Assembly (NCBI RefSeq): GCF_029911635.1
Contig: NZ_JARYTI010000004.1
Coordinates: forward strand, 1 to 64,000
Origin: Sphingomonas sp. AR_OL41
GTDB taxonomy: Bacteria > Pseudomonadota > Alphaproteobacteria > Sphingomonadales > Sphingomonadaceae
Direction: 5' to 3'
DNA: 64,000 nt
Shown in pieces: positions 1 to 64,000 of this stretch. Positions within the stretch are counted from its first letter, which is position 1. Each line of letters begins with the position of its first letter. The notes beneath the pieces are model-generated. The model saw nothing but the letters and a program-made list of their open reading frames with translations. It was not told the origin of the DNA and ran no database searches. A program made the position numbers and the translations under genes.

Positions 1-892
1 TCAACAGCGCGCCGCCGCGACCGAAGCGCATCAGCCCATCCTCGTCGCGCAGCCAGGCGAGCACCGCGCCGATCGAGAAGCACATCACCGCGACGGTCAT
101 TGCGCCGAGGCCGGCGCTGACCCAGCCGAGATGCATCGCGCCGCCGCCCAGCGCCGCGAGCACGAGCCCTGCCCCGCCCAGCGCTGTGGTCGGCACCGCG
201 CGCGCCACCAGCCGTGGCAAGGCGAGCCGGATCAGCGGCGCGAGAATATAGCGGTCGGCCCAGCGGATCGGCGGCGCAACGAGCGCGGCGAGAATCGCCT
301 TGCCGCGATCGGCAAGGTCGCGCGAGTCGCGGAAAATGCCGTGCGTCGGGTCTTTCGCCGGCAGCCGCAGATGTGTCACGCCGTCCTGCGCCGCGACGCG
401 CAACAGCGTCGACTGGAAATCATAATCGCGCGGCAATGCGGCGACCTCGGCGACGTGGCGCGGATCAAGCCGGGCGAGACCCGCCCAGGCGGTCAGCGCG
501 CCGACGCGTTCGAACCCCGGCGGCGCATCGCGATCGTCGATCACCAGCAGCGCGTCCTCGCCTTCCGCCGCCAACTGCGCGACGATGTCGCCGGTCGTCA
601 CCAGCCCGTCGGCGACGACCAGCAGACGCGCCAGCGGGTGGAGCTTCTCGGTCACCTCGGCGGCGGTGCGCACCGCATCGACCGCCGCGCCGCGCCGCCC
701 GATGCGATTGATCGCGCCGAGCAGCTCGGGCGTCATCCGCGCGACGACGAGGATGATCTGCGACGCGCCTGCACCGATCAGCAGGCGCGCCTGGAACTCG
801 ACCAGCGTCAGCCCGCCGAACGGCAGCGTCGCCGCTAGTACCCCGGGACGGTCATCGGCATCCTCGGTCGCAAAAATCAGGCCGGCCAGCAT
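1..892 (-). CDS. Nucleotidyltransferase-like membrane protein, C-terminus cut by the window edge
   Basis: The frame stays open to the left edge, so the C-terminus is missing; about 297 residues are visible. The N-terminal ~200 residues look like a sugar-nucleotide/MobA-type transferase fold: an early PFGGLTLVEFQARLL stretch is followed by an alternating strand/helix pattern with a VVADGLV strand and a LLVIDDRD strand. From about residue 210 there are hydrophobic segments (LGGAGLVLAALGGGAMHLGW and a following helix), so the C-terminal part is probably in the membrane. The start is the ATG read from 892 leftwards, soon after a stop in the same frame. An NTP-transferase fused to a membrane domain, as in some CDP-alcohol phosphotransferases, is possible, but the deciding region lies outside the window. 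The neighbour upstream is the queuosine-precursor transporter, 40 bp away on the same strand. Confidence 0.55.
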   Translation of the reverse strand, partial: MLAGLIFATEDADDRPGVLAATLPFGGLTLVEFQARLLIGAGASQIILVVARMTPELLGAINRIGRRGAAVDAVRTAAEVTEKLHPLARLLVVADGLVTTGDIVAQLAAEGEDALLVIDDRDAPPGFERVGALTAWAGLARLDPRHVAEVAALPRDYDFQSTLLRVAAQDGVTHLRLPAKDPTHGIFRDSRDLADRGKAILAALVAPPIRWADRYILAPLIRLALPRLVARAVPTTALGGAGLVLAALGGGAMHLGWVSAGLGAMTVAVMCFSIGAVLAWLRDEDGLMRFGRGGALL

Positions 893-932
893 CGCGAGGC
901 TGTTAGGCCGTCATGTCCGCGATGGCAAAGGG

Positions 933-1709
933 TTAGACTTCCGCCGTGAACGGCGAAAAATCCGTCCCCTCGTCATAGACGTCGACGCCCTCATGCTTCT
1001 TGAGCCAGCCAACCACGGCATAGGTGACCGGCGTCAGGATCACTTCCCAGCCTACCTTGAGAACGAACTGGGTGAACATCACCGTCAGCATCGCCTGCAC
1101 CGGCCAGTCGGCCAGGCCGTAAAAGGCCAGCGGATAGAAGACGAGGCTGTCGGCGCCCTCGCCGACGATCGTGCTGCCGATCGTCCGCGTCCACAGCATC
1201 CGCCCGCTGGTCCAAATCTTCATCTTGGCGAGCACCAAGGAATTGAGCAGGTCGCCGACCCAAAAGGCGCATAGCGAGGCAAAGGCGATCCGCCCGCCAA
1301 TGCCGACGCTGACATAGGGGAAGGTGTCGATCAGGTGCGGCGGCAGGCCGAAGACATATTCATACTGCGCCTGGCCATTCCAGTCGGCCGCCGGGCGCAA
1401 CGCGACCACGGTCCATTCCATCACCACCAGGAAACACAGCGCGGCAAAGCCGACCCACACCACGCGCCGCGCGCGGGCATAGCCATAGACTTCGGTCAGC
1501 ACGTCATCGAGCACATAGGAGATCGGGAAGAACAGGATGCCCGCGCCGAACGGCCATAGCCCGAAATATGGCAGGTCGATCACCGCGCGTTTCCCCGCGC
1601 CGACGACGTTCGACAGCACGAGGATGACGACGAACGCCGCCATGACGATATCGAAATAGCGGAAATGCGCGCCCTTCACCTCGCGCGCCGTCACCCGCTG
1701 CAATGTCAT
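933..1709 (-). CDS. yhhQ: Queuosine precursor transporter (YhhQ/VUT family)
   Basis: A 258-residue, strongly hydrophobic protein with about six membrane segments. It carries hallmarks of the YhhQ/COG1738 family: an early segment ending in LSNVVGAGK, the LFFPISYVLDDVLTEVYGY stretch (the family's P(I/L)(S/T)Y..(D/A)..TEVYG motif), and GEGADSLVFYPLAF followed by a VLKVGWEVILTPVTY helix. Family members import preQ0/preQ1 or queuine for tRNA wobble modification, acting in the inner membrane. I chose the ATG at 1709 because the frame upstream runs through the neighbouring tRNA gene, and an AGGGG-type ribosome site lies 8 bp before this ATG. That site is partly inside a hairpin (see 1718-1735). Length is normal for the family. 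Confidence 0.9.
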   Translation of the reverse strand: MTLQRVTAREVKGAHFRYFDIVMAAFVVILVLSNVVGAGKRAVIDLPYFGLWPFGAGILFFPISYVLDDVLTEVYGYARARRVVWVGFAALCFLVVMEWTVVALRPAADWNGQAQYEYVFGLPPHLIDTFPYVSVGIGGRIAFASLCAFWVGDLLNSLVLAKMKIWTSGRMLWTRTIGSTIVGEGADSLVFYPLAFYGLADWPVQAMLTVMFTQFVLKVGWEVILTPVTYAVVGWLKKHEGVDVYDEGTDFSPFTAEV

Positions 1710-1717
1710 CGCCCACC

Positions 1718-1735
1718 CCTTACGTCTTCGTAAGG
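1718..1735 (-). promoter_or_regulatory. Hairpin overlapping the transporter's ribosome-binding site
   Basis: A perfect 7-bp inverted repeat (CCTTACG / CGTAAGG) with a 4-nt loop lies 9 bp before the ATG of the queuosine-precursor transporter. On the coding strand the 3' arm ends in AAGG, and this runs directly into the GG of the Shine-Dalgarno sequence, so the stem would hide part of it. Translational control is an inference. A preQ1 riboswitch would be logical here, but I could not match its consensus. Confidence 0.45.
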
Positions 1736-1790
1736 CACCGTTATGATCAGCGTTTCCCCGCCGTGCAATCCACGCTAAAGGGCACGCCGG

Positions 1791-1867
1791 GCGCCCGTAG
1801 CTCAGCTGGATAGAGCACATGCCTTCTAAGCCTGTGGTCGCTGGTTCGAATCCAGCCGGGCGCGCCA
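1791..1867 (+). tRNA. tRNA-Arg, anticodon TCT
   Basis: The acceptor strand GCGCCCG at the 5' end pairs with CGGGCGC near the 3' end, and the gene finishes with an encoded CCA. The D-arm (GCTCAGCTGGATAGAGC), anticodon loop CTTCTAA and T-loop GGTTCGAATCC are all in place, giving anticodon TCT for AGA. The anticodon stem holds one T-C mismatch. It lies between the backbone transporter gene and a stretch of small accessory genes, as expected of an integration hotspot. I saw no second copy of the tRNA 3' end in the window. Confidence 0.95.
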
Positions 1868-2094
1868 CTTGCCTGTCCGTGCACATCTGCAGTGCACCTG
1901 AGACACACAACGATGCACCGCGAGGACTAGATATTGCCATGCAGATCGATCGGCGTCTGAACGAGCGCACTCGGCAACTCGAACGCTGAATCGCGAATCC
2001 ACTAAGTGCCTTCATCAGCATAAGCGTTCAACGGCCGAATGTGGCGGAAAACTGCCATTGAGCGGAGCGCCGCATCCGACTACCGTTTGTCGTC

Positions 2095-2529
2095 ATGGCT
2101 TCCCCGGAACTACCATCGGCTGTCTTTGACGCGATCCAGCACTTTTGCTCTGACGGTGACGCACTCGCGTCTGCTGGCAGATATGAAGAAGCCATCGGCG
2201 AATATAACCGGGCGTGGGAAATTGTGCCTGAACCAAAGAGCCAATGGAATGCATCCACTTGTATTTTAGCGGCAATCGGCGAAGCGGCGTTCCTCGCAAA
2301 TTACAAGACCTCGGCGAAAGAAGCGCTGGAATATGCGATGGTTTGCCCCGACGCGGTGGGCAATCCGTTTCTTCATCTTCGCTTGGGTCAGGTGTTATTT
2401 GATATGGGTGAACATGATCGTGCTGCTGACGAATTGATGAGGGCTTATATGGGCGCCGGAGCGGATTTGTTTACGGCCGAAGACCAACGATACCTTTCTT
2501 TTCTCCGCACCAGAGCTACTCTGGATTGA
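2095..2529 (+). CDS. Tetratricopeptide-like small protein
   Basis: A 144-residue soluble protein with no signal peptide. It has TPR-like helix pairs: A-x-A-G-R-Y-E-E-A-I-x-E-Y-N-R-A-W near residues 24-40, a second pair around 56-75, and L-F-D-M-G-E-H-D-R-A-A-D-E-L near 101-115. TPR-like proteins bind peptides or partner proteins; nothing here tells which. It is the first gene after tRNA-Arg and stands alone, with a good intrinsic terminator just after its stop. Proteins of this size and make-up often occur as orphan immunity or stress genes in accessory regions, but that role is only inferred. Confidence 0.6.
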   Translation: MASPELPSAVFDAIQHFCSDGDALASAGRYEEAIGEYNRAWEIVPEPKSQWNASTCILAAIGEAAFLANYKTSAKEALEYAMVCPDAVGNPFLHLRLGQVLFDMGEHDRAADELMRAYMGAGADLFTAEDQRYLSFLRTRATLD

Positions 2530-2539
2530 GCGTCGGCTT

Positions 2540-2588
2540 CTGGGGGCTTGCCGTCAGGCGGCTTCCCGCCCGATAGCCCCCAGTCCCT
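2540..2588 (+). terminator. Intrinsic terminator after the TPR gene
   Basis: A perfect 9-bp stem CTGGGGGCT (2540-2548) / AGCCCCCAG (2575-2583) is followed by TCCCTTTT. Inside it a smaller GGCGG / CCGCC hairpin can form. It starts 10 bp after the stop of the upstream gene. Confidence 0.65.
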
Positions 2589-2757
2589 TTTCGTGCAGGA
2601 TCGCAGCGCGACAGCGATCCGAACGGCGCGGAGTTGGTGGAAAGCGGGCGATAAATCCGTCACTTTTGCACATGCCCTTGTTACAGGCTTTTGGCGCCCT
2701 TCTGCTTCGAAAGCTGCGAAGGCCGCCGAGATACTTCAATCGCTAGGGACGGGCATA

Positions 2758-3084
2758 ATGGCGCGACTTATCAACGGGTTAGTAGGTGTGACCTTGTGCG
2801 CGACATTGTTAGCGGCAGGGTTTTGGGTTTATGAGGAAATATACTTTCTTTCCAGTGACCTGAAAACGGAGACCAGAAAAGCGGTCGAAATAATAAAATA
2901 TACCGCAAATCAAAAGAAGTTTGATACAGCCCTTCTAAAGGGCCCATTTCCTCATAATTATTCTAACCAAAATCGCGAGTTTATCTGGATATTAAACGGA
3001 AAAGTAGTCGTAACTATTTATTTTGTCTATGTGCCACATGATTATGAAATCCGATTTTCCGGAAAAATGAGCAAATACGACTAG
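2758..3084 (+). CDS. Small membrane-anchored protein, unknown function
   Basis: 108 residues. The N-terminus holds one hydrophobic helix (VGVTLCATLLAAGFWVY), followed by a polar domain with a regular strand pattern (FIWILNGKVVVTIYFVYVPHDYEIRF). The gene is clearly richer in A and T than its surroundings and uses AAA/AAT/ATA codons that are rare in the rest of the window, which suggests recent transfer. The ATG was chosen because the frame upstream has a different, GC-rich composition. I do not recognise a family. Confidence 0.55.
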   Translation: MARLINGLVGVTLCATLLAAGFWVYEEIYFLSSDLKTETRKAVEIIKYTANQKKFDTALLKGPFPHNYSNQNREFIWILNGKVVVTIYFVYVPHDYEIRFSGKMSKYD

Positions 3085-3256
3085 CTAAAATCCGATCTTG
3101 CCTCGCGTGAATTCCTGCTCGACGTAGCTACGCCTGTGACAGGAACTAATTTTCGCTATTGGGGCACTTGCCGCCTGTCCGCTTACGGGGCTCTTGCTCT
3201 CGGATCGTTTTTGTATAGTCGTTGCCGTTTCTCACCCACGTAATGAGCACACCGAC

Positions 3257-4213
3257 TTAAGGCTTATCGATTTCCAGCAGTGCGGCCTGGCGGGTCTTGC
3301 TCTTCAGCCGTCCGGTGACACGGTGTAGGTGAACACGGGTCTTAGACCCGATATTAATGTCAGCATCCCCAACTGTGCCGGCCACATCGACCGAGCCGAG
3401 CCCGTCGATCGATTGGACAGTCAAGTCAGGAAGGGTGCCGCCGAGAACACGCACGTTGCCAGCGTTCATGATCGTAATATCCGCTCTGCCCGAGATGGAT
3501 TGCGCCGTCACATCACCAATGCCGGCAACCACGATGAAGGCTTTGCCGGCAACATGCCCCACCATCACGTCGCCAGCCCCCGAAAGATCGGCATCCAATG
3601 TTCTCGCATCACCGCAATCAAGACTTGCGGTGCCAAACATATCGAACGACGCATCGCCGACGTTGGCGAGATGAAAATTGGCGAGGCCATGACCTTTTAT
3701 GTCAACATCGCGTGCAACCGCATCAATGCTCCAGTCGCCTCGCCCGTTATCGACGATCTTCAGACTTTGGCTGGGGCCGATATGGCCGAAAACCTGCGCA
3801 TTGGTAATAATGGTAAATGCCTTGGGTGCCAGAATGCGGATATGTGGCAATCCAGCTGGATGAGGCTGGGGCTCGTGAGCAGCGGCTTTCTTCCCCGCGA
3901 TATCCATGTAGCCCTTGGTGCTGGCAGCGACATAGAATGTGGGCACACCGGTGTTCCAGTTCGCTTCGATGCGGGCGTTCTCGCCGCGAATGTCCACGGT
4001 CGGGGCCTGGCCCTGCGCACCATTTTTATCGATCATCCCTTGAGCGCTCGGCATGTCGATCGAGATTGCGAAATCTGCCCGGTCTTCAGGGACAATTTCG
4101 ACTTCTGCGCGAAGGTTTTTCAATTCCAGGGTGGGGCGGGCTTGCGCCGCAGCAGCAAGAGTAGTCATGACTATGGCCGTCAAGCACGCCCCCTGCCTTC
4201 TCAAGCGCGGCAT
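3257..4213 (-). CDS. Secreted GIN-domain (DUF2807-type) beta-helix protein
   Basis: 318 residues with an N-terminal signal peptide (positive start, then LTAIVMTTLAAAAQA) and a likely cleavage after AQA. The C-terminal two thirds are short strands rich in Gly, Asp, Val and Asn (for example DADLSGAGDVMVGHV, ADITIMNAGNVRVLGG, VQSIDGLGSVDVAGTVGDADINIG). This is the pattern of the GIN / head-GIN domain, a right-handed beta-helix found in exported proteins of unclear role. The ATG at 4213 is the first with a sensible signal peptide; a TTG ten codons further up is also possible. It stands alone, with intergenic DNA on both sides. Confidence 0.7.
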   Translation of the reverse strand: MPRLRRQGACLTAIVMTTLAAAAQARPTLELKNLRAEVEIVPEDRADFAISIDMPSAQGMIDKNGAQGQAPTVDIRGENARIEANWNTGVPTFYVAASTKGYMDIAGKKAAAHEPQPHPAGLPHIRILAPKAFTIITNAQVFGHIGPSQSLKIVDNGRGDWSIDAVARDVDIKGHGLANFHLANVGDASFDMFGTASLDCGDARTLDADLSGAGDVMVGHVAGKAFIVVAGIGDVTAQSISGRADITIMNAGNVRVLGGTLPDLTVQSIDGLGSVDVAGTVGDADINIGSKTRVHLHRVTGRLKSKTRQAALLEIDKP

Positions 4214-4419
4214 CCAGACAATATTCACAGCAATACGCCTCAATTATCGATGCCCGGCATAATGTTCGACTAGGCTTTGTCAAACCAACGTAGCTGGCGA
4301 CCAGCGTCCCGCGGGCTCTCGCGACGACCCTTTTGCGAGTTTCATAACTCGAGGGTTTCTGCGTCGCGCCACGAGAATGAGACGTATTCGGGACGTCCGC
4401 TGGTGGGGCGTGAGCGGTC

Positions 4420-4510
4420 CGTCCGCTTTTGCGCCCGCAGCCGCCGGTTGGCTTTCGGCACCACGATCACGTTAGAGCCTGCCAGTGGTGATATATGGCG
4501 GAAAGCTGCC
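4420..4510. repeat. Copy of a degenerate intergenic repeat
   Basis: Two short blocks bound this unit: 4420-4437 (CGTCCGCTTTTGCGCCCG) and 4493-4510 (ATATGGCGGAAAGCTGCC). The first recurs at 5049-5066 with 16 of 18 bases the same, and the second at 2039-2056 with 16 of 18. Looser relatives lie near 26795, 28353-28410 and 28883. All copies lie between genes or at gene edges. The family is judged by eye only. Confidence 0.5.
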
Positions 4511-4511
4511 G

Positions 4512-5018
4512 CTACGCACCGCCTCGGTCCAAACGCATTGCCTCTTCCAAAAAGCGTTGCGGGTCTCGCACGAACTGCATCGCCCGAGATTGCATGATCG
4601 TTCTGACGACCGCTTCCCGGTTCGGCTGGAGGATCGCCCCGTCCCTCGTGGCAAGGATGCAGTCGAAATGGCGCGCCAATTCGCAGATACCGCCGACTAG
4701 AGGTAGGGAAAGGTCTGCCACGTCAAGGCGGAACTGAATGTCCTCGATGACCTGCCCATCGAAGCCGACCTGAATGTCGTCCGTCTTCTCATCACCCCAA
4801 ATTCGTAGGCTGGCGGACCAGGATTTTTTCTCGGGGAGTAGCGTGCCCAGTCGGGCGAACAGCACGTCGGCATCGGCATTCGAGAAACCCAGACGAATTT
4901 CATCGAGTTGCTCGCGTCTCATGCGTGCAGCAGCGACTCCAGCCACATGGGCCGATGATGCTGGAACGAGGTCAAGAACGAATTGCCAAACTGCCATTGC
5001 CAGATCGTAGCGCGTCAT
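4512..5018 (-). CDS. Unknown soluble protein, 168 residues
   Basis: An acidic cytosolic protein with no signal peptide or membrane segment. It has alternating strands and helices (SASLRIWGDEKTDDIQVGFD, DIQFRLDVADLS, HFDCILATRDGAILQP). The pattern resembles single-domain orphan immunity proteins that flank polymorphic toxin loci, but I see no specific family motif. The ATG at 5018 is preferred because the frame upstream is Arg/Trp-rich and crosses a copy of the intergenic repeat. Both sides are flanked by non-coding repeat DNA. Confidence 0.5.
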   Translation of the reverse strand: MTRYDLAMAVWQFVLDLVPASSAHVAGVAAARMRREQLDEIRLGFSNADADVLFARLGTLLPEKKSWSASLRIWGDEKTDDIQVGFDGQVIEDIQFRLDVADLSLPLVGGICELARHFDCILATRDGAILQPNREAVVRTIMQSRAMQFVRDPQRFLEEAMRLDRGGA

Positions 5019-5160
5019 CGAACGTCCGCAACTGGAGCGCTTGCCACCCGTTCGCTTTTGCCCCCGATAGCGGCGGTTCCGCTTCCAGACAGGTCCCCAC
5101 AACGGCAGACGGTCGAACGGCCGAGCATGGCGATTAGCGGGCTGTCCGCCATTCAAAAAT

Positions 5161-5790
5161 TCACGGCAGTTTCTTTGCAACAATGGCATCAATGACCCGA
5201 CGCAAACCGTCTTCAAGCACCGCAGAAATCTGCTCATCGCTAGCCGTCGGATCAAAATTCTTCAGGCCCTCGCTGTTATACCAATGTATATTTCGCGGCT
5301 TAGGCCGAACGGTTCGATCGGTGATGTTGTAGAAAAGGGTGAGTTGTTTACCGTATACGGTAGACTTCTCGAACTTCACAATCTGAAAGGCGAAACCATA
5401 GCGACACCCCTCCGCCTCATTCGCAGACGATTTTATAAATGCTTGCTGCGCGTTTGGATCGTTCTCGAGGATAAATTTATCCGCTGGAATATTGAGCCGC
5501 TGACCAATCGTGCTTTCTCGCAATGCCTTCATCAGTAACTCGTTGGTCAGCAAAGTCTGCGTTACTGTTGATTTGCCGCGTTTTAATTTATTTCGATAAC
5601 CTTGCGTTTCAACAGCAGCAAGCGCTCCCCCGGGAAATATGCCGGTGATGTCATTTTGGATGTAGGGCGAGGCCCATACATGCATTTCACATGTAGGCGG
5701 GGCCAATAGGGCCTGGGCAGGTGTCGAAGACGCTGTCAGCGAGATGATGGACGTCAATGCGACGAAGTTCCAAGTCTGTTTCGTTGACAT
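5161..5790 (-). CDS. Secreted protein, unknown function
   Basis: 209 residues with a signal peptide (NFVALTSIISLTASSTPAQA, probably cleaved after AQA). The mature part has two cysteines (PPTCEMHVW and EGCRYGFAF) that could form a disulfide in the periplasm, and ends in a helical DEQISAVLEDGLRRVIDAIV stretch. The start is the ATG at 5790, with AGGAG 8 bp upstream; a GTG three codons earlier would overlap that ribosome site. Base composition is less GC-rich than the backbone genes. I recognise no family. Confidence 0.6.
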   Translation of the reverse strand: MSTKQTWNFVALTSIISLTASSTPAQALLAPPTCEMHVWASPYIQNDITGIFPGGALAAVETQGYRNKLKRGKSTVTQTLLTNELLMKALRESTIGQRLNIPADKFILENDPNAQQAFIKSSANEAEGCRYGFAFQIVKFEKSTVYGKQLTLFYNITDRTVRPKPRNIHWYNSEGLKNFDPTASDEQISAVLEDGLRRVIDAIVAKKLP

Positions 5791-5865
5791 CGGATGCACT
5801 CCTATGAAATATCAATTAGGTCCGAGTGGCCGAGTTCGGCCACACCGCTGCGCTCACAAGCGGTT

Positions 5866-6417
5866 TTAGGGCTCATATACGGTGGGCGATTCCTGCGCAC
5901 GGCACGCCTTCTGCGCGAGTTCACGCGGCAACTTGATTTCCATCCGCAGAACGAGACGTCCAGTATAGGCGACCCTAGCTGGAAGGCCCTCCTTGAGACA
6001 TCCTGGATCGATGATACGGTTGTTGTCGTCGCTTACTGCATCGAAGTCGAAATAATGAAAACGATGATTCTGCACCGAAAAAAGGACTGAAGCGTGACCT
6101 TTCCAGCCATCTTCGACAACGGCTGTGATCGGCCCCTCAACCTGACTGAATTTACCCGAATCTAATCTCTGGACTTTGTAAAAACCATTTTGCCATGCTC
6201 CGAGGATTGTCGCGTATAACATCACGCTCAGGATTCCTAAAAGGAGCGTTGACTTAACCACTTCTTCGCCGTCGGAGGATGCCGCCCTCATTTCCTTATA
6301 TTTTTTCTTCAAGTGACGCGCCGCGAGGATTGCGCCGCAAAAAGGCAAGAAAGGGAAGAGCCACCACAGCCAAACCGCGTCATGGGCGTCGTAGACAGGA
6401 ACCAATACCTCCGGCAT
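5866..6417 (-). CDS. Two-helix membrane protein, unknown function
   Basis: 183 residues. The first membrane segment is near residues 15-33 (AVWLWWLFPFLPFCGAILAA), followed by a basic/acidic linker (HLKKKYKEMRAASSDGEE) and a second segment near 55-73 (STLLLGILSVMLYATILGAW). The remaining ~110 residues form a beta-rich domain, probably periplasmic. A DUF3592-like layout is possible but not certain. It ends 75 bp before the start of the secreted protein at 5161-5790 on the same strand, so the two might be cotranscribed. Confidence 0.5.
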   Translation of the reverse strand: MPEVLVPVYDAHDAVWLWWLFPFLPFCGAILAARHLKKKYKEMRAASSDGEEVVKSTLLLGILSVMLYATILGAWQNGFYKVQRLDSGKFSQVEGPITAVVEDGWKGHASVLFSVQNHRFHYFDFDAVSDDNNRIIDPGCLKEGLPARVAYTGRLVLRMEIKLPRELAQKACRAQESPTVYEP

Positions 6418-6462
6418 GTCATCGGACCTTACAGACGGAATATTATAGGGACACTCCCGCCC

Positions 6463-6741
6463 TTATTCATCCTCTTGCCTAGCCCAAGACTGGCCGACGG
6501 AAGCGCGACTTGCACTCCAGCCCGGCGGCAGATCGGCAAGCGCAACAAGATCGGGATGCCGATCTAAAACCTCAGACATAGCAACTACGAGTGCGTCGGC
6601 AGGGTCAAATTGGCCCCCGTCTAGGAACGACCATGAGTGATCGTCCTCATAGTGGACGACCACGAGAACGGGCGCTCCACCGACTACCGAGCGGTCAGCG
6701 ATGCATGCCGCGTTTGGAGCTTGATCGAAAACCCATGTCAT
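6463..6741 (-). CDS. Small conserved-type protein, unknown function
   Basis: 92 residues, acidic and soluble. It has a compact pattern: an opening TWVFDQAPN, the VLVVVHYEDDHSWSFLDG core with consecutive strands and aromatic residues, then a helical ALVVAMSEVLDRHPDLVALADLPPGWSA. Single-domain proteins of this style (a YEDDxSWxF core and a DLPPGW motif) occur as orphan genes in Gram-negative genomes and may be immunity proteins; the role is inferred. The start ATG at 6741 is the only one in frame. Confidence 0.5.
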   Translation of the reverse strand: MTWVFDQAPNAACIADRSVVGGAPVLVVVHYEDDHSWSFLDGGQFDPADALVVAMSEVLDRHPDLVALADLPPGWSASRASVGQSWARQEDE

Positions 6742-6913
6742 CGCAACGGCTTATCCCTTTCACACATGCCCGATATTGGCAGCCGCAAAATCCTGAAGTG
6801 TCGACCAACTCCGGCGGGTTCCTCTGAACGGGCGCCCTCGATAAATCAGCTCGTCCCATAGAGGCAAGGATGCAGCGCGCGCGACGTGCCGAGGGGTGGA
6901 CGATCAGTATCGG

Positions 6914-7648
6914 TCAGCTCTCGCCCACCTTGATCTCCGACACGAACTCGTAGCGGTCGCCGCGATAGGCCGAGCGCGTGAATTCGATCGCCCTGCCGTC
7001 ATTCATTCGCGTCAGGCGCTCGATGCGCAATATCTCTGCCTTCTCCTGGATGCTCAGTATGGCGGCTTCGGTCGGTGTCGCCAGCGCTGCGCGGATGCGT
7101 TGCGTGCCCGACACGGGTCGTGCGCCGCTGGTCGTCAGCGCTGCATACAGCGAATCCCCCAGCAGATCGAGATCGGGAAGGAATTCGGCAAGGACAACTG
7201 CGTGCTCTATCGCCAGCGGCTCGCCGCCCGAAAGACGCACGCGACCGAGCCGCACGACCTTTGTCGAATTCGTGATGCTGAGCGCGAGCGCCTCCTCGTC
7301 GGTCGGAGTGGCATAGGTCTTGATCATCCATATCACGCCGGGGTCTTCGCCGCGCGACCGCGCATCCTCGCTGAAGCCGCTGAGGGCCGACCCCGGCGCC
7401 TCGATCAGCTTGGTGACGAAGGTTCCGGAACCCTGACGACGGAACAGGACGCCCTCCTCAATCAACTGGTCGATGCCCTTGCGGACTGTCACGCGCGACA
7501 TACCGGTGATCTCGCTCAGGTCCCGTTCGGACGGCAGGGCACCGCCGGGGTCGATTCCGCCCTCGCTGATATGGTTGCGCAGGTTGCGCGCCAGTTGAAG
7601 GTAGAGCGGTGTGCTGTCGTCGGCGCGCGCGGACAGTTTCTCACGCAT
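6914..7648 (-). CDS. GntR/HutC-family transcriptional regulator of the amino-sugar cluster
   Basis: 244 residues. The N-terminal winged helix-turn-helix (residues ~10-75) has the family motif LPSERDLSEITGMSRVTVRKGIDQL. The C-terminal UTRA ligand domain (from ~85) has the LxxxEHAVVLAEFLPDL pattern. HutC-type GntR proteins usually bind phosphorylated sugars such as GlcN-6-P or GlcNAc-6-P. Its stop region is followed by a long gap, and its start overlaps the end of murQ by 8 bp, so it is translated last in the murQ operon. Its likely targets are the direct-repeat sites at 13030-13051 and 16467-16488. The start at 7648 excludes an Arg-rich upstream extension that lies within murQ. Confidence 0.85.
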   Translation of the reverse strand: MREKLSARADDSTPLYLQLARNLRNHISEGGIDPGGALPSERDLSEITGMSRVTVRKGIDQLIEEGVLFRRQGSGTFVTKLIEAPGSALSGFSEDARSRGEDPGVIWMIKTYATPTDEEALALSITNSTKVVRLGRVRLSGGEPLAIEHAVVLAEFLPDLDLLGDSLYAALTTSGARPVSGTQRIRAALATPTEAAILSIQEKAEILRIERLTRMNDGRAIEFTRSAYRGDRYEFVSEIKVGES

Positions 7649-8543
7649 GGGCGGCTTGCCGACCGAGCAACGCCGCCACGGCGACGTGAAGATCGCCGTG
7701 AGCATCGCGGAGAAGGTGCTCCGCCTGATCGCGGTGCGCGCCCATCGCGATGAGCACGCCCGGCTTGATCTCCAGCCCCGCCCGTTCGAGGGCGGCGCCA
7801 GCGTCCTCGTCGCTAACACCGGCGATGTCGCGGATCATCGCCTGACCACGCTGGAGCAGCTTGTCGTTGGACACGCGCATGTTCACCATCATCCCCCGGT
7901 AAACAAGACCACAGCGCAGCATCGTCGTTGTCGAAAGCATATTCAAGACGGCTTTCTGCGCGGTCCCGGCCTTCATCCGCGTCGACCCCGCGACGATCTC
8001 GCTCCCGGTGACGATCGCGATGGCATGCTCAGCCGCACTCAGGAGCGGCGTATCGGCATTGTTGGAGATCCCGATGGTGAGCGCCCCGACCGAGCGCGCC
8101 GCGTCGATGGCAGCGATCGTGAACGGCGTTCGTCCACTGGCGGCGACGCCGATGACCACATCTTCGGCCCCGACCGCCGTCGCGGCGATGCGCGCGCGCG
8201 CGCCATCGGCATCGTCCTCCGCGCGTTCGGCACTCTTCGTCAAGGCGTCGAGACCGCCCGCCATCAGAAAGACGAGCCGTTCCTGCGGCCAATTGTAGGT
8301 CGGGAACAGTTCGACTCCGTCCTGCACGGCGATCCGGCCGGACGTGCCCGCTCCGACATAAACCAGGCGGCCGCCGTGCCGGAGCCGGTCGCCCGCCGCG
8401 TCGGCCGCGTCGGCGATGGCACGCACCTGGCCGTGGATGGCGGCGACGGCTGCGAGCTGCCCCTCGAGCATCGCCTCGACGGCATGTTCGCTCGGCCAGC
8501 GATCGAGGTCGACGAAACGTGGATCGACGGTTTCGGTGCTCAT
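7641..8543 (-). CDS. murQ: N-acetylmuramic acid 6-phosphate etherase
   Basis: 300 residues, the normal length for MurQ. The enzyme cleaves the lactyl ether of MurNAc-6-P to give GlcNAc-6-P and D-lactate in the cytosol. The SIS fold is clear: VYVGAGTSGRIAVQDGVELFPTYN at ~61-84 is the phosphosugar-binding signature, and GVAASGRTPFTIAAID and GSEIVAGSTRMKAGTAQK follow in the order seen in MurQ. It sits 1 bp from the end of the symporter gene and overlaps the regulator, in one operon with AnmK upstream. Its two products explain the neighbouring genes: GlcNAc-6-P goes to NagA, and D-lactate probably to the FAD-linked dehydrogenase at 13080-14456. Confidence 0.95.
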   Translation of the reverse strand: MSTETVDPRFVDLDRWPSEHAVEAMLEGQLAAVAAIHGQVRAIADAADAAGDRLRHGGRLVYVGAGTSGRIAVQDGVELFPTYNWPQERLVFLMAGGLDALTKSAERAEDDADGARARIAATAVGAEDVVIGVAASGRTPFTIAAIDAARSVGALTIGISNNADTPLLSAAEHAIAIVTGSEIVAGSTRMKAGTAQKAVLNMLSTTTMLRCGLVYRGMMVNMRVSNDKLLQRGQAMIRDIAGVSDEDAGAALERAGLEIKPGVLIAMGAHRDQAEHLLRDAHGDLHVAVAALLGRQAAHA

Positions 8544-8544
8544 C

Positions 8545-10113
8545 TCATACTCCGGAGTCTTGGGTCGGTGAGCGGACCGGTCCTGCCGGCGCTACACACA
8601 CGAGGAATGCCACAGCCGTGCCGAGGCAGAGCTGATAGGGAAAGGATAGCGCGCACAGGACCGTCGGCAGGCCGATAGCATGGGCGACGGCAGGCTGGAC
8701 GAAGACCACCGTGACGAACCCGGCGATCAGCGCCGCGATCACAGATCCGGTCGAGCCGCGTTTCGTGAACACGGCCGTGAAGTAGACGCCGAGCAGCCCG
8801 GCATAGGCGAACACCATCACGCCGAGCGCGAACTCCAGCAGCGGCAGATCGGTATAGCGCTGCCAGTAGAAGGACAGCACCGCCATCAGGAACATGGCGA
8901 TGCCGACCCCAGCCATGCCGACACGGCCGGCGACGACGAAGTGCTTCTCGCTCGCGCCACCGCTGCGCTCCCGCCACGGACGATAGAAGTCCTGGATCAT
9001 CACCGAGGACATGGCGTTTAGCGCCGAATTCGTAGTCGCAACGGCAGCGGCGATGACACCTATCGTGACGAGCCCGCGCAAGCCCGGCGGCACCTCGGTC
9101 AGGATGTAGTGCATGAAGATGTTGATCTTCTGGCCGCCGAAAGTGCTCGCCGCCGCCGCGACCGGGCCGCCCATCAGGTCGGGCCGGTTGTAGTGGATGT
9201 GGAGCAGCAGTCCGATCGTAACGAAGACGAAGATCACCGGAACCGTCGCCACTACAGACAGATACAGACTTCGCGCGCCCGTCTTCGCATCGCGACTGGC
9301 GAGCAGACGCTGCGTCGTGTCCTGATCGAGGCCGTTGTTGGCGATGTAGAGCAGCGACACGCCGGTCACGATCGCCAGCAGGGTGAACGGTTTGGAGGGG
9401 TCGAGCGAGAGATCGAACAGGCGCAGCTTGTCGATGCCCGACGGCGCGTGCCGCAACGCTTCGACAATCTCCCCAGTGGAGGCAGGGATCGACCAGCGCA
9501 GATAGACCAGCACCGCGATCGCCGCGCCCAAGTAGATCACGAACTGGACGAGGTCGTTCCACAGGACCGATTTCAGCCCGCCGTGGAAGGTGAACAGAAA
9601 GCTCGCGACCATCAGGGCGGCCGCCGCGGCAACGATGCTGGCCGCATCGACCCGCGACGCGGTGACCATCGCGATGGCAATCGCCGCAAGGTAGACGCGG
9701 GCACCGCCCGCAAGCACGCGGCCGACCAGGAAAGTGCCACCCGCCCAGCGCGTCGCACGGGCATCGAAGCGGGCGGTCAGCAGCTCATAGGCGGTCGTCG
9801 CCTTCATCGCGTAGAAGCGCGGGATCAGCACGCGCGCGACGAACACCGCGCCGATCAGCCCGCCGAGATTGCTTCCGAGATAGGTGTAGTCGCCGCGATA
9901 CCCGTAATCCGGACCGCCGAGGAAGGTCGCGGCCGACTGCGTCGCCGACAGCACCGAGACCGCGGCAAGCCATGCCGGGACGGTGCCGCCGGCGAGGAAA
10001 TAGTCCCGCGCCGTCTCGGTCTTGCGCGGCATGAAGAACCAGCCGGCGGCGAACAGCACCGCGACATAGCACCCCATGACGACCCAGTCGGCCGCCTCGA
10101 ACGGCGTCGTCAT
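8545..10113 (-). CDS. Sodium:solute symporter (SSS family)
   Basis: 522 residues with about 13 hydrophobic segments. The N-terminus WVVMGCYVAVLFAAGW, the FFLAGGTVPAWLAAVSVLSATQSAATFLGGP region (after a KTETARDY linker) and the GLDQDTTQRLLASRDAKTGARSL stretch are characteristic of the SSS/SGLT family. Members couple sodium entry to uptake of sugars and similar solutes across the inner membrane. Lying between murQ and the TonB receptor gene, it probably carries MurNAc, anhydro-MurNAc or GlcNAc from periplasm to cytosol; the substrate is inferred from context. The ATG at 10113 is the first in frame with a normal membrane-protein start. Confidence 0.9.
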   Translation of the reverse strand: MTTPFEAADWVVMGCYVAVLFAAGWFFMPRKTETARDYFLAGGTVPAWLAAVSVLSATQSAATFLGGPDYGYRGDYTYLGSNLGGLIGAVFVARVLIPRFYAMKATTAYELLTARFDARATRWAGGTFLVGRVLAGGARVYLAAIAIAMVTASRVDAASIVAAAAALMVASFLFTFHGGLKSVLWNDLVQFVIYLGAAIAVLVYLRWSIPASTGEIVEALRHAPSGIDKLRLFDLSLDPSKPFTLLAIVTGVSLLYIANNGLDQDTTQRLLASRDAKTGARSLYLSVVATVPVIFVFVTIGLLLHIHYNRPDLMGGPVAAAASTFGGQKINIFMHYILTEVPPGLRGLVTIGVIAAAVATTNSALNAMSSVMIQDFYRPWRERSGGASEKHFVVAGRVGMAGVGIAMFLMAVLSFYWQRYTDLPLLEFALGVMVFAYAGLLGVYFTAVFTKRGSTGSVIAALIAGFVTVVFVQPAVAHAIGLPTVLCALSFPYQLCLGTAVAFLVCVAPAGPVRSPTQDSGV

Positions 10114-10197
10114 GCCCTCACGTCCCTATTGATCCATCGGCCCAACATCAGCCCCCGGCGTCAGCCCTAAGTGAGGCACTGACCAAGGTATTCGCGA

Positions 10198-10221
10198 GGA
10201 CCCGCCGACGCCGACGGGTCC
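10198..10221 (-). terminator. Hairpin downstream of the TonB receptor gene
   Basis: GGACCCG (10198-10204) pairs with CGGGTCC (10215-10221) around a 10-nt loop, 16 bp past the receptor stop codon. There is no T-run, so it may end or stabilise the transcript and could limit read-through into the symporter gene. Confidence 0.4.
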
Positions 10222-10237
10222 CCGCATCGAGCCTGCC

Positions 10238-12976
10238 TCAGAACTTGCTCGTGAGCGAGAGCGCGAAGGTCCGCCCCGTCACGTCGTAGGTGTCGAGGAA
10301 GGTGTTGAACACGCCGCCAGCGAAATAGGGCGGATCCTTGTCGAACAGATTGTGGATCCCCGCCGTCACGGTCACCTTCTTGAACAGCCGGTAGGACGCC
10401 GACAGATCGAAGATATTCTGGGCGGACAACCGGTCGGTCGCACCCGCCGCACTATTGCGGACACTGCCGATGCGCTGCCAGTTGAACTGGATGCTGCCAC
10501 GATCGAACAAGGCGGTGACCGATGCGTCGTGCCGATAGTCGGGCTGCACCAGCGTGGTCGCATCGCTCGAGCAGGTCGCCCCGAAAGTGCCCCTGCACTG
10601 GATCGTCGCCACCGTCGGGTTGGACTGGATCGTGTAGCTGGTGACGATGTTCGCCTGGTAGGAGAACCGCAGACCCTGGCCCGGCAGCCACCCGCCGCGC
10701 AGCGTGTAGTTGACGCCGATGTCGATGCCCTGCTGGACGATCCGACCGAGGTTCTGGTTGTTGACGAACGCATCCTGGAAGCGGCCACTCGCGTTGCGCG
10801 TCACCAGTGCGCACAGCGGATTGTCGGCCGTCGGATTGGTGATGTAGCAGCTCGTGATGGCGTTGATCGGCTGGATCACGCCGACCGCGCCGCGCAGGTT
10901 CAATTCGTAATAGTCGACGGTCGCGGTCAGCCCCGGGATGAAGGTCGGCGTCAGGACCGTTCCGACCGTCTTGGTGCGGCCCACTTCCGGCTGGATGTTC
11001 GGGTTGCCGCCGAAGAAGTAGCTGCCCTGCAGATAGCTCGGATCGAACGAGTTGAGCGATCCGACGGCGGGCGCACCGAAGCGTTGGCACTGCGCCACGT
11101 TGCCAGTGCCGAGCACGCACGGGTCGCCGCCATAGCGCGGCGTCAGACGGGCGACGGTGATGAGGTTGTTGAACGGAAGCGACGACGTGCTGGCCGCGAA
11201 TTCCCCGAAGTTCGGGGTGCGGATGACGCGCTGGATCGTGCCGCGGAAGCGGATGTTGCTGTCGACCGCCCAGTTGACCTCGGCCTTCCAGGTGTCCTGC
11301 CCGCCGAACCGGTCATATTCGGAATGGCGATAGGCCCCGCCGACGTCGAGCTGCTTGAAGACGTAGAACTTGTCCTTGAGCAGCGGCACGAGCAGTTCGC
11401 CGTAGACCTCCTTGACGTCGAACTGCGATGCGTAGGCACCCTGCGTTCCCTGGCGGAACGTGTTGCCCGTCAGCAGCGCGCTGTCCTGCACGATCTTCGC
11501 CGTCTCCTTGCGGTATTCGACGCCGACCGAGAAGCCGACCGGCCCCGCAGGAAGCGAGAACAGGTCGGCAGACGTGCCGCTCAACGTCGCCGCCGCGACG
11601 AACTGGTCGCGGGTGCGGTTGTAGCCGTTGATCGTCGTGCCGAGCACGGCCAGGCCCGCCTGGTTGGGACCGAAGATGTTCACGGTGTTGGCGATCGCCG
11701 CGAAGTTGTTCACGCCGGCCGCGTTGGTCACCAGTCCGTCGCCATAGATCGGTGTGGTCTCATGCGAGCGGCCATATTGCGCATAGACGTTATACTTGAT
11801 GGCATCCGTCACGGCGCCGCGGGCACCGAGCTGGAACTGCGCAGTGTCCCTCTCCGTGCGATAGGTGTTCAGACCGAGCTCGGCGAGCGAACGCGAGACG
11901 CCGACCTGCGCGACGCCGCCGACGAACGTCAGCTGGTTGCGGATGTCGTTGGTCAGGAACGGATTGGTCGCATTGATGCCGACCGTCTGCGCGATGACGG
12001 GCGGGTTAGGCCCCGGCGTGCCCGACTCCTCGGTGCGGGCGTTGGTATAGAGGGCACGCCCGTAGAGCTCGAGACCCGGCGTCACCTCGTAGTTGAACAG
12101 CGCCGCGAGGTTGTAGCGCTTCAGTGGCACGATCAGCGGATATTGCGCACTGATGTTCGACGTCGCAGGCGGCGTCAGCGTGAAGGCACCCGTTGCGTCA
12201 TAGCCGAACTTACGACCGCTCGCGATGTCGGTGAACACGCCGCCGACGTTCGGTATCACCGAATTCGGGGTGATCGCCCAGTCTCGGGTGCCGGACCTGA
12301 CCAGATCGCGCTGCGTGTAGTCGCCCGCGATCACGATGTGGCCGCGGTCACCGAGGCGTGCGCCGAACATCAGAGATCCGCCATACTCAGCGCCGCCATG
12401 CTGCGACACACGGCCGGTGGCCGACACCTGGCCGCCCTCGAAGTCGTCGTTGAGGATGAAGTTCACGACGCCAGCAACCGCGTCGGCGCCGTAGACCGCG
12501 GCCGCGCCGCCGGTCAGCACGTCGACGCGCTTGATCAACGAAGCGGGGATGGCGTTCACGTCGACCGAGTTGCGGAAGCTGAAAGGCACCGCACGCGTGC
12601 TGTCGATCAGGACGAGCGAACGGCTCTGGCCGAAGTTGCGCAAGTCGAGCACCTGCGCGCCGAACGAGTCGCTGCCCTGCGCGGACTGGCGGACGCCACC
12701 GGCGAGCTGCGGCAGCCTGGTGGAGAAGTCCTCGACGGTTAGCGCCTGCTGGAGCTTGATGTCCTCGGCGGTCGTGGAGGCCACCGGGCTGGTCGAGGTG
12801 AGCCCCGTGCGCGGAATGCGCGATCCGGTCACGACGATGTCGGTGGCCGGATCGGCGGGCGGTGCGGCCTGCGGATCGGGTGTTCCGCTGGTCTGCGCGA
12901 AAGCCGTGGTCGGCATCAAGGCAAGGCAGAGCGCGAGCGTCGCCAATGCCACCCCATTGCGGTGCGTCTGTGTCAT
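10238..12976 (-). CDS. TonB-dependent outer-membrane receptor
   Basis: 912 residues. A signal peptide (ALATLALCLALMPTTAFAQ) is followed by the plug: the TonB-box-like DIVVTGSRIPRTG, then IKRVDVLTGGAAAVYGADAVAGVVNFIL, typical of Caulobacter/sphingomonad TonB receptors with ligands such as oligosaccharides. The long C-terminal barrel ends in FALSLTSKF, with the aromatic last residue required for barrel assembly. It should bring peptidoglycan-derived or chitin-type sugars through the outer membrane for the adjoining symporter. The ATG at 12976 was chosen because it gives the signal peptide and has GGGGAG upstream; an in-frame extension reaching 13216 would lie inside the next gene. Confidence 0.92.
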   Translation of the reverse strand: MTQTHRNGVALATLALCLALMPTTAFAQTSGTPDPQAAPPADPATDIVVTGSRIPRTGLTSTSPVASTTAEDIKLQQALTVEDFSTRLPQLAGGVRQSAQGSDSFGAQVLDLRNFGQSRSLVLIDSTRAVPFSFRNSVDVNAIPASLIKRVDVLTGGAAAVYGADAVAGVVNFILNDDFEGGQVSATGRVSQHGGAEYGGSLMFGARLGDRGHIVIAGDYTQRDLVRSGTRDWAITPNSVIPNVGGVFTDIASGRKFGYDATGAFTLTPPATSNISAQYPLIVPLKRYNLAALFNYEVTPGLELYGRALYTNARTEESGTPGPNPPVIAQTVGINATNPFLTNDIRNQLTFVGGVAQVGVSRSLAELGLNTYRTERDTAQFQLGARGAVTDAIKYNVYAQYGRSHETTPIYGDGLVTNAAGVNNFAAIANTVNIFGPNQAGLAVLGTTINGYNRTRDQFVAAATLSGTSADLFSLPAGPVGFSVGVEYRKETAKIVQDSALLTGNTFRQGTQGAYASQFDVKEVYGELLVPLLKDKFYVFKQLDVGGAYRHSEYDRFGGQDTWKAEVNWAVDSNIRFRGTIQRVIRTPNFGEFAASTSSLPFNNLITVARLTPRYGGDPCVLGTGNVAQCQRFGAPAVGSLNSFDPSYLQGSYFFGGNPNIQPEVGRTKTVGTVLTPTFIPGLTATVDYYELNLRGAVGVIQPINAITSCYITNPTADNPLCALVTRNASGRFQDAFVNNQNLGRIVQQGIDIGVNYTLRGGWLPGQGLRFSYQANIVTSYTIQSNPTVATIQCRGTFGATCSSDATTLVQPDYRHDASVTALFDRGSIQFNWQRIGSVRNSAAGATDRLSAQNIFDLSASYRLFKKVTVTAGIHNLFDKDPPYFAGGVFNTFLDTYDVTGRTFALSLTSKF

Positions 12977-13029
12977 TCCCCATTCTCCCCTAGCGAGCTT
13001 TTCGATACCAAAGTTCAAGCTATAACCAT

Positions 13030-13051
13030 ACCAATAGAACACCAATGCAGA
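13030..13051. promoter_or_regulatory. Putative amino-sugar regulator site before the receptor gene
   Basis: Two ACCAAT-type elements 11 bp apart (ACCAAT, then ACCAATGCAGA) lie 54 bp upstream of the TonB receptor start. The 22-bp block matches 16467-16488 at 17 of 22 positions. Read on the other strand it is a TGGT-N7-TGGT direct repeat. The GntR/HutC regulator at 6914-7648 is the likely binder; this is inferred. Confidence 0.45.
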
Positions 13052-13079
13052 TCGTTGTAAAGAGGCGGTCGCATTTCCG

Positions 13080-14456
13080 TCACAGAAACATCTTTCCCGG
13101 ATTGAGAAGTCCTGCCGGATCGACCGCGCGCTTGAGGCTCCGCATGAGTTCGACGGCATCGGCTCCATGCTCTGCGACGAGCGCCTCACGCTTGCCGATG
13201 CCAATCCCGTGCTCACCGGTGCATGTGCCGCCGACCGACAGCGCGAAGGCGATCATCTGTTCGTTGACGCGCTTCGCCGTCGCCCAGCTCTCGACGTCGT
13301 CGGGCTGCAGCACGAAGAACACATGGTAGTTGCCGTCGCCGACATGGCCCAGGATCGGCGCCACCAGCCCCGCCGCGTCGATCGCGGCGCGCGCGCCCTC
13401 GATCGCCTCGGCCAGTCGCGAGATGGGCACGCAGATGTCGGTCGACCACGTCACTGCCCCCGGCACCAGCGCGCGCGCCGCCGGCAGCGCCGCGTGGCGG
13501 GCACGCCACAGCACACGCCGCTCGTCCGCGTCGGCCGACATGACAAGCGTGCCGCCACCCGCCGCCTCGCCGAGTGCCGCGATCATCGCCTGCTGTTCGG
13601 CGACGACCAGCGGAGAACCATGCAATTCCACGAACAACGTCGGCTGCTCCGGCAGATCGAGCTTAGCATAGGCGTTGCAGGCACGGATCGCGACCGGGTC
13701 CAGCAGCTCGATCCGCGCGACGGCGATGCCGGACTGGATCGTCGCTATCACCGTATCCACGGCACCGCCGAGCGTCTCGAACGGCCAGACCCCGGACAGG
13801 ATCGTCTCGGGGATGCCGTGCAGCCGGACCGTCGCCTCGACCACGATGCCGAGCGTCCCCTCGGAGCCCGTGAAGAGATACGTCAGATCATATCCGGCCG
13901 AGGACTTTCGCGCGCGGGTCCCGGTCGAGATCAGGCGGCCGTCCGGCAATACCACTTTCAGTCCAAGCACGTTGTCGCGCATCGTGCCGTAGCGCACGGC
14001 GTTCGTGCCGGATGCGCGGGTCGCGATCATGCCGCCGATCGTCGCATTCGCGCCGGGATCGACCGAGAAGAACAGGCCGGTGCTGCGCAGTTCGGTGTTC
14101 AGCCCCTCGCGCGTCACGCCCGGCTCCACGACGCACAGCATATCCGCGGCAGCGACCTCGATCACCCGGTCCATGCCGGAAAGATCGACCGACAGCGCCC
14201 CCGCGACGGCACCGGAATTGCCCTCGAGCGAGGTGCCGACGCCCAACGGCACGATTGGCACGCCAGCGCGTGCCGCCGCCACCATCACCTGCTGCACCTC
14301 AGGTATGGTGTGCGGCTGGACCACGACGTCGGGCATGATCGCCTGGTGGTGCCCTTCGGAGATCATGAACTGAGCGCGTCTCGATTCGCTGGTCACCCAG
14401 CGCTCACCGAAGATAGCCGACAGCCCGGTGCCGAGCGCCGCGAGTGCAGAGCTCAT
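13080..14456 (-). CDS. FAD-linked oxidoreductase, probably D-lactate dehydrogenase
   Basis: 458 residues. The N-terminal FAD-binding type-4 (PCMH) domain shows TIPEVQQVMVAAARAGVPIVPLG, then GTSLEGNSGAVAGALSVDLS and VEPGVTREGLN. The C-terminal domain ends with the family's CTGEHGIGIGKREAL motif and the RSLKRAVDPAGLLNPGKMF tail. This is the GlcD/D-lactate dehydrogenase (cytochrome) family, which oxidises D-2-hydroxy acids and passes electrons to the respiratory chain. The substrate is inferred: MurQ, encoded in the same cluster, releases D-lactate. Its start overlaps the stop of anmK by 4 bp, so the two are translationally coupled. Confidence 0.88.
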   Translation of the reverse strand: MSSALAALGTGLSAIFGERWVTSESRRAQFMISEGHHQAIMPDVVVQPHTIPEVQQVMVAAARAGVPIVPLGVGTSLEGNSGAVAGALSVDLSGMDRVIEVAAADMLCVVEPGVTREGLNTELRSTGLFFSVDPGANATIGGMIATRASGTNAVRYGTMRDNVLGLKVVLPDGRLISTGTRARKSSAGYDLTYLFTGSEGTLGIVVEATVRLHGIPETILSGVWPFETLGGAVDTVIATIQSGIAVARIELLDPVAIRACNAYAKLDLPEQPTLFVELHGSPLVVAEQQAMIAALGEAAGGGTLVMSADADERRVLWRARHAALPAARALVPGAVTWSTDICVPISRLAEAIEGARAAIDAAGLVAPILGHVGDGNYHVFFVLQPDDVESWATAKRVNEQMIAFALSVGGTCTGEHGIGIGKREALVAEHGADAVELMRSLKRAVDPAGLLNPGKMFL

Positions 14457-15559
14457 GCGGCGACCCTCTCGCTATCGGAAGGGTCGAAGCGTCGGCCCCC
14501 GGTCATCGGAGCGGCGACGCCGGTCGTGCCGGGGAAGGTGATCGGCAGACCGCGGACCGAGCGCGCGGCAAGGAACGCCATCGCCTCCGCTTCGACGAAA
14601 TCACCGCGCAGGCCGAAGTCGTCGATGCTCCGGACATCGCCGATCCGTTCGCGCAAGGAACGCATCAGGGTCGGGTTGTGCCGCCCCCCGCCGCAGACCA
14701 GCCAGAGGTCGGGAGCTTCCGGGAGCTGAGCGGAGGCCAAATGCAGCGCCTCCACCGTGAATGCCGTCAGCGTCGCGGCCGCGTCGGGTGTCGACAGGTC
14801 GGCCACGGCGTCCATCGGGAAGTCATAGCGATCGAGCGCCTTGGGTCCGCGTCGAGTGAAATAGTCCGAGTCCAGCAATGTGGCGAGCGCGCCAGCGTCG
14901 ACTTTTCCGCTCGCCGCCAATCGTCCTCCATCGTCATACCGCCCCACGCCGCGCGACTGCACCAGCAGGTCGATCATACCGTTTGCAGGGCCGGTGTCGA
15001 ACGCCACGACGTCGCCGCCCTGGCCGAGCCAGGTGAGGTTGGCGACGCCGCCAAGGTTCAGGAATGCGACCGGTCGCGCGACACCGATCCCCTCGGCAAG
15101 CGCCGCATGATAGGCGGGGACGAGCGGGGCGCCCTGCCCGCCCGCGTCGAGATCGGCTTGGCGCATGTGCGCGATCACCGGCACGCCGAGCGCGTCCGCG
15201 ATGGCCGCCGGATTCCCGAGTTGGATCGTCAGTCGACGTTCCGGGCGATGCAGGACCGTCTGACCATGGAACCCGACGAGATCGATCGCGCCCGAGACCT
15301 CGTTCAGCACGCTTGCGGCCGCCGCGAGATGCGCTTCGATCGCCGCCGCCTCGGCGGCGCGGCTAGGCACGTGCCGTTCGCCAGCGCGGTCGGCGCGCAC
15401 GACCGCTTCGGTCTCCGACACGAGGACGGCGCGCTGTTGGTCGGTGAAGGGCAGCAGCACCGCAGGGCCAAAGGCGTGGATCCGCTCACCGTCGGTTTCG
15501 AGGATCGCCGCATCGACGCCGTCCAGCGACGTCCCGCTCATGAACCCGAGAACACGCAT
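14453..15559 (-). CDS. anmK: Anhydro-N-acetylmuramic acid kinase
   Basis: 368 residues, the usual length. AnmK opens the 1,6-anhydro ring of anhydro-MurNAc and phosphorylates it to MurNAc-6-P, the MurQ substrate. The N-terminal GFMSGTSLDGVDAAI is the family signature. DLVGFHGQTVLHRP, VIAHMRQADLDAGGQGAPLVPAYH and FLNLGGVANLTW follow in the expected order, and the C-terminal half holds LWLVCGGGRHNPTLMRSL. It begins immediately next to the stop of the PP2C-like gene and overlaps the FAD-oxidoreductase gene by 4 bp, in the sugar operon. Confidence 0.95.
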   Translation of the reverse strand: MRVLGFMSGTSLDGVDAAILETDGERIHAFGPAVLLPFTDQQRAVLVSETEAVVRADRAGERHVPSRAAEAAAIEAHLAAAASVLNEVSGAIDLVGFHGQTVLHRPERRLTIQLGNPAAIADALGVPVIAHMRQADLDAGGQGAPLVPAYHAALAEGIGVARPVAFLNLGGVANLTWLGQGGDVVAFDTGPANGMIDLLVQSRGVGRYDDGGRLAASGKVDAGALATLLDSDYFTRRGPKALDRYDFPMDAVADLSTPDAAATLTAFTVEALHLASAQLPEAPDLWLVCGGGRHNPTLMRSLRERIGDVRSIDDFGLRGDFVEAEAMAFLAARSVRGLPITFPGTTGVAAPMTGGRRFDPSDSERVAA

Positions 15560-16417
15560 TCAACCCTCCACCCGATATTCGCACTGCGCGAAGCTGACGT
15601 CGTCGTGCAGCTTGATCCGCGGATATTTCGTCAGACTGCCCGAACCGCTCTCCAGGGCGCGAAGGCGGGCCAGTTGCGCGTCGAAATCCCGCTCCGCTTC
15701 GATCCCCAGCAGATCGGCGGCGTCCGCTACCCCGAACACCTCGATCAGACGAAGGAAGCCATCGCTCGCCAACGCAAAGCCGTCACCCGGCCTCGCCTCC
15801 AGCATCATCCGGTCGACATGGTCCGCTGCGGCCGGGTCGGTGCCCAGGATCCAGTAGCCACCCGGTTGGTTCATCAGCCGTCGCGTCTCTCGAAGATGCG
15901 GGAGCAGCGCCTGTTTGAGCGCGGTTGGATCGATCGCCGGGTTCGCCCGGCGCAGCTCCTCCGCCAGCGCGATCGACCGCCCCTCGAACGGCCCTAGCGC
16001 TGTTCCACCGAACAGCCTCGGCGATCCGTCTGCCGCAAGATAGGCCACCCGGCAGTCACCGAGCGTCGTCAGCTCGACGGCGTCGCCGATCTGGCGGACC
16101 ATCGCGAACGCAGCAGACGGGAGATCGGCGGGATCGGTTGCCCTGCGATGCGCCGCGCATTCGAACGCCGCAGAGCAGGTGGAAATGGTCTCCATCAGCA
16201 GGTCGCGGGTTCCGATGGCCGGCCGGTCGCGCAGGATGTCCCGGAGCACGACGTTGACCCGGTTGGCGAACCAGGCCGCATCACTGGCACCGAAGAGGAT
16301 CGGCTCGCCGACACCGGTCGCACCGTCGATCACCCAGACCGCGCCGCCGCAATGTCCGGCGACGTCCTCGTTCACGAGCCCCGCCCCTCGGGTGGCGGAG
16401 ACATTGACCTTCAACAT
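15560..16417 (-). CDS. PP2C-like protein phosphatase
   Basis: 285 residues with the PP2C order of motifs: RGAGLVNEDVAG near the start, VWVIDGATGVG (the metal-binding DG pair), LGDCRVAYLAADG in the middle, PGDGFALASDGFLRLIEVFG, and a final HDDVSFAQ (the DD metal site). PP2C enzymes are metal-dependent Ser/Thr phosphatases. It is the first gene of the leftward sugar operon, abutting anmK, and divergent from the deaminase gene. A phosphatase here is unusual, and its target is unknown. The ATG at 16417 starts the first conserved strand (MLKVNVSATRG). Confidence 0.75.
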   Translation of the reverse strand: MLKVNVSATRGAGLVNEDVAGHCGGAVWVIDGATGVGEPILFGASDAAWFANRVNVVLRDILRDRPAIGTRDLLMETISTCSAAFECAAHRRATDPADLPSAAFAMVRQIGDAVELTTLGDCRVAYLAADGSPRLFGGTALGPFEGRSIALAEELRRANPAIDPTALKQALLPHLRETRRLMNQPGGYWILGTDPAAADHVDRMMLEARPGDGFALASDGFLRLIEVFGVADAADLLGIEAERDFDAQLARLRALESGSGSLTKYPRIKLHDDVSFAQCEYRVEG

Positions 16418-16466
16418 CGAACTGCTCCTGTCCGCAGAAGACTGCCGCATCAACGAGTCGTATGCA

Positions 16467-16488
16467 ACCACTTTAATACCATTGCAGA
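16467..16488. promoter_or_regulatory. Putative amino-sugar regulator site in the divergent promoter region
   Basis: ACCACTTTAATACCATTGCA begins this block, which aligns with 13030-13051 at 17 of 22 positions, including the final TGCAGA. It sits between the leftward PP2C-anmK operon (50 bp) and the rightward deaminase-nagA operon (46 bp), so it can serve both. Binding by the cluster's GntR/HutC regulator is inferred. Confidence 0.45.
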
Positions 16489-16533
16489 ATACGCTTCATG
16501 CGGTATGTGTGGGCCGATAGAAAAGGGTCCAAG

Positions 16534-17568
16534 ATGACAAGCATGATGGCGCTCGAGACGGCGGAGGCGGCTGCGGTGTGCGAGCGTCAGGTCGCGTCCA
16601 ACGCCGATCTGATGCGCACGCTCGGCGCGCGTCTTCGAAGGCTCGACGCCCCCTTCGCCGCCACGCTGGCGCGAGGCAGCTCCGACCATGCGGCGGCCTT
16701 CGGCAAGGTGCTGTTCGAACTGCTCTGCGCGACCCCGACGCTCAGCCACGCGCCGTCGATCGGCGCGCTCTACCGCGCCACGTCGCAGCGCATGGCGGGC
16801 GTCCCGCTGATCACCATCTCGCAATCCGGGCGCAGCCCCGATCTGCTGCGGGCATCGGAGGATGCCAAGGCAAAGGGCGCGTTCCTGATCGCGATCGTGA
16901 ACGACACGTCGTCGCCGCTGGGGCCATTGGCCGACGTCACGATCCCAGTGCTCGCCGGGCCGGAAAAAAGCGTCGCCGCGACAAAAAGCTATATCGCCAC
17001 TCTCGTCGCGTTGACGCACCTCGCGGCCGAATGGAGCGAGGACTCAGCCCTGTTGGAGGCGCTTACCGGGATCGGAGACATCCTGCGACAGGCGGCGAAG
17101 GCCGACTGGTCGGCCGCCGCATCGGCGCTGGTGCATTCGGAAAGCCTGCTCGTCCTGGGCCGCGGCTACACTTCGCCGATCGCTGCCGAGGCGGCGCTCA
17201 AGTTGAAGGAAACTGCCGGTCTGCACGCCGAGGCGTTCAGCGTGGCCGAGGTCGCGCACGGCCCAATGACCCTGGTCGGGCCGCGTGACCCCGTGCTGGT
17301 CTTCGGACCGGTCGACGTCGCACGGGAGGGCCTGCGCGCGCGGGTCGAGGATTTCGTCGGGCGGGGTGCACTTGTCTTCGGCGCGGGATCGCCGGAAGAT
17401 TTCCCCGGCACTGCGGTCGTGTTGCCGGGACAGCGTGACGTGCACCCCGCGCTCTGGGCGATCACCTGCATCCAGAGCTTCTACACCTTGGCCGAGGCGG
17501 TCTCGCGCGGACGTGGGCGCGATCCCGACCAGCCACCCCATCTCTCCAAGGTCACGAGCACACTATGA
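16534..17568 (+). CDS. SIS-domain glucosamine-6-phosphate deaminase (NagB-II type)
   Basis: 344 residues with two SIS domains. The first holds ATLARGSSDHAAAFGKVLFE, then LITISQSGRSPDLLRA, IVNDTSSPLGPLADVTIPVLAGPEKSVAATKSY; the second holds LLVLGRGYTSPIAAEAALKLKETAGLHAEAFSVAEVAHGP. This is the isomerase half of GlmS without its glutaminase half, the arrangement of NagB-II/AgaS deaminases, which turn GlcN-6-P into fructose-6-P and ammonia. It overlaps nagA by 4 bp. The ATG at 16534 precedes the conserved M-A-x-E start; an upstream in-frame extension is possible but lacks a ribosome site. Confidence 0.88.
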   Translation: MTSMMALETAEAAAVCERQVASNADLMRTLGARLRRLDAPFAATLARGSSDHAAAFGKVLFELLCATPTLSHAPSIGALYRATSQRMAGVPLITISQSGRSPDLLRASEDAKAKGAFLIAIVNDTSSPLGPLADVTIPVLAGPEKSVAATKSYIATLVALTHLAAEWSEDSALLEALTGIGDILRQAAKADWSAAASALVHSESLLVLGRGYTSPIAAEAALKLKETAGLHAEAFSVAEVAHGPMTLVGPRDPVLVFGPVDVAREGLRARVEDFVGRGALVFGAGSPEDFPGTAVVLPGQRDVHPALWAITCIQSFYTLAEAVSRGRGRDPDQPPHLSKVTSTL

Positions 17569-18716
17569 CCGCGCTGGCGCTCACCAACGTTACCCTCGTG
17601 CTGCCGGACCGGGAAATCACGGATCACGTCCTGCTGATCGAACACGGCCGGATCGCCGCGATCGTTGCGGCCGTGGACATTCCGCCAGCGTTCACGGTCA
17701 ACGACCTCGGCGGCGGGTGGCTGCTGCCCGGCTTCATCGACACGCAGGTCAATGGCGGCGGCGACGTGCTGTTCAACGATTCCCCCGACGTCGCCGGCAT
17801 CACAGCCATCGCCGCCGCGCATCGAAGGTTCGGCACGACGGGGCTTTTGCCAACCCTTATCAGCGATCGCCCAGATATCATCGAGCGCGCGATCACGGCA
17901 GTCGATCAGGCGATCGCCGAGCACGTGCCCGGAGTCCTCGGCATCCACGTCGAGGGACCGCACCTCAATGCCGCCAAGCACGGCATCCACGACGAGACGA
18001 AGTTCACGCTCATAGACGGGACGGCCATCGAGCGCCTGACCACAAAAACGCAGGGCGTGCGGCTCGTCACGCTGGCGCCCGAACTGGCGCCGCCGGGGGC
18101 GATCGCCGCGCTGAACGAGCGGGGCGTGATCGTGGCGGCTGGCCATTCTACGGCCGATTACGATCAGACGCGCGCCGCGCTGCGCGAGGGCTTGCGCGGG
18201 TTTACACACCTGTTCAACGCCATGACGCAACTGACGAGCCGAGCACCCGGCATGGTCGGCGCGGCGATCGAGGACCGGGCCAGTTGGTTCGGACTTATCG
18301 TCGACGGGGTCCACGTGCACCCCGCGACGCTACGCATCGCGCTGGCGGCGCGCGGGCTCGAGGGCGCGATGCTCGTGACCGACGCGATGCCGCCCGTCGG
18401 AGGGTCGCAGACCAGCTTCACCCTCATGGGCAAGGCGATCGCCGTCGTCGACGGAACCTGCCGCGGGTCCGACGGCACTTTGGCGGGATCGGCGCTTTCG
18501 ATGGCGCAGGCGTTCCGCAACGCGATCGATCTGCTCGGGGTCTCGATGGTCCAGGCTTCGCGCATGGCGAGCGGGAACGCCGCCACCTTCCTCGGCTTGG
18601 ACAAGGAAACCGGTGTGATCCGGGCGGGCCTTCGCGCCGATCTCGTCCACCTCGATGCTCAGCGCCGCGTTCGCCGCACGTGGATCGGGGGCGCCCTCTC
18701 GGAACGCGGCGAGTGA
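17565..18716 (+). CDS. nagA: N-acetylglucosamine-6-phosphate deacetylase
   Basis: 383 residues, normal for NagA. It hydrolyses GlcNAc-6-P to GlcN-6-P and acetate in the cytosol. The amidohydrolase barrel shows LPGFIDTQVNGGGDVLFND near residue 55, GIHVEGPHLNAAKHGIHD near 125 (metal-binding Glu), VAAGHSTADYDQ, GFTHLFNAMTQLTSRAPGMVG (His site), IVDGVHVHP, and MLVTDAMPP with the catalytic Asp. It overlaps the upstream deaminase and the downstream GH84-like gene by 4 bp each, so the three form one coupled operon. Confidence 0.95.
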   Translation: MTALALTNVTLVLPDREITDHVLLIEHGRIAAIVAAVDIPPAFTVNDLGGGWLLPGFIDTQVNGGGDVLFNDSPDVAGITAIAAAHRRFGTTGLLPTLISDRPDIIERAITAVDQAIAEHVPGVLGIHVEGPHLNAAKHGIHDETKFTLIDGTAIERLTTKTQGVRLVTLAPELAPPGAIAALNERGVIVAAGHSTADYDQTRAALREGLRGFTHLFNAMTQLTSRAPGMVGAAIEDRASWFGLIVDGVHVHPATLRIALAARGLEGAMLVTDAMPPVGGSQTSFTLMGKAIAVVDGTCRGSDGTLAGSALSMAQAFRNAIDLLGVSMVQASRMASGNAATFLGLDKETGVIRAGLRADLVHLDAQRRVRRTWIGGALSERGE

Positions 18717-19777
18717 CACCGCCGCTCGGCATCATCGAGGGTCATTTCGGCAAACGCTATTCCTGGTCGGACCGCAGCCAGCTGATGCAAACGGTCGCCG
18801 GTGCCGGCTACACCTTCTATCACTACGCCCCCAAGGGCGATGTCTTCCTGCGGCGGCGCTGGCGGGAGGCGCATCCGGCGGCGGAGCGCGAGGCGCTCGC
18901 GCGGTTCGGGGATGCCTGCCGAAGCCACGGGGTGCGGTTCGGCGTCGCCCTCACCCCGATGGAAACACCCTATCCCTTGAACGGTGCGACACGGGCGCAT
19001 CTCGAGCGCCGTGTGCGGGACCTCGATGCGATCGGGATCGACGATCTCGTGATCCTGTTCGACGACCTGCGCGGCGACGTGCCGGCGCTGGCAGAGCGTC
19101 AAAGCAGGATCGTGCGCATCTGCACGGACGCCACGCGCGCGAGCGCGATCTACTTCTGCCCGACCTACTATTCGCGCGACCCGGTGCTCGACCGCGTCTT
19201 CGGGGCCCGTCCGCCCGGCTATCTCGCGGAACTCGGCAATCGGCTCGATCCGGCGGTTGGTGTCTACTGGACGGGTCAGGAAGTCGTCTCGCCGGAAATC
19301 GGCCCCGCACACCTTAGCGACGTCGCGGCAGAGCTCGGTCGGCGGGTATGCCTGTGGGACAACTACCCGGCCAACGACGGGTCACGCATGTCCCGGTTCC
19401 TGCACCTACGCGCCTTCACCGGGCGACCTCCGGGCATCGCCGCGCACATCCTCGCACATGCGATCAATCCGGCGCAGCAGCCGCACCTCACCGCGTTGCC
19501 CGCGCTCGCGCTTGCCACGAACTACGCGGACGGCCCGGACTATGACTATGGCCGCGCCTTCCAGGCCGCAGCCGTTGGGTTGTTCGGCGAACGCCTCGCC
19601 GCGATGCTGGCTACCGACCTCGCGTCCTTCCAGGACGTCGGGCTCGAGCGGCTCGGCGCGCGCCGCGACGAACTGCGCAAGCGATACGCGGCCTTGGATC
19701 AGCCCGCCGCTCGCGAGATCGTCACATGGCTAGACGGCGGCTATCTCATGACCGACGAAGAGGTCAGGACACAGTGA
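18713..19777 (+). CDS. GH84-like beta-N-acetylglucosaminidase domain protein
   Basis: 354 residues from a GTG that overlaps the nagA stop (GTGA). It starts GIIEGHFGKRYSWSDR, the opening strand of the GH84/NAGidase catalytic barrel (the family's G.iEGFYG.pWs), and carries LVILFDDLRGD near residues 112-122. The paired Asp residues are the general acid and stabilising residues of GH84. YFCPTYYSRDPV and VYWTGQEVVSPEI (the family's WTG) follow, then a DNYPANDG loop. GH84 enzymes remove beta-GlcNAc. No signal peptide is visible, so it probably acts in the cytosol on imported GlcNAc oligosaccharides or glycopeptides. Confidence 0.82.
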   Translation: MTPPLGIIEGHFGKRYSWSDRSQLMQTVAGAGYTFYHYAPKGDVFLRRRWREAHPAAEREALARFGDACRSHGVRFGVALTPMETPYPLNGATRAHLERRVRDLDAIGIDDLVILFDDLRGDVPALAERQSRIVRICTDATRASAIYFCPTYYSRDPVLDRVFGARPPGYLAELGNRLDPAVGVYWTGQEVVSPEIGPAHLSDVAAELGRRVCLWDNYPANDGSRMSRFLHLRAFTGRPPGIAAHILAHAINPAQQPHLTALPALALATNYADGPDYDYGRAFQAAAVGLFGERLAAMLATDLASFQDVGLERLGARRDELRKRYAALDQPAAREIVTWLDGGYLMTDEEVRTQ

Positions 19778-20636
19778 TGGGCCGATAGCCGGCGAGCAGC
19801 AGCGCGCCGTCCAGCGGATCGCCCAACGGCTCACTCAATCGCGCGACCGTGCGCTGCCGCAGCCACGCCTTCATCCGCGGTGCCAACCCTCCGGCAAGGG
19901 CGCAACGCGGAGCGCCGCGTTCGAAGATGGCCTCGATGAAGCGCTCGATGTGCAGCGCGGCATCCTCGACGATCGAGCGGGCGATGGCATCGTCGGCCTC
20001 GGCGCGGTCCATCACAAGTGGGGCGAGCGCCGCATAGTCACGCGGTGTCGCCTCATCCATCCAGGCGATGGCGGCCGACGTGTTGTGGTTGAAACGTTCC
20101 GTGACAGCGATACTGAGCGGGGTGCGCTGGCTCCGCCCGTCGAGCGCGCGCAACGCATGGCGCATGGCGCTCAAGCCCAGTGCCGCGCCGCTGCCCTCGT
20201 CGGAGATCGGAAAACCGTAGCCGCCGATGCTGAAGTTGACCCCGCCGATCCGGCCAAGCCCGATGCTCCCCGTCCCGATGATCAGGATCGCACCGTCCTG
20301 CCCGCCATGCGCGCCGATGTTGGCGATGGCGGCGTCGGTCTCATAGGCGATCGACGCGAACGGAAACGGCAGCTGCTCCAGCGCGGCACGCACACCGGTG
20401 CGGGAGATGCCGGCAATGCCGAACCCGGCGCAGATCGTCGCGATCGCCGCCTCGTCCAGTCCCGCCTGCTCGGTGGCCTGGCGGGATACATCCTCGAGCG
20501 CGGCCTGCAGCTGTTCCATCCCGATCCGCGCGTTGGCCGGACCGGTCTCGCCCGTGCCAAGGATTTGCCCATCCTCGTCAATGAGGCGGCTGCGGCAGTG
20601 GCTACCGCCAGCATCGATACCGAGATAGAAGGTCAT
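19764..20636 (-). CDS. BadF/BadG-type kinase, probably N-acetylglucosamine kinase
   Basis: 290 residues with the ASKHA fold: YLGIDAGGSHCRSRLIDEDG at residues 4-23 (phosphate-1), GFGIAGISRTGVRAAL, ILIIGTGSIGLGRI (phosphate-2 / sugar site), FPISDEGSGAALGLSAM, and a C-terminal ALAGGLAPRMK adenosine motif. Bacterial members phosphorylate GlcNAc or GlcN at position 6. Beside nagA, this gives an entry point for free GlcNAc. It converges on the GH84-like gene with a 14-bp overlap and has its own upstream region holding an ACCAAT...ATTGG inverted element at 20651-20667. Confidence 0.85.
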   Translation of the reverse strand: MTFYLGIDAGGSHCRSRLIDEDGQILGTGETGPANARIGMEQLQAALEDVSRQATEQAGLDEAAIATICAGFGIAGISRTGVRAALEQLPFPFASIAYETDAAIANIGAHGGQDGAILIIGTGSIGLGRIGGVNFSIGGYGFPISDEGSGAALGLSAMRHALRALDGRSQRTPLSIAVTERFNHNTSAAIAWMDEATPRDYAALAPLVMDRAEADDAIARSIVEDAALHIERFIEAIFERGAPRCALAGGLAPRMKAWLRQRTVARLSEPLGDPLDGALLLAGYRPITVS

Positions 20637-20650
20637 GGGTCGTATCCTAT

Positions 20651-20667
20651 ACCAATTTCCTGATTGG
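20651..20667. promoter_or_regulatory. Inverted CCAAT/ATTGG element upstream of the kinase gene
   Basis: ACCAAT and ATTGG are separated by 6 bp, 15 bp before the kinase ATG. The half-site resembles the ACCAAT elements at 13030-13051, but here in inverted order. It could bind the same regulator; this is weakly supported. Confidence 0.3.
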
Positions 20668-20735
20668 CTTATATCGGTATTATCGAAACTGCGCTTCGGT
20701 TAAATCGCGGCCTCGTTCGGAAATTCGCGTGGTGT

Positions 20736-21716
20736 TCAGCCACGGACGGTTATCGTCCGCTCGAAATCCGCCGCCGCTCCGGTGCCGCGACCGGCCAGAG
20801 CGAGCAGACGACGGGCAGCGAGCGTCGTGGCGTCCGCCTCCACGCTATGCTCGAAATCGTCGCCTTCGCGTTCGTAGGCGCGTTGAGCCGATTCCAGCAC
20901 ACGGCGATCCTGCGCGAGGATCTCGGGCTCGTTGGTAGACCAGACCGGAGGCTGCGGCTCGGCGACCGGGCCGCGCTGGAACAGCCAGTGCTGCATGCAG
21001 CGACCCGGGATGGTCGGGGCGTGGTGCAACACCAGCCGGAAGCCTTCGCCCCCGCCCACCGTCACCCTGTCCGGAAGATCGAATCGCAGCAGGGTTCCGG
21101 GCGCCTGCACCGTCACGCTCGCGCTCGACACCTTCAGATCATAGCGGGAGGGGATGAAGCCGACGGCCTGCACCCTGAACCACTGGGGATGAAGATTAGG
21201 GTGCGTGAAGGCGGGATGGCAGATGTCGAGATTGTTCTCGATCGGCAGGATCGCCTCGCATGCTAGGTCGGTCGCTCCCTGGAACCACTGGAAACGATCG
21301 AAACCCTCGATCGGCAAGGGAGGATCACCGGGTTCACCTCCGCCAGTCCACAGCCAGACATAGCCATCCTGCTCCAGCGTGGGGTAGCTGGGCACTGTCG
21401 TGTCCTTGATCGCCTGATCCTCACGAAGCGACGGGATGTGGCGGCAATGGCCCGCGCCGTCGAACCGCCAGCCATGATAGGCGCAGGCCACCATGCCGTC
21501 GGCGACGGTGCCGAGCGACAGCGCCACACCGCGGTGCGGGCAGCGATCGTGCAACGCGCGGGGCCGACCATCGGCATCGCGGAACAGGACGATCGGCATG
21601 CCGTGGATGACGATCGCAACGGGTGCCTTGCCAAGCTGGGTGCTCGCGGTGCCGACATACCAGGCATTGCGGGGCAACGGAGCGCGATCCGGCCGCGCGG
21701 CAGGTTGAGAGGTCAT
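20736..21716 (-). CDS. Rieske-type aromatic-ring/steroid-type oxygenase, terminal component
   Basis: 326 residues. The N-terminal Rieske [2Fe-2S] domain has C59-x-H61 (DRCPHRGVAL) and C78-x2-H81 (ACAYHGWRF). The C-terminal catalytic domain has the mononuclear-iron motif ENNLDICHPAFTH (D164, H167, H172). The length and the N-terminal RNAWYVG-type start fit the single-subunit VanA/PobA group, which hydroxylates or O-demethylates aromatic acids and needs a separate reductase. No reductase gene is adjacent. It overlaps the YciB-like membrane protein gene by 4 bp and lies in an operon headed by a MerR regulator. The substrate is unknown. Confidence 0.85.
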   Translation of the reverse strand: MTSQPAARPDRAPLPRNAWYVGTASTQLGKAPVAIVIHGMPIVLFRDADGRPRALHDRCPHRGVALSLGTVADGMVACAYHGWRFDGAGHCRHIPSLREDQAIKDTTVPSYPTLEQDGYVWLWTGGGEPGDPPLPIEGFDRFQWFQGATDLACEAILPIENNLDICHPAFTHPNLHPQWFRVQAVGFIPSRYDLKVSSASVTVQAPGTLLRFDLPDRVTVGGGEGFRLVLHHAPTIPGRCMQHWLFQRGPVAEPQPPVWSTNEPEILAQDRRVLESAQRAYEREGDDFEHSVEADATTLAARRLLALAGRGTGAAADFERTITVRG

Positions 21717-22324
21717 GCGTCTTGCTCCCGTGCAGGTTTGAAGAGGCCGAACCGCTGGCAGGCGGAGAACACGCGGCGTCCATTGAGACTGACGAGCAGC
21801 ATCACAGCGATGCTCGTCCACGCGACAGCAGTGCGGATCGCGAGGGCCTGCACCAGCGGGAACGCGGACATGATCCACAGAAAGGCGCCGGCGCGCGCGA
21901 CGAAGTAGAGTGCCCAGGCGAGCGTAAAGGCACGGAAGAAACGGATGACCTCCGGACGGTCGGCGGGAATGTCGGGCTTGCGCTGCCGGGCGAACTTCAA
22001 CACCAGCGGTTCCGGACCGAGCGCGCCGAGCGCGAAGGCTCCGGCCGTCATGAGATTCAGGATCGCACCCTCGTAGCGAACCATGAAGGGCGTGCGCGCC
22101 CACAGATCGATCGCGCCGAACACCAGCGCCGCGCCATTGGCGAACAGCCACAATGGCGGAAACGAGCGCCGTGTCATCAGACGCCAGCCACCCTCCATGA
22201 CGACGAACAGCACGGCGACGACGATCGCGGCCCTCACGCCGAAGGCGAGCAGCACCGTCCAATACAGGGCCAGCCCGCCGAACATGTGGAACAGGCCCAG
22301 CAATGACTTGAGCACGCGGTTCAT
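21713..22324 (-). CDS. YciB/septation-protein-A-like inner-membrane protein
   Basis: 203 residues, about five membrane helices. LALYWTVLLAFGVRAAIVVAV, the short RRSFPPLWLFANGAALVFG and FMVRYEGAILNLMTAGAFALGAL follow the order seen in the YciB/IspZ family, whose role in cell-envelope biogenesis is poorly defined. It overlaps the Rieske gene at one end and the MerR regulator at the other by 4 bp each. In this operon it may be a specialised relative rather than the housekeeping copy. Confidence 0.6.
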   Translation of the reverse strand: MNRVLKSLLGLFHMFGGLALYWTVLLAFGVRAAIVVAVLFVVMEGGWRLMTRRSFPPLWLFANGAALVFGAIDLWARTPFMVRYEGAILNLMTAGAFALGALGPEPLVLKFARQRKPDIPADRPEVIRFFRAFTLAWALYFVARAGAFLWIMSAFPLVQALAIRTAVAWTSIAVMLLVSLNGRRVFSACQRFGLFKPAREQDA

Positions 22325-23094
22325 TGGCCTTCACCCGCGGCAGCAGCCATCGCCGCGCCTAGGAAGCGCCAGCGCGCGGCATCCATCGGCAGCGACGCCG
22401 ATAGTGCCGGATCGGCGAAGCCATCCCGCCAGAAGCGCGTCAACGCGCCGCGCATGGCATCGTCCCCTCCGGTCATGCGGGCGATCAGCGCCGCCGCCTT
22501 GCGGCCGAGAGCGCGGGCTCGCGGCGTGTCCGGCGCGCCGCCCGACAACTCGTCCAGTTCATGGTAGAGCGCGTTCCATTCGATCTCGATCGCGGGCGCG
22601 ATCCTGGCAAGACGGCGCTGCTGGTCGGGCGTGAACGTCTCGGTCGCGAGCTTCTCCAGCGCCGGAGTCCAGCGCATCCGGAGCGGTTCCGCACGAGCCA
22701 GTTCGGCGAGCGCGGCCGGATCGATGGCCTCCCCTGCCAGCAGTCGTCCACGCGCCCGCCGGATCAGTGTCAGCGCCTCGTCGATCCGGCCGCGCTGATC
22801 CCGCAACGCCCGTTCCTGAAGATCAATGACTGCGGTCAGGTCTGGCGAGCGGCTCTCCAGCAGTTCCCCGATGCGGGAGATCGTCAGCCCGAAGCGCCGG
22901 AGCAGGAGAACGACGTGCAGCCGTTCGCATTCGGTCTGGCCATAGGTTCTCCACCCGTGTCCATCGCGGACTGGTCGAATCAATCCGGCATTCTCGTAGA
23001 GGCGCAACGTCTTGATCGTAATGCCGAACCGTCGCGCGACATCGGCTGCACCATCTGGAAATTGAGACTTCGATGACTGTCTTAGCCTGGGCAT
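22321..23094 (-). CDS. MerR-family transcriptional regulator
   Basis: 257 residues. The winged helix is at the N-terminus: GAADVARRFGITIKTLRLYENAGLIRPVRDGHGWRTYG, then ERLHVVLLLRRFGLTISRIGELL, the standard MerR layout. The C-terminal ~150 residues are helical and resemble ligand-binding domains of MerR proteins that sense organic molecules (TipAS-like), with no metal-binding cysteines. As the first gene of the operon it probably regulates itself and the two downstream genes. The ATG at 23094 was preferred over an upstream in-frame start that lacks conservation. Confidence 0.8.
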   Translation of the reverse strand: MPRLRQSSKSQFPDGAADVARRFGITIKTLRLYENAGLIRPVRDGHGWRTYGQTECERLHVVLLLRRFGLTISRIGELLESRSPDLTAVIDLQERALRDQRGRIDEALTLIRRARGRLLAGEAIDPAALAELARAEPLRMRWTPALEKLATETFTPDQQRRLARIAPAIEIEWNALYHELDELSGGAPDTPRARALGRKAAALIARMTGGDDAMRGALTRFWRDGFADPALSASLPMDAARWRFLGAAMAAAAGEGQ

Positions 23095-23175
23095 GAAGAC
23101 ACCTCTAAGGTCGTCCCCAAGGGACGACGCAAGGACTTTCGCGGGGGCATCGGAAATAGCCTGATGGCCACGCAC

Positions 23176-23871
23176 CTACGCCGCCCATGGCAAACTGTAA
23201 GGAATGGCACCGGTCGGGACGACAAGGACCGACCCGAGGAAGGGAGATCTGGCAGCGACCACCTCCACAATCCGCCACCCCCGCCCGAGAAGTGCCGGAT
23301 GATCGACGATCTGCTCGACGTCGCGACCGAGGCTGGCGAGCGCCAACGTCTCCGGCAGACTTCGATCGAGCTCGATGCGCAAAACGCCAAAGCGCGTCTC
23401 GAATCGCACCGAACCGATCTTCGCCTCGACCTCAATCGAGTGGCCGACGACCTGCATGCGCGCATGGCCTCCTTCCGCCAGAATGAAGGTGTGGCCGTGG
23501 AACTCGTCACGCAGAGGCGGGTGTCCGACACCAGCCGCCAATCCCGCGAAATAATGCCGGAACATGTGGAGGTTCGGCCCGAGCGCGCCGCTGCCAGCGC
23601 TGGAGAGGCGCGGCCGCCGGGGCCAGCCCGGCAGAGGGTTTATCAGGTGGACAGCCTCGTCGAGCGTCAGATGCTCGCCGCGCAGCAGGCCGACGAGGAA
23701 TGGCGACGCCGATCGAACGTTCACTCCCATCTCCTCCCGAAACGCCCAACGCAGCACCAGTCGGCGCGCGTCGGTGATCCCCTCGACGCGGCGGTGCGCG
23801 CGCCGCCTCGCAGACCTGAACCGAACGCGGTCGCCCGCAGTCGACGGGTCCGGGTTCGCCACGCCGGTCAC
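23176..23871 (-). CDS. Unknown protein coupled to an exonuclease gene
   Basis: 231 residues starting at a GTG that overlaps the exonuclease stop (GTGA). No signal peptide. It has an Arg-rich N-terminus, then a helical GLLRGEHLTLDEAVHLINPLPGWPRR segment, and a beta-rich C-terminal half (RMQVVGHSIEVEAKIGSVRFETRFGVLRIELD). I recognise no family. The start overlap strongly suggests a working partner of the exonuclease. Confidence 0.6.
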   Translation of the reverse strand: MTGVANPDPSTAGDRVRFRSARRRAHRRVEGITDARRLVLRWAFREEMGVNVRSASPFLVGLLRGEHLTLDEAVHLINPLPGWPRRPRLSSAGSGALGPNLHMFRHYFAGLAAGVGHPPLRDEFHGHTFILAEGGHARMQVVGHSIEVEAKIGSVRFETRFGVLRIELDRSLPETLALASLGRDVEQIVDHPALLGRGWRIVEVVAARSPFLGSVLVVPTGAIPYSLPWAA

Positions 23872-24776
23872 AGCGGCGACATCGGGTGGCGCGGGGCGTA
23901 GCGCTCACGCCAGGTCACGGGCTCGATAATCGGACCTAGCGCCTTCGGGTGCGCGTCGATCGAATATACATGGCCGGCAAGCCACCACTCCTCCTCGGAC
24001 TTGCGGGCGTCGGGCACCTCCCGCCACCAGCACCTGTCCGCTCCGTCCCACCTGTAACCCCTAGCCTTCAGCCGGTCCTTAAGGTCGAAGGCAGCACCGA
24101 TCGCGCCGAAGCGCCAGCTCGATTCCCGGGCGCGCGCGAGCATCTGCGCCAGCACTGTGCCGCCGGCCGGCAGCGAATGGCCCAGCAGCGCGATCACGGC
24201 ATCGACATCGTCGCCAGCGCGGTGGGCCCCGTGGAAGAAGCCGATCTGCGCAAGCAGCCAGCCGAGCGACCTTCCGTCGAAGCCGATGGCGCGCCAGTCG
24301 ACGTCATTGCAGCTGCAGGCCCAGCCGATGCCGCGGGCGTCCTCCAGGCGCCGCTCCACCATGCCCCGATCGAACGGCGCGTTATGGGCGCAGACGAACT
24401 CGGCCGAACCGAGCAGCCGCGTGGCGGCCCCCTCGTCGATCTCCTGTCCCGCGAGATCCGCGTCGGTCAGTCCGGTCAGCGCGACGATCTCCGGCGTCAG
24501 CTCCCGACCCGGATCCTGAAGCCAGGAATAGGGGCGATCGACCTTGACGATCACCCCATCCGGGTCGAAGCGAAAGCGCCGCAAGGCGAGCTCGATGATG
24601 ACGTCGTCATCGTTGATGCCGGTGGTCTCGACGTCCACCACAACGCCTACGCTCGTGCCGTCACGGCGACCGACGCCGGTCAAACCCTCGGCGACCTCGA
24701 GGCGGCGGAGCAGACGATAGTCGTCGCGCGCCTCGATGGCGCGCAGAAACTCGGGTTCGAATATGTCGTCCCGCAT
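23868..24776 (-). CDS. DnaQ-like (DEDD) 3'-5' exonuclease
   Basis: 302 residues. Exo I is VVVDVETTGI (D48, E50), Exo II is in CAHNAPFDRGMVERR near 128-142, and Exo III is GAHRAGDDVDAVIALL (H-x4-D), the full DEDDh set. An extra C-terminal domain follows, with FDLKDRLKARGYRWDGADRCWWREV, a DUF3850/Cas-independent helicase-like add-on often fused to such exonucleases, perhaps for nucleic-acid binding. A GGAGG ribosome site precedes the ATG. It is the middle gene of a three-gene operon, 76 bp after the 249-residue protein. Confidence 0.85.
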   Translation of the reverse strand: MRDDIFEPEFLRAIEARDDYRLLRRLEVAEGLTGVGRRDGTSVGVVVDVETTGINDDDVIIELALRRFRFDPDGVIVKVDRPYSWLQDPGRELTPEIVALTGLTDADLAGQEIDEGAATRLLGSAEFVCAHNAPFDRGMVERRLEDARGIGWACSCNDVDWRAIGFDGRSLGWLLAQIGFFHGAHRAGDDVDAVIALLGHSLPAGGTVLAQMLARARESSWRFGAIGAAFDLKDRLKARGYRWDGADRCWWREVPDARKSEEEWWLAGHVYSIDAHPKALGPIIEPVTWRERYAPRHPMSPL

Positions 24777-24852
24777 GGAACCTCCATTGTTCGTTGAAAT
24801 CTGGCGCGCTCGTCACCGGCCTAGCGCACCGAGCCGGTGACGAGCGCGGCGC

Positions 24853-25602
24853 TCAGCCGAGAAAGCGCTGCTCGATGTTGAGGTCGAGGCCCGCGGCGAT
24901 CGGCGATGCCGGGTCGCTCGCGATGATAGACAGCGTGTCGCAGATCGCGTCCGACACCAGCGCTGCGACGAGCGGTTCCGCCGGATCGAAGCCATCGACG
25001 ATCCTCGCTTCGGCGGCGGCAGCGCCCATGCGGCAATACAGGCGCCCCGCAACCTCGGCCTCCTCGGTCGCGAGCGACGCGTGGAACGCCTGCACGGTCT
25101 CGAAGCCGTCGTTGGAGACGACGGTCGCCGTGAAGAGGCGCAGCCCGTCCGGCACGGACCGCGCGAACGGCAACACGTTCGAGCGCCAGCCGCCCGAACC
25201 GGGGTCGATCACCGCCGCATCCCCGTCGTCTGTGGCAAGGCCGTCGACGAACTCGGGATCGGCATCGAGACCGAGCGACAAGCCGTGGATGAGCACTCCG
25301 CGCAGACAGTCGTCGCGGTCGAGGCAAGCCTCCACCGCGCTGACGCCGCCGAACAGCGCCCGCGGCGCTAGCATCCAAGACATCGGGTCGTGCGGCACCG
25401 CCTCCCGCTCGAACCTGCCTCCCGCCTCGGTCGCCACGAGCGCGATGCGGCAGATGGCGCGGCGGGTGGTCACGACGACCTCGTCGTCCGGACGGTCGTC
25501 GTCGAGAGGATCGAGATAGGTGCGGGCACCGGCGGCGGGGGCCGAAGTGGTGGTCGAGGGCAGCTCCAACGTCGTCGCCTCCTCAGCGAGGGTCATCATC
25601 AT
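24853..25602 (-). CDS. Unknown protein, first gene of the exonuclease operon
   Basis: 249 residues, acidic and soluble. The start has three ATG codons in a row; the first (25602) has AAGGAG at good spacing. After a low-complexity Thr/Pro/Asp-rich N-terminus (ELPSTTTSAPAAG, DPLDDDRPDDE), the protein has a regular strand/helix pattern (RRAICRIALVATEAGG, VLIHGLSLGLDADPEFVDGLA). No catalytic motif is clear. It is likely cotranscribed with the exonuclease. Confidence 0.6.
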   Translation of the reverse strand: MMMTLAEEATTLELPSTTTSAPAAGARTYLDPLDDDRPDDEVVVTTRRAICRIALVATEAGGRFEREAVPHDPMSWMLAPRALFGGVSAVEACLDRDDCLRGVLIHGLSLGLDADPEFVDGLATDDGDAAVIDPGSGGWRSNVLPFARSVPDGLRLFTATVVSNDGFETVQAFHASLATEEAEVAGRLYCRMGAAAAEARIVDGFDPAEPLVAALVSDAICDTLSIIASDPASPIAAGLDLNIEQRFLG

Positions 25603-25672
25603 GACCTGACTCCTTGTCGCCGTTGATCGAAGAGGCTCCGGGCGGCGAGAAACCCGGTGCAATACCAATATA

Positions 25673-25687
25673 AAACCACTTTGGTTT
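25673..25687. promoter_or_regulatory. Palindrome AAACCA-CTT-TGGTTT in the divergent region
   Basis: A perfect 6+3+6 inverted repeat lies 70 bp upstream of the exonuclease operon and 103 bp upstream of the ArsR gene. This is the place for an operator shared by both units. The ArsR-type protein is the obvious candidate binder, but this is inference. Confidence 0.35.
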
Positions 25688-25789
25688 ATTTCAATGGGTC
25701 GCGAAATGTTGTATTGTTTGCGCGGAGATCCGATATCCGGTCCGGGTTGAAGCGACGTAGGCTTCGGCTAATGTGAGGGAGTGGAAAAG

Positions 25790-26092
25790 ATGCAGGCCCT
25801 GCAGGTTATGAGCGCGCTGGCACAGTCGACGCGGTTCGAGGTGTTCCAGCGGCTCGTCGACGAACTGCCGCAAGGCATGGCGTCGGGTGACCTCGCCGTG
25901 GCCACCGGCTCGTCGCCCAACACCATGAGCGCGCATCTTGCGATCCTGTCGCGCGCCGGCCTCGTGCATTCCGACAAGGTCGGCCGGACCGTCATCTACA
26001 CGGTCGACACGTCGAAGGTGGAGGAGCTGTCCGACTTCCTCGCTCGGGCATGCGCGACCGGCAAGACTGACGACCAGCCAGCACGCTCGTAG
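25790..26092 (+). CDS. ArsR/SmtB-family helix-turn-helix regulator
   Basis: 100 residues from the ATG, with GAGGGAG 9 bp upstream; a GTG three codons earlier would sit on the ribosome site. The winged helix is clear: LAQSTRFEVFQRLVDELPQGMASGDLA, then SSPNTMSAHLAILSRAGLVHSDKVGRTVIYTVD. ArsR proteins repress nearby genes and release DNA on binding a metal or other signal. The metal-site motif ELCVCDL is absent, so a non-metal signal is likelier. It diverges from the exonuclease operon. Confidence 0.88.
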   Translation: MQALQVMSALAQSTRFEVFQRLVDELPQGMASGDLAVATGSSPNTMSAHLAILSRAGLVHSDKVGRTVIYTVDTSKVEELSDFLARACATGKTDDQPARS

Positions 26093-26151
26093 AGCTACCG
26101 TTACGCTGCCCTCCACTTGCGGGCATCGGAAGATCAGATCATGATAACGAC

Positions 26152-26781
26152 ATGTCTCGTTGGTTCGGCCTCACCGCATTAATTGCCTGCAGTGCACCCT
26201 GCGCGGCTTCAGCGCGGCAGCCCTTCTTCCCTCCGAACTATGCCGAAATGGCGGTCAACTGCCCGACGGACGATGGCAAGGAAGACAGGACCATCCATTT
26301 CCTGAGCAGCTTTGAACAAGAATGGTTCTCGAAGCACCTTCGGGCTGCCGATGAGACTCCGCTTTACTCCGCGACCGCAAGCAGCACAGCCAAGCGCGTT
26401 GTGCGTTTCACTTGGCTCCGCAGCTTCAGCCCTCCGGTGACGGTTCGCCTGACCGAGCGGAAAGACGGGGGCTGGCATCTGGTCGCCAAGCAACTCTCGG
26501 GCAGAGGCGGTTATGATCCCGGGACGGTCGACAAGGTAGTCGATCGCGCTCTTAGCGCGACTGAAGCCGCGAATCTGGAGGGATTGATGTCTCGCGCTGC
26601 GTTGCCTGACTTGTCAGGTGATTGTGAGATCGGTGTGGATGGTGCCCAGTGGATCATCGAGAGGTCTGACGCGAAGGGATACCACTTCATCAACCGGTGG
26701 AGCCCGTCCGATGGACCGGTAAGAAAGGTTGGGCTGTTCCTTTTGAACCTTACCGGATGGCGTTTGAAGCCCGTCTATTAA
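26152..26781 (+). CDS. Secreted protein, unknown function
   Basis: 209 residues with a signal peptide (LTALIACSAPCAASA, probably cleaved after ASA). The mature part has two cysteines (VNCPTDD and GDCEIGVDG) likely to pair in the periplasm, and several strand-like segments (KRVVRFTWLRSFSPPVTVRLTER, WHLVAKQLSG). I recognise no family. It stands alone with about 300 bp of non-coding DNA after it, including a loose copy of the intergenic repeat near 26795. Confidence 0.6.
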   Translation: MSRWFGLTALIACSAPCAASARQPFFPPNYAEMAVNCPTDDGKEDRTIHFLSSFEQEWFSKHLRAADETPLYSATASSTAKRVVRFTWLRSFSPPVTVRLTERKDGGWHLVAKQLSGRGGYDPGTVDKVVDRALSATEAANLEGLMSRAALPDLSGDCEIGVDGAQWIIERSDAKGYHFINRWSPSDGPVRKVGLFLLNLTGWRLKPVY

Positions 26782-27078
26782 CGACAGGCGCACAAGTCCG
26801 CTCGCCGCCACTTTTCCGTTCCCGCTCTTTCCTCGGAGCCGGTCGCCCGAACGCTGACGAGCGGTTTTCCGGTCCGAACGCAGTCCGAGTGCAAACGCTA
26901 TTTCTCGGCCGCTCAATGGATCGGCGCGACATCGCCAAACCGTCTGGAGTCCAGGAATCAGAGGGGTGTATTTTCTCTTGGTTTGCTGCTTTGTTGTCAG
27001 GCTGAATAACGAGGCCGCTACGTCGGCATGGCTGTGGTTTCGGCCTCTGGGTGCACGAACGCCTTGATGGGGAATGAT

Positions 27079-27845
27079 ATGCGCGGACGCTTCACACTGA
27101 TCGTGGCATGCTTTGCAACGGCATTGATGGCGGAAAGCGCGCAAGCGCAAACCGGCGATCCGGCCTTGTTGCGCGGGGCGGCTGTAGCCCTTTCCGCCAA
27201 GATCGACGCTGCGACCCGAAGCGGCGCAATGGGCCCGCGCCTGAACGATCCCGATAACCTGGTGCGCAACGCTTTCGATCGCGGGGCGATACGCACTCTG
27301 ACCAACGATATGCCCGGCATTGTGACGTCTTGCCAAAGCGTATTCGGTGTTTCAGCAGCTACATGAGCTATATTTCCAAGCGGGCCGATGGCCGTAGATT
27401 CAAGCCAGGGGAGCAGCAAAAACGCCAGGCGTCGCTACAGGACGAAACGACTTTGGCGATCGCCGCGGCCGATCTCTGCGGCAAGCGAATGCTCGTGGCG
27501 GCCACGGCGTTGGCGGCTAATTCGTCCGCTGCGGAGCTGCGCGACCCACACCGGATTGCGGGAGCGGCGCAGATGCGCAACGGCATGGCACAGCTTCTGG
27601 AGGGGACGGTCGAGGCGCAAAGCGATAGGGATCTGCGACCATCGAACCGGGCCTTATTGCGCGAATCGACAATGGAGATGGCGGACGTCGGTGCCGTTCC
27701 GATGACGCCCGTGCAGCGTGCGGACATGAGTGCCAGAATCGACACGGCGATTAAATCCGCCCCCGCCACCTCCACTGCGATGCTGGGACGACTCCGGGAG
27801 ATCTACTCGCGGGTCGGTTGCACCGGTTCGTGCGCCGTGCGGTAA
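27079..27845 (+). pseudogene. Secreted protein gene broken by a frameshift near 27350
   Basis: The first frame starts at 27079 with a signal peptide (FTLIVACFATALMAESAQA) and stops at 27364-27366 (ending CQSVFGVSAAT). From about 27350 the +2 frame carries on in the same style without a plausible start of its own, through SYISKRADGRRF to the stop at 27845. Composition and helix periodicity stay the same across the joint, and a one- or two-base change around 27345-27366 would join the two parts into one ~255-residue exported protein. Programmed frameshifting is not suggested by any slippery heptamer. I cannot exclude a sequencing error. Confidence 0.55.
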
Positions 27846-28014
27846 CCTTCCCCGTTCGGACACCATCGATCGACGCGATGCGCTTAAACGCCGACCGATA
27901 GGCGTTAGTTAAAAAGCGGCTGGACGGCAGCCGCCCAATCTCGGACCTATATCGGCCTTGCGAATTCAGTCGAAAGTGGGCACGATCTGTCTTGAAAAAA
28001 ATTCGGAGGCGTGT

Positions 28015-28314
28015 GTGACTTACTGGACCTATTTGAGGACTCGTCACGCTGTCGTCGTATCAATATTGATTGCTGCGATTTTTTCAGCCCATCTGATAAC
28101 AAAAGAACAAAGCAAATTCTATTTTGTATTAGCGTTAATGGTTCCAGCATTTTCTCTATTTCTGGAAAGGTGCAGAAATTGTCGCGGAATTGTTTGGATT
28201 CAACGCGACGGGTATTTGTTCAACAGATTTATTGGACCATTTTATTTGCCCAATAAGTGCGGACAGTGCGGGTCACCTGACTTCACGCACCCCATCGACC
28301 CAAAAGCAGACTGA
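28015..28314 (+). CDS. Small membrane protein with a zinc-ribbon-like tail
   Basis: 99 residues from a GTG with CGGAGG 5 bp upstream. Two hydrophobic helices (HAVVVSILIAAIFSAHLIT and FYFVLALMVPAFSLFL) are followed by two CxxC pairs, CRNC near residue 54 and CGQC near 83, the spacing of a zinc ribbon on the cytosolic side. The gene is markedly AT-rich. Function unknown; transfer from outside is likely. Confidence 0.6.
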   Translation: MTYWTYLRTRHAVVVSILIAAIFSAHLITKEQSKFYFVLALMVPAFSLFLERCRNCRGIVWIQRDGYLFNRFIGPFYLPNKCGQCGSPDFTHPIDPKAD

Positions 28315-28411
28315 CCGCCAACCACCAATTCTCGCCGTCAACACTACCATCGCGCGACGGTCCCGCCTGAAAGCGGACTGGCGGCAAACGCCCCAATGTC
28401 GGTCGTAATCC

Positions 28412-28843
28412 TCAAGCCGTTTCAGCGAGCAAACTTATAAGCGCTTCGCCCAAAACCGCGGTCGAGGAAGAGGCGAGTGAAGCGATGTCGGGCTGCGGCT
28501 CGAAGCCGTCCTTCGAGCCGAGGTTGAGATAGCGAGTAATCTTGTAGCCGCTTTCATCAAATGAAACACTGACGTGTTTGGCCAACTTCATGAAGGTTGG
28601 CCATGATTTGACGCCAGCCGCAAGCAAAAGCGGCTTGTCGGGCCGCGCTGTTGGGGGCGGAGTAGGCACGTCATTTTGCGAACGGGCCAACGCTGCCTTT
28701 ACAGCACGCCCCAATATTTCTGCTGTTGGAAGGTCAAGACTGTCTACGATGTCGTCATCGACCCAAAAACCTGCTTTGGTTTTGTGCGAAGCCGTAACGA
28801 ACACCGTGCCTTTCCGCTCATAGATCGCCGCGAGTTGCTTCAT
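28412..28843 (-). CDS. CdiI-like (DUF1436-type) immunity protein
   Basis: 143 residues. The pattern KTKAGFWVDDDIVDSL, LGRAVKAALARSQ, KPLLLAAGVKSWPTFMKLA, then LNLGSKDGFEPQP and a final VLGEALISLL matches the order I know for contact-dependent-inhibition immunity proteins of the DUF1436 type. Such proteins bind and neutralise one specific toxin tip in the cytosol. No CdiA toxin gene is nearby, so this would be an orphan immunity gene that protects against neighbours. The ATG at 28843 opens the first conserved strand. Confidence 0.6.
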   Translation of the reverse strand: MKQLAAIYERKGTVFVTASHKTKAGFWVDDDIVDSLDLPTAEILGRAVKAALARSQNDVPTPPPTARPDKPLLLAAGVKSWPTFMKLAKHVSVSFDESGYKITRYLNLGSKDGFEPQPDIASLASSSTAVLGEALISLLAETA

Positions 28844-29042
28844 CCCCCCATGCTGCCCATGCGCGCTTGCCCTGTCCACCTAAACGTCCGCTTCCCACCG
28901 CTTTTTGCCGTTCGCCCGTCGTTTATTGATGAAGCCGGCCTGAACATTGTTTGGCCGGTTTTGGGAGTAAAATTAGCGGGATGACAGCCGCCCACTTGTG
29001 GCAGTCCGGCAATCTGCGAATGTCGCGGTGAAGGAGACTGCA

Positions 29043-29507
29043 ATGGCTATGCCGATCCCCAAAATGCCTCGACCGACGGAACGCGATTTAGCCGCATTAG
29101 CGGACAGCCTGAGTCTCGCGCTTCCCCCAAGTTATACCCAGTTCGTCGCCAACCATGACGGCGCGAAGCCCGATGCCAACTTCATCGCCACTCGCGAAAA
29201 CGAGGTCGCGGTTTCGCGTTTCATACCGGTGCGAGAAGCGCCTGACCTCGCTACGGCGATCGCCGGATTTCCAGTTTCTGCCATTCCCCTGGCTGAGGAC
29301 GATTGTGGCAACTATTTCTACGTTGATCCGAAAACCGACGCCGTCCATTTCTGGGATCACGAGGTCGAAGGACCAGATGAAGAAGTGGCCGCCAACGCAC
29401 TGCTTTTCGTAGAAAAGCTCACTTCGCGCGACGCCTCTCCCGTGCCGCTCGAACTTGGGCAAGTGCGTCGGATGTGGGTCAATCCATCATTCAAGCCGGA
29501 ATTCTGA
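29043..29507 (+). CDS. SUKH (SMI1/KNR4-type) immunity protein
   Basis: 154 residues with AAGGAG before the ATG. The SUKH order is visible: LADSLSLALPPSYTQFVANHDGAKP (the 'LP.dy..FL...NGG' motif), RFIPV, IPLAEDDCGNYFYVDPKTDAVHFWDHEVE (the 'iA.d..Gn.i.id...g.v..wdhe' motif). SUKH proteins are widespread immunity proteins against nuclease toxins. No toxin gene is adjacent. It lies 58 bp before another immunity-type gene on the same strand. Confidence 0.85.
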   Translation: MAMPIPKMPRPTERDLAALADSLSLALPPSYTQFVANHDGAKPDANFIATRENEVAVSRFIPVREAPDLATAIAGFPVSAIPLAEDDCGNYFYVDPKTDAVHFWDHEVEGPDEEVAANALLFVEKLTSRDASPVPLELGQVRRMWVNPSFKPEF

Positions 29508-29565
29508 CGACCGATCCACAGCACATGTCCCGTCGAACGACTGTTCGACTTGCCAAGGTTCAGAG

Positions 29566-30144
29566 ATGAAACGCGAAGAGGCGATATCCTCGCACACCAA
29601 ATCCGCAGCACGCGAACTTGCGCGAGCGTGGGGGGGCCAACCCATAGTACATCGGCACTGGGACGAGCCTGAAGAAAACTGGATAAGCATCGCGGCGCGT
29701 GCCGAGTGCCCTTGGGATGGCGTGACCGCTTTCGGGACCTTGGGCCTGTCCGAACATAGCGTCCGGCTCAGCAACGATCTGCGAGTCGAGATTATCGGCG
29801 CGTGTGCGACAGCGACGGATTTATCAGATGTCCTCGCCACCTGCGCCTTCAACGTCATTAAAGACGCGTGGCCGATGCGGCCTGGGGCATTCCACAATGA
29901 TGTTCTAAAAATGTATGGCCTTTCCGAAACGCTAGCCCACGTCATGTTTGTGCCATCCTTTCTCTGGGATGACGGACCAAAAACCCTTCATCTCGAAGGG
30001 CGCACGATCACGTGGCTGATGGCGGTTCCCATCTCCGAATCTGAATTGGTCTATGCCGAACGGGAGGGTTCGGACGCGCTAAATGCGCTGCTCAAAGCGC
30101 AGCAGATCGACATTTTCGACATCAATCGCCTGCCGACGCTCTAA
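29566..30144 (+). CDS. SUFU-family (suppressor-of-fused-like) immunity protein
   Basis: 192 residues. The pattern IAARAECPWDGVTAFGTLGLSEHSV, RVEIIGACATATDLSDVLATCAFNVIKD, LSETLAHVMFVPSFLWDD, ITWLMAVPISESELVYAEREGSDALNALL follows the bacterial SUFU fold, including the late 'W.lP(I)s..E..y..e.G...L' motif. In bacteria the SUFU domain is a known polymorphic-toxin immunity module. Together with the SUKH gene just upstream it forms an orphan immunity pair. The ATG at 29566 follows a weak GAG ribosome site. Confidence 0.75.
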   Translation: MKREEAISSHTKSAARELARAWGGQPIVHRHWDEPEENWISIAARAECPWDGVTAFGTLGLSEHSVRLSNDLRVEIIGACATATDLSDVLATCAFNVIKDAWPMRPGAFHNDVLKMYGLSETLAHVMFVPSFLWDDGPKTLHLEGRTITWLMAVPISESELVYAEREGSDALNALLKAQQIDIFDINRLPTL

Positions 30145-30443
30145 GGAATTCGAGGCCGTCTGATTCTGACGGGCGGTTGCCAACTCGGCAAATCCCATGG
30201 TGCCGGACCGATCGCCCAGCACGGCCTATTCGGTGCGTGCCCTAATCGGTGATCGCGATCTCCGCCAATGCCCGCCAACCCGGATGGGCGCGGCAACCGA
30301 CTAATGCCAGTTTCGAAGTTCATTACCACTGGGGTGGGCAAAATGGCGAGGTTCGTGGCAGGGCAAATGACTATTGCGACAGGATCGGACGGAATGTCGC
30401 AAAGCGCGCTGGCACTCAGGTCGTTCTCCAAGCACAATGCGGA

Positions 30444-31928
30444 ATGCGCGTCGTATTTCTCCAGTTTCGCCCAACCGCTCTACCGGATGACTTTGAAGGT
30501 CATTATCCGGCGGTCCGACTGAAGATCAACAACTGGAACGACTACGGCTTCGAGACGACGTTCCAGGCGACGCTTTGCCCCACCGTCGACGAGCAGACCT
30601 GGATCAACCTCGGCGGCGTCAAGATCGGACGCTTCGGGTATACCGATGTCGATCCGCCGATGCGGTCCATCCTGACGGGCACCATGGCCGCGCTACCAGA
30701 AGGCTACTTCTCGCTCGGTCAGGAAGTCTCCTACTACGAAGACCTCAACGAGACGACGGCCGCAGTGCGCGAGGCTTACGCGATGGCAATGCGCGACATT
30801 CCCATGGGGCCGGTTGATGCCGAGGCGCTCGAGAAGGAAGACGTCTACCGCGTCAGCCTCCTACGATCGTCGCGCGCCCTCGAAGCGCTTGATCGCGGGC
30901 GCGCGCTGTTCGGGGCGGCCGCCGCGCCGGTCGAGATGTTCGAATTCCGGGCCGCGATCGGGCGCAACGGAGACCACGTCGTCCCTTTCGACTTCCGTCC
31001 GGTCGCGGGCCTACCCCACCGGATCAACCTCCTGGTTGGCGTCAACGGTGTCGGAAAGACGCAGCTGATGGCCCGAATGGCGGTAGCCCTCAGCAGTTTC
31101 GAGGAGACCGAGACGGTCGCGGCCCGCACCGCTGCCGGCGAGACCTTCGAGAACGCCGGACTCTTCACGCCACGACCGAGCTTCTATGGCGTGGTCGCGA
31201 TATCCTTCAGCGCTTTCGACGACTTCGAACTGCCCAAGCCGTCCGACACGAAGCGCTACCAGTATACGTATTGCGGCATCCGCAAACCGGATAGCGGGCT
31301 GCTCGACGAAAAGGCGATCGCGAGCCGCATTCCCGCGACCATCCGCAAGATGGACGAGACCCAGCAGAGCCTGCTCCTGCAGGCGATGGCGCTGGCAATA
31401 CCACAGCTCGAATGGGAGACGCTACCGAAGAGCCAGGCGTTCTACGGTCGGCTCAGTGCGGGGCAGCGGATCGTGCTGAACATCATCTGCGACCTCGTGT
31501 TCAATCTGCGGAAACGCACGTTGGTTCTTCTCGACGAGCCCGAAACCCATCTCCACCCGCAGCTGACGTCGACACTCATGTCGGTGCTTACGGTGATCCT
31601 AGACGAACTCGAGTGCTTCGCCATCGTGGCGACGCACAGCCCGATCGTGGTTCAGCAGGTGCTCGCGCGCCATGTCCACGTCCTGCAGCGCATCGATCCG
31701 GCCCCGCCAATGGTGTCGAACCCGCCCACAGAGACCTTCGGAGAGAACCTGTCCGAAATCGTGCGGCTGGTGTTCGACGCAGTCGAAGGCGAGCGGGGCT
31801 ACCAGGACGTGGTCGACAGGTTGCTCGACGACGAGGACGGCGACGTCGATGCCGTGGCAGCCCGCTTCGACGGGCACCTCGGCCTCAATGCACGCCTCTA
31901 CCTGGAATCTCGGCGCGCTCCGGAATGA
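30444..31928 (+). CDS. ptuA: Septu-like AAA/ABC-type ATPase (PtuA-like)
   Basis: 494 residues. An N-terminal beta-rich part is followed by an ABC/SMC-type ATPase split by a long insert: Walker A GVNGVGKTQL near 199, the signature LSAGQR near 337, Walker B LVLLDEPETHLHPQL near 359 and the switch VATHSP near 394. This is the OLD/PtuA-like architecture. The next gene, an HNH nuclease, overlaps by 4 bp (ATGA), exactly the Septu type-I layout in which PtuA controls PtuB. The role in phage defence is known for the family and inferred here. The start is uncertain: in-frame sequence continues upstream to 30249, but it is not protein-like. Confidence 0.75.
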   Translation: MRVVFLQFRPTALPDDFEGHYPAVRLKINNWNDYGFETTFQATLCPTVDEQTWINLGGVKIGRFGYTDVDPPMRSILTGTMAALPEGYFSLGQEVSYYEDLNETTAAVREAYAMAMRDIPMGPVDAEALEKEDVYRVSLLRSSRALEALDRGRALFGAAAAPVEMFEFRAAIGRNGDHVVPFDFRPVAGLPHRINLLVGVNGVGKTQLMARMAVALSSFEETETVAARTAAGETFENAGLFTPRPSFYGVVAISFSAFDDFELPKPSDTKRYQYTYCGIRKPDSGLLDEKAIASRIPATIRKMDETQQSLLLQAMALAIPQLEWETLPKSQAFYGRLSAGQRIVLNIICDLVFNLRKRTLVLLDEPETHLHPQLTSTLMSVLTVILDELECFAIVATHSPIVVQQVLARHVHVLQRIDPAPPMVSNPPTETFGENLSEIVRLVFDAVEGERGYQDVVDRLLDDEDGDVDAVAARFDGHLGLNARLYLESRRAPE

Positions 31929-32842
31929 GGTCGGAGCCGCCCCCGTCACGCGACGTCTGCGCCGACCTCGTCTCGATCAGTAACGGAAAAAACGACCCCC
32001 GCCGCAAGCGACTGCGACAGCTGCGGCCCCACATTCGGAAGCGTTTTCTCGACTATTGGGTCTGCAGGAACGCGTTGGAAGCTCTGCCGCGCAGGGCGTG
32101 GTCTGATCTGGCCGAGGACGCGTTGGAGCACTGCTATACCGGAGACACGATCGCCCGGCGGGCCGTGCTCACCGGGATAATGGAGCAGATCCAACCCGAC
32201 CCGAACATCTGCCCCTACTGTCTGCTCAGGCAGCCGACGTCGCTCGACCATTTCCTGCCGAAGGACTTCTTTCCCGAGTTCTCGGTGCTCGCATGGAACC
32301 TCGTCTACGTATGCGACCCATGCAACCGCAAGAAGGGTAACCGGTTCGTGGTCGCGCCCCGGGACGTGATCAACCCCTATTTCGACGAGATGCCCGACAC
32401 CGCGCTGCTTCATGCCGATGTGCGGGTGACAGCGGGCGGCATAGGGGTGCGCTTCAGCATCGCGGCGACCGATCCCGAAGTCCCGGCGGCGATCGTTGAT
32501 CTGATGAGACGTCACTATGCGGCGCTCTCGCTGGAAAAGGACTATTTTCGGGAGGGAGCGGCCGTCGTGTCAGACCTCGTCAATGCCATCACGTCGCAGC
32601 ACAGGGTTCCGATCGACCAGGGACAGCTCGATGCCGCGATCGACAATCGTATGCGGGAGTGGAGCAACTATCCCATCAACTCCTACCGGGTCGCGGTCAT
32701 CGAGGCGCTCGAGCTCTCCCCCGGCTTCCTCGGCTACGTGAACGACCGCATCGCGGCCGCTCCGCGACCGCCGCGGGCGCGACCCCTGCGCGATCTCGCC
32801 GCCCTTCGAGCGGCAGCTGCGGCACGTGCCGCCGCGCTGTAG
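31925..32842 (+). CDS. ptuB: HNH endonuclease (PtuB-like)
   Basis: 305 residues. The HNH core is CPYCLLRQPTSLDHFLPKDFF near 96-116 and VYVCDPCNRKKGNRF near 126-140, i.e. C-x2-C, the catalytic DH, then the N/H helix with C-x2-C-N-x2-K-G, all intact. C-terminally it is helical and ends in an Ala/Arg-rich tail. The start ATG overlaps the ATPase stop (ATGA). In Septu systems PtuB is the DNA-cutting effector held by PtuA. Septu PtuB proteins are commonly shorter, so this may be a diverged subtype. Confidence 0.78.
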   Translation: MRSEPPPSRDVCADLVSISNGKNDPRRKRLRQLRPHIRKRFLDYWVCRNALEALPRRAWSDLAEDALEHCYTGDTIARRAVLTGIMEQIQPDPNICPYCLLRQPTSLDHFLPKDFFPEFSVLAWNLVYVCDPCNRKKGNRFVVAPRDVINPYFDEMPDTALLHADVRVTAGGIGVRFSIAATDPEVPAAIVDLMRRHYAALSLEKDYFREGAAVVSDLVNAITSQHRVPIDQGQLDAAIDNRMREWSNYPINSYRVAVIEALELSPGFLGYVNDRIAAAPRPPRARPLRDLAALRAAAAARAAAL

Positions 32843-33151
32843 GAATACGGGTCAAACAGACCAGCGCTCCATGTCCTAGTTTTTCGCCCGGACGGCTTGC
32901 CTCAGTTCTGCTGACAGAACCCCATGTGTCCCGACGAGAGGCACAGGGATAGGGCTGGCAAAGATCGCACTCTCTCATTCGTCTATTTGCGTTCTTCGTC
33001 CAGCATCGTGATGCTTTAACCCAAGCGCCGCACGGCTAACGAAACCGCGGGCGTGCAAATGCCCTTGGTGGTCCAGTAGCTGTTGGCGATGACGGTTGGC
33101 GTGAGCAGGTCACCGGCCTACAATGCCGTCACGCGGGGAGACATTGTTCTG
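32843..33151. other. Gap between the Septu-like pair and the HD operon
   Basis: No convincing gene in either direction. A small perfect hairpin GTTCTG-CTGA-CAGAAC lies at 32905-32920 and may end the upstream transcript. The last ~60 bp continue the frame of the HD gene upstream of its chosen ATG. Confidence 0.4.
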
Positions 33152-34213
33152 ATGAAGCTGGCCGGTGACGATATATTGCAGGAGATCGCGGAGGAATTCG
33201 CACGCAAGAAGAACGCCTTTCCGCGTGGCGGCGCGCTGGACTATCCGACGGTTATCGCCGGCTGGATCGGGCAGCTAGAGGCAAATGCGCTTCCCTATAT
33301 CACCACCGGCGCGATCGCCGCGGATGGGGGTGGCCATCTGACGATGCACGACAAGGAACACGTGTCACGCGTCCGACAGGTCGCGGCCGACCTTATTGAA
33401 CGGTCGGAAAACATCGATCTGACGCACTTCGAACTCGCACTCCTACTCATCGGCGTCTACCTCCACGACATCGGTAATGTGCTGGGCCGTGGCGGACACG
33501 AACGACAGATCCATCGCGCTTTGCAGGCCGTCGGCGCGGCGCTGCCGGTCGATCAGGTCGAATATGCGGCTGCCAAGCAGATCGCGGGAGTTCATGGAGG
33601 CACCGCCGCCGGGTCCAAGGACACCATCTCTACGCTGCCTGAGCGACAAGCCGTATCCGGACAGCACATCCGCCCCAGGCTCCTTGCGGCGATCCTGCGT
33701 CTTGCGGACGAGCTCGCTGACGATCCCGCCCGCGCCAATCGGGTCCAGATGGCGGCAGGATCGCTGCCGGAAGCCTCGGAGGTGTTCCACGTCGTCGCCG
33801 CCGGCCTTCACTCCCAGATGCATGACGCCTCAACGCGCGAGATCACGCTGAATTATGGCTTCAACGACCCTTCGGTCTTCAAGCGCAAACTCGGCAAAAC
33901 TGGCGGTCAGGTTCACCTTCTCGATGAAATCTTTGACCGGTCGATGAAGACATTCAACGAGGCCCGCTATTGCTCACGTTTCATGCGTCCCTTCATGGAA
34001 TTCGAACGTATCAAGGTCGACATCATGATCTTCGACGATCAGCTCATGCCCCTGCACAACATCGTCTACACGATCGCCGAGCACGGGTATGCGGATCAGC
34101 CCCCGAGCATCTACAAGATGGTGCCGGAACTCGCGGCCTACCAGGGCAACGGTAAGCTCACTGCTGCTTACCTCAAGCAGCTGATCTTAAAAGCGGAGGG
34201 TGATCGATCATGA
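33152..34213 (+). CDS. HD-domain protein (HD-CE-like) of a putative defence operon
   Basis: 353 residues. MHDKEHVSRVRQVAADLIE near 64-82 supplies the first His, LLLIGVYLHDIGNVLGRGGHERQ near 98-120 the HD pair with extra His residues, and LRLADELADDPARANR a later helix: an HD-superfamily metal-dependent phosphohydrolase. HD-CE domains of this kind are linked to bacterial conflict systems in comparative genomics. The substrate (nucleotide or cyclic nucleotide) is unknown. It overlaps the following ATPase gene by 4 bp. The ATG at 33152 has GGGGAG 11 bp upstream; starts at 33083 (TTG) or 33089 (ATG) would add 21-23 residues. Confidence 0.75.
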   Translation: MKLAGDDILQEIAEEFARKKNAFPRGGALDYPTVIAGWIGQLEANALPYITTGAIAADGGGHLTMHDKEHVSRVRQVAADLIERSENIDLTHFELALLLIGVYLHDIGNVLGRGGHERQIHRALQAVGAALPVDQVEYAAAKQIAGVHGGTAAGSKDTISTLPERQAVSGQHIRPRLLAAILRLADELADDPARANRVQMAAGSLPEASEVFHVVAAGLHSQMHDASTREITLNYGFNDPSVFKRKLGKTGGQVHLLDEIFDRSMKTFNEARYCSRFMRPFMEFERIKVDIMIFDDQLMPLHNIVYTIAEHGYADQPPSIYKMVPELAAYQGNGKLTAAYLKQLILKAEGDRS

Positions 34214-35997
34214 TCGACAATCCCTTCGCCGTGTTCACGCCCGAAGGCCTAACTGCGGAACAGGTCTACGCAATATTTTCGACCGAGATGCCCGGGCTGG
34301 GGAACATCGAGAGCGCCGGGCATGCCTTCGTCATAGGGACGCGCGGCTCGGGCAAGAGCATACTCTTCAGATATCTCGAACCGGATTGTCAACGACTGGT
34401 CACCGGGAAGCCGCTCAAGGAGCTTCCCTTCCTGTCGCTCTATGTATCGTTCCGTGAGACTCAAGCCCAGATTAGCGAACTGGCACGTTTCGATGATCGC
34501 CACGGCGAGGTGTTTTTTAACGAGCATCTGCTGGTCCTGGCAATCGGGGCACAGGTCATCCTGCGACTGCTGCGGAACAACGATGTGGCGGCGGCGGCGC
34601 TCACGGACGGCGCCTTGAGGCTTCATGCAGATTTGGCGGGGATTCTTGGGATCACGGCCGCTGACGCGACGTCAAACGTGGGCGACGCTCTCCAAACCAT
34701 GGCTGCGGCCCTGCAGAAGGCTTATCGGCAAGCCGTCCAATATGTCAGGAAGCACGGCTTCGTGGCCGACACGCTCGCCTATACCGGCGAACTGTATGGC
34801 TTCGACGATCTGCTGCTGCCGCTCGTCGATCTCATTCGTGAGGCACTGCGCTTCCCGGCATCCTGCCCGATCCTACTGCTGCTCGACGACGGCGACAGCC
34901 TGACGGAGGTTCAGACCCGGATAGTGAATTCGTGGGTTGCGCGCCGTCTGTCCAGCCGCTGCAGCCTGAAGATCGCGGCCCAGGTCACGGCCTACAAGAC
35001 GTTTGTGACCGTCTACAACAGCCGGATCGAAGCTCCGCACGACTATCAGGAAATCAACCTGTCTGACACGACCAGTCGCGCAAGTGAGAAGGCCTACAAG
35101 AGCCGCATGGCCGGAATCGTGCAGCGCCGATTGCTGACCGTCGGTGTTCAGAAGTCGGCCGACAAGTATTTCCCGGAGGACAACCGACAGCGCCTTGCCA
35201 TCGAGCGAGAGGAAAAGCGCTTGGTTGCCCAATGGGATGCAGGTCAGGGGCGCGGATATCGCCCCCGCGACGATGCATATCGCTATGCGCGGCCCAACTA
35301 CATCACCCGCCTCGGTGGTGACCGAAAGAGTCGTAACACATACAGCTACAGCGGCTTCGACCAACTCGTGCACATATCTTCCGGGGTCACCCGCTTTTTC
35401 CTCGAGGCCGCTGCCGACATGTATGCGCAGGCGTTCGCCGCAGCACCGCGCGGCAACAAGACCATCGAGCTGATCGATCCGCGCATTCAGAACCAAGTCG
35501 TCCGCGAACACGCCGGCACGCAGATGATCGTCGACCTGAAGAACCTGGAACGCGACGTCGAACAGCTAAAGGGCGATCCACAGCAGGCCGTCCAGCTCAG
35601 TAATCTTATCAAGGGCCTAGGCTCGCTTTTCGAGAGTCTCCTGATCGACGGCGATGCGGCCGAACGCAAGCTCTTCAGCTTTGCATTGACCGAGGAGCCG
35701 ACGAGGGAAATCGACGAGGTGCTTCGGCTCGGGGTTCGTTACGGATACCTGTTCCAGGGCATCATCGGTCGCAAAGAGGGTGCAGGCCGCGCTCCTCTCT
35801 ACATCCTGAGCCGGCGCCTAGCACCGTTGTTCAATCTCGATCCGATGGGGTTCTCGGGTTACAAATTCCTGACCAATCGGAAGGTCGAGCAGCTGATGAA
35901 CGATCCCGAAGCTGCGCGGCTGTCGCTCCGGCGTGACCGCAGTCGCGGTAACGACAATCAGATGACGATCGACTTCGAGGATGGCGACGATGCGTGA
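34210..35997 (+). CDS. ORC/CDC6-like AAA ATPase of a putative defence operon
   Basis: 595 residues. It starts NPFAVFTPEGLTAEQVYAIF, then the Walker A VIGTRGSGKSILFRYL near 41-56. CPILLLLDDGDSLTEVQ near 218-234 gives the Walker B, with Asp-Asp rather than Asp-Glu. The rest is helical, with a possible winged helix near the C-terminus (TREIDEVLRLGVRYGYLFQGIIGRKEGAGRAPLYILSRR region). The layout matches proteins annotated as ORC-CDC6 family ATPases in accessory regions, not chromosomal replication initiators. It is coupled at both ends (ATGA overlap with the HD gene; overlap with the next gene). The expected role is that of a sensor or switch; this is inference. Confidence 0.75.
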   Translation: MIDNPFAVFTPEGLTAEQVYAIFSTEMPGLGNIESAGHAFVIGTRGSGKSILFRYLEPDCQRLVTGKPLKELPFLSLYVSFRETQAQISELARFDDRHGEVFFNEHLLVLAIGAQVILRLLRNNDVAAAALTDGALRLHADLAGILGITAADATSNVGDALQTMAAALQKAYRQAVQYVRKHGFVADTLAYTGELYGFDDLLLPLVDLIREALRFPASCPILLLLDDGDSLTEVQTRIVNSWVARRLSSRCSLKIAAQVTAYKTFVTVYNSRIEAPHDYQEINLSDTTSRASEKAYKSRMAGIVQRRLLTVGVQKSADKYFPEDNRQRLAIEREEKRLVAQWDAGQGRGYRPRDDAYRYARPNYITRLGGDRKSRNTYSYSGFDQLVHISSGVTRFFLEAAADMYAQAFAAAPRGNKTIELIDPRIQNQVVREHAGTQMIVDLKNLERDVEQLKGDPQQAVQLSNLIKGLGSLFESLLIDGDAAERKLFSFALTEEPTREIDEVLRLGVRYGYLFQGIIGRKEGAGRAPLYILSRRLAPLFNLDPMGFSGYKFLTNRKVEQLMNDPEAARLSLRRDRSRGNDNQMTIDFEDGDDA

Positions 35998-36988
35998 TCT
36001 CACGCGATCCGACCTCATTTCCGAACTCGGCGGAAGCCAGACGACGCTGATCAGCTGCCTCAGCTTCGAGGAGCGGAGTTTCGCCGTCGTCGAGGCGCTT
36101 GCGGGAAACGGATTGCGAGAGTGGCTGTGCTTGGTCAATGAAGATATCGAGACGGATATCTCAGCCGTCCGAGATCGGGCAACGGCTCTTGCCGACCGAG
36201 AAGGTGTCACGCTGGAATTTTTGCACGCGTCCAAACGAGACCCATTGCGCTTGGCAGACACGATGATCGCGATTGCTGCCCGGCCTTCGGTTGCCGATGG
36301 CTGCCGGTGGGTCGCGGACATCACGACCATGACCCACGAGATGGTGCTGATCCTGGTCGCGGCGGCGGACGAGATCATCTCCGATTGGGCGAATATCAAG
36401 CTCGTTTACAACGTCGCAAAGGCGTATTCCGGCGATGATGAACCCACGGACAAGTGGGTTAGCCGTGGCATCCATGAGGTTCGGTCGGTTATCGGCTATC
36501 CCGGCGGCTGGTCGCCCGGTGAGCAGACCACCGTAGTGGCATTGCCCGGCTTCGATCCCGAACGGATGCGCAGGATCGTCGAGGAGATCGAGCCCGATCA
36601 GCTGATCGTCGGAATCGCGTGCCCGGTAGGTGCTCATCATTCGTGGAGCGAAGACAAGAATCGTCAGATCGCTCAGCAACTGCTTTCAACGCACAAGGGT
36701 GCCGCTTTCGAGTATCCGGCGCTCGATCCCATCGGCGCGGTGCAGGCATTGCTGGATGCGACACGTGCCATCCGCAACAACGTCCTTCTGGTGCCCCTCA
36801 ATAGCAAGATTTCGACCGCGGCTATTGGGGCGCTGGCTCGTCAAAAGCCAGAATGGCAGGTGTGCTACGCGCCTGCCTTAGTCTACAACTTGAGCTACGC
36901 GACCGCGTCGAATTGTTTCCTCGCCTGTTCGCTGACCGAGATCCGCCAGTCGGTGTCAGCTGCGCTAGCCGCAGCCGGTGGTGCATGA
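35990..36988 (+). CDS. Unknown protein of the HD/ATPase/methyltransferase operon
   Basis: 332 residues. No motif I can name. Two Rossmann-like halves are suggested by TTLISCLSFEERSFAVVEAL near the start, VADITTMTHEMVLILVAAADE in the middle, DQLIVGIACPVGAHHSWSEDKNRQIAQQL, and NNVLLVPLNSKISTAAIGALA with a C-terminal YAPALVYNLSYATASN. No signal peptide or membrane helix. It overlaps the ATPase stop by 8 bp and ends 1 bp before the methyltransferase start. An in-frame ATG three codons earlier (35981) is equally possible. Being sandwiched between an ATPase and a methyltransferase, it may be the effector or recognition part; this is a guess. Confidence 0.6.
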   Translation: MRDLTRSDLISELGGSQTTLISCLSFEERSFAVVEALAGNGLREWLCLVNEDIETDISAVRDRATALADREGVTLEFLHASKRDPLRLADTMIAIAARPSVADGCRWVADITTMTHEMVLILVAAADEIISDWANIKLVYNVAKAYSGDDEPTDKWVSRGIHEVRSVIGYPGGWSPGEQTTVVALPGFDPERMRRIVEEIEPDQLIVGIACPVGAHHSWSEDKNRQIAQQLLSTHKGAAFEYPALDPIGAVQALLDATRAIRNNVLLVPLNSKISTAAIGALARQKPEWQVCYAPALVYNLSYATASNCFLACSLTEIRQSVSAALAAAGGA

Positions 36989-36989
36989 A

Positions 36990-38042
36990 ATGATTGGGAT
37001 TGATCTGTTCGCCGGGGCGGGCGGAATGTCGCTGGGTGCCGAATGGGCCGGCGTGACCACGAAGGTTGCGGTGGAAACGCACCATGCCCCTTTCGACACA
37101 TACCGCATCAACCATCCTGACTGCATGGTGCTGCAGATGGGTGTTGAGCATCTGCGGAACCTAAGCGCGCCGTTCCCTTCTGAAGACCTAGTTGTCTTTG
37201 GTGGTCCTCCCTGCCAGGGCTTCTCTACATCGAACCAGCGAACGCGGACTGCCGAGAACAAGAAGAATTGGATGTTCCAAGCGTTCGTGGCGTTCGTGAA
37301 GCGCACCAAGCCAGCATGGGTGGTCTTCGAGAACGTCCGTGGCATCCTCGAAACCGAAGGAGGCCTGTTCGCCAAGCAGATACGAAAAGACATCGAGAAA
37401 CTGGGCTACCGTTGCGAGCAAGGATTGTTGAACGCAGCCGACTTCGGCGTCCCGCAAGCCCGCAACCGCTTCTTCATCGTCGGCCGGCTTGAGGCCGCAC
37501 CACCCTTGCTGCCCGCCGGCTCGGTCCCCAAAGTTTCGGTCCAGGATGCCCTGCAGGATCTCCCCGTTCTGGAAAACGGTGCCAGCATTGACGTGCTTGG
37601 CTACTCCTCGGACGCGGCCAGCGACTACGCCAAGCGCATGCGTGGTGACCTTGATCGGTGTTCTGGGCATCTAGTGTCGCGCAATGCCGATCCGATTGTC
37701 GAACGCTATCCTTTCATCCCGCAAGGCGGGAATTGGGAAAATATTCCGGTCGAAATGATGGGGAGTTATAGGGACCGGACGCGGTGCCATACTGGAATAT
37801 ACCGGCGGCTCGATTCGGCCCGACCATCAGTAGTGATCGGGAACTTCAGAAAGAACATGCTGATCCATCCCCACGAACATCGCGGCTTGTCAGTCAGGGA
37901 AGCTGCGCGCCTTCAGTCATTCCCGGACGAATTCGTCTTCAAGGGGAGCATTGGCTTGCAGCAGCAGCAGGTCGGCAATGCCGTGCCGCCGATACTCGCT
38001 CAAGCGGTCTTCGAAACCATAGTCGCCGCGCACCGCTCATAG
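36990..38042 (+). CDS. DNA (cytosine-5-)-methyltransferase
   Basis: 350 residues with the full C5-MTase motif order: GIDLFAGAGGMSLGAEWAG (I, SAM site), VVFGGPPCQGFS with the catalytic Cys at residue 75 (IV), VVFENVRGIL near 113 (VI), AADFGVPQARNRFFIVG (VIII), a short target-recognition region, then LSVREAARLQSFPD (IX) and QQVGNAVPP (X). It modifies cytosine in a sequence I cannot infer. It is the last gene of the coupled operon begun by the HD protein. No restriction endonuclease gene is adjacent; just downstream (38046-38250) is only a short non-coding or remnant stretch. Confidence 0.93.
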   Translation: MIGIDLFAGAGGMSLGAEWAGVTTKVAVETHHAPFDTYRINHPDCMVLQMGVEHLRNLSAPFPSEDLVVFGGPPCQGFSTSNQRTRTAENKKNWMFQAFVAFVKRTKPAWVVFENVRGILETEGGLFAKQIRKDIEKLGYRCEQGLLNAADFGVPQARNRFFIVGRLEAAPPLLPAGSVPKVSVQDALQDLPVLENGASIDVLGYSSDAASDYAKRMRGDLDRCSGHLVSRNADPIVERYPFIPQGGNWENIPVEMMGSYRDRTRCHTGIYRRLDSARPSVVIGNFRKNMLIHPHEHRGLSVREAARLQSFPDEFVFKGSIGLQQQQVGNAVPPILAQAVFETIVAAHRS

Positions 38043-38251
38043 CGACCAGCCTGGATTCTTCTGCGCCGGATGATCGGCGCCGCTCCAGTTCGGAGCCGCG
38101 ACGCGGCATGTCGACATCAGGTGCGGGATCATGGACTACGGCCCCTTCTACCACGGCGGCGGCGATGCGCAAAAGCGCATCAGGATCGTCAGCCGCGCGA
38201 CGGGTCACTTAGCAGCAGACGCGGAGCCACTAGGCCAACGCATGCAAGGCG

Positions 38252-38680
38252 TCAGCTCCTTCCCAGCTGTCTGTAGAACGCTTCTCTCTCGAGCACATGC
38301 CGTGTGAGGGCGGCCATCAGTTCGTCCTCGGCTTCGCTTGAAAGCGTGTCGAGGTCGTCGAGCCTGCCCTTCCAATGCTCTTGCAGCGCATTCCAGCGGT
38401 CGTCCTGTGACATTGGCGGCAGGGCAATCGCTAAACCTGAAATGACTTCTTGCAACTGGCTGGACGCTCCGTGCGCGCCGACCACATGGAGCGCATCAAC
38501 AGTCTCGGCGGCATCCAAATCGTAGGTCGATTCCAGGAAATGACTCAGCCCGCCATTGCTGGTCACCCCCATGAACAGGTTCGCGATCGCCGCCGCCCTT
38601 TCGCTTGTATCCTGCGCAAATGCGCCTGGATCACTCTGCATGACAAAGTTGTTCCAGGCTTCGTCCGATGGAGTTTGCAT
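38252..38680 (-). CDS. DUF4375 / DMP19-like protein
   Basis: 142 residues, strongly acidic, all-helical. The pattern AIANLFMGVTSNGGLSHFLESTYDLDAAETVDALHVVGAH is the DUF4375 core (the 'v.NGGf.qf..n' motif). The family includes DMP19, a DNA-mimic protein that titrates a DNA-binding regulator, and orphan immunity-like proteins. It converges on the methyltransferase operon, about 210 bp from its stop. A second family member lies at 57466-58062. Confidence 0.7.
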   Translation of the reverse strand: MQTPSDEAWNNFVMQSDPGAFAQDTSERAAAIANLFMGVTSNGGLSHFLESTYDLDAAETVDALHVVGAHGASSQLQEVISGLAIALPPMSQDDRWNALQEHWKGRLDDLDTLSSEAEDELMAALTRHVLEREAFYRQLGRS

Positions 38681-38753
38681 GCTCTATACCGTATTTTAGA
38701 CCTGGCTAGATTGCCTGTGGCATCGAATACCAGATTAGACGTCCCCGAGGCTA

Positions 38754-39296
38754 CTACCCCAACGCCAACTGATCATGCCGGACGCGACCTGCTCCGCGTA
38801 TCACGTCGAGCGCCTCCCACTGCCGCGCCGATAGCCAATGCAACATCGTGGCCTCGTCGAGCAGCACGGGCGTCGCGCCGCCGGTCACCGCTTCGGCGAT
38901 CATGACCGTCCGGAGATCGTCCGGATCGGGAGCGCCGGGCCGGAAGTGTCCGCCTTCGAAGATGCACGGAGCCCACACGGGAGCCGTGTGAATCCAGAGG
39001 TCATCGCGCCGCCAGCGGTAGCCGCGGAGCGGGAGAGCGCAGCGTCGCGGCCCCATCAGGCACCAGCGCTCCACCGTCTCGAGCTTGTCTTCATGCGCGT
39101 TTGATATCAGATATCCCTCGTCGGCACTGCGCGACCGCACCCCGAGCGTCATCCGCACCCAGCGCGCGGATGGCGCCCCCCGCCCCATCACTGCGAACGA
39201 GGTCGCCTCGCCGACCTTCATGAACGCGGGCTCATCCGGAAACGGATCGAGACCGGGGATTTGCTCCATCACGTCGTGCGTAAGGACAGTGTGCAT
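38754..39296 (-). CDS. Unknown soluble protein, 180 residues
   Basis: No signal peptide; rich in Trp and Arg (YRWRRDDLWIHTAPVWAPC, MLHWLSARQWEALDVI). An N-terminal segment of alternating strands is followed by helices at the C-terminus. I recognise no family. It lies 141 bp downstream of the 1447-residue NTPase gene on the same strand and might be cotranscribed with it. Confidence 0.5.
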   Translation of the reverse strand: MHTVLTHDVMEQIPGLDPFPDEPAFMKVGEATSFAVMGRGAPSARWVRMTLGVRSRSADEGYLISNAHEDKLETVERWCLMGPRRCALPLRGYRWRRDDLWIHTAPVWAPCIFEGGHFRPGAPDPDDLRTVMIAEAVTGGATPVLLDEATMLHWLSARQWEALDVIRGAGRVRHDQLALG

Positions 39297-39437
39297 TCTT
39301 CGGTTCTCCGGGCGAGTGGCCCGTCCGACGATAGATGCCGTCAGTGAACGAACCCCTACGGCGTATCGCGAAGCCGAGAGGTTCGGCGTCTCCCACTGAC
39401 CGAGGCCGAATACCCCGGCATTCTCGCCACAACCGAA

Positions 39438-42400
39438 TCAGGTCTTCTTGGCGGTGCGAGCCGCGGCCCGTCGCCGCTGCAACGACACCACATCGCTCAC
39501 GTCGATCGACGCGACGATCGGCTGGGGACCGGTGCAGGAATCCTCCCGGATCCCTCTCGCAACTCCATGAAGATGTTCGAGCACGTCGGCGAAGGGCACA
39601 GGTGGCCTGTCCGGGATCAGCCGCCAGCCTTCCGATCGGGCATTCTGATAGACGAGCAGCAAGATGCCGTGCCGCGTCGACGCGTGACGCAGATACTGTC
39701 CGCAAAGCTGCGTTTCGAGCGCCGCCTCCATCTGCGCGACCGTAAGCCCGTCCACGATCTTGATCTCGATCGGAAGTTCGACACCGCTGTGTCGGCTGGT
39801 CAAAGCGATGTCGGGTTCCTTCTCTCCGGCATAGTGAGTCTCGCGCTGCACCGTGTAGGCTTCCCCCTTCATGGCCTCGAGCTGGATGCCCATCCACCGC
39901 TGCACCGCCCCTTCGTCGACAAGCCCCTGCAGCGTATCGCCTTGCGCATATTTCCCGTCGATCAGGTCGTGCTGGATCCGCTCGAGCCGGCGGCGCGCGA
40001 CAAGCTGCAGGTCCGCCGTCGTGGTCGGCGCGCGGTCGAACGACTGCTCGAACGTCTTCACGTCCGCCGGTTGCCATTCAACAAGCACCGCATCGGCTTC
40101 CGCATGCCGCCGCGTCCATATCCGGAGGTGCCTGGGTTCAATCGGGAAATCGGGGACATCAGAAAGTCGCAGAAGCGCCGCATGAGTCGCCTCGCCGGGC
40201 GTATTCCGCAACAGGTCGAAGATCATGTTGCGGGCGTCCTGGGCGTCGTCGCGCAATTCGGGCGAGTAGACCACGAGATCGGCACGCACGGTGTCCTCGC
40301 TCGGCTTCACGCCTTCGAACGCGATGATCAGCAACTGCTCCAGGCGTTTGACCGACAAGGACTTCGGTGGTCTCACCGCGCGGTTCAGCCGTCCGCCGAA
40401 AAGCCGGGGGAGCAGGACGCAGCACAAATCGGCCTGTCCTCGACCGTCCAGCGTCTCCATCTTAGCACGTAGCGCATCGACCGCCGTGTTACCCTCCAAG
40501 GCGAAGAGAAGGAGCAGGTAGTAAGCCGCCGCGACGGGATCCGCGGACGTCTGCGCACGCTCGCTCGCAAGATCGGCCAGCCCCGGCACCTTGATCGGCA
40601 GTGCATGCAAAAGAGCCGAGACAATCTTCTCGAGCGAGACCACTTGTAGATCAGGATGGTCCCGCAGGTGCTCGACGAGGTCGGCGACGATCAGTCGGCC
40701 GAACGCGGGATCGGCATACTCCAGGCGATCGAGCATCCCATGTCCCGCCGGATCGGTGCGCGAAAGCTGGGCATTGACCGCCTTGAGCAGCACCTCGTGC
40801 ACCACTGCGGGATATGCCTCGGCCAGCAGCGTCAGATAATCCGGAAACCCATTGAGCTCGACGATGGCAAGGCGTGCCGCCTGAAGCGCGCGATCAGCGC
40901 CGATCCGTGAGGCCCACCCCTGCACCGTCCCAGCCGCCAGGGCGGTCCCGGTCATCGCCATGATGTCGAAGTTGCTCACGCTCCGCCGTTCGGCGGTCTC
41001 CTCGACCGGCCCAACCGGCTGGTGCGCGTCTGCGAAAGCGATGAGCGCATCGCCAAACCGGCGCGTAAGCTCCTCGCCGAAGATCGGCCGCACGGCGTCC
41101 AGATTGTCGATCGCGTAGCGGTCGCGCGACTGCGTGCGCCAGGTCAGGAACTGCCAGAGATGGAAAAGCCGGGTGTCGACGGTCTCGGCGGTCTGGGCGG
41201 AGAGACGGTCGAAGACGGTCGGATCGTCCCGCAGGGTCGCGATGAGGTTGACCCAGCTGTCATCCCGTGCCGCGCCCTGCTCGTCGTTGCGCTTCCGCAG
41301 CGCCTCGAGGTCGGCCATCTGCTGGCGGATTACCGGCGGATCTTCCTGCGGAAGCAGCCAGGCTCCCAATTGCTCGGCGAGCGCAGCGTCGTCGGCCGCC
41401 GCCCCTACGAGCCGCTTCAGCACCTCCGGCCGCTGTCCGCTCTGACGCCACCACGAATGCGCGGTCCTTAGGGCGGTGAGGCGTTCGCGCGCGTCCGCGC
41501 GGCCGACGATATCGGCGATCAGCCATTCCAGGTCGGCGTCCTCGATCATGACCGGCCAACCGAAATACTGGATCGACCATATGTTTATGTCGTCGGGATC
41601 CGGCACGAACGGGTGCGTGCGCAGCCGCTCGACCGTCCGCCAGAACGATGTCCGTCGCCGTCCCGGCGATGTGCTAAAGTGTTTCCCGAGCGATCGCGCC
41701 GCGTCGTCGCCCGAGAAGCGCTCGCTCTCCCGCAGCAGCAGGTTCAGGTCGGTGACGACGTCTGGGATCGCGTCGGGAAAATGGTCCAGCAGGCGCGTCG
41801 CGCCGATCGCGGCGATCTTGGCGAAAGCGTCGCGGAACGGATGCTCTTGATGATCGCCGGTCAGCTCACCGAAGCGCGCGAGCAGGCCCTCCAGGAACGC
41901 CTGCAGGTCGGCTGCTGTCTGAAAGCCGTCGACGATCTCGGCGTCGAGCGGCAGCACGCTGACATGCCCGCCATCGTCCTTGACACCCACCTGGTCGATC
42001 AGCGTGACGAACTCGGCGACCGAGATGTATTGCGGGAAAAGCGCCTCGAGCCCATCCATCACAACGGAGCGGGTGAGCGCCGAACTATTGTCGACGACGT
42101 GCCGGGCGTAGCGTCTCAGGTCGTCCAGGTTGCCGATCCGGGTCAGCGCCCGCCCCGCCAGAAGTTGGGTCAGCTCGTCCGCCGTCGGGTCGAAAGCGAC
42201 CGCGCCAACGATCGGGAGACCGCCCTGCTGCCTACCGACCCAGATCAGCCGAAGGACGAGGTGCTGCGCTTCGACGCTATCCCCGGCCTGTGCCCACCAA
42301 TCGGCGAAATGAGCGTCAAGCTCGGGAGCAGCGAAGCGACGAAGACCCTCATCGGCGAACCACAGCTTCTCGTGGTCGATGTCATCGACCTGCGCCAGTG

Positions 42401-43781
42401 CAGCCGTGAAGGCCTTGAACCGCGTTGTCATCGGCAACGATCCGGGATCCCCATGACGCAACAGCGCGAAGGGATCGCGTGAGATCAGCTCCTCGGCGAT
42501 CGCCGTGTTGGTCCCCGCGAGCCAGGCAGCGCTCTCGACCATGTCCGGGCGAACCAGGCGATAGCCGTAGAGATCGACGAACAGCAGATCGTGGACGGTC
42601 TGCAACGGACAGCCCGCGTCAAGCATCCGCGCGTGCCACCGTGCGGTCAGATAGCATCGCAACGTGCCCTTGTTGTCGCTATGCAGGCGGGCACGGCCGA
42701 GCGTCGCCGGATCGAACACCGGTCGGCCCAGTAGCCGAAGCCGATGTGCGTCAGGCCACTCCGGAAGAATCGCATCGAGCGGCACCGACTTCTCGGGCGG
42801 CGTCATATCGAGACCGGCGGCGGGCACGCGCACGGTGTCCTTGCCACACAGCAGAAAGGCGGCACCGATGCGGTTCAACGCCTTTCCCGCCGTCTCGACA
42901 TCAAGCGGATCGGCACGGCGGCGGCGAACGTCGGGATCGATCAGACGAACCCTTATGCTCGCCTCGATCATCTCGCGTAGCGTTCCCAGCCGACGCTGAT
43001 CGCGCCAGTATTCCACGATCCAGCCGAGATCGAGCGGCCGCACCGCGAATTGCCACAGATCCCCGTCGTCGATCGCCTGCAGTAGCGCATCGGCGTCCGC
43101 GACGCCGGATCCGTCGGCGAACCTCCTGACCTGCGATCTCGTTAGAGGCTCCATCAGCAGAACCTCGATGGCCTCCGCCACGGCAGGCTTGTCGTCACGG
43201 TCCTTGCGATGCAGCGTTGCGCGCACCTCCTCGCCGAAGTTGGGCGGCAGCGGCGGCGGCGGTTCCGGAAGCGAAAGCCACTTCACCATGGCCTCGCTGT
43301 CTGCCGTCTTGTCCCAGTCGGTGAACCTGCCCGAGATGTAGAGGTGCACCCTCTCCTCGTGACCCACAATCGCATCCGCGAGATGTCGCACGGCGGTGTC
43401 GAAGTGGTGGCCCTGGTCCTTCGCCTCGTCAACGGAATCGACGAAAAGCCAGCACGGCGCCGCGCCGTCCGCCTTCCACGAGTCGAACCGCCTGCGATCC
43501 GCTGGAACGAACGCCGCTGGCAGTCCGGACATCGCGACATCGCGCACGGTCGTCGCGAAGGCGAACGCGCCCGTCGCCCGGATCGTGGCGCAGGTGCGCT
43601 CGAATTCGGCCGACTTGCCGCTTCCGGCCTCGGCGAGAACGACCACGCGGCGCTTCTCCAGCAACCCCGGCCAGCCAGGGTCGCGGGTGACCGAACGGTC
43701 GAAAAGGCCATCGAATTGCCGCCCCTCCTCATCGGTGGCCGGCCGGAATCGGCGCTGGAGGTCTACATGGCTTGCCGACAT
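39438..43781 (-). CDS. Very large NTPase with a C-terminal PD-(D/E)xK-like nuclease motif
   Basis: 1447 residues. The N-terminal STAND/NACHT-like NTPase has Walker A VVLAEAGSGKSAEFE near 47-60 and Walker B CWLFVDSVDEAKD near 110-122. About 1000 helical residues follow (repeat-like alpha scaffold, no clear TPR/LRR consensus). The C-terminus has EPDIALTSRH...ELPIEIKIVDG, giving D1324, E1339 and K1341, and a following helix, the pattern of a restriction-type nuclease. NTPase sensor plus nuclease effector is the logic of Avs-like antiphage proteins, but the domain order is reversed from the usual Avs. The ATG at 43781 was preferred to a GTG 13 codons upstream. Confidence 0.72.
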   Translation of the reverse strand: MSASHVDLQRRFRPATDEEGRQFDGLFDRSVTRDPGWPGLLEKRRVVVLAEAGSGKSAEFERTCATIRATGAFAFATTVRDVAMSGLPAAFVPADRRRFDSWKADGAAPCWLFVDSVDEAKDQGHHFDTAVRHLADAIVGHEERVHLYISGRFTDWDKTADSEAMVKWLSLPEPPPPLPPNFGEEVRATLHRKDRDDKPAVAEAIEVLLMEPLTRSQVRRFADGSGVADADALLQAIDDGDLWQFAVRPLDLGWIVEYWRDQRRLGTLREMIEASIRVRLIDPDVRRRRADPLDVETAGKALNRIGAAFLLCGKDTVRVPAAGLDMTPPEKSVPLDAILPEWPDAHRLRLLGRPVFDPATLGRARLHSDNKGTLRCYLTARWHARMLDAGCPLQTVHDLLFVDLYGYRLVRPDMVESAAWLAGTNTAIAEELISRDPFALLRHGDPGSLPMTTRFKAFTAALAQVDDIDHEKLWFADEGLRRFAAPELDAHFADWWAQAGDSVEAQHLVLRLIWVGRQQGGLPIVGAVAFDPTADELTQLLAGRALTRIGNLDDLRRYARHVVDNSSALTRSVVMDGLEALFPQYISVAEFVTLIDQVGVKDDGGHVSVLPLDAEIVDGFQTAADLQAFLEGLLARFGELTGDHQEHPFRDAFAKIAAIGATRLLDHFPDAIPDVVTDLNLLLRESERFSGDDAARSLGKHFSTSPGRRRTSFWRTVERLRTHPFVPDPDDINIWSIQYFGWPVMIEDADLEWLIADIVGRADARERLTALRTAHSWWRQSGQRPEVLKRLVGAAADDAALAEQLGAWLLPQEDPPVIRQQMADLEALRKRNDEQGAARDDSWVNLIATLRDDPTVFDRLSAQTAETVDTRLFHLWQFLTWRTQSRDRYAIDNLDAVRPIFGEELTRRFGDALIAFADAHQPVGPVEETAERRSVSNFDIMAMTGTALAAGTVQGWASRIGADRALQAARLAIVELNGFPDYLTLLAEAYPAVVHEVLLKAVNAQLSRTDPAGHGMLDRLEYADPAFGRLIVADLVEHLRDHPDLQVVSLEKIVSALLHALPIKVPGLADLASERAQTSADPVAAAYYLLLLFALEGNTAVDALRAKMETLDGRGQADLCCVLLPRLFGGRLNRAVRPPKSLSVKRLEQLLIIAFEGVKPSEDTVRADLVVYSPELRDDAQDARNMIFDLLRNTPGEATHAALLRLSDVPDFPIEPRHLRIWTRRHAEADAVLVEWQPADVKTFEQSFDRAPTTTADLQLVARRRLERIQHDLIDGKYAQGDTLQGLVDEGAVQRWMGIQLEAMKGEAYTVQRETHYAGEKEPDIALTSRHSGVELPIEIKIVDGLTVAQMEAALETQLCGQYLRHASTRHGILLLVYQNARSEGWRLIPDRPPVPFADVLEHLHGVARGIREDSCTGPQPIVASIDVSDVVSLQRRRAAARTAKKT

Positions 43782-44109
43782 TGAAACGGTATAGGTCGTT
43801 ACGGAGGCGAGGGACAACACACCCGGCGTCGCGCCAAGCGCATCCCTCTTGGCCGTTCAGCTTCGCCGGACAGTCAAGGTTCGCCTCTTCCGACATACCG
43901 CTGGCAAAAGACGCAGAACGATCGGCACCGTCCATATCGACCGGAAATCCGGACGCAGCATAGCCATCGACCGACGCGCTGACCAGTTAAAGGCATTTCG
44001 GGAAGGGGAGGTGAGGATTGGGGGGATAGCATCGAGACCAGGCACCGGAGGCACCTGGATGGGAAAAATTTCCGTTCGGCGATGGTCCGGTCCAACCAAG
44101 GATTGAAGA
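43782..44109. other. Gap between the large NTPase gene and the 201-residue gene
   Basis: This is the divergent promoter region of two genes. An 85-codon open frame (43849-44106, +) ends just before the next ATG, but it has no ATG near its start and no ribosome site; I do not call it a gene. I see no strong repeat or hairpin. Confidence 0.4.
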
Positions 44110-44715
44110 ATGCTACTCTCCCACATCGACGACACCGAACCCTACCGGTTCGTGATCGATCGCCGGACGACGCTCTGCATCGTGTTCGCCACGCAGGCGA
44201 TGCTCGAGCACAACGGCATGGTCGAACCATTGTGGCATCGCGAGGCGGCCGACGCCCGCTCACTCGACGCCCTTGTGCGATGGGTAGCGGTCCGCCGGAA
44301 CCGCTGGCTGGAATGGGGACAGATGGCAGAAGCGCTCGGCCAGCCCGCATTCTACCAGCACATGCGCGACAGAATGGAGATCGAACCGATCGCCGAACGG
44401 ACCGGCACGATGGTGCAGAAGCGCGACGACCCGGCCGAGATCCTGATCAGCGACATGCTGCACGGCCCGCAGGGCATGTTCACGGAACCCCTCTACCTTC
44501 ACAGGTTCCGGTCGGCTGCAGCACGCAAGGCGTTCTACGACTGGTTCTACTCGGGCGAAAACCACGAGGATATCGAGGCACTCGTCCAGGTCGCCTTCGC
44601 CCATGGGACGGAAGTCCTGGGAAGGATTCTCGATGAGATCGCCGCGTCGGCCAATTCGACGTCGCGCGTGCCGACTGGCCGCCGCCGCGGTAAGGCGACG
44701 CAAAAGGCTGCTTGA
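44110..44715 (+). CDS. Unknown soluble protein, 201 residues
   Basis: AAGGATTGAAG precedes the ATG. The protein is mainly helical and acidic, with a C-terminal basic tail (SRVPTGRRRGKATQKAA) that may contact nucleic acid. Conserved-looking stretches are RFVIDRRTTLCIVFATQAMLEHNGM and RKAFYDWFYSGENHEDIEALVQVA. I know no named family. It is transcribed away from the large NTPase gene and ends with a strong hairpin, so it is a single-gene unit; a functional link to the NTPase is possible only from position. Confidence 0.55.
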   Translation: MLLSHIDDTEPYRFVIDRRTTLCIVFATQAMLEHNGMVEPLWHREAADARSLDALVRWVAVRRNRWLEWGQMAEALGQPAFYQHMRDRMEIEPIAERTGTMVQKRDDPAEILISDMLHGPQGMFTEPLYLHRFRSAAARKAFYDWFYSGENHEDIEALVQVAFAHGTEVLGRILDEIAASANSTSRVPTGRRRGKATQKAA

Positions 44716-44722
44716 CCATAAT

Positions 44723-44752
44723 CGATCCTGCCGCCCTTCGGCGGCGGGATCG
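44723..44752 (+). terminator. Strong hairpin with a CTTC loop
   Basis: CGATCCTGCCGCC pairs with GGCGGCGGGATCG (one T-G wobble) around CTTC, starting 8 bp after the stop of the 201-residue gene. There is no T-run, but the stem is 13 bp and GC-rich. Confidence 0.6.
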
Positions 44753-44928
44753 ACCGCGCATAGAGAATGCGGTTGCTGTCGACACCTATGCGGTGCCTTT
44801 CAGGTTCCGGCCTGCGCTGCAGCTGGCTATCACTGGAAAACCTTCGAGCTTCAGGACGGAAGGCGAAGCACCAGATATCACCAACCACGGGTATCAGATC
44901 AGCGGCGGCAGAATGATTGGCTCGACCG

Positions 44929-45375
44929 TTAGAGGGCTCCTCCCTTCACGGAGAATTCGTATCCATCGCCGGGCACGCCGATCACCAGTTCCTCTCGGCT
45001 TGGCGAGTATGACACCGCGTTCTTGCTCATATGCCCGGGCAGGTTCGATTTGCGGTCGAACAACTCGCCGATGGTAAAGGTGCTAATTCCCATACTGCCG
45101 ATCCGGGAGCGGTAGTGCACCTCGAGACCGTCGCCGCCCTTCCACATCCATCGATACTCGGTCCAAACGCTGCCGCCTTCAGTCTTGCGTTGGATTTGCA
45201 TGTAATACTGGGCGCAACGGGTTGGCTTCGAAGCTGAACGGCTCTCATCGAAGATGCACGTCCTCTCGCCATCATAAATCCAGCCGACCTCGGCTTTTGG
45301 CGTTGGAGTGCGGGCACTCGCCGCGCCGTTGATTTCAAACGCGAGCAACATCCAGAGAAAGCGGTGAATGCGCAT
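44929..45375 (-). CDS. Secreted protein, unknown function
   Basis: 148 residues with a short signal peptide (FLWMLLAFEINGAASA, probably cleaved after ASA). The mature domain is beta-rich, with GWIYDGERTCIFDESR and CAQYYMQIQRKTEGGSVWTEYRWMWKG; its two cysteines probably pair. The C-terminus alternates strands (AVSYSPSREELVIGVPGDGYEFSVKG). Resembles small periplasmic proteins of unknown role found singly in sphingomonads. It converges with nothing and has its own short promoter region. Confidence 0.6.
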   Translation of the reverse strand: MRIHRFLWMLLAFEINGAASARTPTPKAEVGWIYDGERTCIFDESRSASKPTRCAQYYMQIQRKTEGGSVWTEYRWMWKGGDGLEVHYRSRIGSMGISTFTIGELFDRKSNLPGHMSKNAVSYSPSREELVIGVPGDGYEFSVKGGAL

Positions 45376-45585
45376 CGGGCGATGCTACAACTTCGTCGTG
45401 CGGGGTCAACGACCGCTGTCCCACACTTGTCCCGCTAGCCTCCGCGTTCCAACGTCTTTTCACCATTCCGGCCCCGCTGCTCCCAACCATAGATAGAACG
45501 GCGAAGCTCGGGTTGACGACGGAGAGCGGCACGACACATGAGGCCTGGTTGCGGTCGTTCGCGGACTTGATACACCTAACCCGTG

Positions 45586-46137
45586 ATGCGGGAGCCGAGC
45601 TTGTTCGATTGGTTAAAAAGAAAGGCCAGCACGCAATCCGATAACCCGGATCAAGTGGACGTGGCCCCGCAGGCGCTTAACAAGCGCTATGAGGTCTTCG
45701 CCGATTATTTTCAGTTCTACCTCTGGGACCAAGGCAAACAGCCCGATGCGCCAACTGACTACACGGAGGAAGACACGGGACGCAGGATCAAGGCGGCGCC
45801 ATTCGTTGTAGTGATCCAGCCGGCGCGCAACATGGTTGTTCCTGTGGAAGTCGGGGTGACCGACATCCCTCCAGTTCTCGCAACTGATGACTGGGATCAC
45901 GTCGCGGAGGCAAGCATTGACCTGCCATCCGGTCGATTGGAAATCCATGAATGCACGGGAGGCTCGATCGACGTTCTGCCCGTCTCTCCCGGAACCTACC
46001 GCGTGAGAGCCTACTTCGGCGGGTTGGATACCTTGAGCGATGACGGCCTAGAGGGTGACGATCAATACCGCATTCTTCTCTGGCCCGCTCCCTTCGCGCC
46101 CATAGCGATCCTGAAGCAATATGAGGATTCGCGTTAG
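45586..46137 (+). CDS. Orphan immunity-type protein, unknown specificity
   Basis: 183 residues from the ATG at 45586. A TTG at 45601 beginning LFDWLKRK has GGGAG at ideal spacing and may be the true start. After the basic N-terminus comes KRYEVFADYFQFYLWDQGKQP, then GSIDVLPVSPGTYRVRAYFGGL and DQYRILLWPAP. These form a beta-sandwich-like pattern that I associate with a widespread group of small proteins near toxin loci. No toxin gene is visible nearby, so the role is inferred. Confidence 0.6.
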   Translation: MREPSLFDWLKRKASTQSDNPDQVDVAPQALNKRYEVFADYFQFYLWDQGKQPDAPTDYTEEDTGRRIKAAPFVVVIQPARNMVVPVEVGVTDIPPVLATDDWDHVAEASIDLPSGRLEIHECTGGSIDVLPVSPGTYRVRAYFGGLDTLSDDGLEGDDQYRILLWPAPFAPIAILKQYEDSR

Positions 46138-46315
46138 TCGGCACTTTGCGATCGGAAGCGGCCGGTCGGGCAACCAGGCCTATGAGGCGGCGGCATGGCA
46201 AGCATTCCACACCGATGATGACGCCGATGCCACCAAGCATTCTAACATCAATATTGAAATAGCTGGTCAGCGCAATGACTGTCAATCAAAACGCCTTTAT
46301 CAAGGGATATTCGGG

Positions 46316-46666
46316 ATGAATTCGGAGGAATTTTCCAGTGCACTGATGACGCAGATAATTGACCAGAATATGAAATCCTACATGGACATGTTTAACAACA
46401 GCCGCGCTGAAAAATCTACTATCGCATATGGAATAAGAGCACTCACTCTGTTTCACAGTTTGAGACCGGAGCAACAGGAAGTTCTGTTTGAGATAATACG
46501 CCAAACCAGCGTTGACACCGTGTCGAGCATATTGGCCGTTCTTGATGGGGTTAGCCCGCTCGCCGGTGCATTCGAAGACTACACGCTGACCTATGACGGC
46601 GGAGGTAAATTGAACGGCGACTTGCAAAGCCTGTTCCTGGCTGAGGAGGAGGACAGTTCGAGATAA
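46316..46666 (+). CDS. Unknown small helical protein
   Basis: 116 residues, acidic, AT-richer than its neighbours. Helices run through ALMTQIIDQNMKSYMDMFNNSR and EQQEVLFEIIRQTSVDTVSSILAVLDG, ending in a beta-like TLTYDGGGKLNGDL. The ATG was chosen over an in-frame start at 46121 that would overlap the upstream gene and has a different composition. The ribosome site is weak (AAGGGATATTCGGG). No family recognised. Confidence 0.5.
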   Translation: MNSEEFSSALMTQIIDQNMKSYMDMFNNSRAEKSTIAYGIRALTLFHSLRPEQQEVLFEIIRQTSVDTVSSILAVLDGVSPLAGAFEDYTLTYDGGGKLNGDLQSLFLAEEEDSSR

Positions 46667-46846
46667 AAAGGAACTACCGATACCGTGCGCTGCGATCACG
46701 GCCGCGGCCCGGGCGAGGAGCGCTACGACTAACCTGTCGTGCGGCGAAGTTGGCGACGCCTACCACCACCTCACCCCATCGCCAGACCAGTGGCGGGGCT
46801 ATGATGGCGAAGTCCCCCACGAAATGTTGCCGAAGGGCGAAATCCG

Positions 46847-47449
46847 CTAATCCAGATAAAGGTCGTCGTCTGCAACTTCGCTGGCTGCGCGCCTACCCGA
46901 AGGGCGCCAAAGCTGCATTCCAATCCCGCATGCTAGAAAAGCCACAAATATGATCACGGCGTTGCGTAACCCAGGATCGGCGATTGAACACCGATACGTG
47001 GTCGCAGCGTCAGATCGACATGGCAGAGCCCATTTGCCCGTCTCGAAAAACGCTACGGCGTGGCTGCCCGCGAAGATATCAATCGTAAAAAGAACTACAC
47101 CGCTGACGACGAGGACAGCTATAATCCCGCTATACAAAAGGCCCGCGAGGTCGAGCTTGGGCCAACCCTTTGGTCCGAACTTAGCAAACGCGACCAACGC
47201 CGCGATACCCCCATATAAAAGCCACATTGGCATCGTGAACGTCCAGAACGCCTGATCAGGCGTAACATAACCTACGACCTCTGCGCCTTTCACAAAGACA
47301 GAATGCTGGGGGTCAGGTGCTCGCGTGCCGATGGACGCATACCACTCGTATCGCATTCCGAGCACGAAACTAACATTCACCGCCGTGAGGGCTGACAGTT
47401 GAAGCAACCTCCAAGCCGATGACTGCAAGTTGGACTGAGGGACGGCCAT
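46847..47449 (-). CDS. Four-helix membrane protein, unknown function
   Basis: 200 residues with hydrophobic segments near 15-32, 68-87, 102-125 and 164-181. Two cysteines lie in the loop before the last helix (LPCRSDAATTYRCSIADPG), probably periplasmic and paired. The C-terminus is a short charged cytosolic tail (RRAASEVADDDLYLD). No family recognised. Just upstream (46680-46850) is a patch of short open frames, including one ending PKGEIR, that may be remnants of older genes. Confidence 0.55.
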   Translation of the reverse strand: MAVPQSNLQSSAWRLLQLSALTAVNVSFVLGMRYEWYASIGTRAPDPQHSVFVKGAEVVGYVTPDQAFWTFTMPMWLLYGGIAALVAFAKFGPKGWPKLDLAGLLYSGIIAVLVVSGVVLFTIDIFAGSHAVAFFETGKWALPCRSDAATTYRCSIADPGLRNAVIIFVAFLACGIGMQLWRPSGRRAASEVADDDLYLD

Positions 47450-47773
47450 GCTTCGACTATATCGCTCACGCAGGTAGAATCAAAGCAGGACGCAATGTCG
47501 GACGCCCGAGGTCTTGGGGCATCGATCGGTCGTGGCTCGTCCACGAGCGGGACATGGGCCGCAGACCGGTTCACGATCGAATGGCGGGCTGTGGCAGCCA
47601 TTCTGTGTGCGCAGCATCGACCAGGCAACGGCGCTTGGCGTCGCCCTGTAAGCCGTCCGGCTCCGCGGCCATCGTGACCGCACGGTGAAGCGGCATGACG
47701 TCGAGGCGATGCCGACAATCGTATAATAGACGTCGCGAAAATCGTCGCACCGCCGGACGCAGGGAGAGGTCAG
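47450..47773. other. Non-coding stretch
   Basis: Open frames here are short, lack ribosome sites and do not look like proteins. I see no clear repeat or RNA structure. Confidence 0.4.
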
Positions 47774-48079
47774 CTAGCGGTAGCCATCCTGCATCGAAAC
47801 CTGTGCCGACAGGTCGTCGAGGGAGATCGTGGCCGCGACGGTCCGCTCCCCATCGGCACCGAGGACATAGGCCGGGAGCGGGACGTTGGCATGCTCGCCG
47901 AACGTGGCAAGCGCCAAGCCGGGCTGGAACAGCGCGTCGTCGCGGACCCACGCGTCGTGGCCGTTGCCGAGCCGCACGCAGTCCCAGTCCCAGTCCCAGC
48001 CGAATACGGCGGTGTCATCGAAGTCATCCGGCATGTCGACTTCCGTAATGCCGAACCTGTCCACCCTGAACGCCTTCAT
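47774..48079 (-). CDS. Small acidic protein, unknown function
   Basis: 101 residues, with GGGAGGA before the ATG. The centre has a run WDWDWD encoded by three copies of a CCCAGT hexamer (47980-47999 region), a short tandem repeat that could vary in length. The rest is a compact beta-type domain (TEVDMPDDFDDTAVFG, DAWVRDDALFQPGLALATFGEHANVPLPAYVLG). Unknown family. It diverges from the first TnsB-like gene with 141 bp between them. Confidence 0.6.
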   Translation of the reverse strand: MKAFRVDRFGITEVDMPDDFDDTAVFGWDWDWDCVRLGNGHDAWVRDDALFQPGLALATFGEHANVPLPAYVLGADGERTVAATISLDDLSAQVSMQDGYR

Positions 48080-48220
48080 GCGGTCCTCCCTTTCGGCCTG
48101 TGATGGCGCGATCGGGTTGAGATCCGGTTGACGCTGGCGAAGGTTTCGAGCCTCGGCCGCGGCTGACACTTAACGCCAGCCTCCGACGCCGTCGGAACCA
48201 CCAAAGATAGGAGAACGATA

Positions 48221-49162
48221 ATGACCGACCCCGCCACCGCGGGCGCCGAAGGTGCGCCCGCGCCCATCGACCTGACCGGCGTCGACCCGATCCACTGGGC
48301 CGAGGCCCGCCGGCGCGTCGCGATCCTGCGCGATTGGTGTGCGGTAAAGCGGCACAGCCGCGCGCAATGCGTGGCGGCAGCCGTGCGCATGGGCGTCAGC
48401 GTGAAGCACTTCGAGCGGCTGGTCGTCACATGGAAGCGGTTCGGCGAGGCGCGTCGCATCAGTGGCTCCGGATCGCGTCGCGGCGAGACGCGGGCCAGCC
48501 ATGCGATGCCGGCGGCGACCAGAACAGCCATCGACGAAGCGATATCGGCACTAGGACCCGCCGCGCGATTTACCGACATCCTCGCCGAAGTCGAGCGGCG
48601 CTGCCGCGACGCGGACACCCCGCCTCCCTCATACGGCATGATCCACTATGTCCTGATGCGCACGCGCTCAGTGCAGGCACCGGGCGGCGAGAGTCAACCG
48701 TGCGAAATCCGCATCGCGCGCGTAGCATGCGTCCTTCCCGTCGCCCTCGACGGGCGGGTCGAGTTTACACCCGAACTCGTGCTCGCGGTCGGCGCGCCGG
48801 ACGGGATCATCCTGGGCCACCGGACGGCTTTCGACGGCGACGTCGTGGTCGCGGCGGCCGAGGTGATCCGCGACATTGTCGATATGGGCGGGAATACGCC
48901 TGTTTTCGTGGCGGCAAATCTCGTCGGGGCACTGCATGCCGCCACAGCGACGGATGCGGGCACGCAGATCAACGCTGCCACCACGTCGGAACTGCTGATC
49001 ACACTGCTTGGCAGCCACATCGACAGCATCCCGATCCGGCACCGCCGCGGCGCCAGAGTCCGCGCCTGGCCCGCCGAACCGCTTTGCGAGGTCGATTGGA
49101 AGATGGCCATCGAGCAGGCGGTCGCCGCACATAACGGCACGCGGCAACCCTTCAGGCGCTGA
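48221..49162 (+). CDS. Catalytically degenerate TnsB-like protein A
   Basis: 313 residues. The layout copies TnsB/Mu-type transposases: a helix-turn-helix (RHSRAQCVAAAVRMGVSVKHFERLVVTWKRFG near 43-74), a basic linker, a second HTH-like unit (FTDILAEVERRCRDADTPPPSYGMIHYVLMR), then an RNase-H-like start RIARVACVLPVALDGRVEFTPELVLAVGAPDGIILGHRT. The positions of the catalytic Asp, Asp and Glu are not preserved (for example VFVAANLVG where an LDN motif is expected), and the C-terminal beta-barrel is missing. AGGAG precedes the ATG. It converges with the next gene and their ends overlap by 11 bp. A DNA-binding, non-cutting role is inferred. Confidence 0.6.
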   Translation: MTDPATAGAEGAPAPIDLTGVDPIHWAEARRRVAILRDWCAVKRHSRAQCVAAAVRMGVSVKHFERLVVTWKRFGEARRISGSGSRRGETRASHAMPAATRTAIDEAISALGPAARFTDILAEVERRCRDADTPPPSYGMIHYVLMRTRSVQAPGGESQPCEIRIARVACVLPVALDGRVEFTPELVLAVGAPDGIILGHRTAFDGDVVVAAAEVIRDIVDMGGNTPVFVAANLVGALHAATATDAGTQINAATTSELLITLLGSHIDSIPIRHRRGARVRAWPAEPLCEVDWKMAIEQAVAAHNGTRQPFRR

Positions 49163-50393
49163 GCAGACGCAGAAATTCTAGGAGCGCCTTTGGCGCCCCT
49201 TCTGCGCCGACACCGCTCCGCCTCAGGGGCATGGTCCCGTTATATAGCTCGACCTCAGCGGCGACACGCTCAGCGGCCTCGCGATCGTCGTAGACCTCCT
49301 CACCGTCCGCCAGCGGCGGCACCTCCCTCACCCATGTAGGGCGGAGCATGACGCGCCCTACCCGCTCGCCCACATACCTGCGGATCTGCGACCCGAACCG
49401 GCGTTCGTTCGTGACCGGCGCGAACTCGAAGTGCCCGGCAAGCGCCTTGTGCCGCGCGAACAGCGCGTCGCATGCCGCGCGGTCGTTGCCGACCACGAGG
49501 TCGGCGCGTCGGGTGGCGGGCGCCCATGGCAGTCTGGTCCCTGCGCTGCGCGCGATCCAGTCCGCTGTGGAGGCGGCGGCGAGCGCGTAACCCTCCACGC
49601 TGGCGTCCACCGATCCCAGGCCATGGCCCATGATGCGCAAAGTCCCACGATCGATCACGACGAAAAGGGCATAGGGGATGCCGTCGGGCCGACGCATCGA
49701 AACGGGACAGCAGTCCAGCACGATCGATTCACCCAGCAGCTTCGTATCCGCGACGCGGTTCTGCTCGCGCACGATGACAGCCCGCACTATGTTCGGCGAC
49801 GGGATGGCGAGCGTCTTACCCTCCCCGTCCTGCTCCGGCAGCTCCTCCCGCACCATGGCCTCCAGCTTGCGGCGTATCCACTCGACCGTGCGGTCCTCAT
49901 CGCTCGACGCGACCGCCTTCACCACGTGCTTCTGGAGGAGCGCGTTGACCACGGGATGGATGCGCGTGGAACGGTCGGGCGACGCGGCCGCATAGGCTCC
50001 GACGGCAAGCAGGCCCGGCCGTTTTCTCCAGGCCGACGCCATCTGATAGAAACGCTTGGTCGTCACGTCGGCGATCACGGCGGCCTCGTCGGCGGACAGC
50101 CCCCCACGTTCCCCCCACCATCTGTTCATCAAGGCGACACGGTCCGCCGCCTTCACGCGCAGGCTCGGCGACAACGTGGCCCACCCCCGCGCCTCATCGT
50201 CGTAGGGTTCGCGTCCGAGCAGCGTCGGGAGGTCAGACACCACAGTCGAATCGGTGGCAGGTCCGTCATCCGATTCGCCCCTCGACCTCGATCTTCCACT
50301 CCGATTCGCCGCGCTGGTGAAGCCCGTTTCGCTCCCGACAACGCCTGCCCCAGGCTGTTTTCGTGCTGAATCGTCACTAGCGTTTTTGGCCAT
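49152..50393 (-). CDS. Catalytically degenerate TnsB-like protein B
   Basis: 413 residues. After a low-complexity N-terminus comes an HTH (GLSADEAAVIADVTTKRFYQMASAWRKRPG), a PSPNIVRAVIVREQNRVADTKLLGES linker as in TnsB, then an RNase-H-like fold: IVLDCCPV and ALFVVIDRGTLRIMGHG (first strands), LVVGNDRA at the second-Asp position, and SQIRRYVGERVGRVM where TnsB has its catalytic Glu. The first two Asp residues may persist, but the Glu position looks like Arg. A C-terminal part resembles the TnsB barrel (EVYDDREAAERVAAEVELYNG). It diverges from tnsA across an inverted repeat. The GTG at 50423 is an alternative start. Confidence 0.6.
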   Translation of the reverse strand: MAKNASDDSARKQPGAGVVGSETGFTSAANRSGRSRSRGESDDGPATDSTVVSDLPTLLGREPYDDEARGWATLSPSLRVKAADRVALMNRWWGERGGLSADEAAVIADVTTKRFYQMASAWRKRPGLLAVGAYAAASPDRSTRIHPVVNALLQKHVVKAVASSDEDRTVEWIRRKLEAMVREELPEQDGEGKTLAIPSPNIVRAVIVREQNRVADTKLLGESIVLDCCPVSMRRPDGIPYALFVVIDRGTLRIMGHGLGSVDASVEGYALAAASTADWIARSAGTRLPWAPATRRADLVVGNDRAACDALFARHKALAGHFEFAPVTNERRFGSQIRRYVGERVGRVMLRPTWVREVPPLADGEEVYDDREAAERVAAEVELYNGTMPLRRSGVGAEGAPKALLEFLRLLSA

Positions 50394-50424
50394 AATCCAC
50401 GGCCTAGCATGGTGAACGGTCACT

Positions 50425-50497
50425 CATCAACGCGAAATGCGGAAAAACTTGTTGCATTGCTCCGCTGGTGCACTATGTTCCGCATCTCTCGTTGATG
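50425..50497. promoter_or_regulatory. Long inverted repeat in the divergent tns promoter region
   Basis: Arms at 50425-50444 (CATCAACGCGAAATGCGGAA) and 50478-50497 match at 18 of 20 positions as inverted copies, separated by 33 bp. Between them lies a plausible promoter for tnsA (TTGCAT near 50452, TATGTT near 50474). In Tn7, TnsB binds repeats of about this size at the end next to tnsA and represses the operon, so this may be an operator and part of a transposon end. No third copy was found. Confidence 0.6.
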
Positions 50498-50507
50498 GAG
50501 AAATGCA

Positions 50508-50663
50508 ATGGAATATGCAGAACTGAATTGCGTGGTAGCGGAAGCCGTGAAGAAGGCAATGGCCGCGCACGACCGGCGGACGGCCAACCGCCAGCCGCCG
50601 ATGCGGTGGCGCCGCAGGGCCACCCGCACACCATGGACGAATCGTCCGGGAATGATGCGTTGA
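50508..50663 (+). CDS. 51-residue leader ORF overlapping the start of tnsA
   Basis: It starts 11 bp after the inverted repeat with GGAG upstream, so it holds the best ribosome site of the operon. The peptide is MEYAELNCVVAEAVKKAM followed by a basic, Arg-rich tail. Its stop lies 28 bp inside tnsA, which has a poor ribosome site of its own, suggesting translational coupling. Either a small functional protein or a coupling leader; no homologue recognised. Confidence 0.45.
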   Translation: MEYAELNCVVAEAVKKAMAAHDRRTANRQPPMRWRRRATRTPWTNRPGMMR

Positions 50664-51535
50664 GGCGCTCTCCGCCCATGCAGGTCGGGCCGACCGCCAG
50701 TGACGTGGCGGACGAAGCCACCAATCTTCTGCGCATCCCGATGTCGCAGCAGGTGGTGCGCGGTGTCGCCCTGCATCGCCAGCTGCGCGATCCCACCATC
50801 CAGCCATCCCGAACCCGAGTCATTCAGCGCGACGATCCCGACATGCCCGTCGTCGGCGAGGAACTGACGAGCATGGGCGAGATGATCGTCTGCCGGGATG
50901 GCGGGTCGCTGCGCACCTTCAACGGCCGCCAGGCGCACGAGAACGGCTGGTGGCCCAGCTTCAAGCGCCGCCGGCTCCAGCACTGGCAGGGCTCCGCCCA
51001 GCGCTACGCGATGATGGCGGCGGAGTGCGACTTCAACGTGAACTGGGCACAGACCGAGGCGCGCCGCTTCCACTTCATCATCGGGAGCACGTGGTATGAA
51101 TACACCTGCGACCTCGAGATCGACATGGTCGACGCGCCAACCGAGATCGTGGAGATCAAGCGCGACGACCGGGCGCTCGAGGACCCCGACTACCGCCTGA
51201 AGCTCGCCGGCGTAGACGAGATCTGCCGCCGCATCGGCATGCGCTTCCGCATCGTCATGGCCGACGAGATCTTCACCGGCCGCCAGCACCGCGACAACGT
51301 GGAGTTGTTCGCATCTCGGCGCTTCGCCGCGGTAGGCCGCGACCATCTCCACCGCCTGGAGACCCACGCCATCGTCCGTGGGCGGATGTCGACCTACGGC
51401 GAGATGGCGGTGGTGCTCGACCCGCGTTGTCCCGCCCGGGGCAAGGCTCTGCTGCAGGCCCTGACCGTCCGTCGCCGGGTCGAGATCGACCTTACGAAGT
51501 TCCTCACCGACCGCACCCCCGTCACCATCCACTGA
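50633..51535 (+). CDS. tnsA: TnsA-like transposase endonuclease subunit
   Basis: 300 residues. The restriction-type catalytic core shows the strand YTCDLEIDMVD (D160 and D164) followed by TEIVEIKRDD (E174, K176), the D...ExK pattern of TnsA. The usual flanking features are there: GMRFRIVMADEIF in the N-domain's last strand and a C-terminal winged helix (EMAVVLDPRCPARGKALLQALTVRRRVEIDL). TnsA cuts the 5' ends at the transposon tips so that movement is cut-and-paste. The ATG at 50633 was chosen because the frame upstream overlaps the leader ORF; an ATG at 50495 is possible. Next gene starts 16 bp on. Confidence 0.88.
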   Translation: MDESSGNDALRRSPPMQVGPTASDVADEATNLLRIPMSQQVVRGVALHRQLRDPTIQPSRTRVIQRDDPDMPVVGEELTSMGEMIVCRDGGSLRTFNGRQAHENGWWPSFKRRRLQHWQGSAQRYAMMAAECDFNVNWAQTEARRFHFIIGSTWYEYTCDLEIDMVDAPTEIVEIKRDDRALEDPDYRLKLAGVDEICRRIGMRFRIVMADEIFTGRQHRDNVELFASRRFAAVGRDHLHRLETHAIVRGRMSTYGEMAVVLDPRCPARGKALLQALTVRRRVEIDLTKFLTDRTPVTIH

Positions 51536-51551
51536 GCAAAGGAGAATACCT

Positions 51552-51764
51552 GTGAAGACGAACTACCTGAAGCACCGCAGCGCCCGTGGCGCCTTCGAAC
51601 GTCCCGGCGGCAAGACCGCCCGCCCGCCCAGCGTGAAGGCGGCGCCGGGGTTCGTCGCCGACGCCGGGCCCATGGACTTCGTCCTCGCCGACGGCCGCCG
51701 CCCGCGCGTCACGCTGCTCATGGACACGGCGTCCCGCGCGGTCGTCGGCTGGCAGATGAGCTGA
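51552..51764 (+). CDS. 70-residue RNase-H-like fragment between tnsA and tnsB
   Basis: It starts at a GTG with AGGAG 7 bp upstream, so it is probably translated. After a basic Arg/Lys-rich N-terminus comes GPMDFVLADGRRPRVTLLMDTASRAVVGW, which follows the first two strands of a DDE transposase (compare D...GKPWLTVAIDVHSRAILAW in tnsB at residue 284 onwards). It stops there, so only one or two of the three catalytic acids can be present. It may be a decayed second transposase or a small regulator. A 157-bp gap separates it from tnsB. Confidence 0.55.
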   Translation: MKTNYLKHRSARGAFERPGGKTARPPSVKAAPGFVADAGPMDFVLADGRRPRVTLLMDTASRAVVGWQMS

Positions 51765-51782
51765 CGGCGGCACGCCGCCCAC

Positions 51783-51912
51783 CCATGCGGAGGGCGGCCA
51801 CGATCCTGAAATAGCAACGCACGTCCGCGTTGCCATCCGGGTCGCTGGCCCGGCCTCGACCGAGACCGTGCCCGCGGTCGGCGGAACGCCGACGCACGCT
51901 CTCTCCGCATGG
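51783..51912. repeat. 10-bp inverted repeat flanking the segment before tnsB
   Basis: CCATGCGGAG (51783-51792) and CTCCGCATGG (51903-51912) are perfect inverted copies bounding the 130 bp ahead of the tnsB start. The core ATGCGGA is shared with both arms of the inverted repeat at 50425-50497. The second copy includes the GGAG ribosome site of tnsB, so protein binding there would affect translation or transcription of tnsB. Confidence 0.4.
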
Positions 51913-51921
51913 AGAAGCCAA

Positions 51922-54237
51922 GTGACCCACCTGCCCAGCTACAACTACCCCGCCGGCACCGTCATCGAGATCGACGGCACGCCATACGACCCGCCGAAGG
52001 AAACGATGCCCGGCCGCCTGTTCCTTATGGATCGACGGACTGGCCAGCCCTTCGTCGTCCCCGACGGCGAGGGCGGGACCATCCTCCCCTCCCCGGCCGA
52101 CTACGACCGGCTGATCACCGACGAGCGGCTCGAGGTGAAGATGCCTCCGAACGTCATCGCCTCGCGCGCGCTTTCCGCCGCGGCCGAATGGGACGTGTCG
52201 GACTGCGAAGCAATCGACCCCGACGTCCGCAAGAACCTCGCTCAGTGCGAAGTGCTGGACGAAAACGGCGTCAAGAACGGCAATTACGCCGTCACCGCCG
52301 GCCTCGCGAAGCACTGGACCCCGGACCTCGTCGAGAAATACGGCCCGCACGACAACCCCCACACCGTCAAGCGCTGGCGCTCGGAGCGCGGCAAGGCCGG
52401 CAAGCGCACCCACAAGGACATGGTTCGGCTCAACGGCCGCGCCGAGCGCGACACCAACCTGTCCGAACCCGCGATGGAGATCCGGCAGAAGCACGCGATT
52501 GACGGCGCCGGCAACTACGGCGCCGTGAAGGCCGCATACGCGATCGCGGCAACCGAACTGATCGCCGTCAATGAGGGACGTCACGACGGCTACCCGCAGC
52601 CGGAGAAGCCCTACCCGATCTTCACCTATGAGACGTTCCGGCGGGCCTGCGTCGCCCTGTCGGGCTCCGAGACGACGGAGACGCGCGACGGCGAGAAGAT
52701 GGTGGAGGCCAGGATGCGAGGCGCGGGCAAGCCGCTGACCGCCAGTCGCATCCTCGAAAAGGTCATCATCGACCACACGCCGCTGTCGTGCTTCCTGGTC
52801 GTCGATCCAGAACGCGACATCGTCGCGGGCAAGCCGTGGCTGACCGTGGCGATCGACGTCCACAGCCGGGCCATCCTTGCCTGGATCATCACGTTCCGCC
52901 CGCCCAGCTACTGGACGGTGTGCGAGATCCTGCGCCGCATGAACTTGCCGAAGCGCCCGCCGCCCAACTTCGCACTGCGCTACCCGTTCCTCTCCCGCAT
53001 CTGCGGCAAGCCGGGCGAGCTGATACTCGATAATGCCTCCGAGTTCACCGGGCACGGCCTCGAGGACGCGGCAAAGTGCGGCTCCTTCTCGGTCCTGTTC
53101 TGCCCGATCGAGCAGCCGCGCTACCGCGCCATCGTCGAGCGCTCGCTCGGCACCTTCGAGCGCAAGATGCTCGAGCACTTCCCAGGCGCGTCGATGACGA
53201 TCGAATATAACCGGCTGACCGGGCACGACGGGGAGGACCTGGCCGTCGCCACGCCCAACGAACTGGAGGCGCTCGCGAACCACGCCATCGCGGAATACCA
53301 CACCGAACCGCACGACGGCCTTCAGGGCCGCCAGCCCGCGCTGGTCTTCCAGAAGTCGGCAAACAAGCACGGTATCGACGTGATGCACGACGTCCGACGC
53401 TTCCAGCTCGAGACCTTCGAGGTGCGGCAGAACGTCAAGGTCACCAAGAGCGGCGTGCGCGCGTTCGGCCTGCGGTTCCACTGCCCGGTCGGCGTGCCCC
53501 GGCTGATCGACAACAACCTGCGCTACGAGCCCCGGCGCCAGCCCCGGGCCGACGCTACGATCCTCACCAAGATCAAGTTCGATCCGGAGAACATCGCCAC
53601 GGTCCACGCCTGGGACCGGACGACTAACTCCTACGTCGAGCTGAAGTGTGCGGACGAGACCTACTCTGACGGCATGCCTCTGTGGTTCCACGAAGAGCTG
53701 CTCGAGATCGCCAGGAACGAGGCGACCGCACCGGCGAAGGACACGGCGAAGAAGCGGGCATACGTTAAGAGGGAGGCCAAGCCGACTTCGACCATCCGCC
53801 CCCTGTCCGAGCTCGACGATACGGAGGGCACCGGCGTCGTCGGCTTCAACACCGAGGCCGAGCGCATGGAGGCCCGGGCCCGGAGGATCACCGCGATCCG
53901 GGCGATCGCCCCGGGCGCCCGCCACCGCGAGCGGCTCCTGGTCGCCCGCCTCTACGAGACGCCGCGCCTGCGGCAGATCACGGGCAACATCGTCAACATC
54001 GACATCGACTACGCCGAGGCCGTCACGACCGACGACTTCATCGCCCACGACGTCTCGGCGCTGACCGCGCTCGACGCCGAGATCGAGGCACCGCGCAGCG
54101 AGGTCGAACCGCGCCGCAAGGAGCGCACCGGACGCGGCGACCGCCGCGACGCCGGCAGGACCCGCCCCGGCGTCGACCAGCAGGACGACGCCCCCGCTCC
54201 CTCCACGCGCCGCCCCAGCTCGCGCCTCGCCGGCTGA
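51922..54237 (+). CDS. tnsB: TnsB-like DDE transposase
   Basis: 771 residues from a GTG with GGAG 7 bp upstream; the frame is open further up but lacks a ribosome site. After N-terminal HTH units (HTVKRWRSERGKAGKRTHKD region) comes the RNase-H catalytic domain: IIDHTPL (D284), a GKPWLTVAIDVHSRAILAW strand pair, LILDNASEF (D370), and RAIVERSLGTFERKM (E406). D370 and E406 are 35 residues apart, the classic DD35E. The C-terminal Mu-type barrel and a disordered tail that would contact TnsC follow. TnsB cuts and joins the 3' ends. The charged, Arg/Asp-rich last 60 residues fit the TnsC-binding tail. Confidence 0.93.
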   Translation: MTHLPSYNYPAGTVIEIDGTPYDPPKETMPGRLFLMDRRTGQPFVVPDGEGGTILPSPADYDRLITDERLEVKMPPNVIASRALSAAAEWDVSDCEAIDPDVRKNLAQCEVLDENGVKNGNYAVTAGLAKHWTPDLVEKYGPHDNPHTVKRWRSERGKAGKRTHKDMVRLNGRAERDTNLSEPAMEIRQKHAIDGAGNYGAVKAAYAIAATELIAVNEGRHDGYPQPEKPYPIFTYETFRRACVALSGSETTETRDGEKMVEARMRGAGKPLTASRILEKVIIDHTPLSCFLVVDPERDIVAGKPWLTVAIDVHSRAILAWIITFRPPSYWTVCEILRRMNLPKRPPPNFALRYPFLSRICGKPGELILDNASEFTGHGLEDAAKCGSFSVLFCPIEQPRYRAIVERSLGTFERKMLEHFPGASMTIEYNRLTGHDGEDLAVATPNELEALANHAIAEYHTEPHDGLQGRQPALVFQKSANKHGIDVMHDVRRFQLETFEVRQNVKVTKSGVRAFGLRFHCPVGVPRLIDNNLRYEPRRQPRADATILTKIKFDPENIATVHAWDRTTNSYVELKCADETYSDGMPLWFHEELLEIARNEATAPAKDTAKKRAYVKREAKPTSTIRPLSELDDTEGTGVVGFNTEAERMEARARRITAIRAIAPGARHRERLLVARLYETPRLRQITGNIVNIDIDYAEAVTTDDFIAHDVSALTALDAEIEAPRSEVEPRRKERTGRGDRRDAGRTRPGVDQQDDAPAPSTRRPSSRLAG

Positions 54238-54243
54238 CCCCCC

Positions 54244-54270
54244 GCCCCGCCCGCCGGGTGCGGGCGGGGC
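54244..54270 (+). promoter_or_regulatory. Strong hairpin between tnsB and tnsC
   Basis: GCCCCGCCCG and CGGGCGGGGC form a perfect 10-bp stem with a 7-nt loop, 6 bp past the tnsB stop and 16 bp before the tnsC ATG. No T-run follows. It may set the ratio of TnsB to TnsC by partial termination or by protecting the mRNA. Confidence 0.55.
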
Positions 54271-54286
54271 AACCACGGAGACGAAC

Positions 54287-55354
54287 ATGAACAACTTCAC
54301 CGAAGACTTCCGCGACGATCCCGACCACGACGACGACACGCCGCTGGGCAGCCGGCTCGTCGCCCGGCGGCGCAACGTCGTGCGCGACATCCGCGTCGAC
54401 TGGGCACCGCAACGCGAGTTCATCGTCGCGCTCGACGAACTCCTCTATTCCGCCATCGAGCGGCCGGGCGGCCCGCAGGCGGGCGTCCGGCTCCTGGCGC
54501 CCAGCTACTCGGGCAAGAGCACCGTCGCACGCAGGTATGTGAGCGAGGTCCTCGAACGTGGCGAACACCGCACGGACACCATCCCGGTCGCCTACGCCAA
54601 GCTAGATCCGGAAGGCACGGTCGGATCGCTCGCGACCGACATCCTAAAGGCGCTCGGCGCCAAGCGGCCGGAGAGCCTGACGCCCATCAAGCGCTGGGAG
54701 CGCGCGCGCCGCACGATGCGCGACAAGCAGGTCCGCCTCTTCCTGTTCGACGAGTTCCAGCGCGCCGGACGCCGCCCGACCGTCAGCCCCGTCATCGCGG
54801 GAAAACTGCTCGACGTGATGGATGACGAGGAGGGATCGTGCGCGTGCGCGTTCATCGGCAAAGCGGCCGCAAAGGGCATTTTCAAGACCGCCGGCGACCT
54901 CGGCAACCGCCTCGACGCGCCAGTCCACATGCAGCCGCTCGTGTGGGCGAGCAAGGCCGACAGGGAGGCGTTCACGAAGTTCGCCGACGCCTTCGACGAG
55001 GCGCTGGTCGCGGGTGGCGCGACCGTGGTGAAGTCCGGCCTCGCCGACCCGCCGGTCGCCGAGCTCCTGATGGAGGCGTCCAACGGCCTGATCGGTCAGT
55101 TCAGCCGGATCATCGAGACAGCGGTCATGAACATCACCCGCGCAGGGCACACGGGCATCGCGCGGGGCGACCTCGCGATCGCCGTCGACGAATGGTCGAT
55201 CGGCAACGAACGCATCGACTACAACCCGTTCGACCGGAAGGTCACCCGCGGCGGCACGGCCTCCACCGCCGACAGCGCACGCGACGACAGCGGCGATCCC
55301 GACGGCATCGACGACGGCGACATCGATGACGACGGCGAGGAAGCGGGGGCATGA
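54287..55354 (+). CDS. tnsC: TnsC/TniB-like AAA ATPase
   Basis: 355 residues. Walker A LLAPSYSGKSTVARRY near 69-84 and Walker B VRLFLFDEFQRAG near 148-160, followed by CACAFIGKAAAKG (sensor-1 region) and a C-terminal helical part with an acidic, low-complexity tail (DGIDDGDIDDDGEEAGA). TnsC polymerises on target DNA, receives the TniQ/TnsD signal and activates TnsAB. GGAGACGAAC precedes the ATG, and the stop overlaps the tniQ start (ATGA). Length and motif spacing are normal for the TniB type. Confidence 0.92.
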   Translation: MNNFTEDFRDDPDHDDDTPLGSRLVARRRNVVRDIRVDWAPQREFIVALDELLYSAIERPGGPQAGVRLLAPSYSGKSTVARRYVSEVLERGEHRTDTIPVAYAKLDPEGTVGSLATDILKALGAKRPESLTPIKRWERARRTMRDKQVRLFLFDEFQRAGRRPTVSPVIAGKLLDVMDDEEGSCACAFIGKAAAKGIFKTAGDLGNRLDAPVHMQPLVWASKADREAFTKFADAFDEALVAGGATVVKSGLADPPVAELLMEASNGLIGQFSRIIETAVMNITRAGHTGIARGDLAIAVDEWSIGNERIDYNPFDRKVTRGGTASTADSARDDSGDPDGIDDGDIDDDGEEAGA

Positions 55355-57267
55355 GCGACTTCACCTTCATTCCCGGAGAGTCCTTCAACGGCGCAATCGC
55401 GCGCTGGGCGGCCGAGAACGACGTCGAACGGATGATCGACGTCACGCGCGCGGCTGGCCTGGTCCATCCGCACCGGCAGACGGCCGGACGCGCCGAACCC
55501 GAGGGCATCGCGGCGATCTCGGCGGAGATGGACGTCTGCATCGGCGCGCTCGCGGTCCTCGCCACGCCGCTCGACGGACCCGACCTCGGCCAGCACTCGC
55601 GCCGCCTGCTCAACGGCGTGTCAGTCCCATCGGCGCTGCTCGAGACGCGCCGCCGCCGGATCGCGCCGGCGGCGTTCGCGCCGCCTCCAGTCGACGAACT
55701 GGCGGCTCCCCCGCCGCACCACCGCGCCCTTTGGGACTTCCGGCTGCTGCCCGCCTGCACCGAGACGTGGCAATACCTGGTGCACCGTTGCGGCAACGAC
55801 GATTGCGGCGACCTCGGCTGGCATCATACGCCCGGCATCGACCTGTGCGAACACTGCATGGGCGAACTCGCGGACACGCCCGCCGGTGACGTCGAGCCCG
55901 AACTGCGGGAATGCCTGGCCCACGTCGCTGGCCTCGTCCACCACGACCCAGCGCGCCGCGCCGCGTCGCTTGCGCTGCTGTCTCCCGCGATCGCCGACAT
56001 GGGCGCCCCGGTGGCGATAGATTTGGTCTACCGCCTGCTGCCGGTGATCACCCCGGGCCTGCCCTCCCCGCCCCATTCGCTGGCCAACGCGGATCCCCGC
56101 ACGCTCGCCATCGCCGTCGTCGCCGCGTGGAAATTCGCGACGGACTGGCCGCACGGCGCCCTCGCACATATCGGCAACCTGGTCTCCAGACGCGCCACCC
56201 GCCATTCCGACGGAAACCGCGGCGAGACCATGCGCTTCCTCGACATGGGACGACTGCTGGGTCTCCGTCCGGAGGTGGAGGACCTCGCGGCGGCGCTCCG
56301 GTGGGAACTCGACATCAAGGGGCCGCACGGCGCGACGCTCGAACGCGCGACGCGCACATCGAGCGAAGCCGTGCAGCTCCTGTCCGTCGGAAGCCAACTT
56401 GTCGCACGGTTCCGTCGGAGTGGAGCACTGGCGACGATCCCGGTGCTGGTCCACGGCACACTGCAGCCAAGGCTCTCGGCGGACGACCTCGAACTCGTGG
56501 CCGACGGCATCAGTCGCCGGATCGGGGTCGACACGCTCCAGTCGCGGTTCGGCATCTCGCATCACGGCGTCGAGCAGCTCGAGGCGCTCGGCCTCATTCA
56601 TCTGCTGCGCCATCCCTATTTCGAGGCGCGATACACGGCGCGGCAGGTGGACATGGACTCGGTCGTCGACCTGGAGAGGGCGCTCGCCGACGCCGCCGCG
56701 TCAGGTGATCCAGACCGTTGCACCCGCCCGCTCGTCGATGCGATGAAGGCCGTCGGCGGCAGGATGAAGCCGTGGGGCCCGGTGCTGGATGCGATACGGC
56801 TGAACCGCATCCCCGTCAGCCTGACCGACGGGAACGGCCCTCTCTCCAGCCGCCTGCTGATCGACCCCGGCTCGATTGGGCTCGTGACCGCGGCGACCTT
56901 CGTCGCGCCGACCGGCTGGGGTCGTCCGGCGGGAGCGCTGGTCACTAAGGTGGATGCGGCGGAGACGCTCAACCTCTGCCCCAAGCAGTCGACTAAGCTC
57001 CTGACCCGTTTCCCGACGGTCAGCGGGAGCCACGCCAAGTCCGTGCCCGTCGACCAACTGCTGGAAATCGCGCGCCGGCAGATCAGCAGCGTCGAGCTCG
57101 CCGCGCGCCGGGGCATCAGTCCCGCCGCGGCCTACTTCGAGGCCAGGCGCGACAAGGTGCCCTGGCTGGGCCACGCGGGGTTCTGCCGGGCGACGGCGGA
57201 ACGAACCTACCTTGCGGACGGCGGCCCGGCCCGCGGCGCTTGCGGAAAAGATGGACGCCCTGGTTGA
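55351..57267 (+). CDS. tniQ: TniQ/TnsD-like target-selection protein
   Basis: 638 residues. The N-terminal TniQ part starts FIPGESFNGAIARWAAEN and contains a zinc finger, C147-x4-C152 ... C166-x2-C169 (HRCGNDDCGDLGW, LCEHCMG). The long C-terminal portion has several helix-turn-helix-like segments, for example ISRRIGVDTLQSRFGISHHGVEQLEALGLI and ILEIARRQISSVELAARRGISPAAAYFEAR type patterns. This length fits a TnsD-like protein that recognises a fixed target, not the short TniQ that works with CRISPR effectors. The target is unknown. ATGA overlap with tnsC; no tnsE or second tniQ follows. Confidence 0.88.
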   Translation: MSDFTFIPGESFNGAIARWAAENDVERMIDVTRAAGLVHPHRQTAGRAEPEGIAAISAEMDVCIGALAVLATPLDGPDLGQHSRRLLNGVSVPSALLETRRRRIAPAAFAPPPVDELAAPPPHHRALWDFRLLPACTETWQYLVHRCGNDDCGDLGWHHTPGIDLCEHCMGELADTPAGDVEPELRECLAHVAGLVHHDPARRAASLALLSPAIADMGAPVAIDLVYRLLPVITPGLPSPPHSLANADPRTLAIAVVAAWKFATDWPHGALAHIGNLVSRRATRHSDGNRGETMRFLDMGRLLGLRPEVEDLAAALRWELDIKGPHGATLERATRTSSEAVQLLSVGSQLVARFRRSGALATIPVLVHGTLQPRLSADDLELVADGISRRIGVDTLQSRFGISHHGVEQLEALGLIHLLRHPYFEARYTARQVDMDSVVDLERALADAAASGDPDRCTRPLVDAMKAVGGRMKPWGPVLDAIRLNRIPVSLTDGNGPLSSRLLIDPGSIGLVTAATFVAPTGWGRPAGALVTKVDAAETLNLCPKQSTKLLTRFPTVSGSHAKSVPVDQLLEIARRQISSVELAARRGISPAAAYFEARRDKVPWLGHAGFCRATAERTYLADGGPARGACGKDGRPG

Positions 57268-57424
57268 CCGCCACCTGCGACCCGCGCGTCTGCGCGAGAG
57301 ACTGCTGGCGGACCGCGCGATCGGCTGGATCGACGAGACGACCCGCCGGATGCCCTCGGCGGCGGGGAAAGATCGCCGTGACGACCGCGAGCAGGGCGGC
57401 CTTGAACACGAAGAACAAGATTGA
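57251..57424 (+). CDS. Possible 57-residue protein after tniQ
   Basis: An open frame overlapping the last 17 bp of tniQ: MDALVDRHLRPARLRERLL, AIGWIDETTRR, then a charged tail. The ribosome site is weak (GCGGAAAAG). It could be a small helical protein coupled to tniQ, or simply GC-rich open frame. Included with low confidence because the tniQ frame ends abruptly with an Arg/Gly-rich tail where this one begins. Confidence 0.3.
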   Translation: MDALVDRHLRPARLRERLLADRAIGWIDETTRRMPSAAGKDRRDDREQGGLEHEEQD

Positions 57425-57465
57425 TTCCAACGGGATCGGAATGAAGCAATCGAAAGGAAAATCAA

Positions 57466-58062
57466 TTGACCGAGCTTCCAACCTTGGAAATCGCGCAGCC
57501 CGCGTTGCCGAACCCGCTCCCCACCGATCACCAGGCATCGATGGACATCTTCTACGACCTCTGGCGATCGCTCAGCGCCAAAGTGGACGAGAACAACGCC
57601 TCGCGCGGCGAAGGCATCGGCACCGCGGACAACTGGCCGATAGTCTTGCTGCGCCAGCCGCATCAGGAGGAGATCGCGGGCGTGATGCCCGCCAAGGTCA
57701 ACGCCGCCGTCATGCTCGGCAACATGCACTACCAGATCTGCAACGGCGGCTGGGAACAGTGGCACGGCAACCGCTACTCGTATGCCGCCCCCGCACTGTT
57801 GCAGTTGCTCGACGGCGCGGCCGCGCTCGGCATCGAGCACGCCGCCGATGTCGCGGGAATGATGCGGATCTTTCTGCAGCGCCTAAACGGTGTCGATCAC
57901 GAGTTTGACGAGGACGACGGAAACCGCGGCCGCCGCGACGGCGATCTGTGCGAACGTTACTACGACCTAGACGGCGAGAAGCTGTGCCAGGACATCCTCG
58001 ACCGCTTCGAGGATTGCGCGCTCCAGAACTTCGGTGCGGCCTCATTCCGGAAGCGCGGCTAA
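57466..58062 (+). CDS. DUF4375 / DMP19-like protein behind the transposition genes
   Basis: 198 residues from a TTG with AAAGG 8 bp upstream; the first ATG (57541) has no ribosome site. The core AKVNAAVMLGNMHYQICNGGWEQWHGNRYSYAAPALLQLLDGAAALG is the DUF4375 motif with the family's NGG-W-Q-x-x-x-N signature. DMP19 is a DNA-mimic that sequesters a regulator in Neisseria; a similar acidic-mimic role is possible, as the C-terminal third is very acidic (DEDDGNRGRRDGDL). It is the first of five small same-strand genes. A second family member lies at 38252-38680. Confidence 0.7.
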   Translation: MTELPTLEIAQPALPNPLPTDHQASMDIFYDLWRSLSAKVDENNASRGEGIGTADNWPIVLLRQPHQEEIAGVMPAKVNAAVMLGNMHYQICNGGWEQWHGNRYSYAAPALLQLLDGAAALGIEHAADVAGMMRIFLQRLNGVDHEFDEDDGNRGRRDGDLCERYYDLDGEKLCQDILDRFEDCALQNFGAASFRKRG

Positions 58063-58160
58063 GTCATTCGGCCGCGGCCTGCGTAGATCAGAGCCAATCG
58101 CTGACCGCATCGGCGAGATCGACACCGCGCCGCTCGGAACCAATAAGAAAGCAAGCAACA

Positions 58161-58529
58161 ATGTCTGAGAAACTCATCGGCGCTGCCACCGCTGGCGGTG
58201 TCCCTGGCGGCACGCCGGGCGTCTCCCCGGAACGCATCGGCGGTGTCACTACGCGACACGTCTTCACGCCAAACCGCTCCACCCGCTCCCAAACGCGTCT
58301 GCTGCTGCACCTGTCGACCGAGGACCAGCGGCGGGTTGGAGCGCGGGGCCGCTGGGGCCCGGTCGAGATCACCGACCTCGATTCGGGCGCGCGTCTCCTG
58401 GTGCGTAGCGCGCCTTGCGGGAGCGGCTGCCACTGCGGGGCTGAAGTGGTGCGGCAAATCGAGCCCGGGCACGCCGCGCTCACCGTTCTGGACGAGGCGA
58501 TGCGCTCGCGCATCGGAACTGTCCCGTGA
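58161..58529 (+). CDS. Small Cys-containing protein, unknown
   Basis: 122 residues. The start ATG follows AAGAAAGCAAGCAACA. A Gly/Pro/Thr-rich N-terminus precedes a beta-like domain (TRLLLHLSTEDQRRVGARGRWGPVEITDLDSG) and a Cys cluster C-x3-C-x-C (PCGSGCHCGAEV) that may bind metal. The third gene of the run follows 46 bp later. No family recognised. Confidence 0.5.
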   Translation: MSEKLIGAATAGGVPGGTPGVSPERIGGVTTRHVFTPNRSTRSQTRLLLHLSTEDQRRVGARGRWGPVEITDLDSGARLLVRSAPCGSGCHCGAEVVRQIEPGHAALTVLDEAMRSRIGTVP

Positions 58530-58575
58530 AGATGTGAGTGCCTGCTGTGAAACATCCAGCGAAGGGAAAAAAGCC

Positions 58576-58986
58576 ATGGCTAAGAAGACGCTGACCGCTT
58601 GGGTCCGCAACACCCTGCTTACCGCCGACATGACCGAACAGCTACTCGCCGCTGAAACGCGGACCACCCTGCTGACCCGGGACGAGGTCATCGACGGCTA
58701 CGCGCGCCTTGTCGCATACCAGCTACGCAGCCTCGGTGGCTTGCCGGCTTACGTCGATACCGTCACCGGTCGAAAGATCTCGATTCACCACGACGGCGCG
58801 CGGCTGTTCGATCCGGCAGTCGAACACTTCGGCGGCCGCTACGACGAACCACTCCCAGGATATGGCGGCAAGACAGCCAGTGAACTGATCGCCGAGGACC
58901 GCCTGGTCCCGCAAGTCGTGCGGGTCCCGGCTTATGATGCGAAAATCGCCAACAACGCCGTGCAAGCGGAATTCGCTACCGCCTGA
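58576..58986 (+). CDS. Unknown small protein, 136 residues
   Basis: GAAGGGAAAAAAGCC precedes the ATG. The protein opens with a helical region (LTAWVRNTLLTADMTEQLLAAETRTTLLTRDEVIDGYARLVAYQLRSLGG) and then a mixed domain (ISIHHDGARLFDPAVEHFGGRY). No motif recognised. Same strand and spacing style as its neighbours. Confidence 0.5.
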   Translation: MAKKTLTAWVRNTLLTADMTEQLLAAETRTTLLTRDEVIDGYARLVAYQLRSLGGLPAYVDTVTGRKISIHHDGARLFDPAVEHFGGRYDEPLPGYGGKTASELIAEDRLVPQVVRVPAYDAKIANNAVQAEFATA

Positions 58987-59070
58987 AATCAACGACGGAA
59001 CGCCGCAGTTAGACGAACGGAATCACCCAAGTTTCGGTGCGGTTAGAACGCATTATGAAAGGAAAAAGAC

Positions 59071-59427
59071 ATGAATACCTGGCGCACCGGAGCTGTCGAC
59101 ATCGGCGACATGCGAATCCTGGACGGCGAATTCGAGCAGCGGCTCAGCCACTCCTGCTGGGCGCGCGGACGGCTCAAGAAGGGCGACATCGTCGTGGCAG
59201 TCTCTCACTCGGGCGACTGCTTCCACCACTATCTGCTGCTTCAACATGCCGCGGGCACGTCGGACGGCAAACCGACGCTGTTCCTCACACCAGTGCCCGC
59301 CCCCTTCGGCGCCTACACGATGGGCAGCCACCTCGGCTCGCTCGACAAGGCACAGCTCGGCACGCTCATGGCCGGTCAATCCATCCAGATCGATCTCCCG
59401 GAACGTCTGGAAGAACTGCACGCCTAG
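59071..59427 (+). CDS. Unknown small protein, 118 residues
   Basis: GAAAGGAAAAAGAC is a good ribosome site for this ATG. A compact beta-type domain: VDIGDMRILDGEFEQRLSHSCWARGRLKKGDIVVAVSHSGDCFHHYLLLQH, then PTLFLTPVPAPFGAYTMGSH. Two cysteines and several His residues are present, but no clear metal motif. No family recognised. Confidence 0.55.
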   Translation: MNTWRTGAVDIGDMRILDGEFEQRLSHSCWARGRLKKGDIVVAVSHSGDCFHHYLLLQHAAGTSDGKPTLFLTPVPAPFGAYTMGSHLGSLDKAQLGTLMAGQSIQIDLPERLEELHA

Positions 59428-59614
59428 GCGGCGTCGCCGCTCGCCGTCCGCGAGGTCATCCAACGAGGACCGACGCCCTTTTGGCGCCAGTTTCTGTCAA
59501 CGGCACCGTAATTTCCGCCGGACGAGCAAAGTAAATTCCCCGCTTCGCGGTTTGAGATTTCAGGAGTTCGGCATTGGGGCGACGCAATGCAGCAATTGGA
59601 AAAAGGAAATTGAA

Positions 59615-60049
59615 ATGACCGTCCTGAAACGTCACCAGATCATCAACGCCGAGGAAGTCGACTCGATGCTCGGCACCACACGATGGGAGGCCGACGCGCG
59701 GGGGAGCTACGGCGACCTCGATGGCGTCACGATCAAGTGGATCGACGGCACGCACCGTGGGTATCCCGTCTGCCGCCGCGCCGAAGTCGCCTGCATCGAG
59801 GAAACACCCGGTCGGGATGCACACGCCGATGAAGGCTACGAGCTGTGCGAGGAGGAACTACACGCTGTCGGCCTCAGCATCACCGTGAAAGCCATCATGT
59901 CCATCCGCACATACGTGCGCGTCGCGCACGGTGATGGCGAGCTTCCATGGCAGAAATACACGTTCTCGACCAACGAGGGTTACTACTGCCCAATCGGTCG
60001 GATGGCGCTTCTGGCAGGCAAACTGCTTGGCCAGCAGACGGGCCGCTAA
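59615..60049 (+). CDS. Unknown small protein, 144 residues
   Basis: AAAAGGAAATTGAA precedes the ATG. The N-terminal half has strands around DGVTIKWIDGTHRGYPVCRRAEVACIEETPG; the C-terminal half is mixed and ends GRMALLAGKLLGQQ. Four cysteines in two groups could form a metal or disulfide site. Last gene of the small same-strand run; about 57 bp separate it from the convergent esterase gene. Confidence 0.55.
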   Translation: MTVLKRHQIINAEEVDSMLGTTRWEADARGSYGDLDGVTIKWIDGTHRGYPVCRRAEVACIEETPGRDAHADEGYELCEEELHAVGLSITVKAIMSIRTYVRVAHGDGELPWQKYTFSTNEGYYCPIGRMALLAGKLLGQQTGR

Positions 60050-60105
60050 CATCGCCCGATCGTCGCGGCTCGGAGCGACCCAAGCATGACGTGTCCGGCG
60101 AACGC

Positions 60106-61083
60106 CTACCGGGCCACCATGCCGATCGAAACCAGCCACCGTTCCACGAGATCGGGCCATTCCGTCGCCGCCTCGCTCGTGCGGCGAAGTCCGAACGCAT
60201 GGCCGCCGGTCGCATAGGAGTGCAATTCCGCCCTCACCCCTGCCCGCCGCAGCGCCGCGAAATAGCTGAGAGAATCGAATACGGTGTCCACGCGATCGTC
60301 CTCGTTCTGCAGCAGGAACGTCGGCGGCGTCTCGGCCGATATATGATCGCGTATGTCGGGGTTCAGCAGGAGCGTGTTCTCGACCCAGCTGTCCTTGCCC
60401 CAGAACAGATGGCCGGGATAAAGCCCAACGGCAAAATCGGGACGGCTGCTTTCCTCGTCGGCCGCATCGGCGGGTCGGTATTGGCGTTCCGCCGAATGAG
60501 TGCTGACGGCAGCGACGAGATGCCCGCCGGCCGAGAAGCCCAGAACGCCGATCTTATGCGGATCGACGTGCCACCTAGCAGCCTGATCGCGCATCAGGCT
60601 CACCGCGCGCTGGGCATCCTGCAGCGCAGCGGGGATCTTCGGCATCACCTGACACCGGCACTTGCCGTCCCAGTGCGGGCCGGAATGCGGGACGCGATAC
60701 TTCAGGACGACGCACGTGATGCCCTTCGCGGTCAGCCAATCGCAGACCTCGGTTCCCTCCAGGTCGATGGCGAGCCCCTCATAGCCTCCGCCCGGAAACA
60801 CCAGGACCGCCACGCCCGTGTTCTTCCCCTTCGCCGGGAAGATCATCATGGCCGGCTTCGTGACGTTCTGCACGTCGTGCCAAGGCCTGCCCGCGACCGG
60901 CTCCGTCACCTCCGAGACCGTTTCCGGCCCCGCGGCGGGTAGCGCGTCCGGCACGCCGCCTGGCCACAAAGGCATCACCAGCGAGTCTTGCCGCTTCTCC
61001 GGCTTCGTTATCTTCGGCTCGGCGCTCTTGCAGCCGGAAGCGATCAGGACGGCGAGGGCGAGGACAAGAGACACGGCTCTCAC
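60106..61083 (-). CDS. Alpha/beta-hydrolase lipoprotein, acetylxylan-esterase-like
   Basis: 325 residues from a GTG with AGGGG 6 bp upstream. The signal peptide ends in the lipobox LIASGC (C18), so it is a lipoprotein. The family start VMPLWPGGVPDALP is followed by VLVFPGGGYEGLAIDLEG (oxyanion region), the nucleophile elbow GVLGFSAGGHLVAA (S183), and late NEDDRVDTVFDSLSYF (Asp) and GGHAFGL (His), giving an intact triad. Related enzymes deacetylate plant or bacterial carbohydrates. It is convergent with the small cargo genes, and its GC and codon use are like the backbone. Confidence 0.85.
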   Translation of the reverse strand: MRAVSLVLALAVLIASGCKSAEPKITKPEKRQDSLVMPLWPGGVPDALPAAGPETVSEVTEPVAGRPWHDVQNVTKPAMMIFPAKGKNTGVAVLVFPGGGYEGLAIDLEGTEVCDWLTAKGITCVVLKYRVPHSGPHWDGKCRCQVMPKIPAALQDAQRAVSLMRDQAARWHVDPHKIGVLGFSAGGHLVAAVSTHSAERQYRPADAADEESSRPDFAVGLYPGHLFWGKDSWVENTLLLNPDIRDHISAETPPTFLLQNEDDRVDTVFDSLSYFAALRRAGVRAELHSYATGGHAFGLRRTSEAATEWPDLVERWLVSIGMVAR

Positions 61084-61345
61084 AGAAATCCCCTGATCAT
61101 GGCGGCTGGCGCTTGCAGCCAGTGGAACGGAGCCATGACCCTATTCGGGTTGCATCGCGCTCCGCAAGGAGCGGTCGATTCGGACACGATCGCGCGTGGT
61201 GGCCTGAAGACCTGTGAAACAACCGCTCCGCTTCCTCCCACTTGCGAACCCAGCGTAACACGGCCAAACCCGGACCATCAGATGCCGGCTGAATTCCCGA
61301 CCTACATCCGATCGTGAGGCAACGCATGAATGAGAGATTGGCGAT

Positions 61346-62104
61346 TTGACGCGCCCGACCGCCTTCTTGACGCTGATCGCGCTCGTGACGTGCCTTATTA
61401 GCAATGCAGCCGAAGCATCGCGCGCGCGTGAGGTGACGGTTTCGATCCCTTGGTCGCTAACTCCCTCGGCTCTTGCCAACTCGAGCGAGCTAGATCTGCG
61501 CGGGAATAAAACCCTGAAGGTGGGGACCGCAGCGCCCCGCAACGCTTTCATACTGCTGGATGATGCTCAGCTCGAGGGTGGCAAGATTTTTATCCCAAAG
61601 GGGGTCGAACTGGCGTGGGCAAACAGTTCCCATGAGATTGCGTGCGAGCCGATCCGGCAGGAGCACCACGTTTACTTTCGGTGCCTCCTCGACAGCGATC
61701 AAAACGGCACTCTGGATTTCGCGTTGGTAGTCAGCGCGACGGAGGCAGCGTCGTGGCCAACGATCGAGTCTTTCGAATATCTGATGGGGTCATTCGTAGC
61801 TCTCGAGCCCGTCGGCCTGACTTCCTTGACCAAGCCGATCTCAATCAGCGAAATAAAGGATACGTCGAGCCAGCTAAAGGTCGACGTCCACTTTAAAGGC
61901 AGCGCGGAAAAGCAGCGAGTGAGAGTCGTGCTCTGTGCGTCGCGGCAGGGACATCAAGACGTCTGCACCAGGGCTCGCAATATCGCGATTAACGGCACGA
62001 CCGGGGAAAGCGATCAATTCGGCTTTCACATAGTCGCCAAGGTGACAGCCGATGGGCCCGCGACGATTACGGTGACCCCGACCAAGAAGGACCTCATGCT
62101 TTAA
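61346..62104 (+). CDS. Secreted protein, unknown (twin of the next gene)
   Basis: 252 residues from a TTG. A signal peptide (AFLTLIALVTCLISNAAEA) is followed by a beta-rich mature domain. CLLDSDQNGTLDFALVVS near residue 112 has a D-x-D-x-N-G loop that looks like a calcium site. The C-terminal half (KVDVHFKGSAEKQRVRVVLCAS, FGFHIVAKVTADGPATITVTP) is strand-rich. The next gene has the same order of segments. An 8-codon open frame (ATG AAT ...) overlaps the start, so the translation start is uncertain. Confidence 0.6.
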   Translation: MTRPTAFLTLIALVTCLISNAAEASRAREVTVSIPWSLTPSALANSSELDLRGNKTLKVGTAAPRNAFILLDDAQLEGGKIFIPKGVELAWANSSHEIACEPIRQEHHVYFRCLLDSDQNGTLDFALVVSATEAASWPTIESFEYLMGSFVALEPVGLTSLTKPISISEIKDTSSQLKVDVHFKGSAEKQRVRVVLCASRQGHQDVCTRARNIAINGTTGESDQFGFHIVAKVTADGPATITVTPTKKDLML

Positions 62105-62213
62105 AAAGCCACACGGACGGGATGCGCTCCCGGATTCAAGAGGGATTGGAACAGCAGCAACCACGCCGAGCCGAGACACTGGCTGCAATTGCACTACTAG
62201 ATTAGTTTTCTAA

Positions 62214-63134
62214 ATGGGGGCGACAGTGAAATATTTTCGGACGTCTGGTTGGGCCCTAGCGTCGGCGCTGCTTTGCGCGTCCATAGTCGCGCCAGCGAAG
62301 ACGACCGAGGTCCAGGTGCCTCGCCAGACGCGGCTGGACCCAGCGAGCTTGTCCAGCGCGCCACGGACCTTCCGCGTCAGGGATGTGATCCTCCGCGCCT
62401 TTGTGCAGGCGGCCCCGACAACCACACTTGAGGACGAACGCAGCATCGTCGTCGACGGCTTCGAGGTAACGCTGCCCAAAGGCCTCCCACTGACCAAGCG
62501 GGCATTCGTCCACGCACCAAATCCCCGCATGTTCAGCAAGGCGGACGGATTTGGCAAAGCGATCGACGGCGCGATCTATTGCAATGCCAAGTGGATGAAG
62601 GCCGGCCCATTCACGTCCGGCGAGACGCTGACGCGCTTCACTGCGATACCTTGCTTCCTCGACGCCGAGAACGACGGCGTCTTCGAGTCAGTAGCCTTTT
62701 TCAGCCTTGGGACGCGGGAGGTCGGCCCCGTTCCGATCGTGCCGTTGCGGTATCGGCCCGTGCTCGGTGACTTTACCAAGGAACATGTCGATCTGATCGT
62801 CCAGCGTGTCGGCGCTGGCAGCATCTTCGTCACGCCCACGCTATACGATGCGGAAGGCAAGCATGGCAGCATTCGCCTGTATACGGACGAACGCGATCGA
62901 ACGTCGACAGACTACGCGCGCGGTTGCGTCTTCACCGCTCCGAGCAACACAAATCCCTCGTCGGCATTGGGTGCGCAGATCGCGATCGAGGCGGTCGATG
63001 CCAAAGCCGAGACGTTCCAAGCGACAATCACATCGGTGGGCGAGCCGAAACCGGTCAGCGCGCGTGTCAAGAATTGGCAATTCATATACGACTTCCTGCC
63101 GAGCTTGAGCGAGCGATGCGGGGATAAGCGTTGA
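62214..63134 (+). CDS. Secreted protein, unknown (twin of the previous gene)
   Basis: 306 residues. A signal peptide (WALASALLCASIVAPAKT) precedes the mature part. AIPCFLDAENDGVFESVAFFS matches the CLLDSDQNGTLDFALVVS segment of the gene before it, and both continue into a strand-rich C-terminal half, so the two are probably distant duplicates. A GTG four codons in (62226) has GGGGG at good spacing and may be the true start. No family recognised. Confidence 0.6.
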   Translation: MGATVKYFRTSGWALASALLCASIVAPAKTTEVQVPRQTRLDPASLSSAPRTFRVRDVILRAFVQAAPTTTLEDERSIVVDGFEVTLPKGLPLTKRAFVHAPNPRMFSKADGFGKAIDGAIYCNAKWMKAGPFTSGETLTRFTAIPCFLDAENDGVFESVAFFSLGTREVGPVPIVPLRYRPVLGDFTKEHVDLIVQRVGAGSIFVTPTLYDAEGKHGSIRLYTDERDRTSTDYARGCVFTAPSNTNPSSALGAQIAIEAVDAKAETFQATITSVGEPKPVSARVKNWQFIYDFLPSLSERCGDKR

Positions 63135-63266
63135 TCAGACTATCGGGGAAAAGGCGGCCCGCAATGTCCGCTCCCCGGCTCTTGTTCGTCCCTGTGCAGC
63201 CGCCGGAGCGGGGCCCCTTGAAAGTTGACCGAACGGACTTCACCGAGTTCATTCGCTCGCCTGAAA

Positions 63267-63692
63267 TTAGCAGGGCAACTTTGGGAATACTACCTTGACT
63301 TCGTCACTCAGCACCTTGCCCCTCTGTGCCTTGTTGACTAAAATTCTCTGAGAATAGCCGATCCTTTGGTCAATAAAAAAAGCTGATCTGCTAAATTCAC
63401 GAGAAAACGAGAGTGCCCTTTTATCATCGTCATAAAGCAATTTATGATCGGTATATATCAGATAGCCTCTCACTCTATCGATTTTTCGAATATTTTCTAC
63501 ACGATCAATTTTGTTTCCGAAAGAATTAGATACCAATACCCTGTCCTTTGTAACTTTGATCCACTGTTGATTTTGTTTATAACATCCGAAAGCAGCTTCG
63601 TTGTTATCAAATAGGGCGCCGACTACAGTCCACAATCCTAATGTGGTGACAAGGACACCGGAAAATATCTTGGCGATATTCTTCTTCTTCAC
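63267..63692 (-). CDS. Membrane-anchored small protein, unknown
   Basis: 141 residues from a GTG with GGAGG upstream; AT-rich with many AAA and ATA codons. One N-terminal helix (IFSGVLVTTLGLWTVVGALF) is followed by a beta-like domain (KQNQQWIKVTKDRVLVSNSFGNKIDRV, GYLIYTDHKLLYDDDKRALSFSREF). It resembles the immunity or lipoprotein-like genes next to secreted toxins, but no family is recognised. Its GTG overlaps the TGA of an upstream frame, suggesting a coupled upstream gene. Confidence 0.55.
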   Translation of the reverse strand: MKKKNIAKIFSGVLVTTLGLWTVVGALFDNNEAAFGCYKQNQQWIKVTKDRVLVSNSFGNKIDRVENIRKIDRVRGYLIYTDHKLLYDDDKRALSFSREFSRSAFFIDQRIGYSQRILVNKAQRGKVLSDEVKVVFPKLPC

Positions 63693-63812
63693 CCCCGCCC
63701 CTCCAACAACATAACAACGGCCTTATCCTGAATATCTGCTAGTTTTCGCTTTATACGCTTTCCTGGACGGTTCGCTTGCCGAACCCGCCAGATCCCTCCG
63801 CAACGTTCCAGC

Positions 63813-63995
63813 TCAGCCGACCGCCTCGGTGCTCTGCACGTCGTAAAGCCGCATCGAGAGCCGTGAATCCAACCGGTGATCAAGCAATGCTTGGAAGATG
63901 TCGCGACAGGTCTCCAGTGTCGGCACAATCCGTCCCTCGTCGTCAAAGGCGATCCCAAGACCCATCGCCGCGCACTGCGCGCGCAGGTTCTGCAT
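63813..63995 (-). CDS. Short gene near the right edge, possibly truncated
   Basis: About 60 residues are visible from an ATG just inside the window; the frame may open further right. The sequence looks protein-like (GLGIAFDDEGRIVPTLETCRDIFQALLDHRLDSRLSMRLYDV). A different frame (63689-63958) carries a basic tail that ends in GTGA overlapping the next gene, so a frameshift between the two is possible. No family recognised. Confidence 0.35.
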   Translation of the reverse strand: MQNLRAQCAAMGLGIAFDDEGRIVPTLETCRDIFQALLDHRLDSRLSMRLYDVQSTEAVG

Positions 63996-64000
63996 GAAGC

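What the first reader, a model, noticed from the sequence alone, without database searches (positions are those of the whole stretch)
48221..50393. Two degenerate TnsB-like proteins in a convergent pair beside a Tn7-like operon
Seen: both proteins have the TnsB order of HTH, linker and RNase-H-like strands, but the catalytic residues look altered (no LDN-type second Asp in one; Arg at the Glu position in the other), while the neighbouring tnsB has an intact DD35E. They converge with an 11-bp overlap. Known: Tn7 needs one TnsB; extra inactive TnsB copies are not part of the classic set. Inferred: they may be decoy transposases that bind the ends or compete for TnsC, acting as immunity, regulation or end-pairing factors.
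Basis: partly seen in the sequence, partly recalled or inferred. Interest (0 to 1): 0.85.

Follow-up and report, generated by a model that had tools for sequence, protein, structure and literature searches.

The report
Dead transposase pair, a swappable switch
A family of large jumping DNA elements in sphingomonad bacteria carries, beside its jumping genes, a pair of relatives of the jumping enzyme that have lost most of the enzyme's cutting residues and that appear to be exchanged between elements as a unit; they likely act as a switch that controls when the element jumps.

Summary
pA (48221-49162 +) and pB (49152-50393 -) converge with an 11-bp overlap, are predicted to have the TnsB/MuA layout, and lack the DDE triad. 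They lie in a 64-kb Tn7-like transposon (1874 to 65906, 5-bp duplication) 6 bp after a tRNA-Arg gene. The arrangement is widespread in sphingomonads: 32 loci with both genes were found, each beside tnsB; of 22 assessable related tns operons in 397 genomes, 19 have both. pB keeps the first Asp (21 of 21), never the Glu (0 of 21).

New: pA and pB evolve together, tnsA/B/C/tniQ evolve together, but the two blocks are unlinked (rho -0.17 to 0.08). In the few comparable cases the attachment tRNA does not follow the pair. This argues against the pair choosing the tRNA or being tuned to its own ends or TnsC. Upstream of pB, 11 of 31 loci have significant paired 18-bp sites (control 2 of 29), 7 of them 52-57 bp apart. 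Best reading (inferred): a swappable regulatory cassette made from a dead transposase. A one-gene version lies in a Tn7 relative beside glmS in the same genome. Ten literature searches found no description.

The parts
1791..1867 (+). tRNA-Arg (TCT), attachment site of the element
   Evidence: ARAGORN; Rfam
1869..1873 (.). target-site duplication TTGCC (second copy just after 65906 of the contig, outside the window)
1874..1897 (.). cargo-side end of the transposon (20 of 24 inverted match to the end at 65906 of the contig)
   Evidence: score 30 against 24 for the best of 60 random positions
48221..49162 (+). pA: dead TnsB-like protein, 313 aa, no catalytic residue kept
49152..50393 (-). pB: dead TnsB-like protein, 413 aa, only the first catalytic Asp (D227) kept, Arg at the Glu position
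50425..50444 (.). left arm of a 20-bp inverted repeat (18 of 20) in the pB-tnsA gap, operator-like
50478..50497 (.). right arm of the inverted repeat
50468..51535 (+). tnsA-like endonuclease (likely start near 50678; longest reading from GTG 50468), divergent from pB
   Evidence: (TnsA_like_Actin E 6e-7, below its cut-off)
51868..54237 (+). tnsB transposase with intact D/D/E (likely start 51922)
54287..55354 (+). tnsC ATPase
   Evidence: Pfam TniB E 2e-12, AAA_22
55351..57267 (+). tniQ/TnsD-like protein, 638 aa, no Pfam match of its own; assigned by place and by homology to the L091 protein that matches Pfam TniQ weakly

Best explanation
pA and pB are two paralogous TnsB-type proteins that have lost the catalytic triad and that likely work as DNA-binding regulators of the tnsA-tnsB-tnsC-tniQ operon, encoded together with their own predicted binding sites as a cassette that appears to be exchanged between Tn7-like elements. 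Shown: loss of the DDE triad in both families; a constant place divergent from tnsA; inheritance of pA with pB but not with the tns genes; paired 18-bp sites in the stretch upstream of pB in a third of the loci. Predicted: the N-terminal DNA-binding domains and the dead RNase-H core (structure models). Inferred: pA and pB, probably as a complex like paired transposase subunits, occupy such sites, keep the divergent promoters silent and release them under a signal not known. Because the cassette would bring both the regulators and the sites, it could be fitted onto any tns block, which would explain why it is nearly always there but does not track one. Repression rather than activation is a guess.
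For: Constant place: pB divergent from tnsA in 32 of 32 loci, pair convergent in 30 of 32. Unlinked blocks: pA-pB rho 0.55 p 0.001; tns genes among each other rho 0.57-0.73 p 0.001; across blocks rho -0.17 to 0.08 (29-34 loci per test). Swaps: L003/L158 pair 69/83% identical but tnsA/B/C/tniQ 18-25%; L020/L021 pair 75/81% but tns 17-23%; L099/L162 the reverse (pair 34/31%, tns 62-86%). In L020/L021 a shared block reaches through the gap to about the tnsA start (by eye). Paired sites: 11 of 62 tests (31 loci, inverted and direct) reach p <= 0.05 upstream of pB, against 2 of 58 (29 loci) downstream of tniQ; 7 of the 11 are spaced 52-57 bp, 5.2% expected. Window: 20-bp inverted repeat, 18 of 20. 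Precedent: in V-K CASTs the regulators CvkR, Arc_1 and Arc_2 lie upstream of cas12k in reverse orientation, and CvkR represses cas12k and tnsB (PMC9938897, abstract and passages).
Against: No binding or expression data. 20 of 31 loci show no significant pair of sites, and the 52-57 bp range was chosen after seeing on the same sequences, so it is not an independent test. The tested stretch (420 bp) also holds the variable first codons of pB and may run into tnsA. Between the arms of the window repeat, at 50465-50474, lies a 10-mer that matches an end repeat in 9 of 10 bases, so TnsB may bind the gap too. L020, L021 and L160 share a direct pair 44 bp apart, but singly it is not significant (p 0.066 to 0.18), and L160 resembles L021 more in the tns block (54-75%) than in the pair (39-40%). 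No sigma-70-like promoter was found in the window gap. I could not show that pA or pB binds anything. A simple repressor would not obviously need two paralogues, a whole RNase-H fold or pB's invariant Asp. Unlinked inheritance would also fit a role in trans against other elements.
Confidence: 0.42

Rival explanations
1. The pair is a second target selector, as TnsE is in Tn7 or TnsF in Tn6022: TniQ sends the element to its home tRNA gene, and pA/pB bind another kind of DNA (for example incoming plasmids) and recruit the transposition proteins there.
For: Many Tn7-like elements have two target pathways, and TniQ partners are exchanged in some branches (PMC11406308, passages); TnsF is an inactivated recombinase used as selector (PMC10293859, passages). 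The pair is near-universal in the group (19 of 22) and not tied to one tns block; the home tRNA does not follow the pair, which leaves a second pathway open.
Against: A selector must hand over to TnsC or TniQ, yet the pair shows no co-evolution with tnsC (rho 0.03, 0.04) or tniQ (0.04, -0.17). Insertions away from tRNA genes were not looked for.
Confidence: 0.23
2. One reading: dead TnsB subunits that bind the element's own ends or its TnsC as decoys, immunity or end-pairing parts.
For: Homology to TnsB and the predicted DNA-binding and RNase-H domains; a 10-mer in the pB-tnsA gap resembles an end repeat; non-catalytic subunits exist in Mu and TnsB tetramers (recalled).
Against: No co-evolution with tnsB or tnsC; window and L093 share the tRNA-Arg (TCT) site and 65% TnsB but the pair at 16%; the arms of the window repeat have no near match in its ends. 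By length both proteins lack the region where TnsB has a weak Mu-transpos_C match and its tail (inferred).
Confidence: 0.16
3. Weapon against rival elements: pA/pB act in trans on ends or proteins of other Tn7-like elements that use the same tRNA genes, so they need not match their own tns block and diversify.
For: Unlinked evolution and wide divergence of the pair (about 15-30% between many loci); exchange between elements needs two elements in one cell (inference).
Against: Strong constraint between L020 and L021 (dN/dS 0.08, 0.12); no sign of a target; does not explain the fixed place divergent from tnsA.
Confidence: 0.1
4. Decaying remnants of an older transposase.
For: Lost catalytic residues; damaged extra pA copies in L003; the pair is missing or reduced in 3 of 22 related loci.
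Against: Open frames, purifying selection and conserved order across 32 loci.
Confidence: 0.02

Closest known systems
Tn7-like transposons with TniQ/TnsD-directed tRNA attachment sites (types I-B2, I-D relatives)
   Same: tnsA, tnsB, tnsC, tniQ-like gene; 5-bp duplication; insertion just downstream of tRNA genes; cargo with some defence-like genes
   Different: carry two dead TnsB-like proteins divergent from tnsA; insertion 6-13 bp after the tRNA in the resolved loci, against 30-33 nt reported for CyCAST (PMC10293859, passages)
CvkR/Arc regulators of V-K CASTs
   Same: divergent gene beside the core genes, operator in the shared gap (proposed here)
   Different: MerR or ribbon-helix-helix proteins, not derived from a transposase
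TnsF of Tn6022
   Same: a recombinase that lost catalysis and became a Tn7 accessory
   Different: tyrosine recombinase that targets comM; pA/pB are DDE-fold and do not follow the attachment tRNA in the cases compared
TniA/TnsB-type transposase of L105 (G114:C1)
   Same: closest intact relative found: pA profile E 1.8e-29 over the N-terminal domains and the core
   Different: has D, DN and E (by eye) and a longer C-terminal part

Membership tests
TnsB (Tn7-like transposase) | helix-turn-helix domains followed by an RNase-H-like core | tested here: met
TnsB (Tn7-like transposase) | catalytic D, D, E | tested here: not met
   pB Glu 0 of 21, second Asp 1 of 21; pA no row with all three
TnsB (Tn7-like transposase) | Mu-transpos_C beta-barrel and C-terminal TnsC-binding tail | tested here: inconclusive
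   Pfam PF09299 weakly in the window TnsB (E 0.0034, below its cut-off), not in pA/pB at E <= 1; the tail was not tested
Tn7-like transposon (the whole element) | tnsA, tnsB, tnsC and tniQ in one operon | tested here: met
   tnsB by solved TnsBs, tnsC by Pfam TniB; tnsA below curated cut-offs; tniQ only by homology to weak TniQ matches
Tn7-like transposon (the whole element) | 5-bp target duplication and inverted ends | tested here: met
   window 1874..65906 TTGCC; G314 and G059 by comparison of two copies; G187, G009, G996, G994 anchored on tRNA ends, G205 probable
Divergent transcriptional regulator of a Tn7-like element | gene divergent from the core genes | tested here: met
   32 of 32
Divergent transcriptional regulator of a Tn7-like element | operator-like repeats in the gap | tested here: inconclusive
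   significant in 11 of 31 loci, control 2 of 29; 20 loci without
Divergent transcriptional regulator of a Tn7-like element | binds the gap and changes core expression | not testable with these tools
   needs binding and expression assays
Target selector (TniQ/TnsD, TnsE, TnsF) | decides the attachment site | tested here: inconclusive
   for the tRNA site the few comparisons speak against it (window/L093, window/L019, L019/L093 and L155/L158 share a tRNA or tRNA family while their pairs are 16-31% alike; window and L158 have like pairs and different tRNAs). A second pathway was not tested.
Target selector (TniQ/TnsD, TnsE, TnsF) | interacts with TnsC | not testable with these tools
   only co-evolution was tested (none found)

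The most novel reading that the evidence does not exclude
A dead DDE transposase has become a plug-in targeting head: the pA/pB heteromer is a second, interchangeable target selector of Tn7-like transposons, built from the transposase fold itself, that any tns block can use to reach mobile DNA while TniQ keeps the home tRNA site.
Probability: 0.2. Interest if true: 0.9.

Novelty: new variant of a known kind. Interest (0 to 1): 0.72.

Why it matters
Tn7-like elements and their CRISPR versions are being built into gene-insertion tools, and what restrains them in nature is poorly known. A near-constant accessory made from the transposase itself, but inherited independently of it, would be a new class of Tn7 component. 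The unlinked inheritance is a directly testable clue: one cassette should work with many different tns blocks.

Tried and rejected
Pair as chooser of the tRNA site: not favoured, since in the few comparable cases the tRNA does not follow the pair. The rule 'tRNA follows the tns block' is itself imperfect: L019 uses tRNA-Arg (TCT) with an unrelated block, and window and L024 have partly similar blocks (51/42/31/30%) at different tRNAs. That the ends follow the tns block rests on one case (L155/L158 have alike ends, alike tns blocks and unlike pairs). Pair outside the element: rejected, because comparing two copies at different sites puts it between the ends; in the other loci the search looked for ends on either side by design. 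Glutamate E330 of pB as a kept catalytic residue (my reading by eye, notebook entries 2 and 5): rejected, it lies before the RRFG motif and the Glu column holds Arg. An RNA guide: Rfam found only the window tRNA in 10 sources. The 816-bp block shared by L020 and L021 beyond pA, first taken for noncoding, reads by eye like a secreted nuclease with an excalibur-like end. Plasmid records and viral contigs (pB alignment only): no relative; phage records were not searched. Wider taxa: of 385 genomes of the class, strong pB matches were in two genomes of the own family (G000 two places, G091); two weak matches in G645 are TniA-type transposases, one in G465 (E 8e-4) was not fetched.

End search: 27 loci extended, 25 with anchors (L099 and L017 had none). 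Supported: window, L021, L022, L019, L093, L155; L158 equals its null maximum of 29, which may include the true end; L024 (score 20, null maximum 22) is called probable from its longer inner match. Of the other 17, 8 had a tRNA at a testable place without supported ends and 9 had none. Because most ends were sought at tRNA ends, the tRNA rule is circular for them; independent are G314/G059 and the window, whose ends ranked first without the tRNA. L155/L158 termini are not TGT/TAT, so their exact ends may be off by some bases.

Of the TnsB places below the 24 with E <= 1e-60, five were fetched (L104-L108), none with the pair, plus the own genome's C66 (L117), none. Of the 41 genomes, 13 were fetched (14 stretches; 12 genomes held the pair, G916 a TniA-type transposase); the rest were known already or matched ORFs of transposase size and were not fetched. 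Supplements and subscription papers were not seen.

Full report

Active sites. With L105 as reference, pB keeps the first Asp in 21 of 21 proteins, has Asp at the second site in 1 of 21 and Glu in 0 of 21 (Arg, Lys, Val, Leu, Ile, Met). pA keeps the first Asp in 5 of 20, the second in 2 of 19 and the Glu in 1 of 19 rows that have a letter there (23 rows in all). The TnsBs beside them keep all three in 11 of 11 aligned. So the pair cannot be ordinary DDE enzymes. The invariant first Asp of pB is unexplained.

The element. Within the 104 kb of the contig examined, the best pair of inverted ends with a 5-bp duplication is 1874 to 65906 (TTGCC), 64 kb, and the first end lies 6 bp after tRNA-Arg (TCT). 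Comparing two nearly identical elements at different sites (G314, G059) gave ends and duplications independently, both beside tRNA-Cys. Anchored on tRNA 3' ends, matching ends were found for window, L019, L093 (all tRNA-Arg TCT), L021, L022 (Cys), L155 (Lys CTT), L158 (Lys TTT) and probably L024 (Gln), 8 of 25 loci examined. Because most were sought at tRNA ends, only the window and G314/G059 are independent support for the tRNA rule. The pair lies between the tns operon and the cargo.

How general. pB homologues were found in 11 of 397 genomes of the family with a narrow profile and in two named Sphingomonas records. With TnsB as bait, 24 places in the same 397 genomes match with E <= 1e-60; two end at a contig edge; of the other 22, 19 have both pA and pB, one (L097) a pA-like gene only, one (L094) transposase-like ORFs in the place, and one (L095) neither, with two RepB/ParB-type genes there. 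A search of 396 genomes of the order led to 12 more loci with the pair (11 not held before), each beside tnsB. In all, 32 loci have both genes, two of them nearly identical (L021, L022); pB is divergent from tnsA in 32 of 32, and pA and pB converge in 30 of 32 (L099 and L162 have them in tandem, L162 with three pA copies; in L017 another gene lies between them). In 385 genomes of the class nothing strong was found outside the family.

A one-gene form. The same genome has a second Tn7 relative beside glmS with TnsD, TnsC, TnsB and TnsA matches (Pfam; its ends were not sought). Divergent from its tnsA lies one 480-aa protein of the same kind (hhalign to pB Prob 99.7 E 2e-26, to pA 99.7 E 2e-25). 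In its family (17 aligned) the first Asp is invariant, while by eye the second is missing and the Glu column holds other residues, mostly Lys or Ala. Only this one locus of it was seen among 396 genomes; its other relatives came from the protein search without context.

Two blocks that do not travel together. Over 29-34 loci per test, amino-acid identities of tnsA, tnsB, tnsC and tniQ correlate with each other (rho 0.57-0.73, Mantel p 0.001), as do pA and pB (0.55, p 0.001), but no comparison of pA or pB with a tns gene does (-0.17 to 0.08, p 0.087-0.997) (with 10 loci and another alignment method across blocks -0.10 to 0.36, p >= 0.061). Examples: L003/L158 share the pair (69/83%) and not the tns block (18-25%); L099/L162 share the tns block (62-86%) and not the pair (34/31%). 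Many values lie near a floor of about 20% identity, which limits the test, but the same floor does not hide the within-block correlations.

What the attachment site follows. Window and L093 both sit at tRNA-Arg (TCT) and share tnsA/B/C/tniQ at 62/65/54/39% but the pair at 16/16%; L155 and L158 sit at tRNA-Lys genes with different anticodons and share 62/67/71/40% but the pair at 28/31%, and their ends are alike; window and L158 have similar pairs (45/53%) but different tRNAs, ends and tns blocks. Against a simple rule, L019 uses tRNA-Arg (TCT) with an unrelated tns block and an unrelated pair, and window and L024 differ in tRNA with partly similar blocks (51/42/31/30%). These are few cases. 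They argue that the pair does not choose the home site, in line with published tRNA-directed TniQ/TnsD proteins (PMC11406308, passages).

Sites in the promoter gap. In the 420 bp upstream of the conserved part of pB, the best 18-bp inverted or direct repeat is significant (p <= 0.05 against shuffles) in 11 of 62 tests (11 of 31 loci), against 2 of 58 (29 loci) downstream of tniQ; 7 of the 11 are 52-57 bp apart, 5.2% expected. That range was chosen, which used the same sequences with other shuffles and gave 11 of 64. The window has arms 50425-50444 and 50478-50497 (18 of 20). L020 and L021, with different tns blocks and like pairs, share a direct pair 44 bp apart inside a stretch that is conserved as a whole, and L160 has a variant at the same spacing; singly these are not significant (p 0.066-0.18). 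A 10-mer between the window arms resembles an end repeat (9 of 10). No sigma-70-like promoter was found in the window gap.

Reading. A gene pair that is nearly always there, always divergent from tnsA in the loci seen, has lost catalysis, is predicted to have kept DNA-binding domains, lies behind paired sites in a third of the loci, and is indifferent to which TnsB, TnsC or TniQ it accompanies fits a regulatory cassette best. Divergent regulators of other kinds are known for V-K CASTs (PMC9938897, abstract and passages). A second target selector is the main rival. Shown are anatomy, distribution, residue loss and unlinked inheritance; binding and regulation are inferred.

Literature. Ten searches of the open library gave no paper that, in the listings and the passages read, describes dead TnsB paralogues in Tn7-like elements. 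Seen in passages: PMC10293859, PMC11406308, PMC8649781, PMC8190619, PMC9938897; the rest only as listings. Subscription papers and supplements were not covered, so 'not described' means not found there.

Noticed in passing
window 51835-51914 and L003 8840-8919: An 81-bp segment 94% identical between two otherwise diverged elements, between tnsA and tnsB in the window and between pB and tnsA in L003; single copy in the own genome; no unusual RNA fold (z -0.6).
   Followed up: partly
window 51552-51764: Small ORF between tnsA and tnsB whose end (VTLLMDTASRAVVGWQ) looks by eye like the middle strands of a TnsB RNase-H core; L003 has a similar end before the same 81-bp segment.
   Followed up: no
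L021, L022, L154, L160: tnsB is split into two overlapping ORFs in these loci; whether both halves work together or the gene is broken is open.
   Followed up: no
L116 (G000:C57:28000-47999): The Tn7 relative beside glmS in the same genome also has a second TniQ/TnsD-like gene (13596-14975).
   Followed up: partly
L095 5805-7654: In the tns locus without the pair, two RepB/ParB-type genes lie upstream of tnsA.
   Followed up: no
window 36990-38042 and 39438-43820: Cargo of the element includes a C5 cytosine methyltransferase and a protein of about 1450 aa; L020 and L021 cargo has SIR2_2 and VRR_NUC proteins, defence-like.
   Followed up: no
L162 6226-11738: Three pA-like genes and one pB in tandem on one strand, a locally expanded version.
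   Followed up: no
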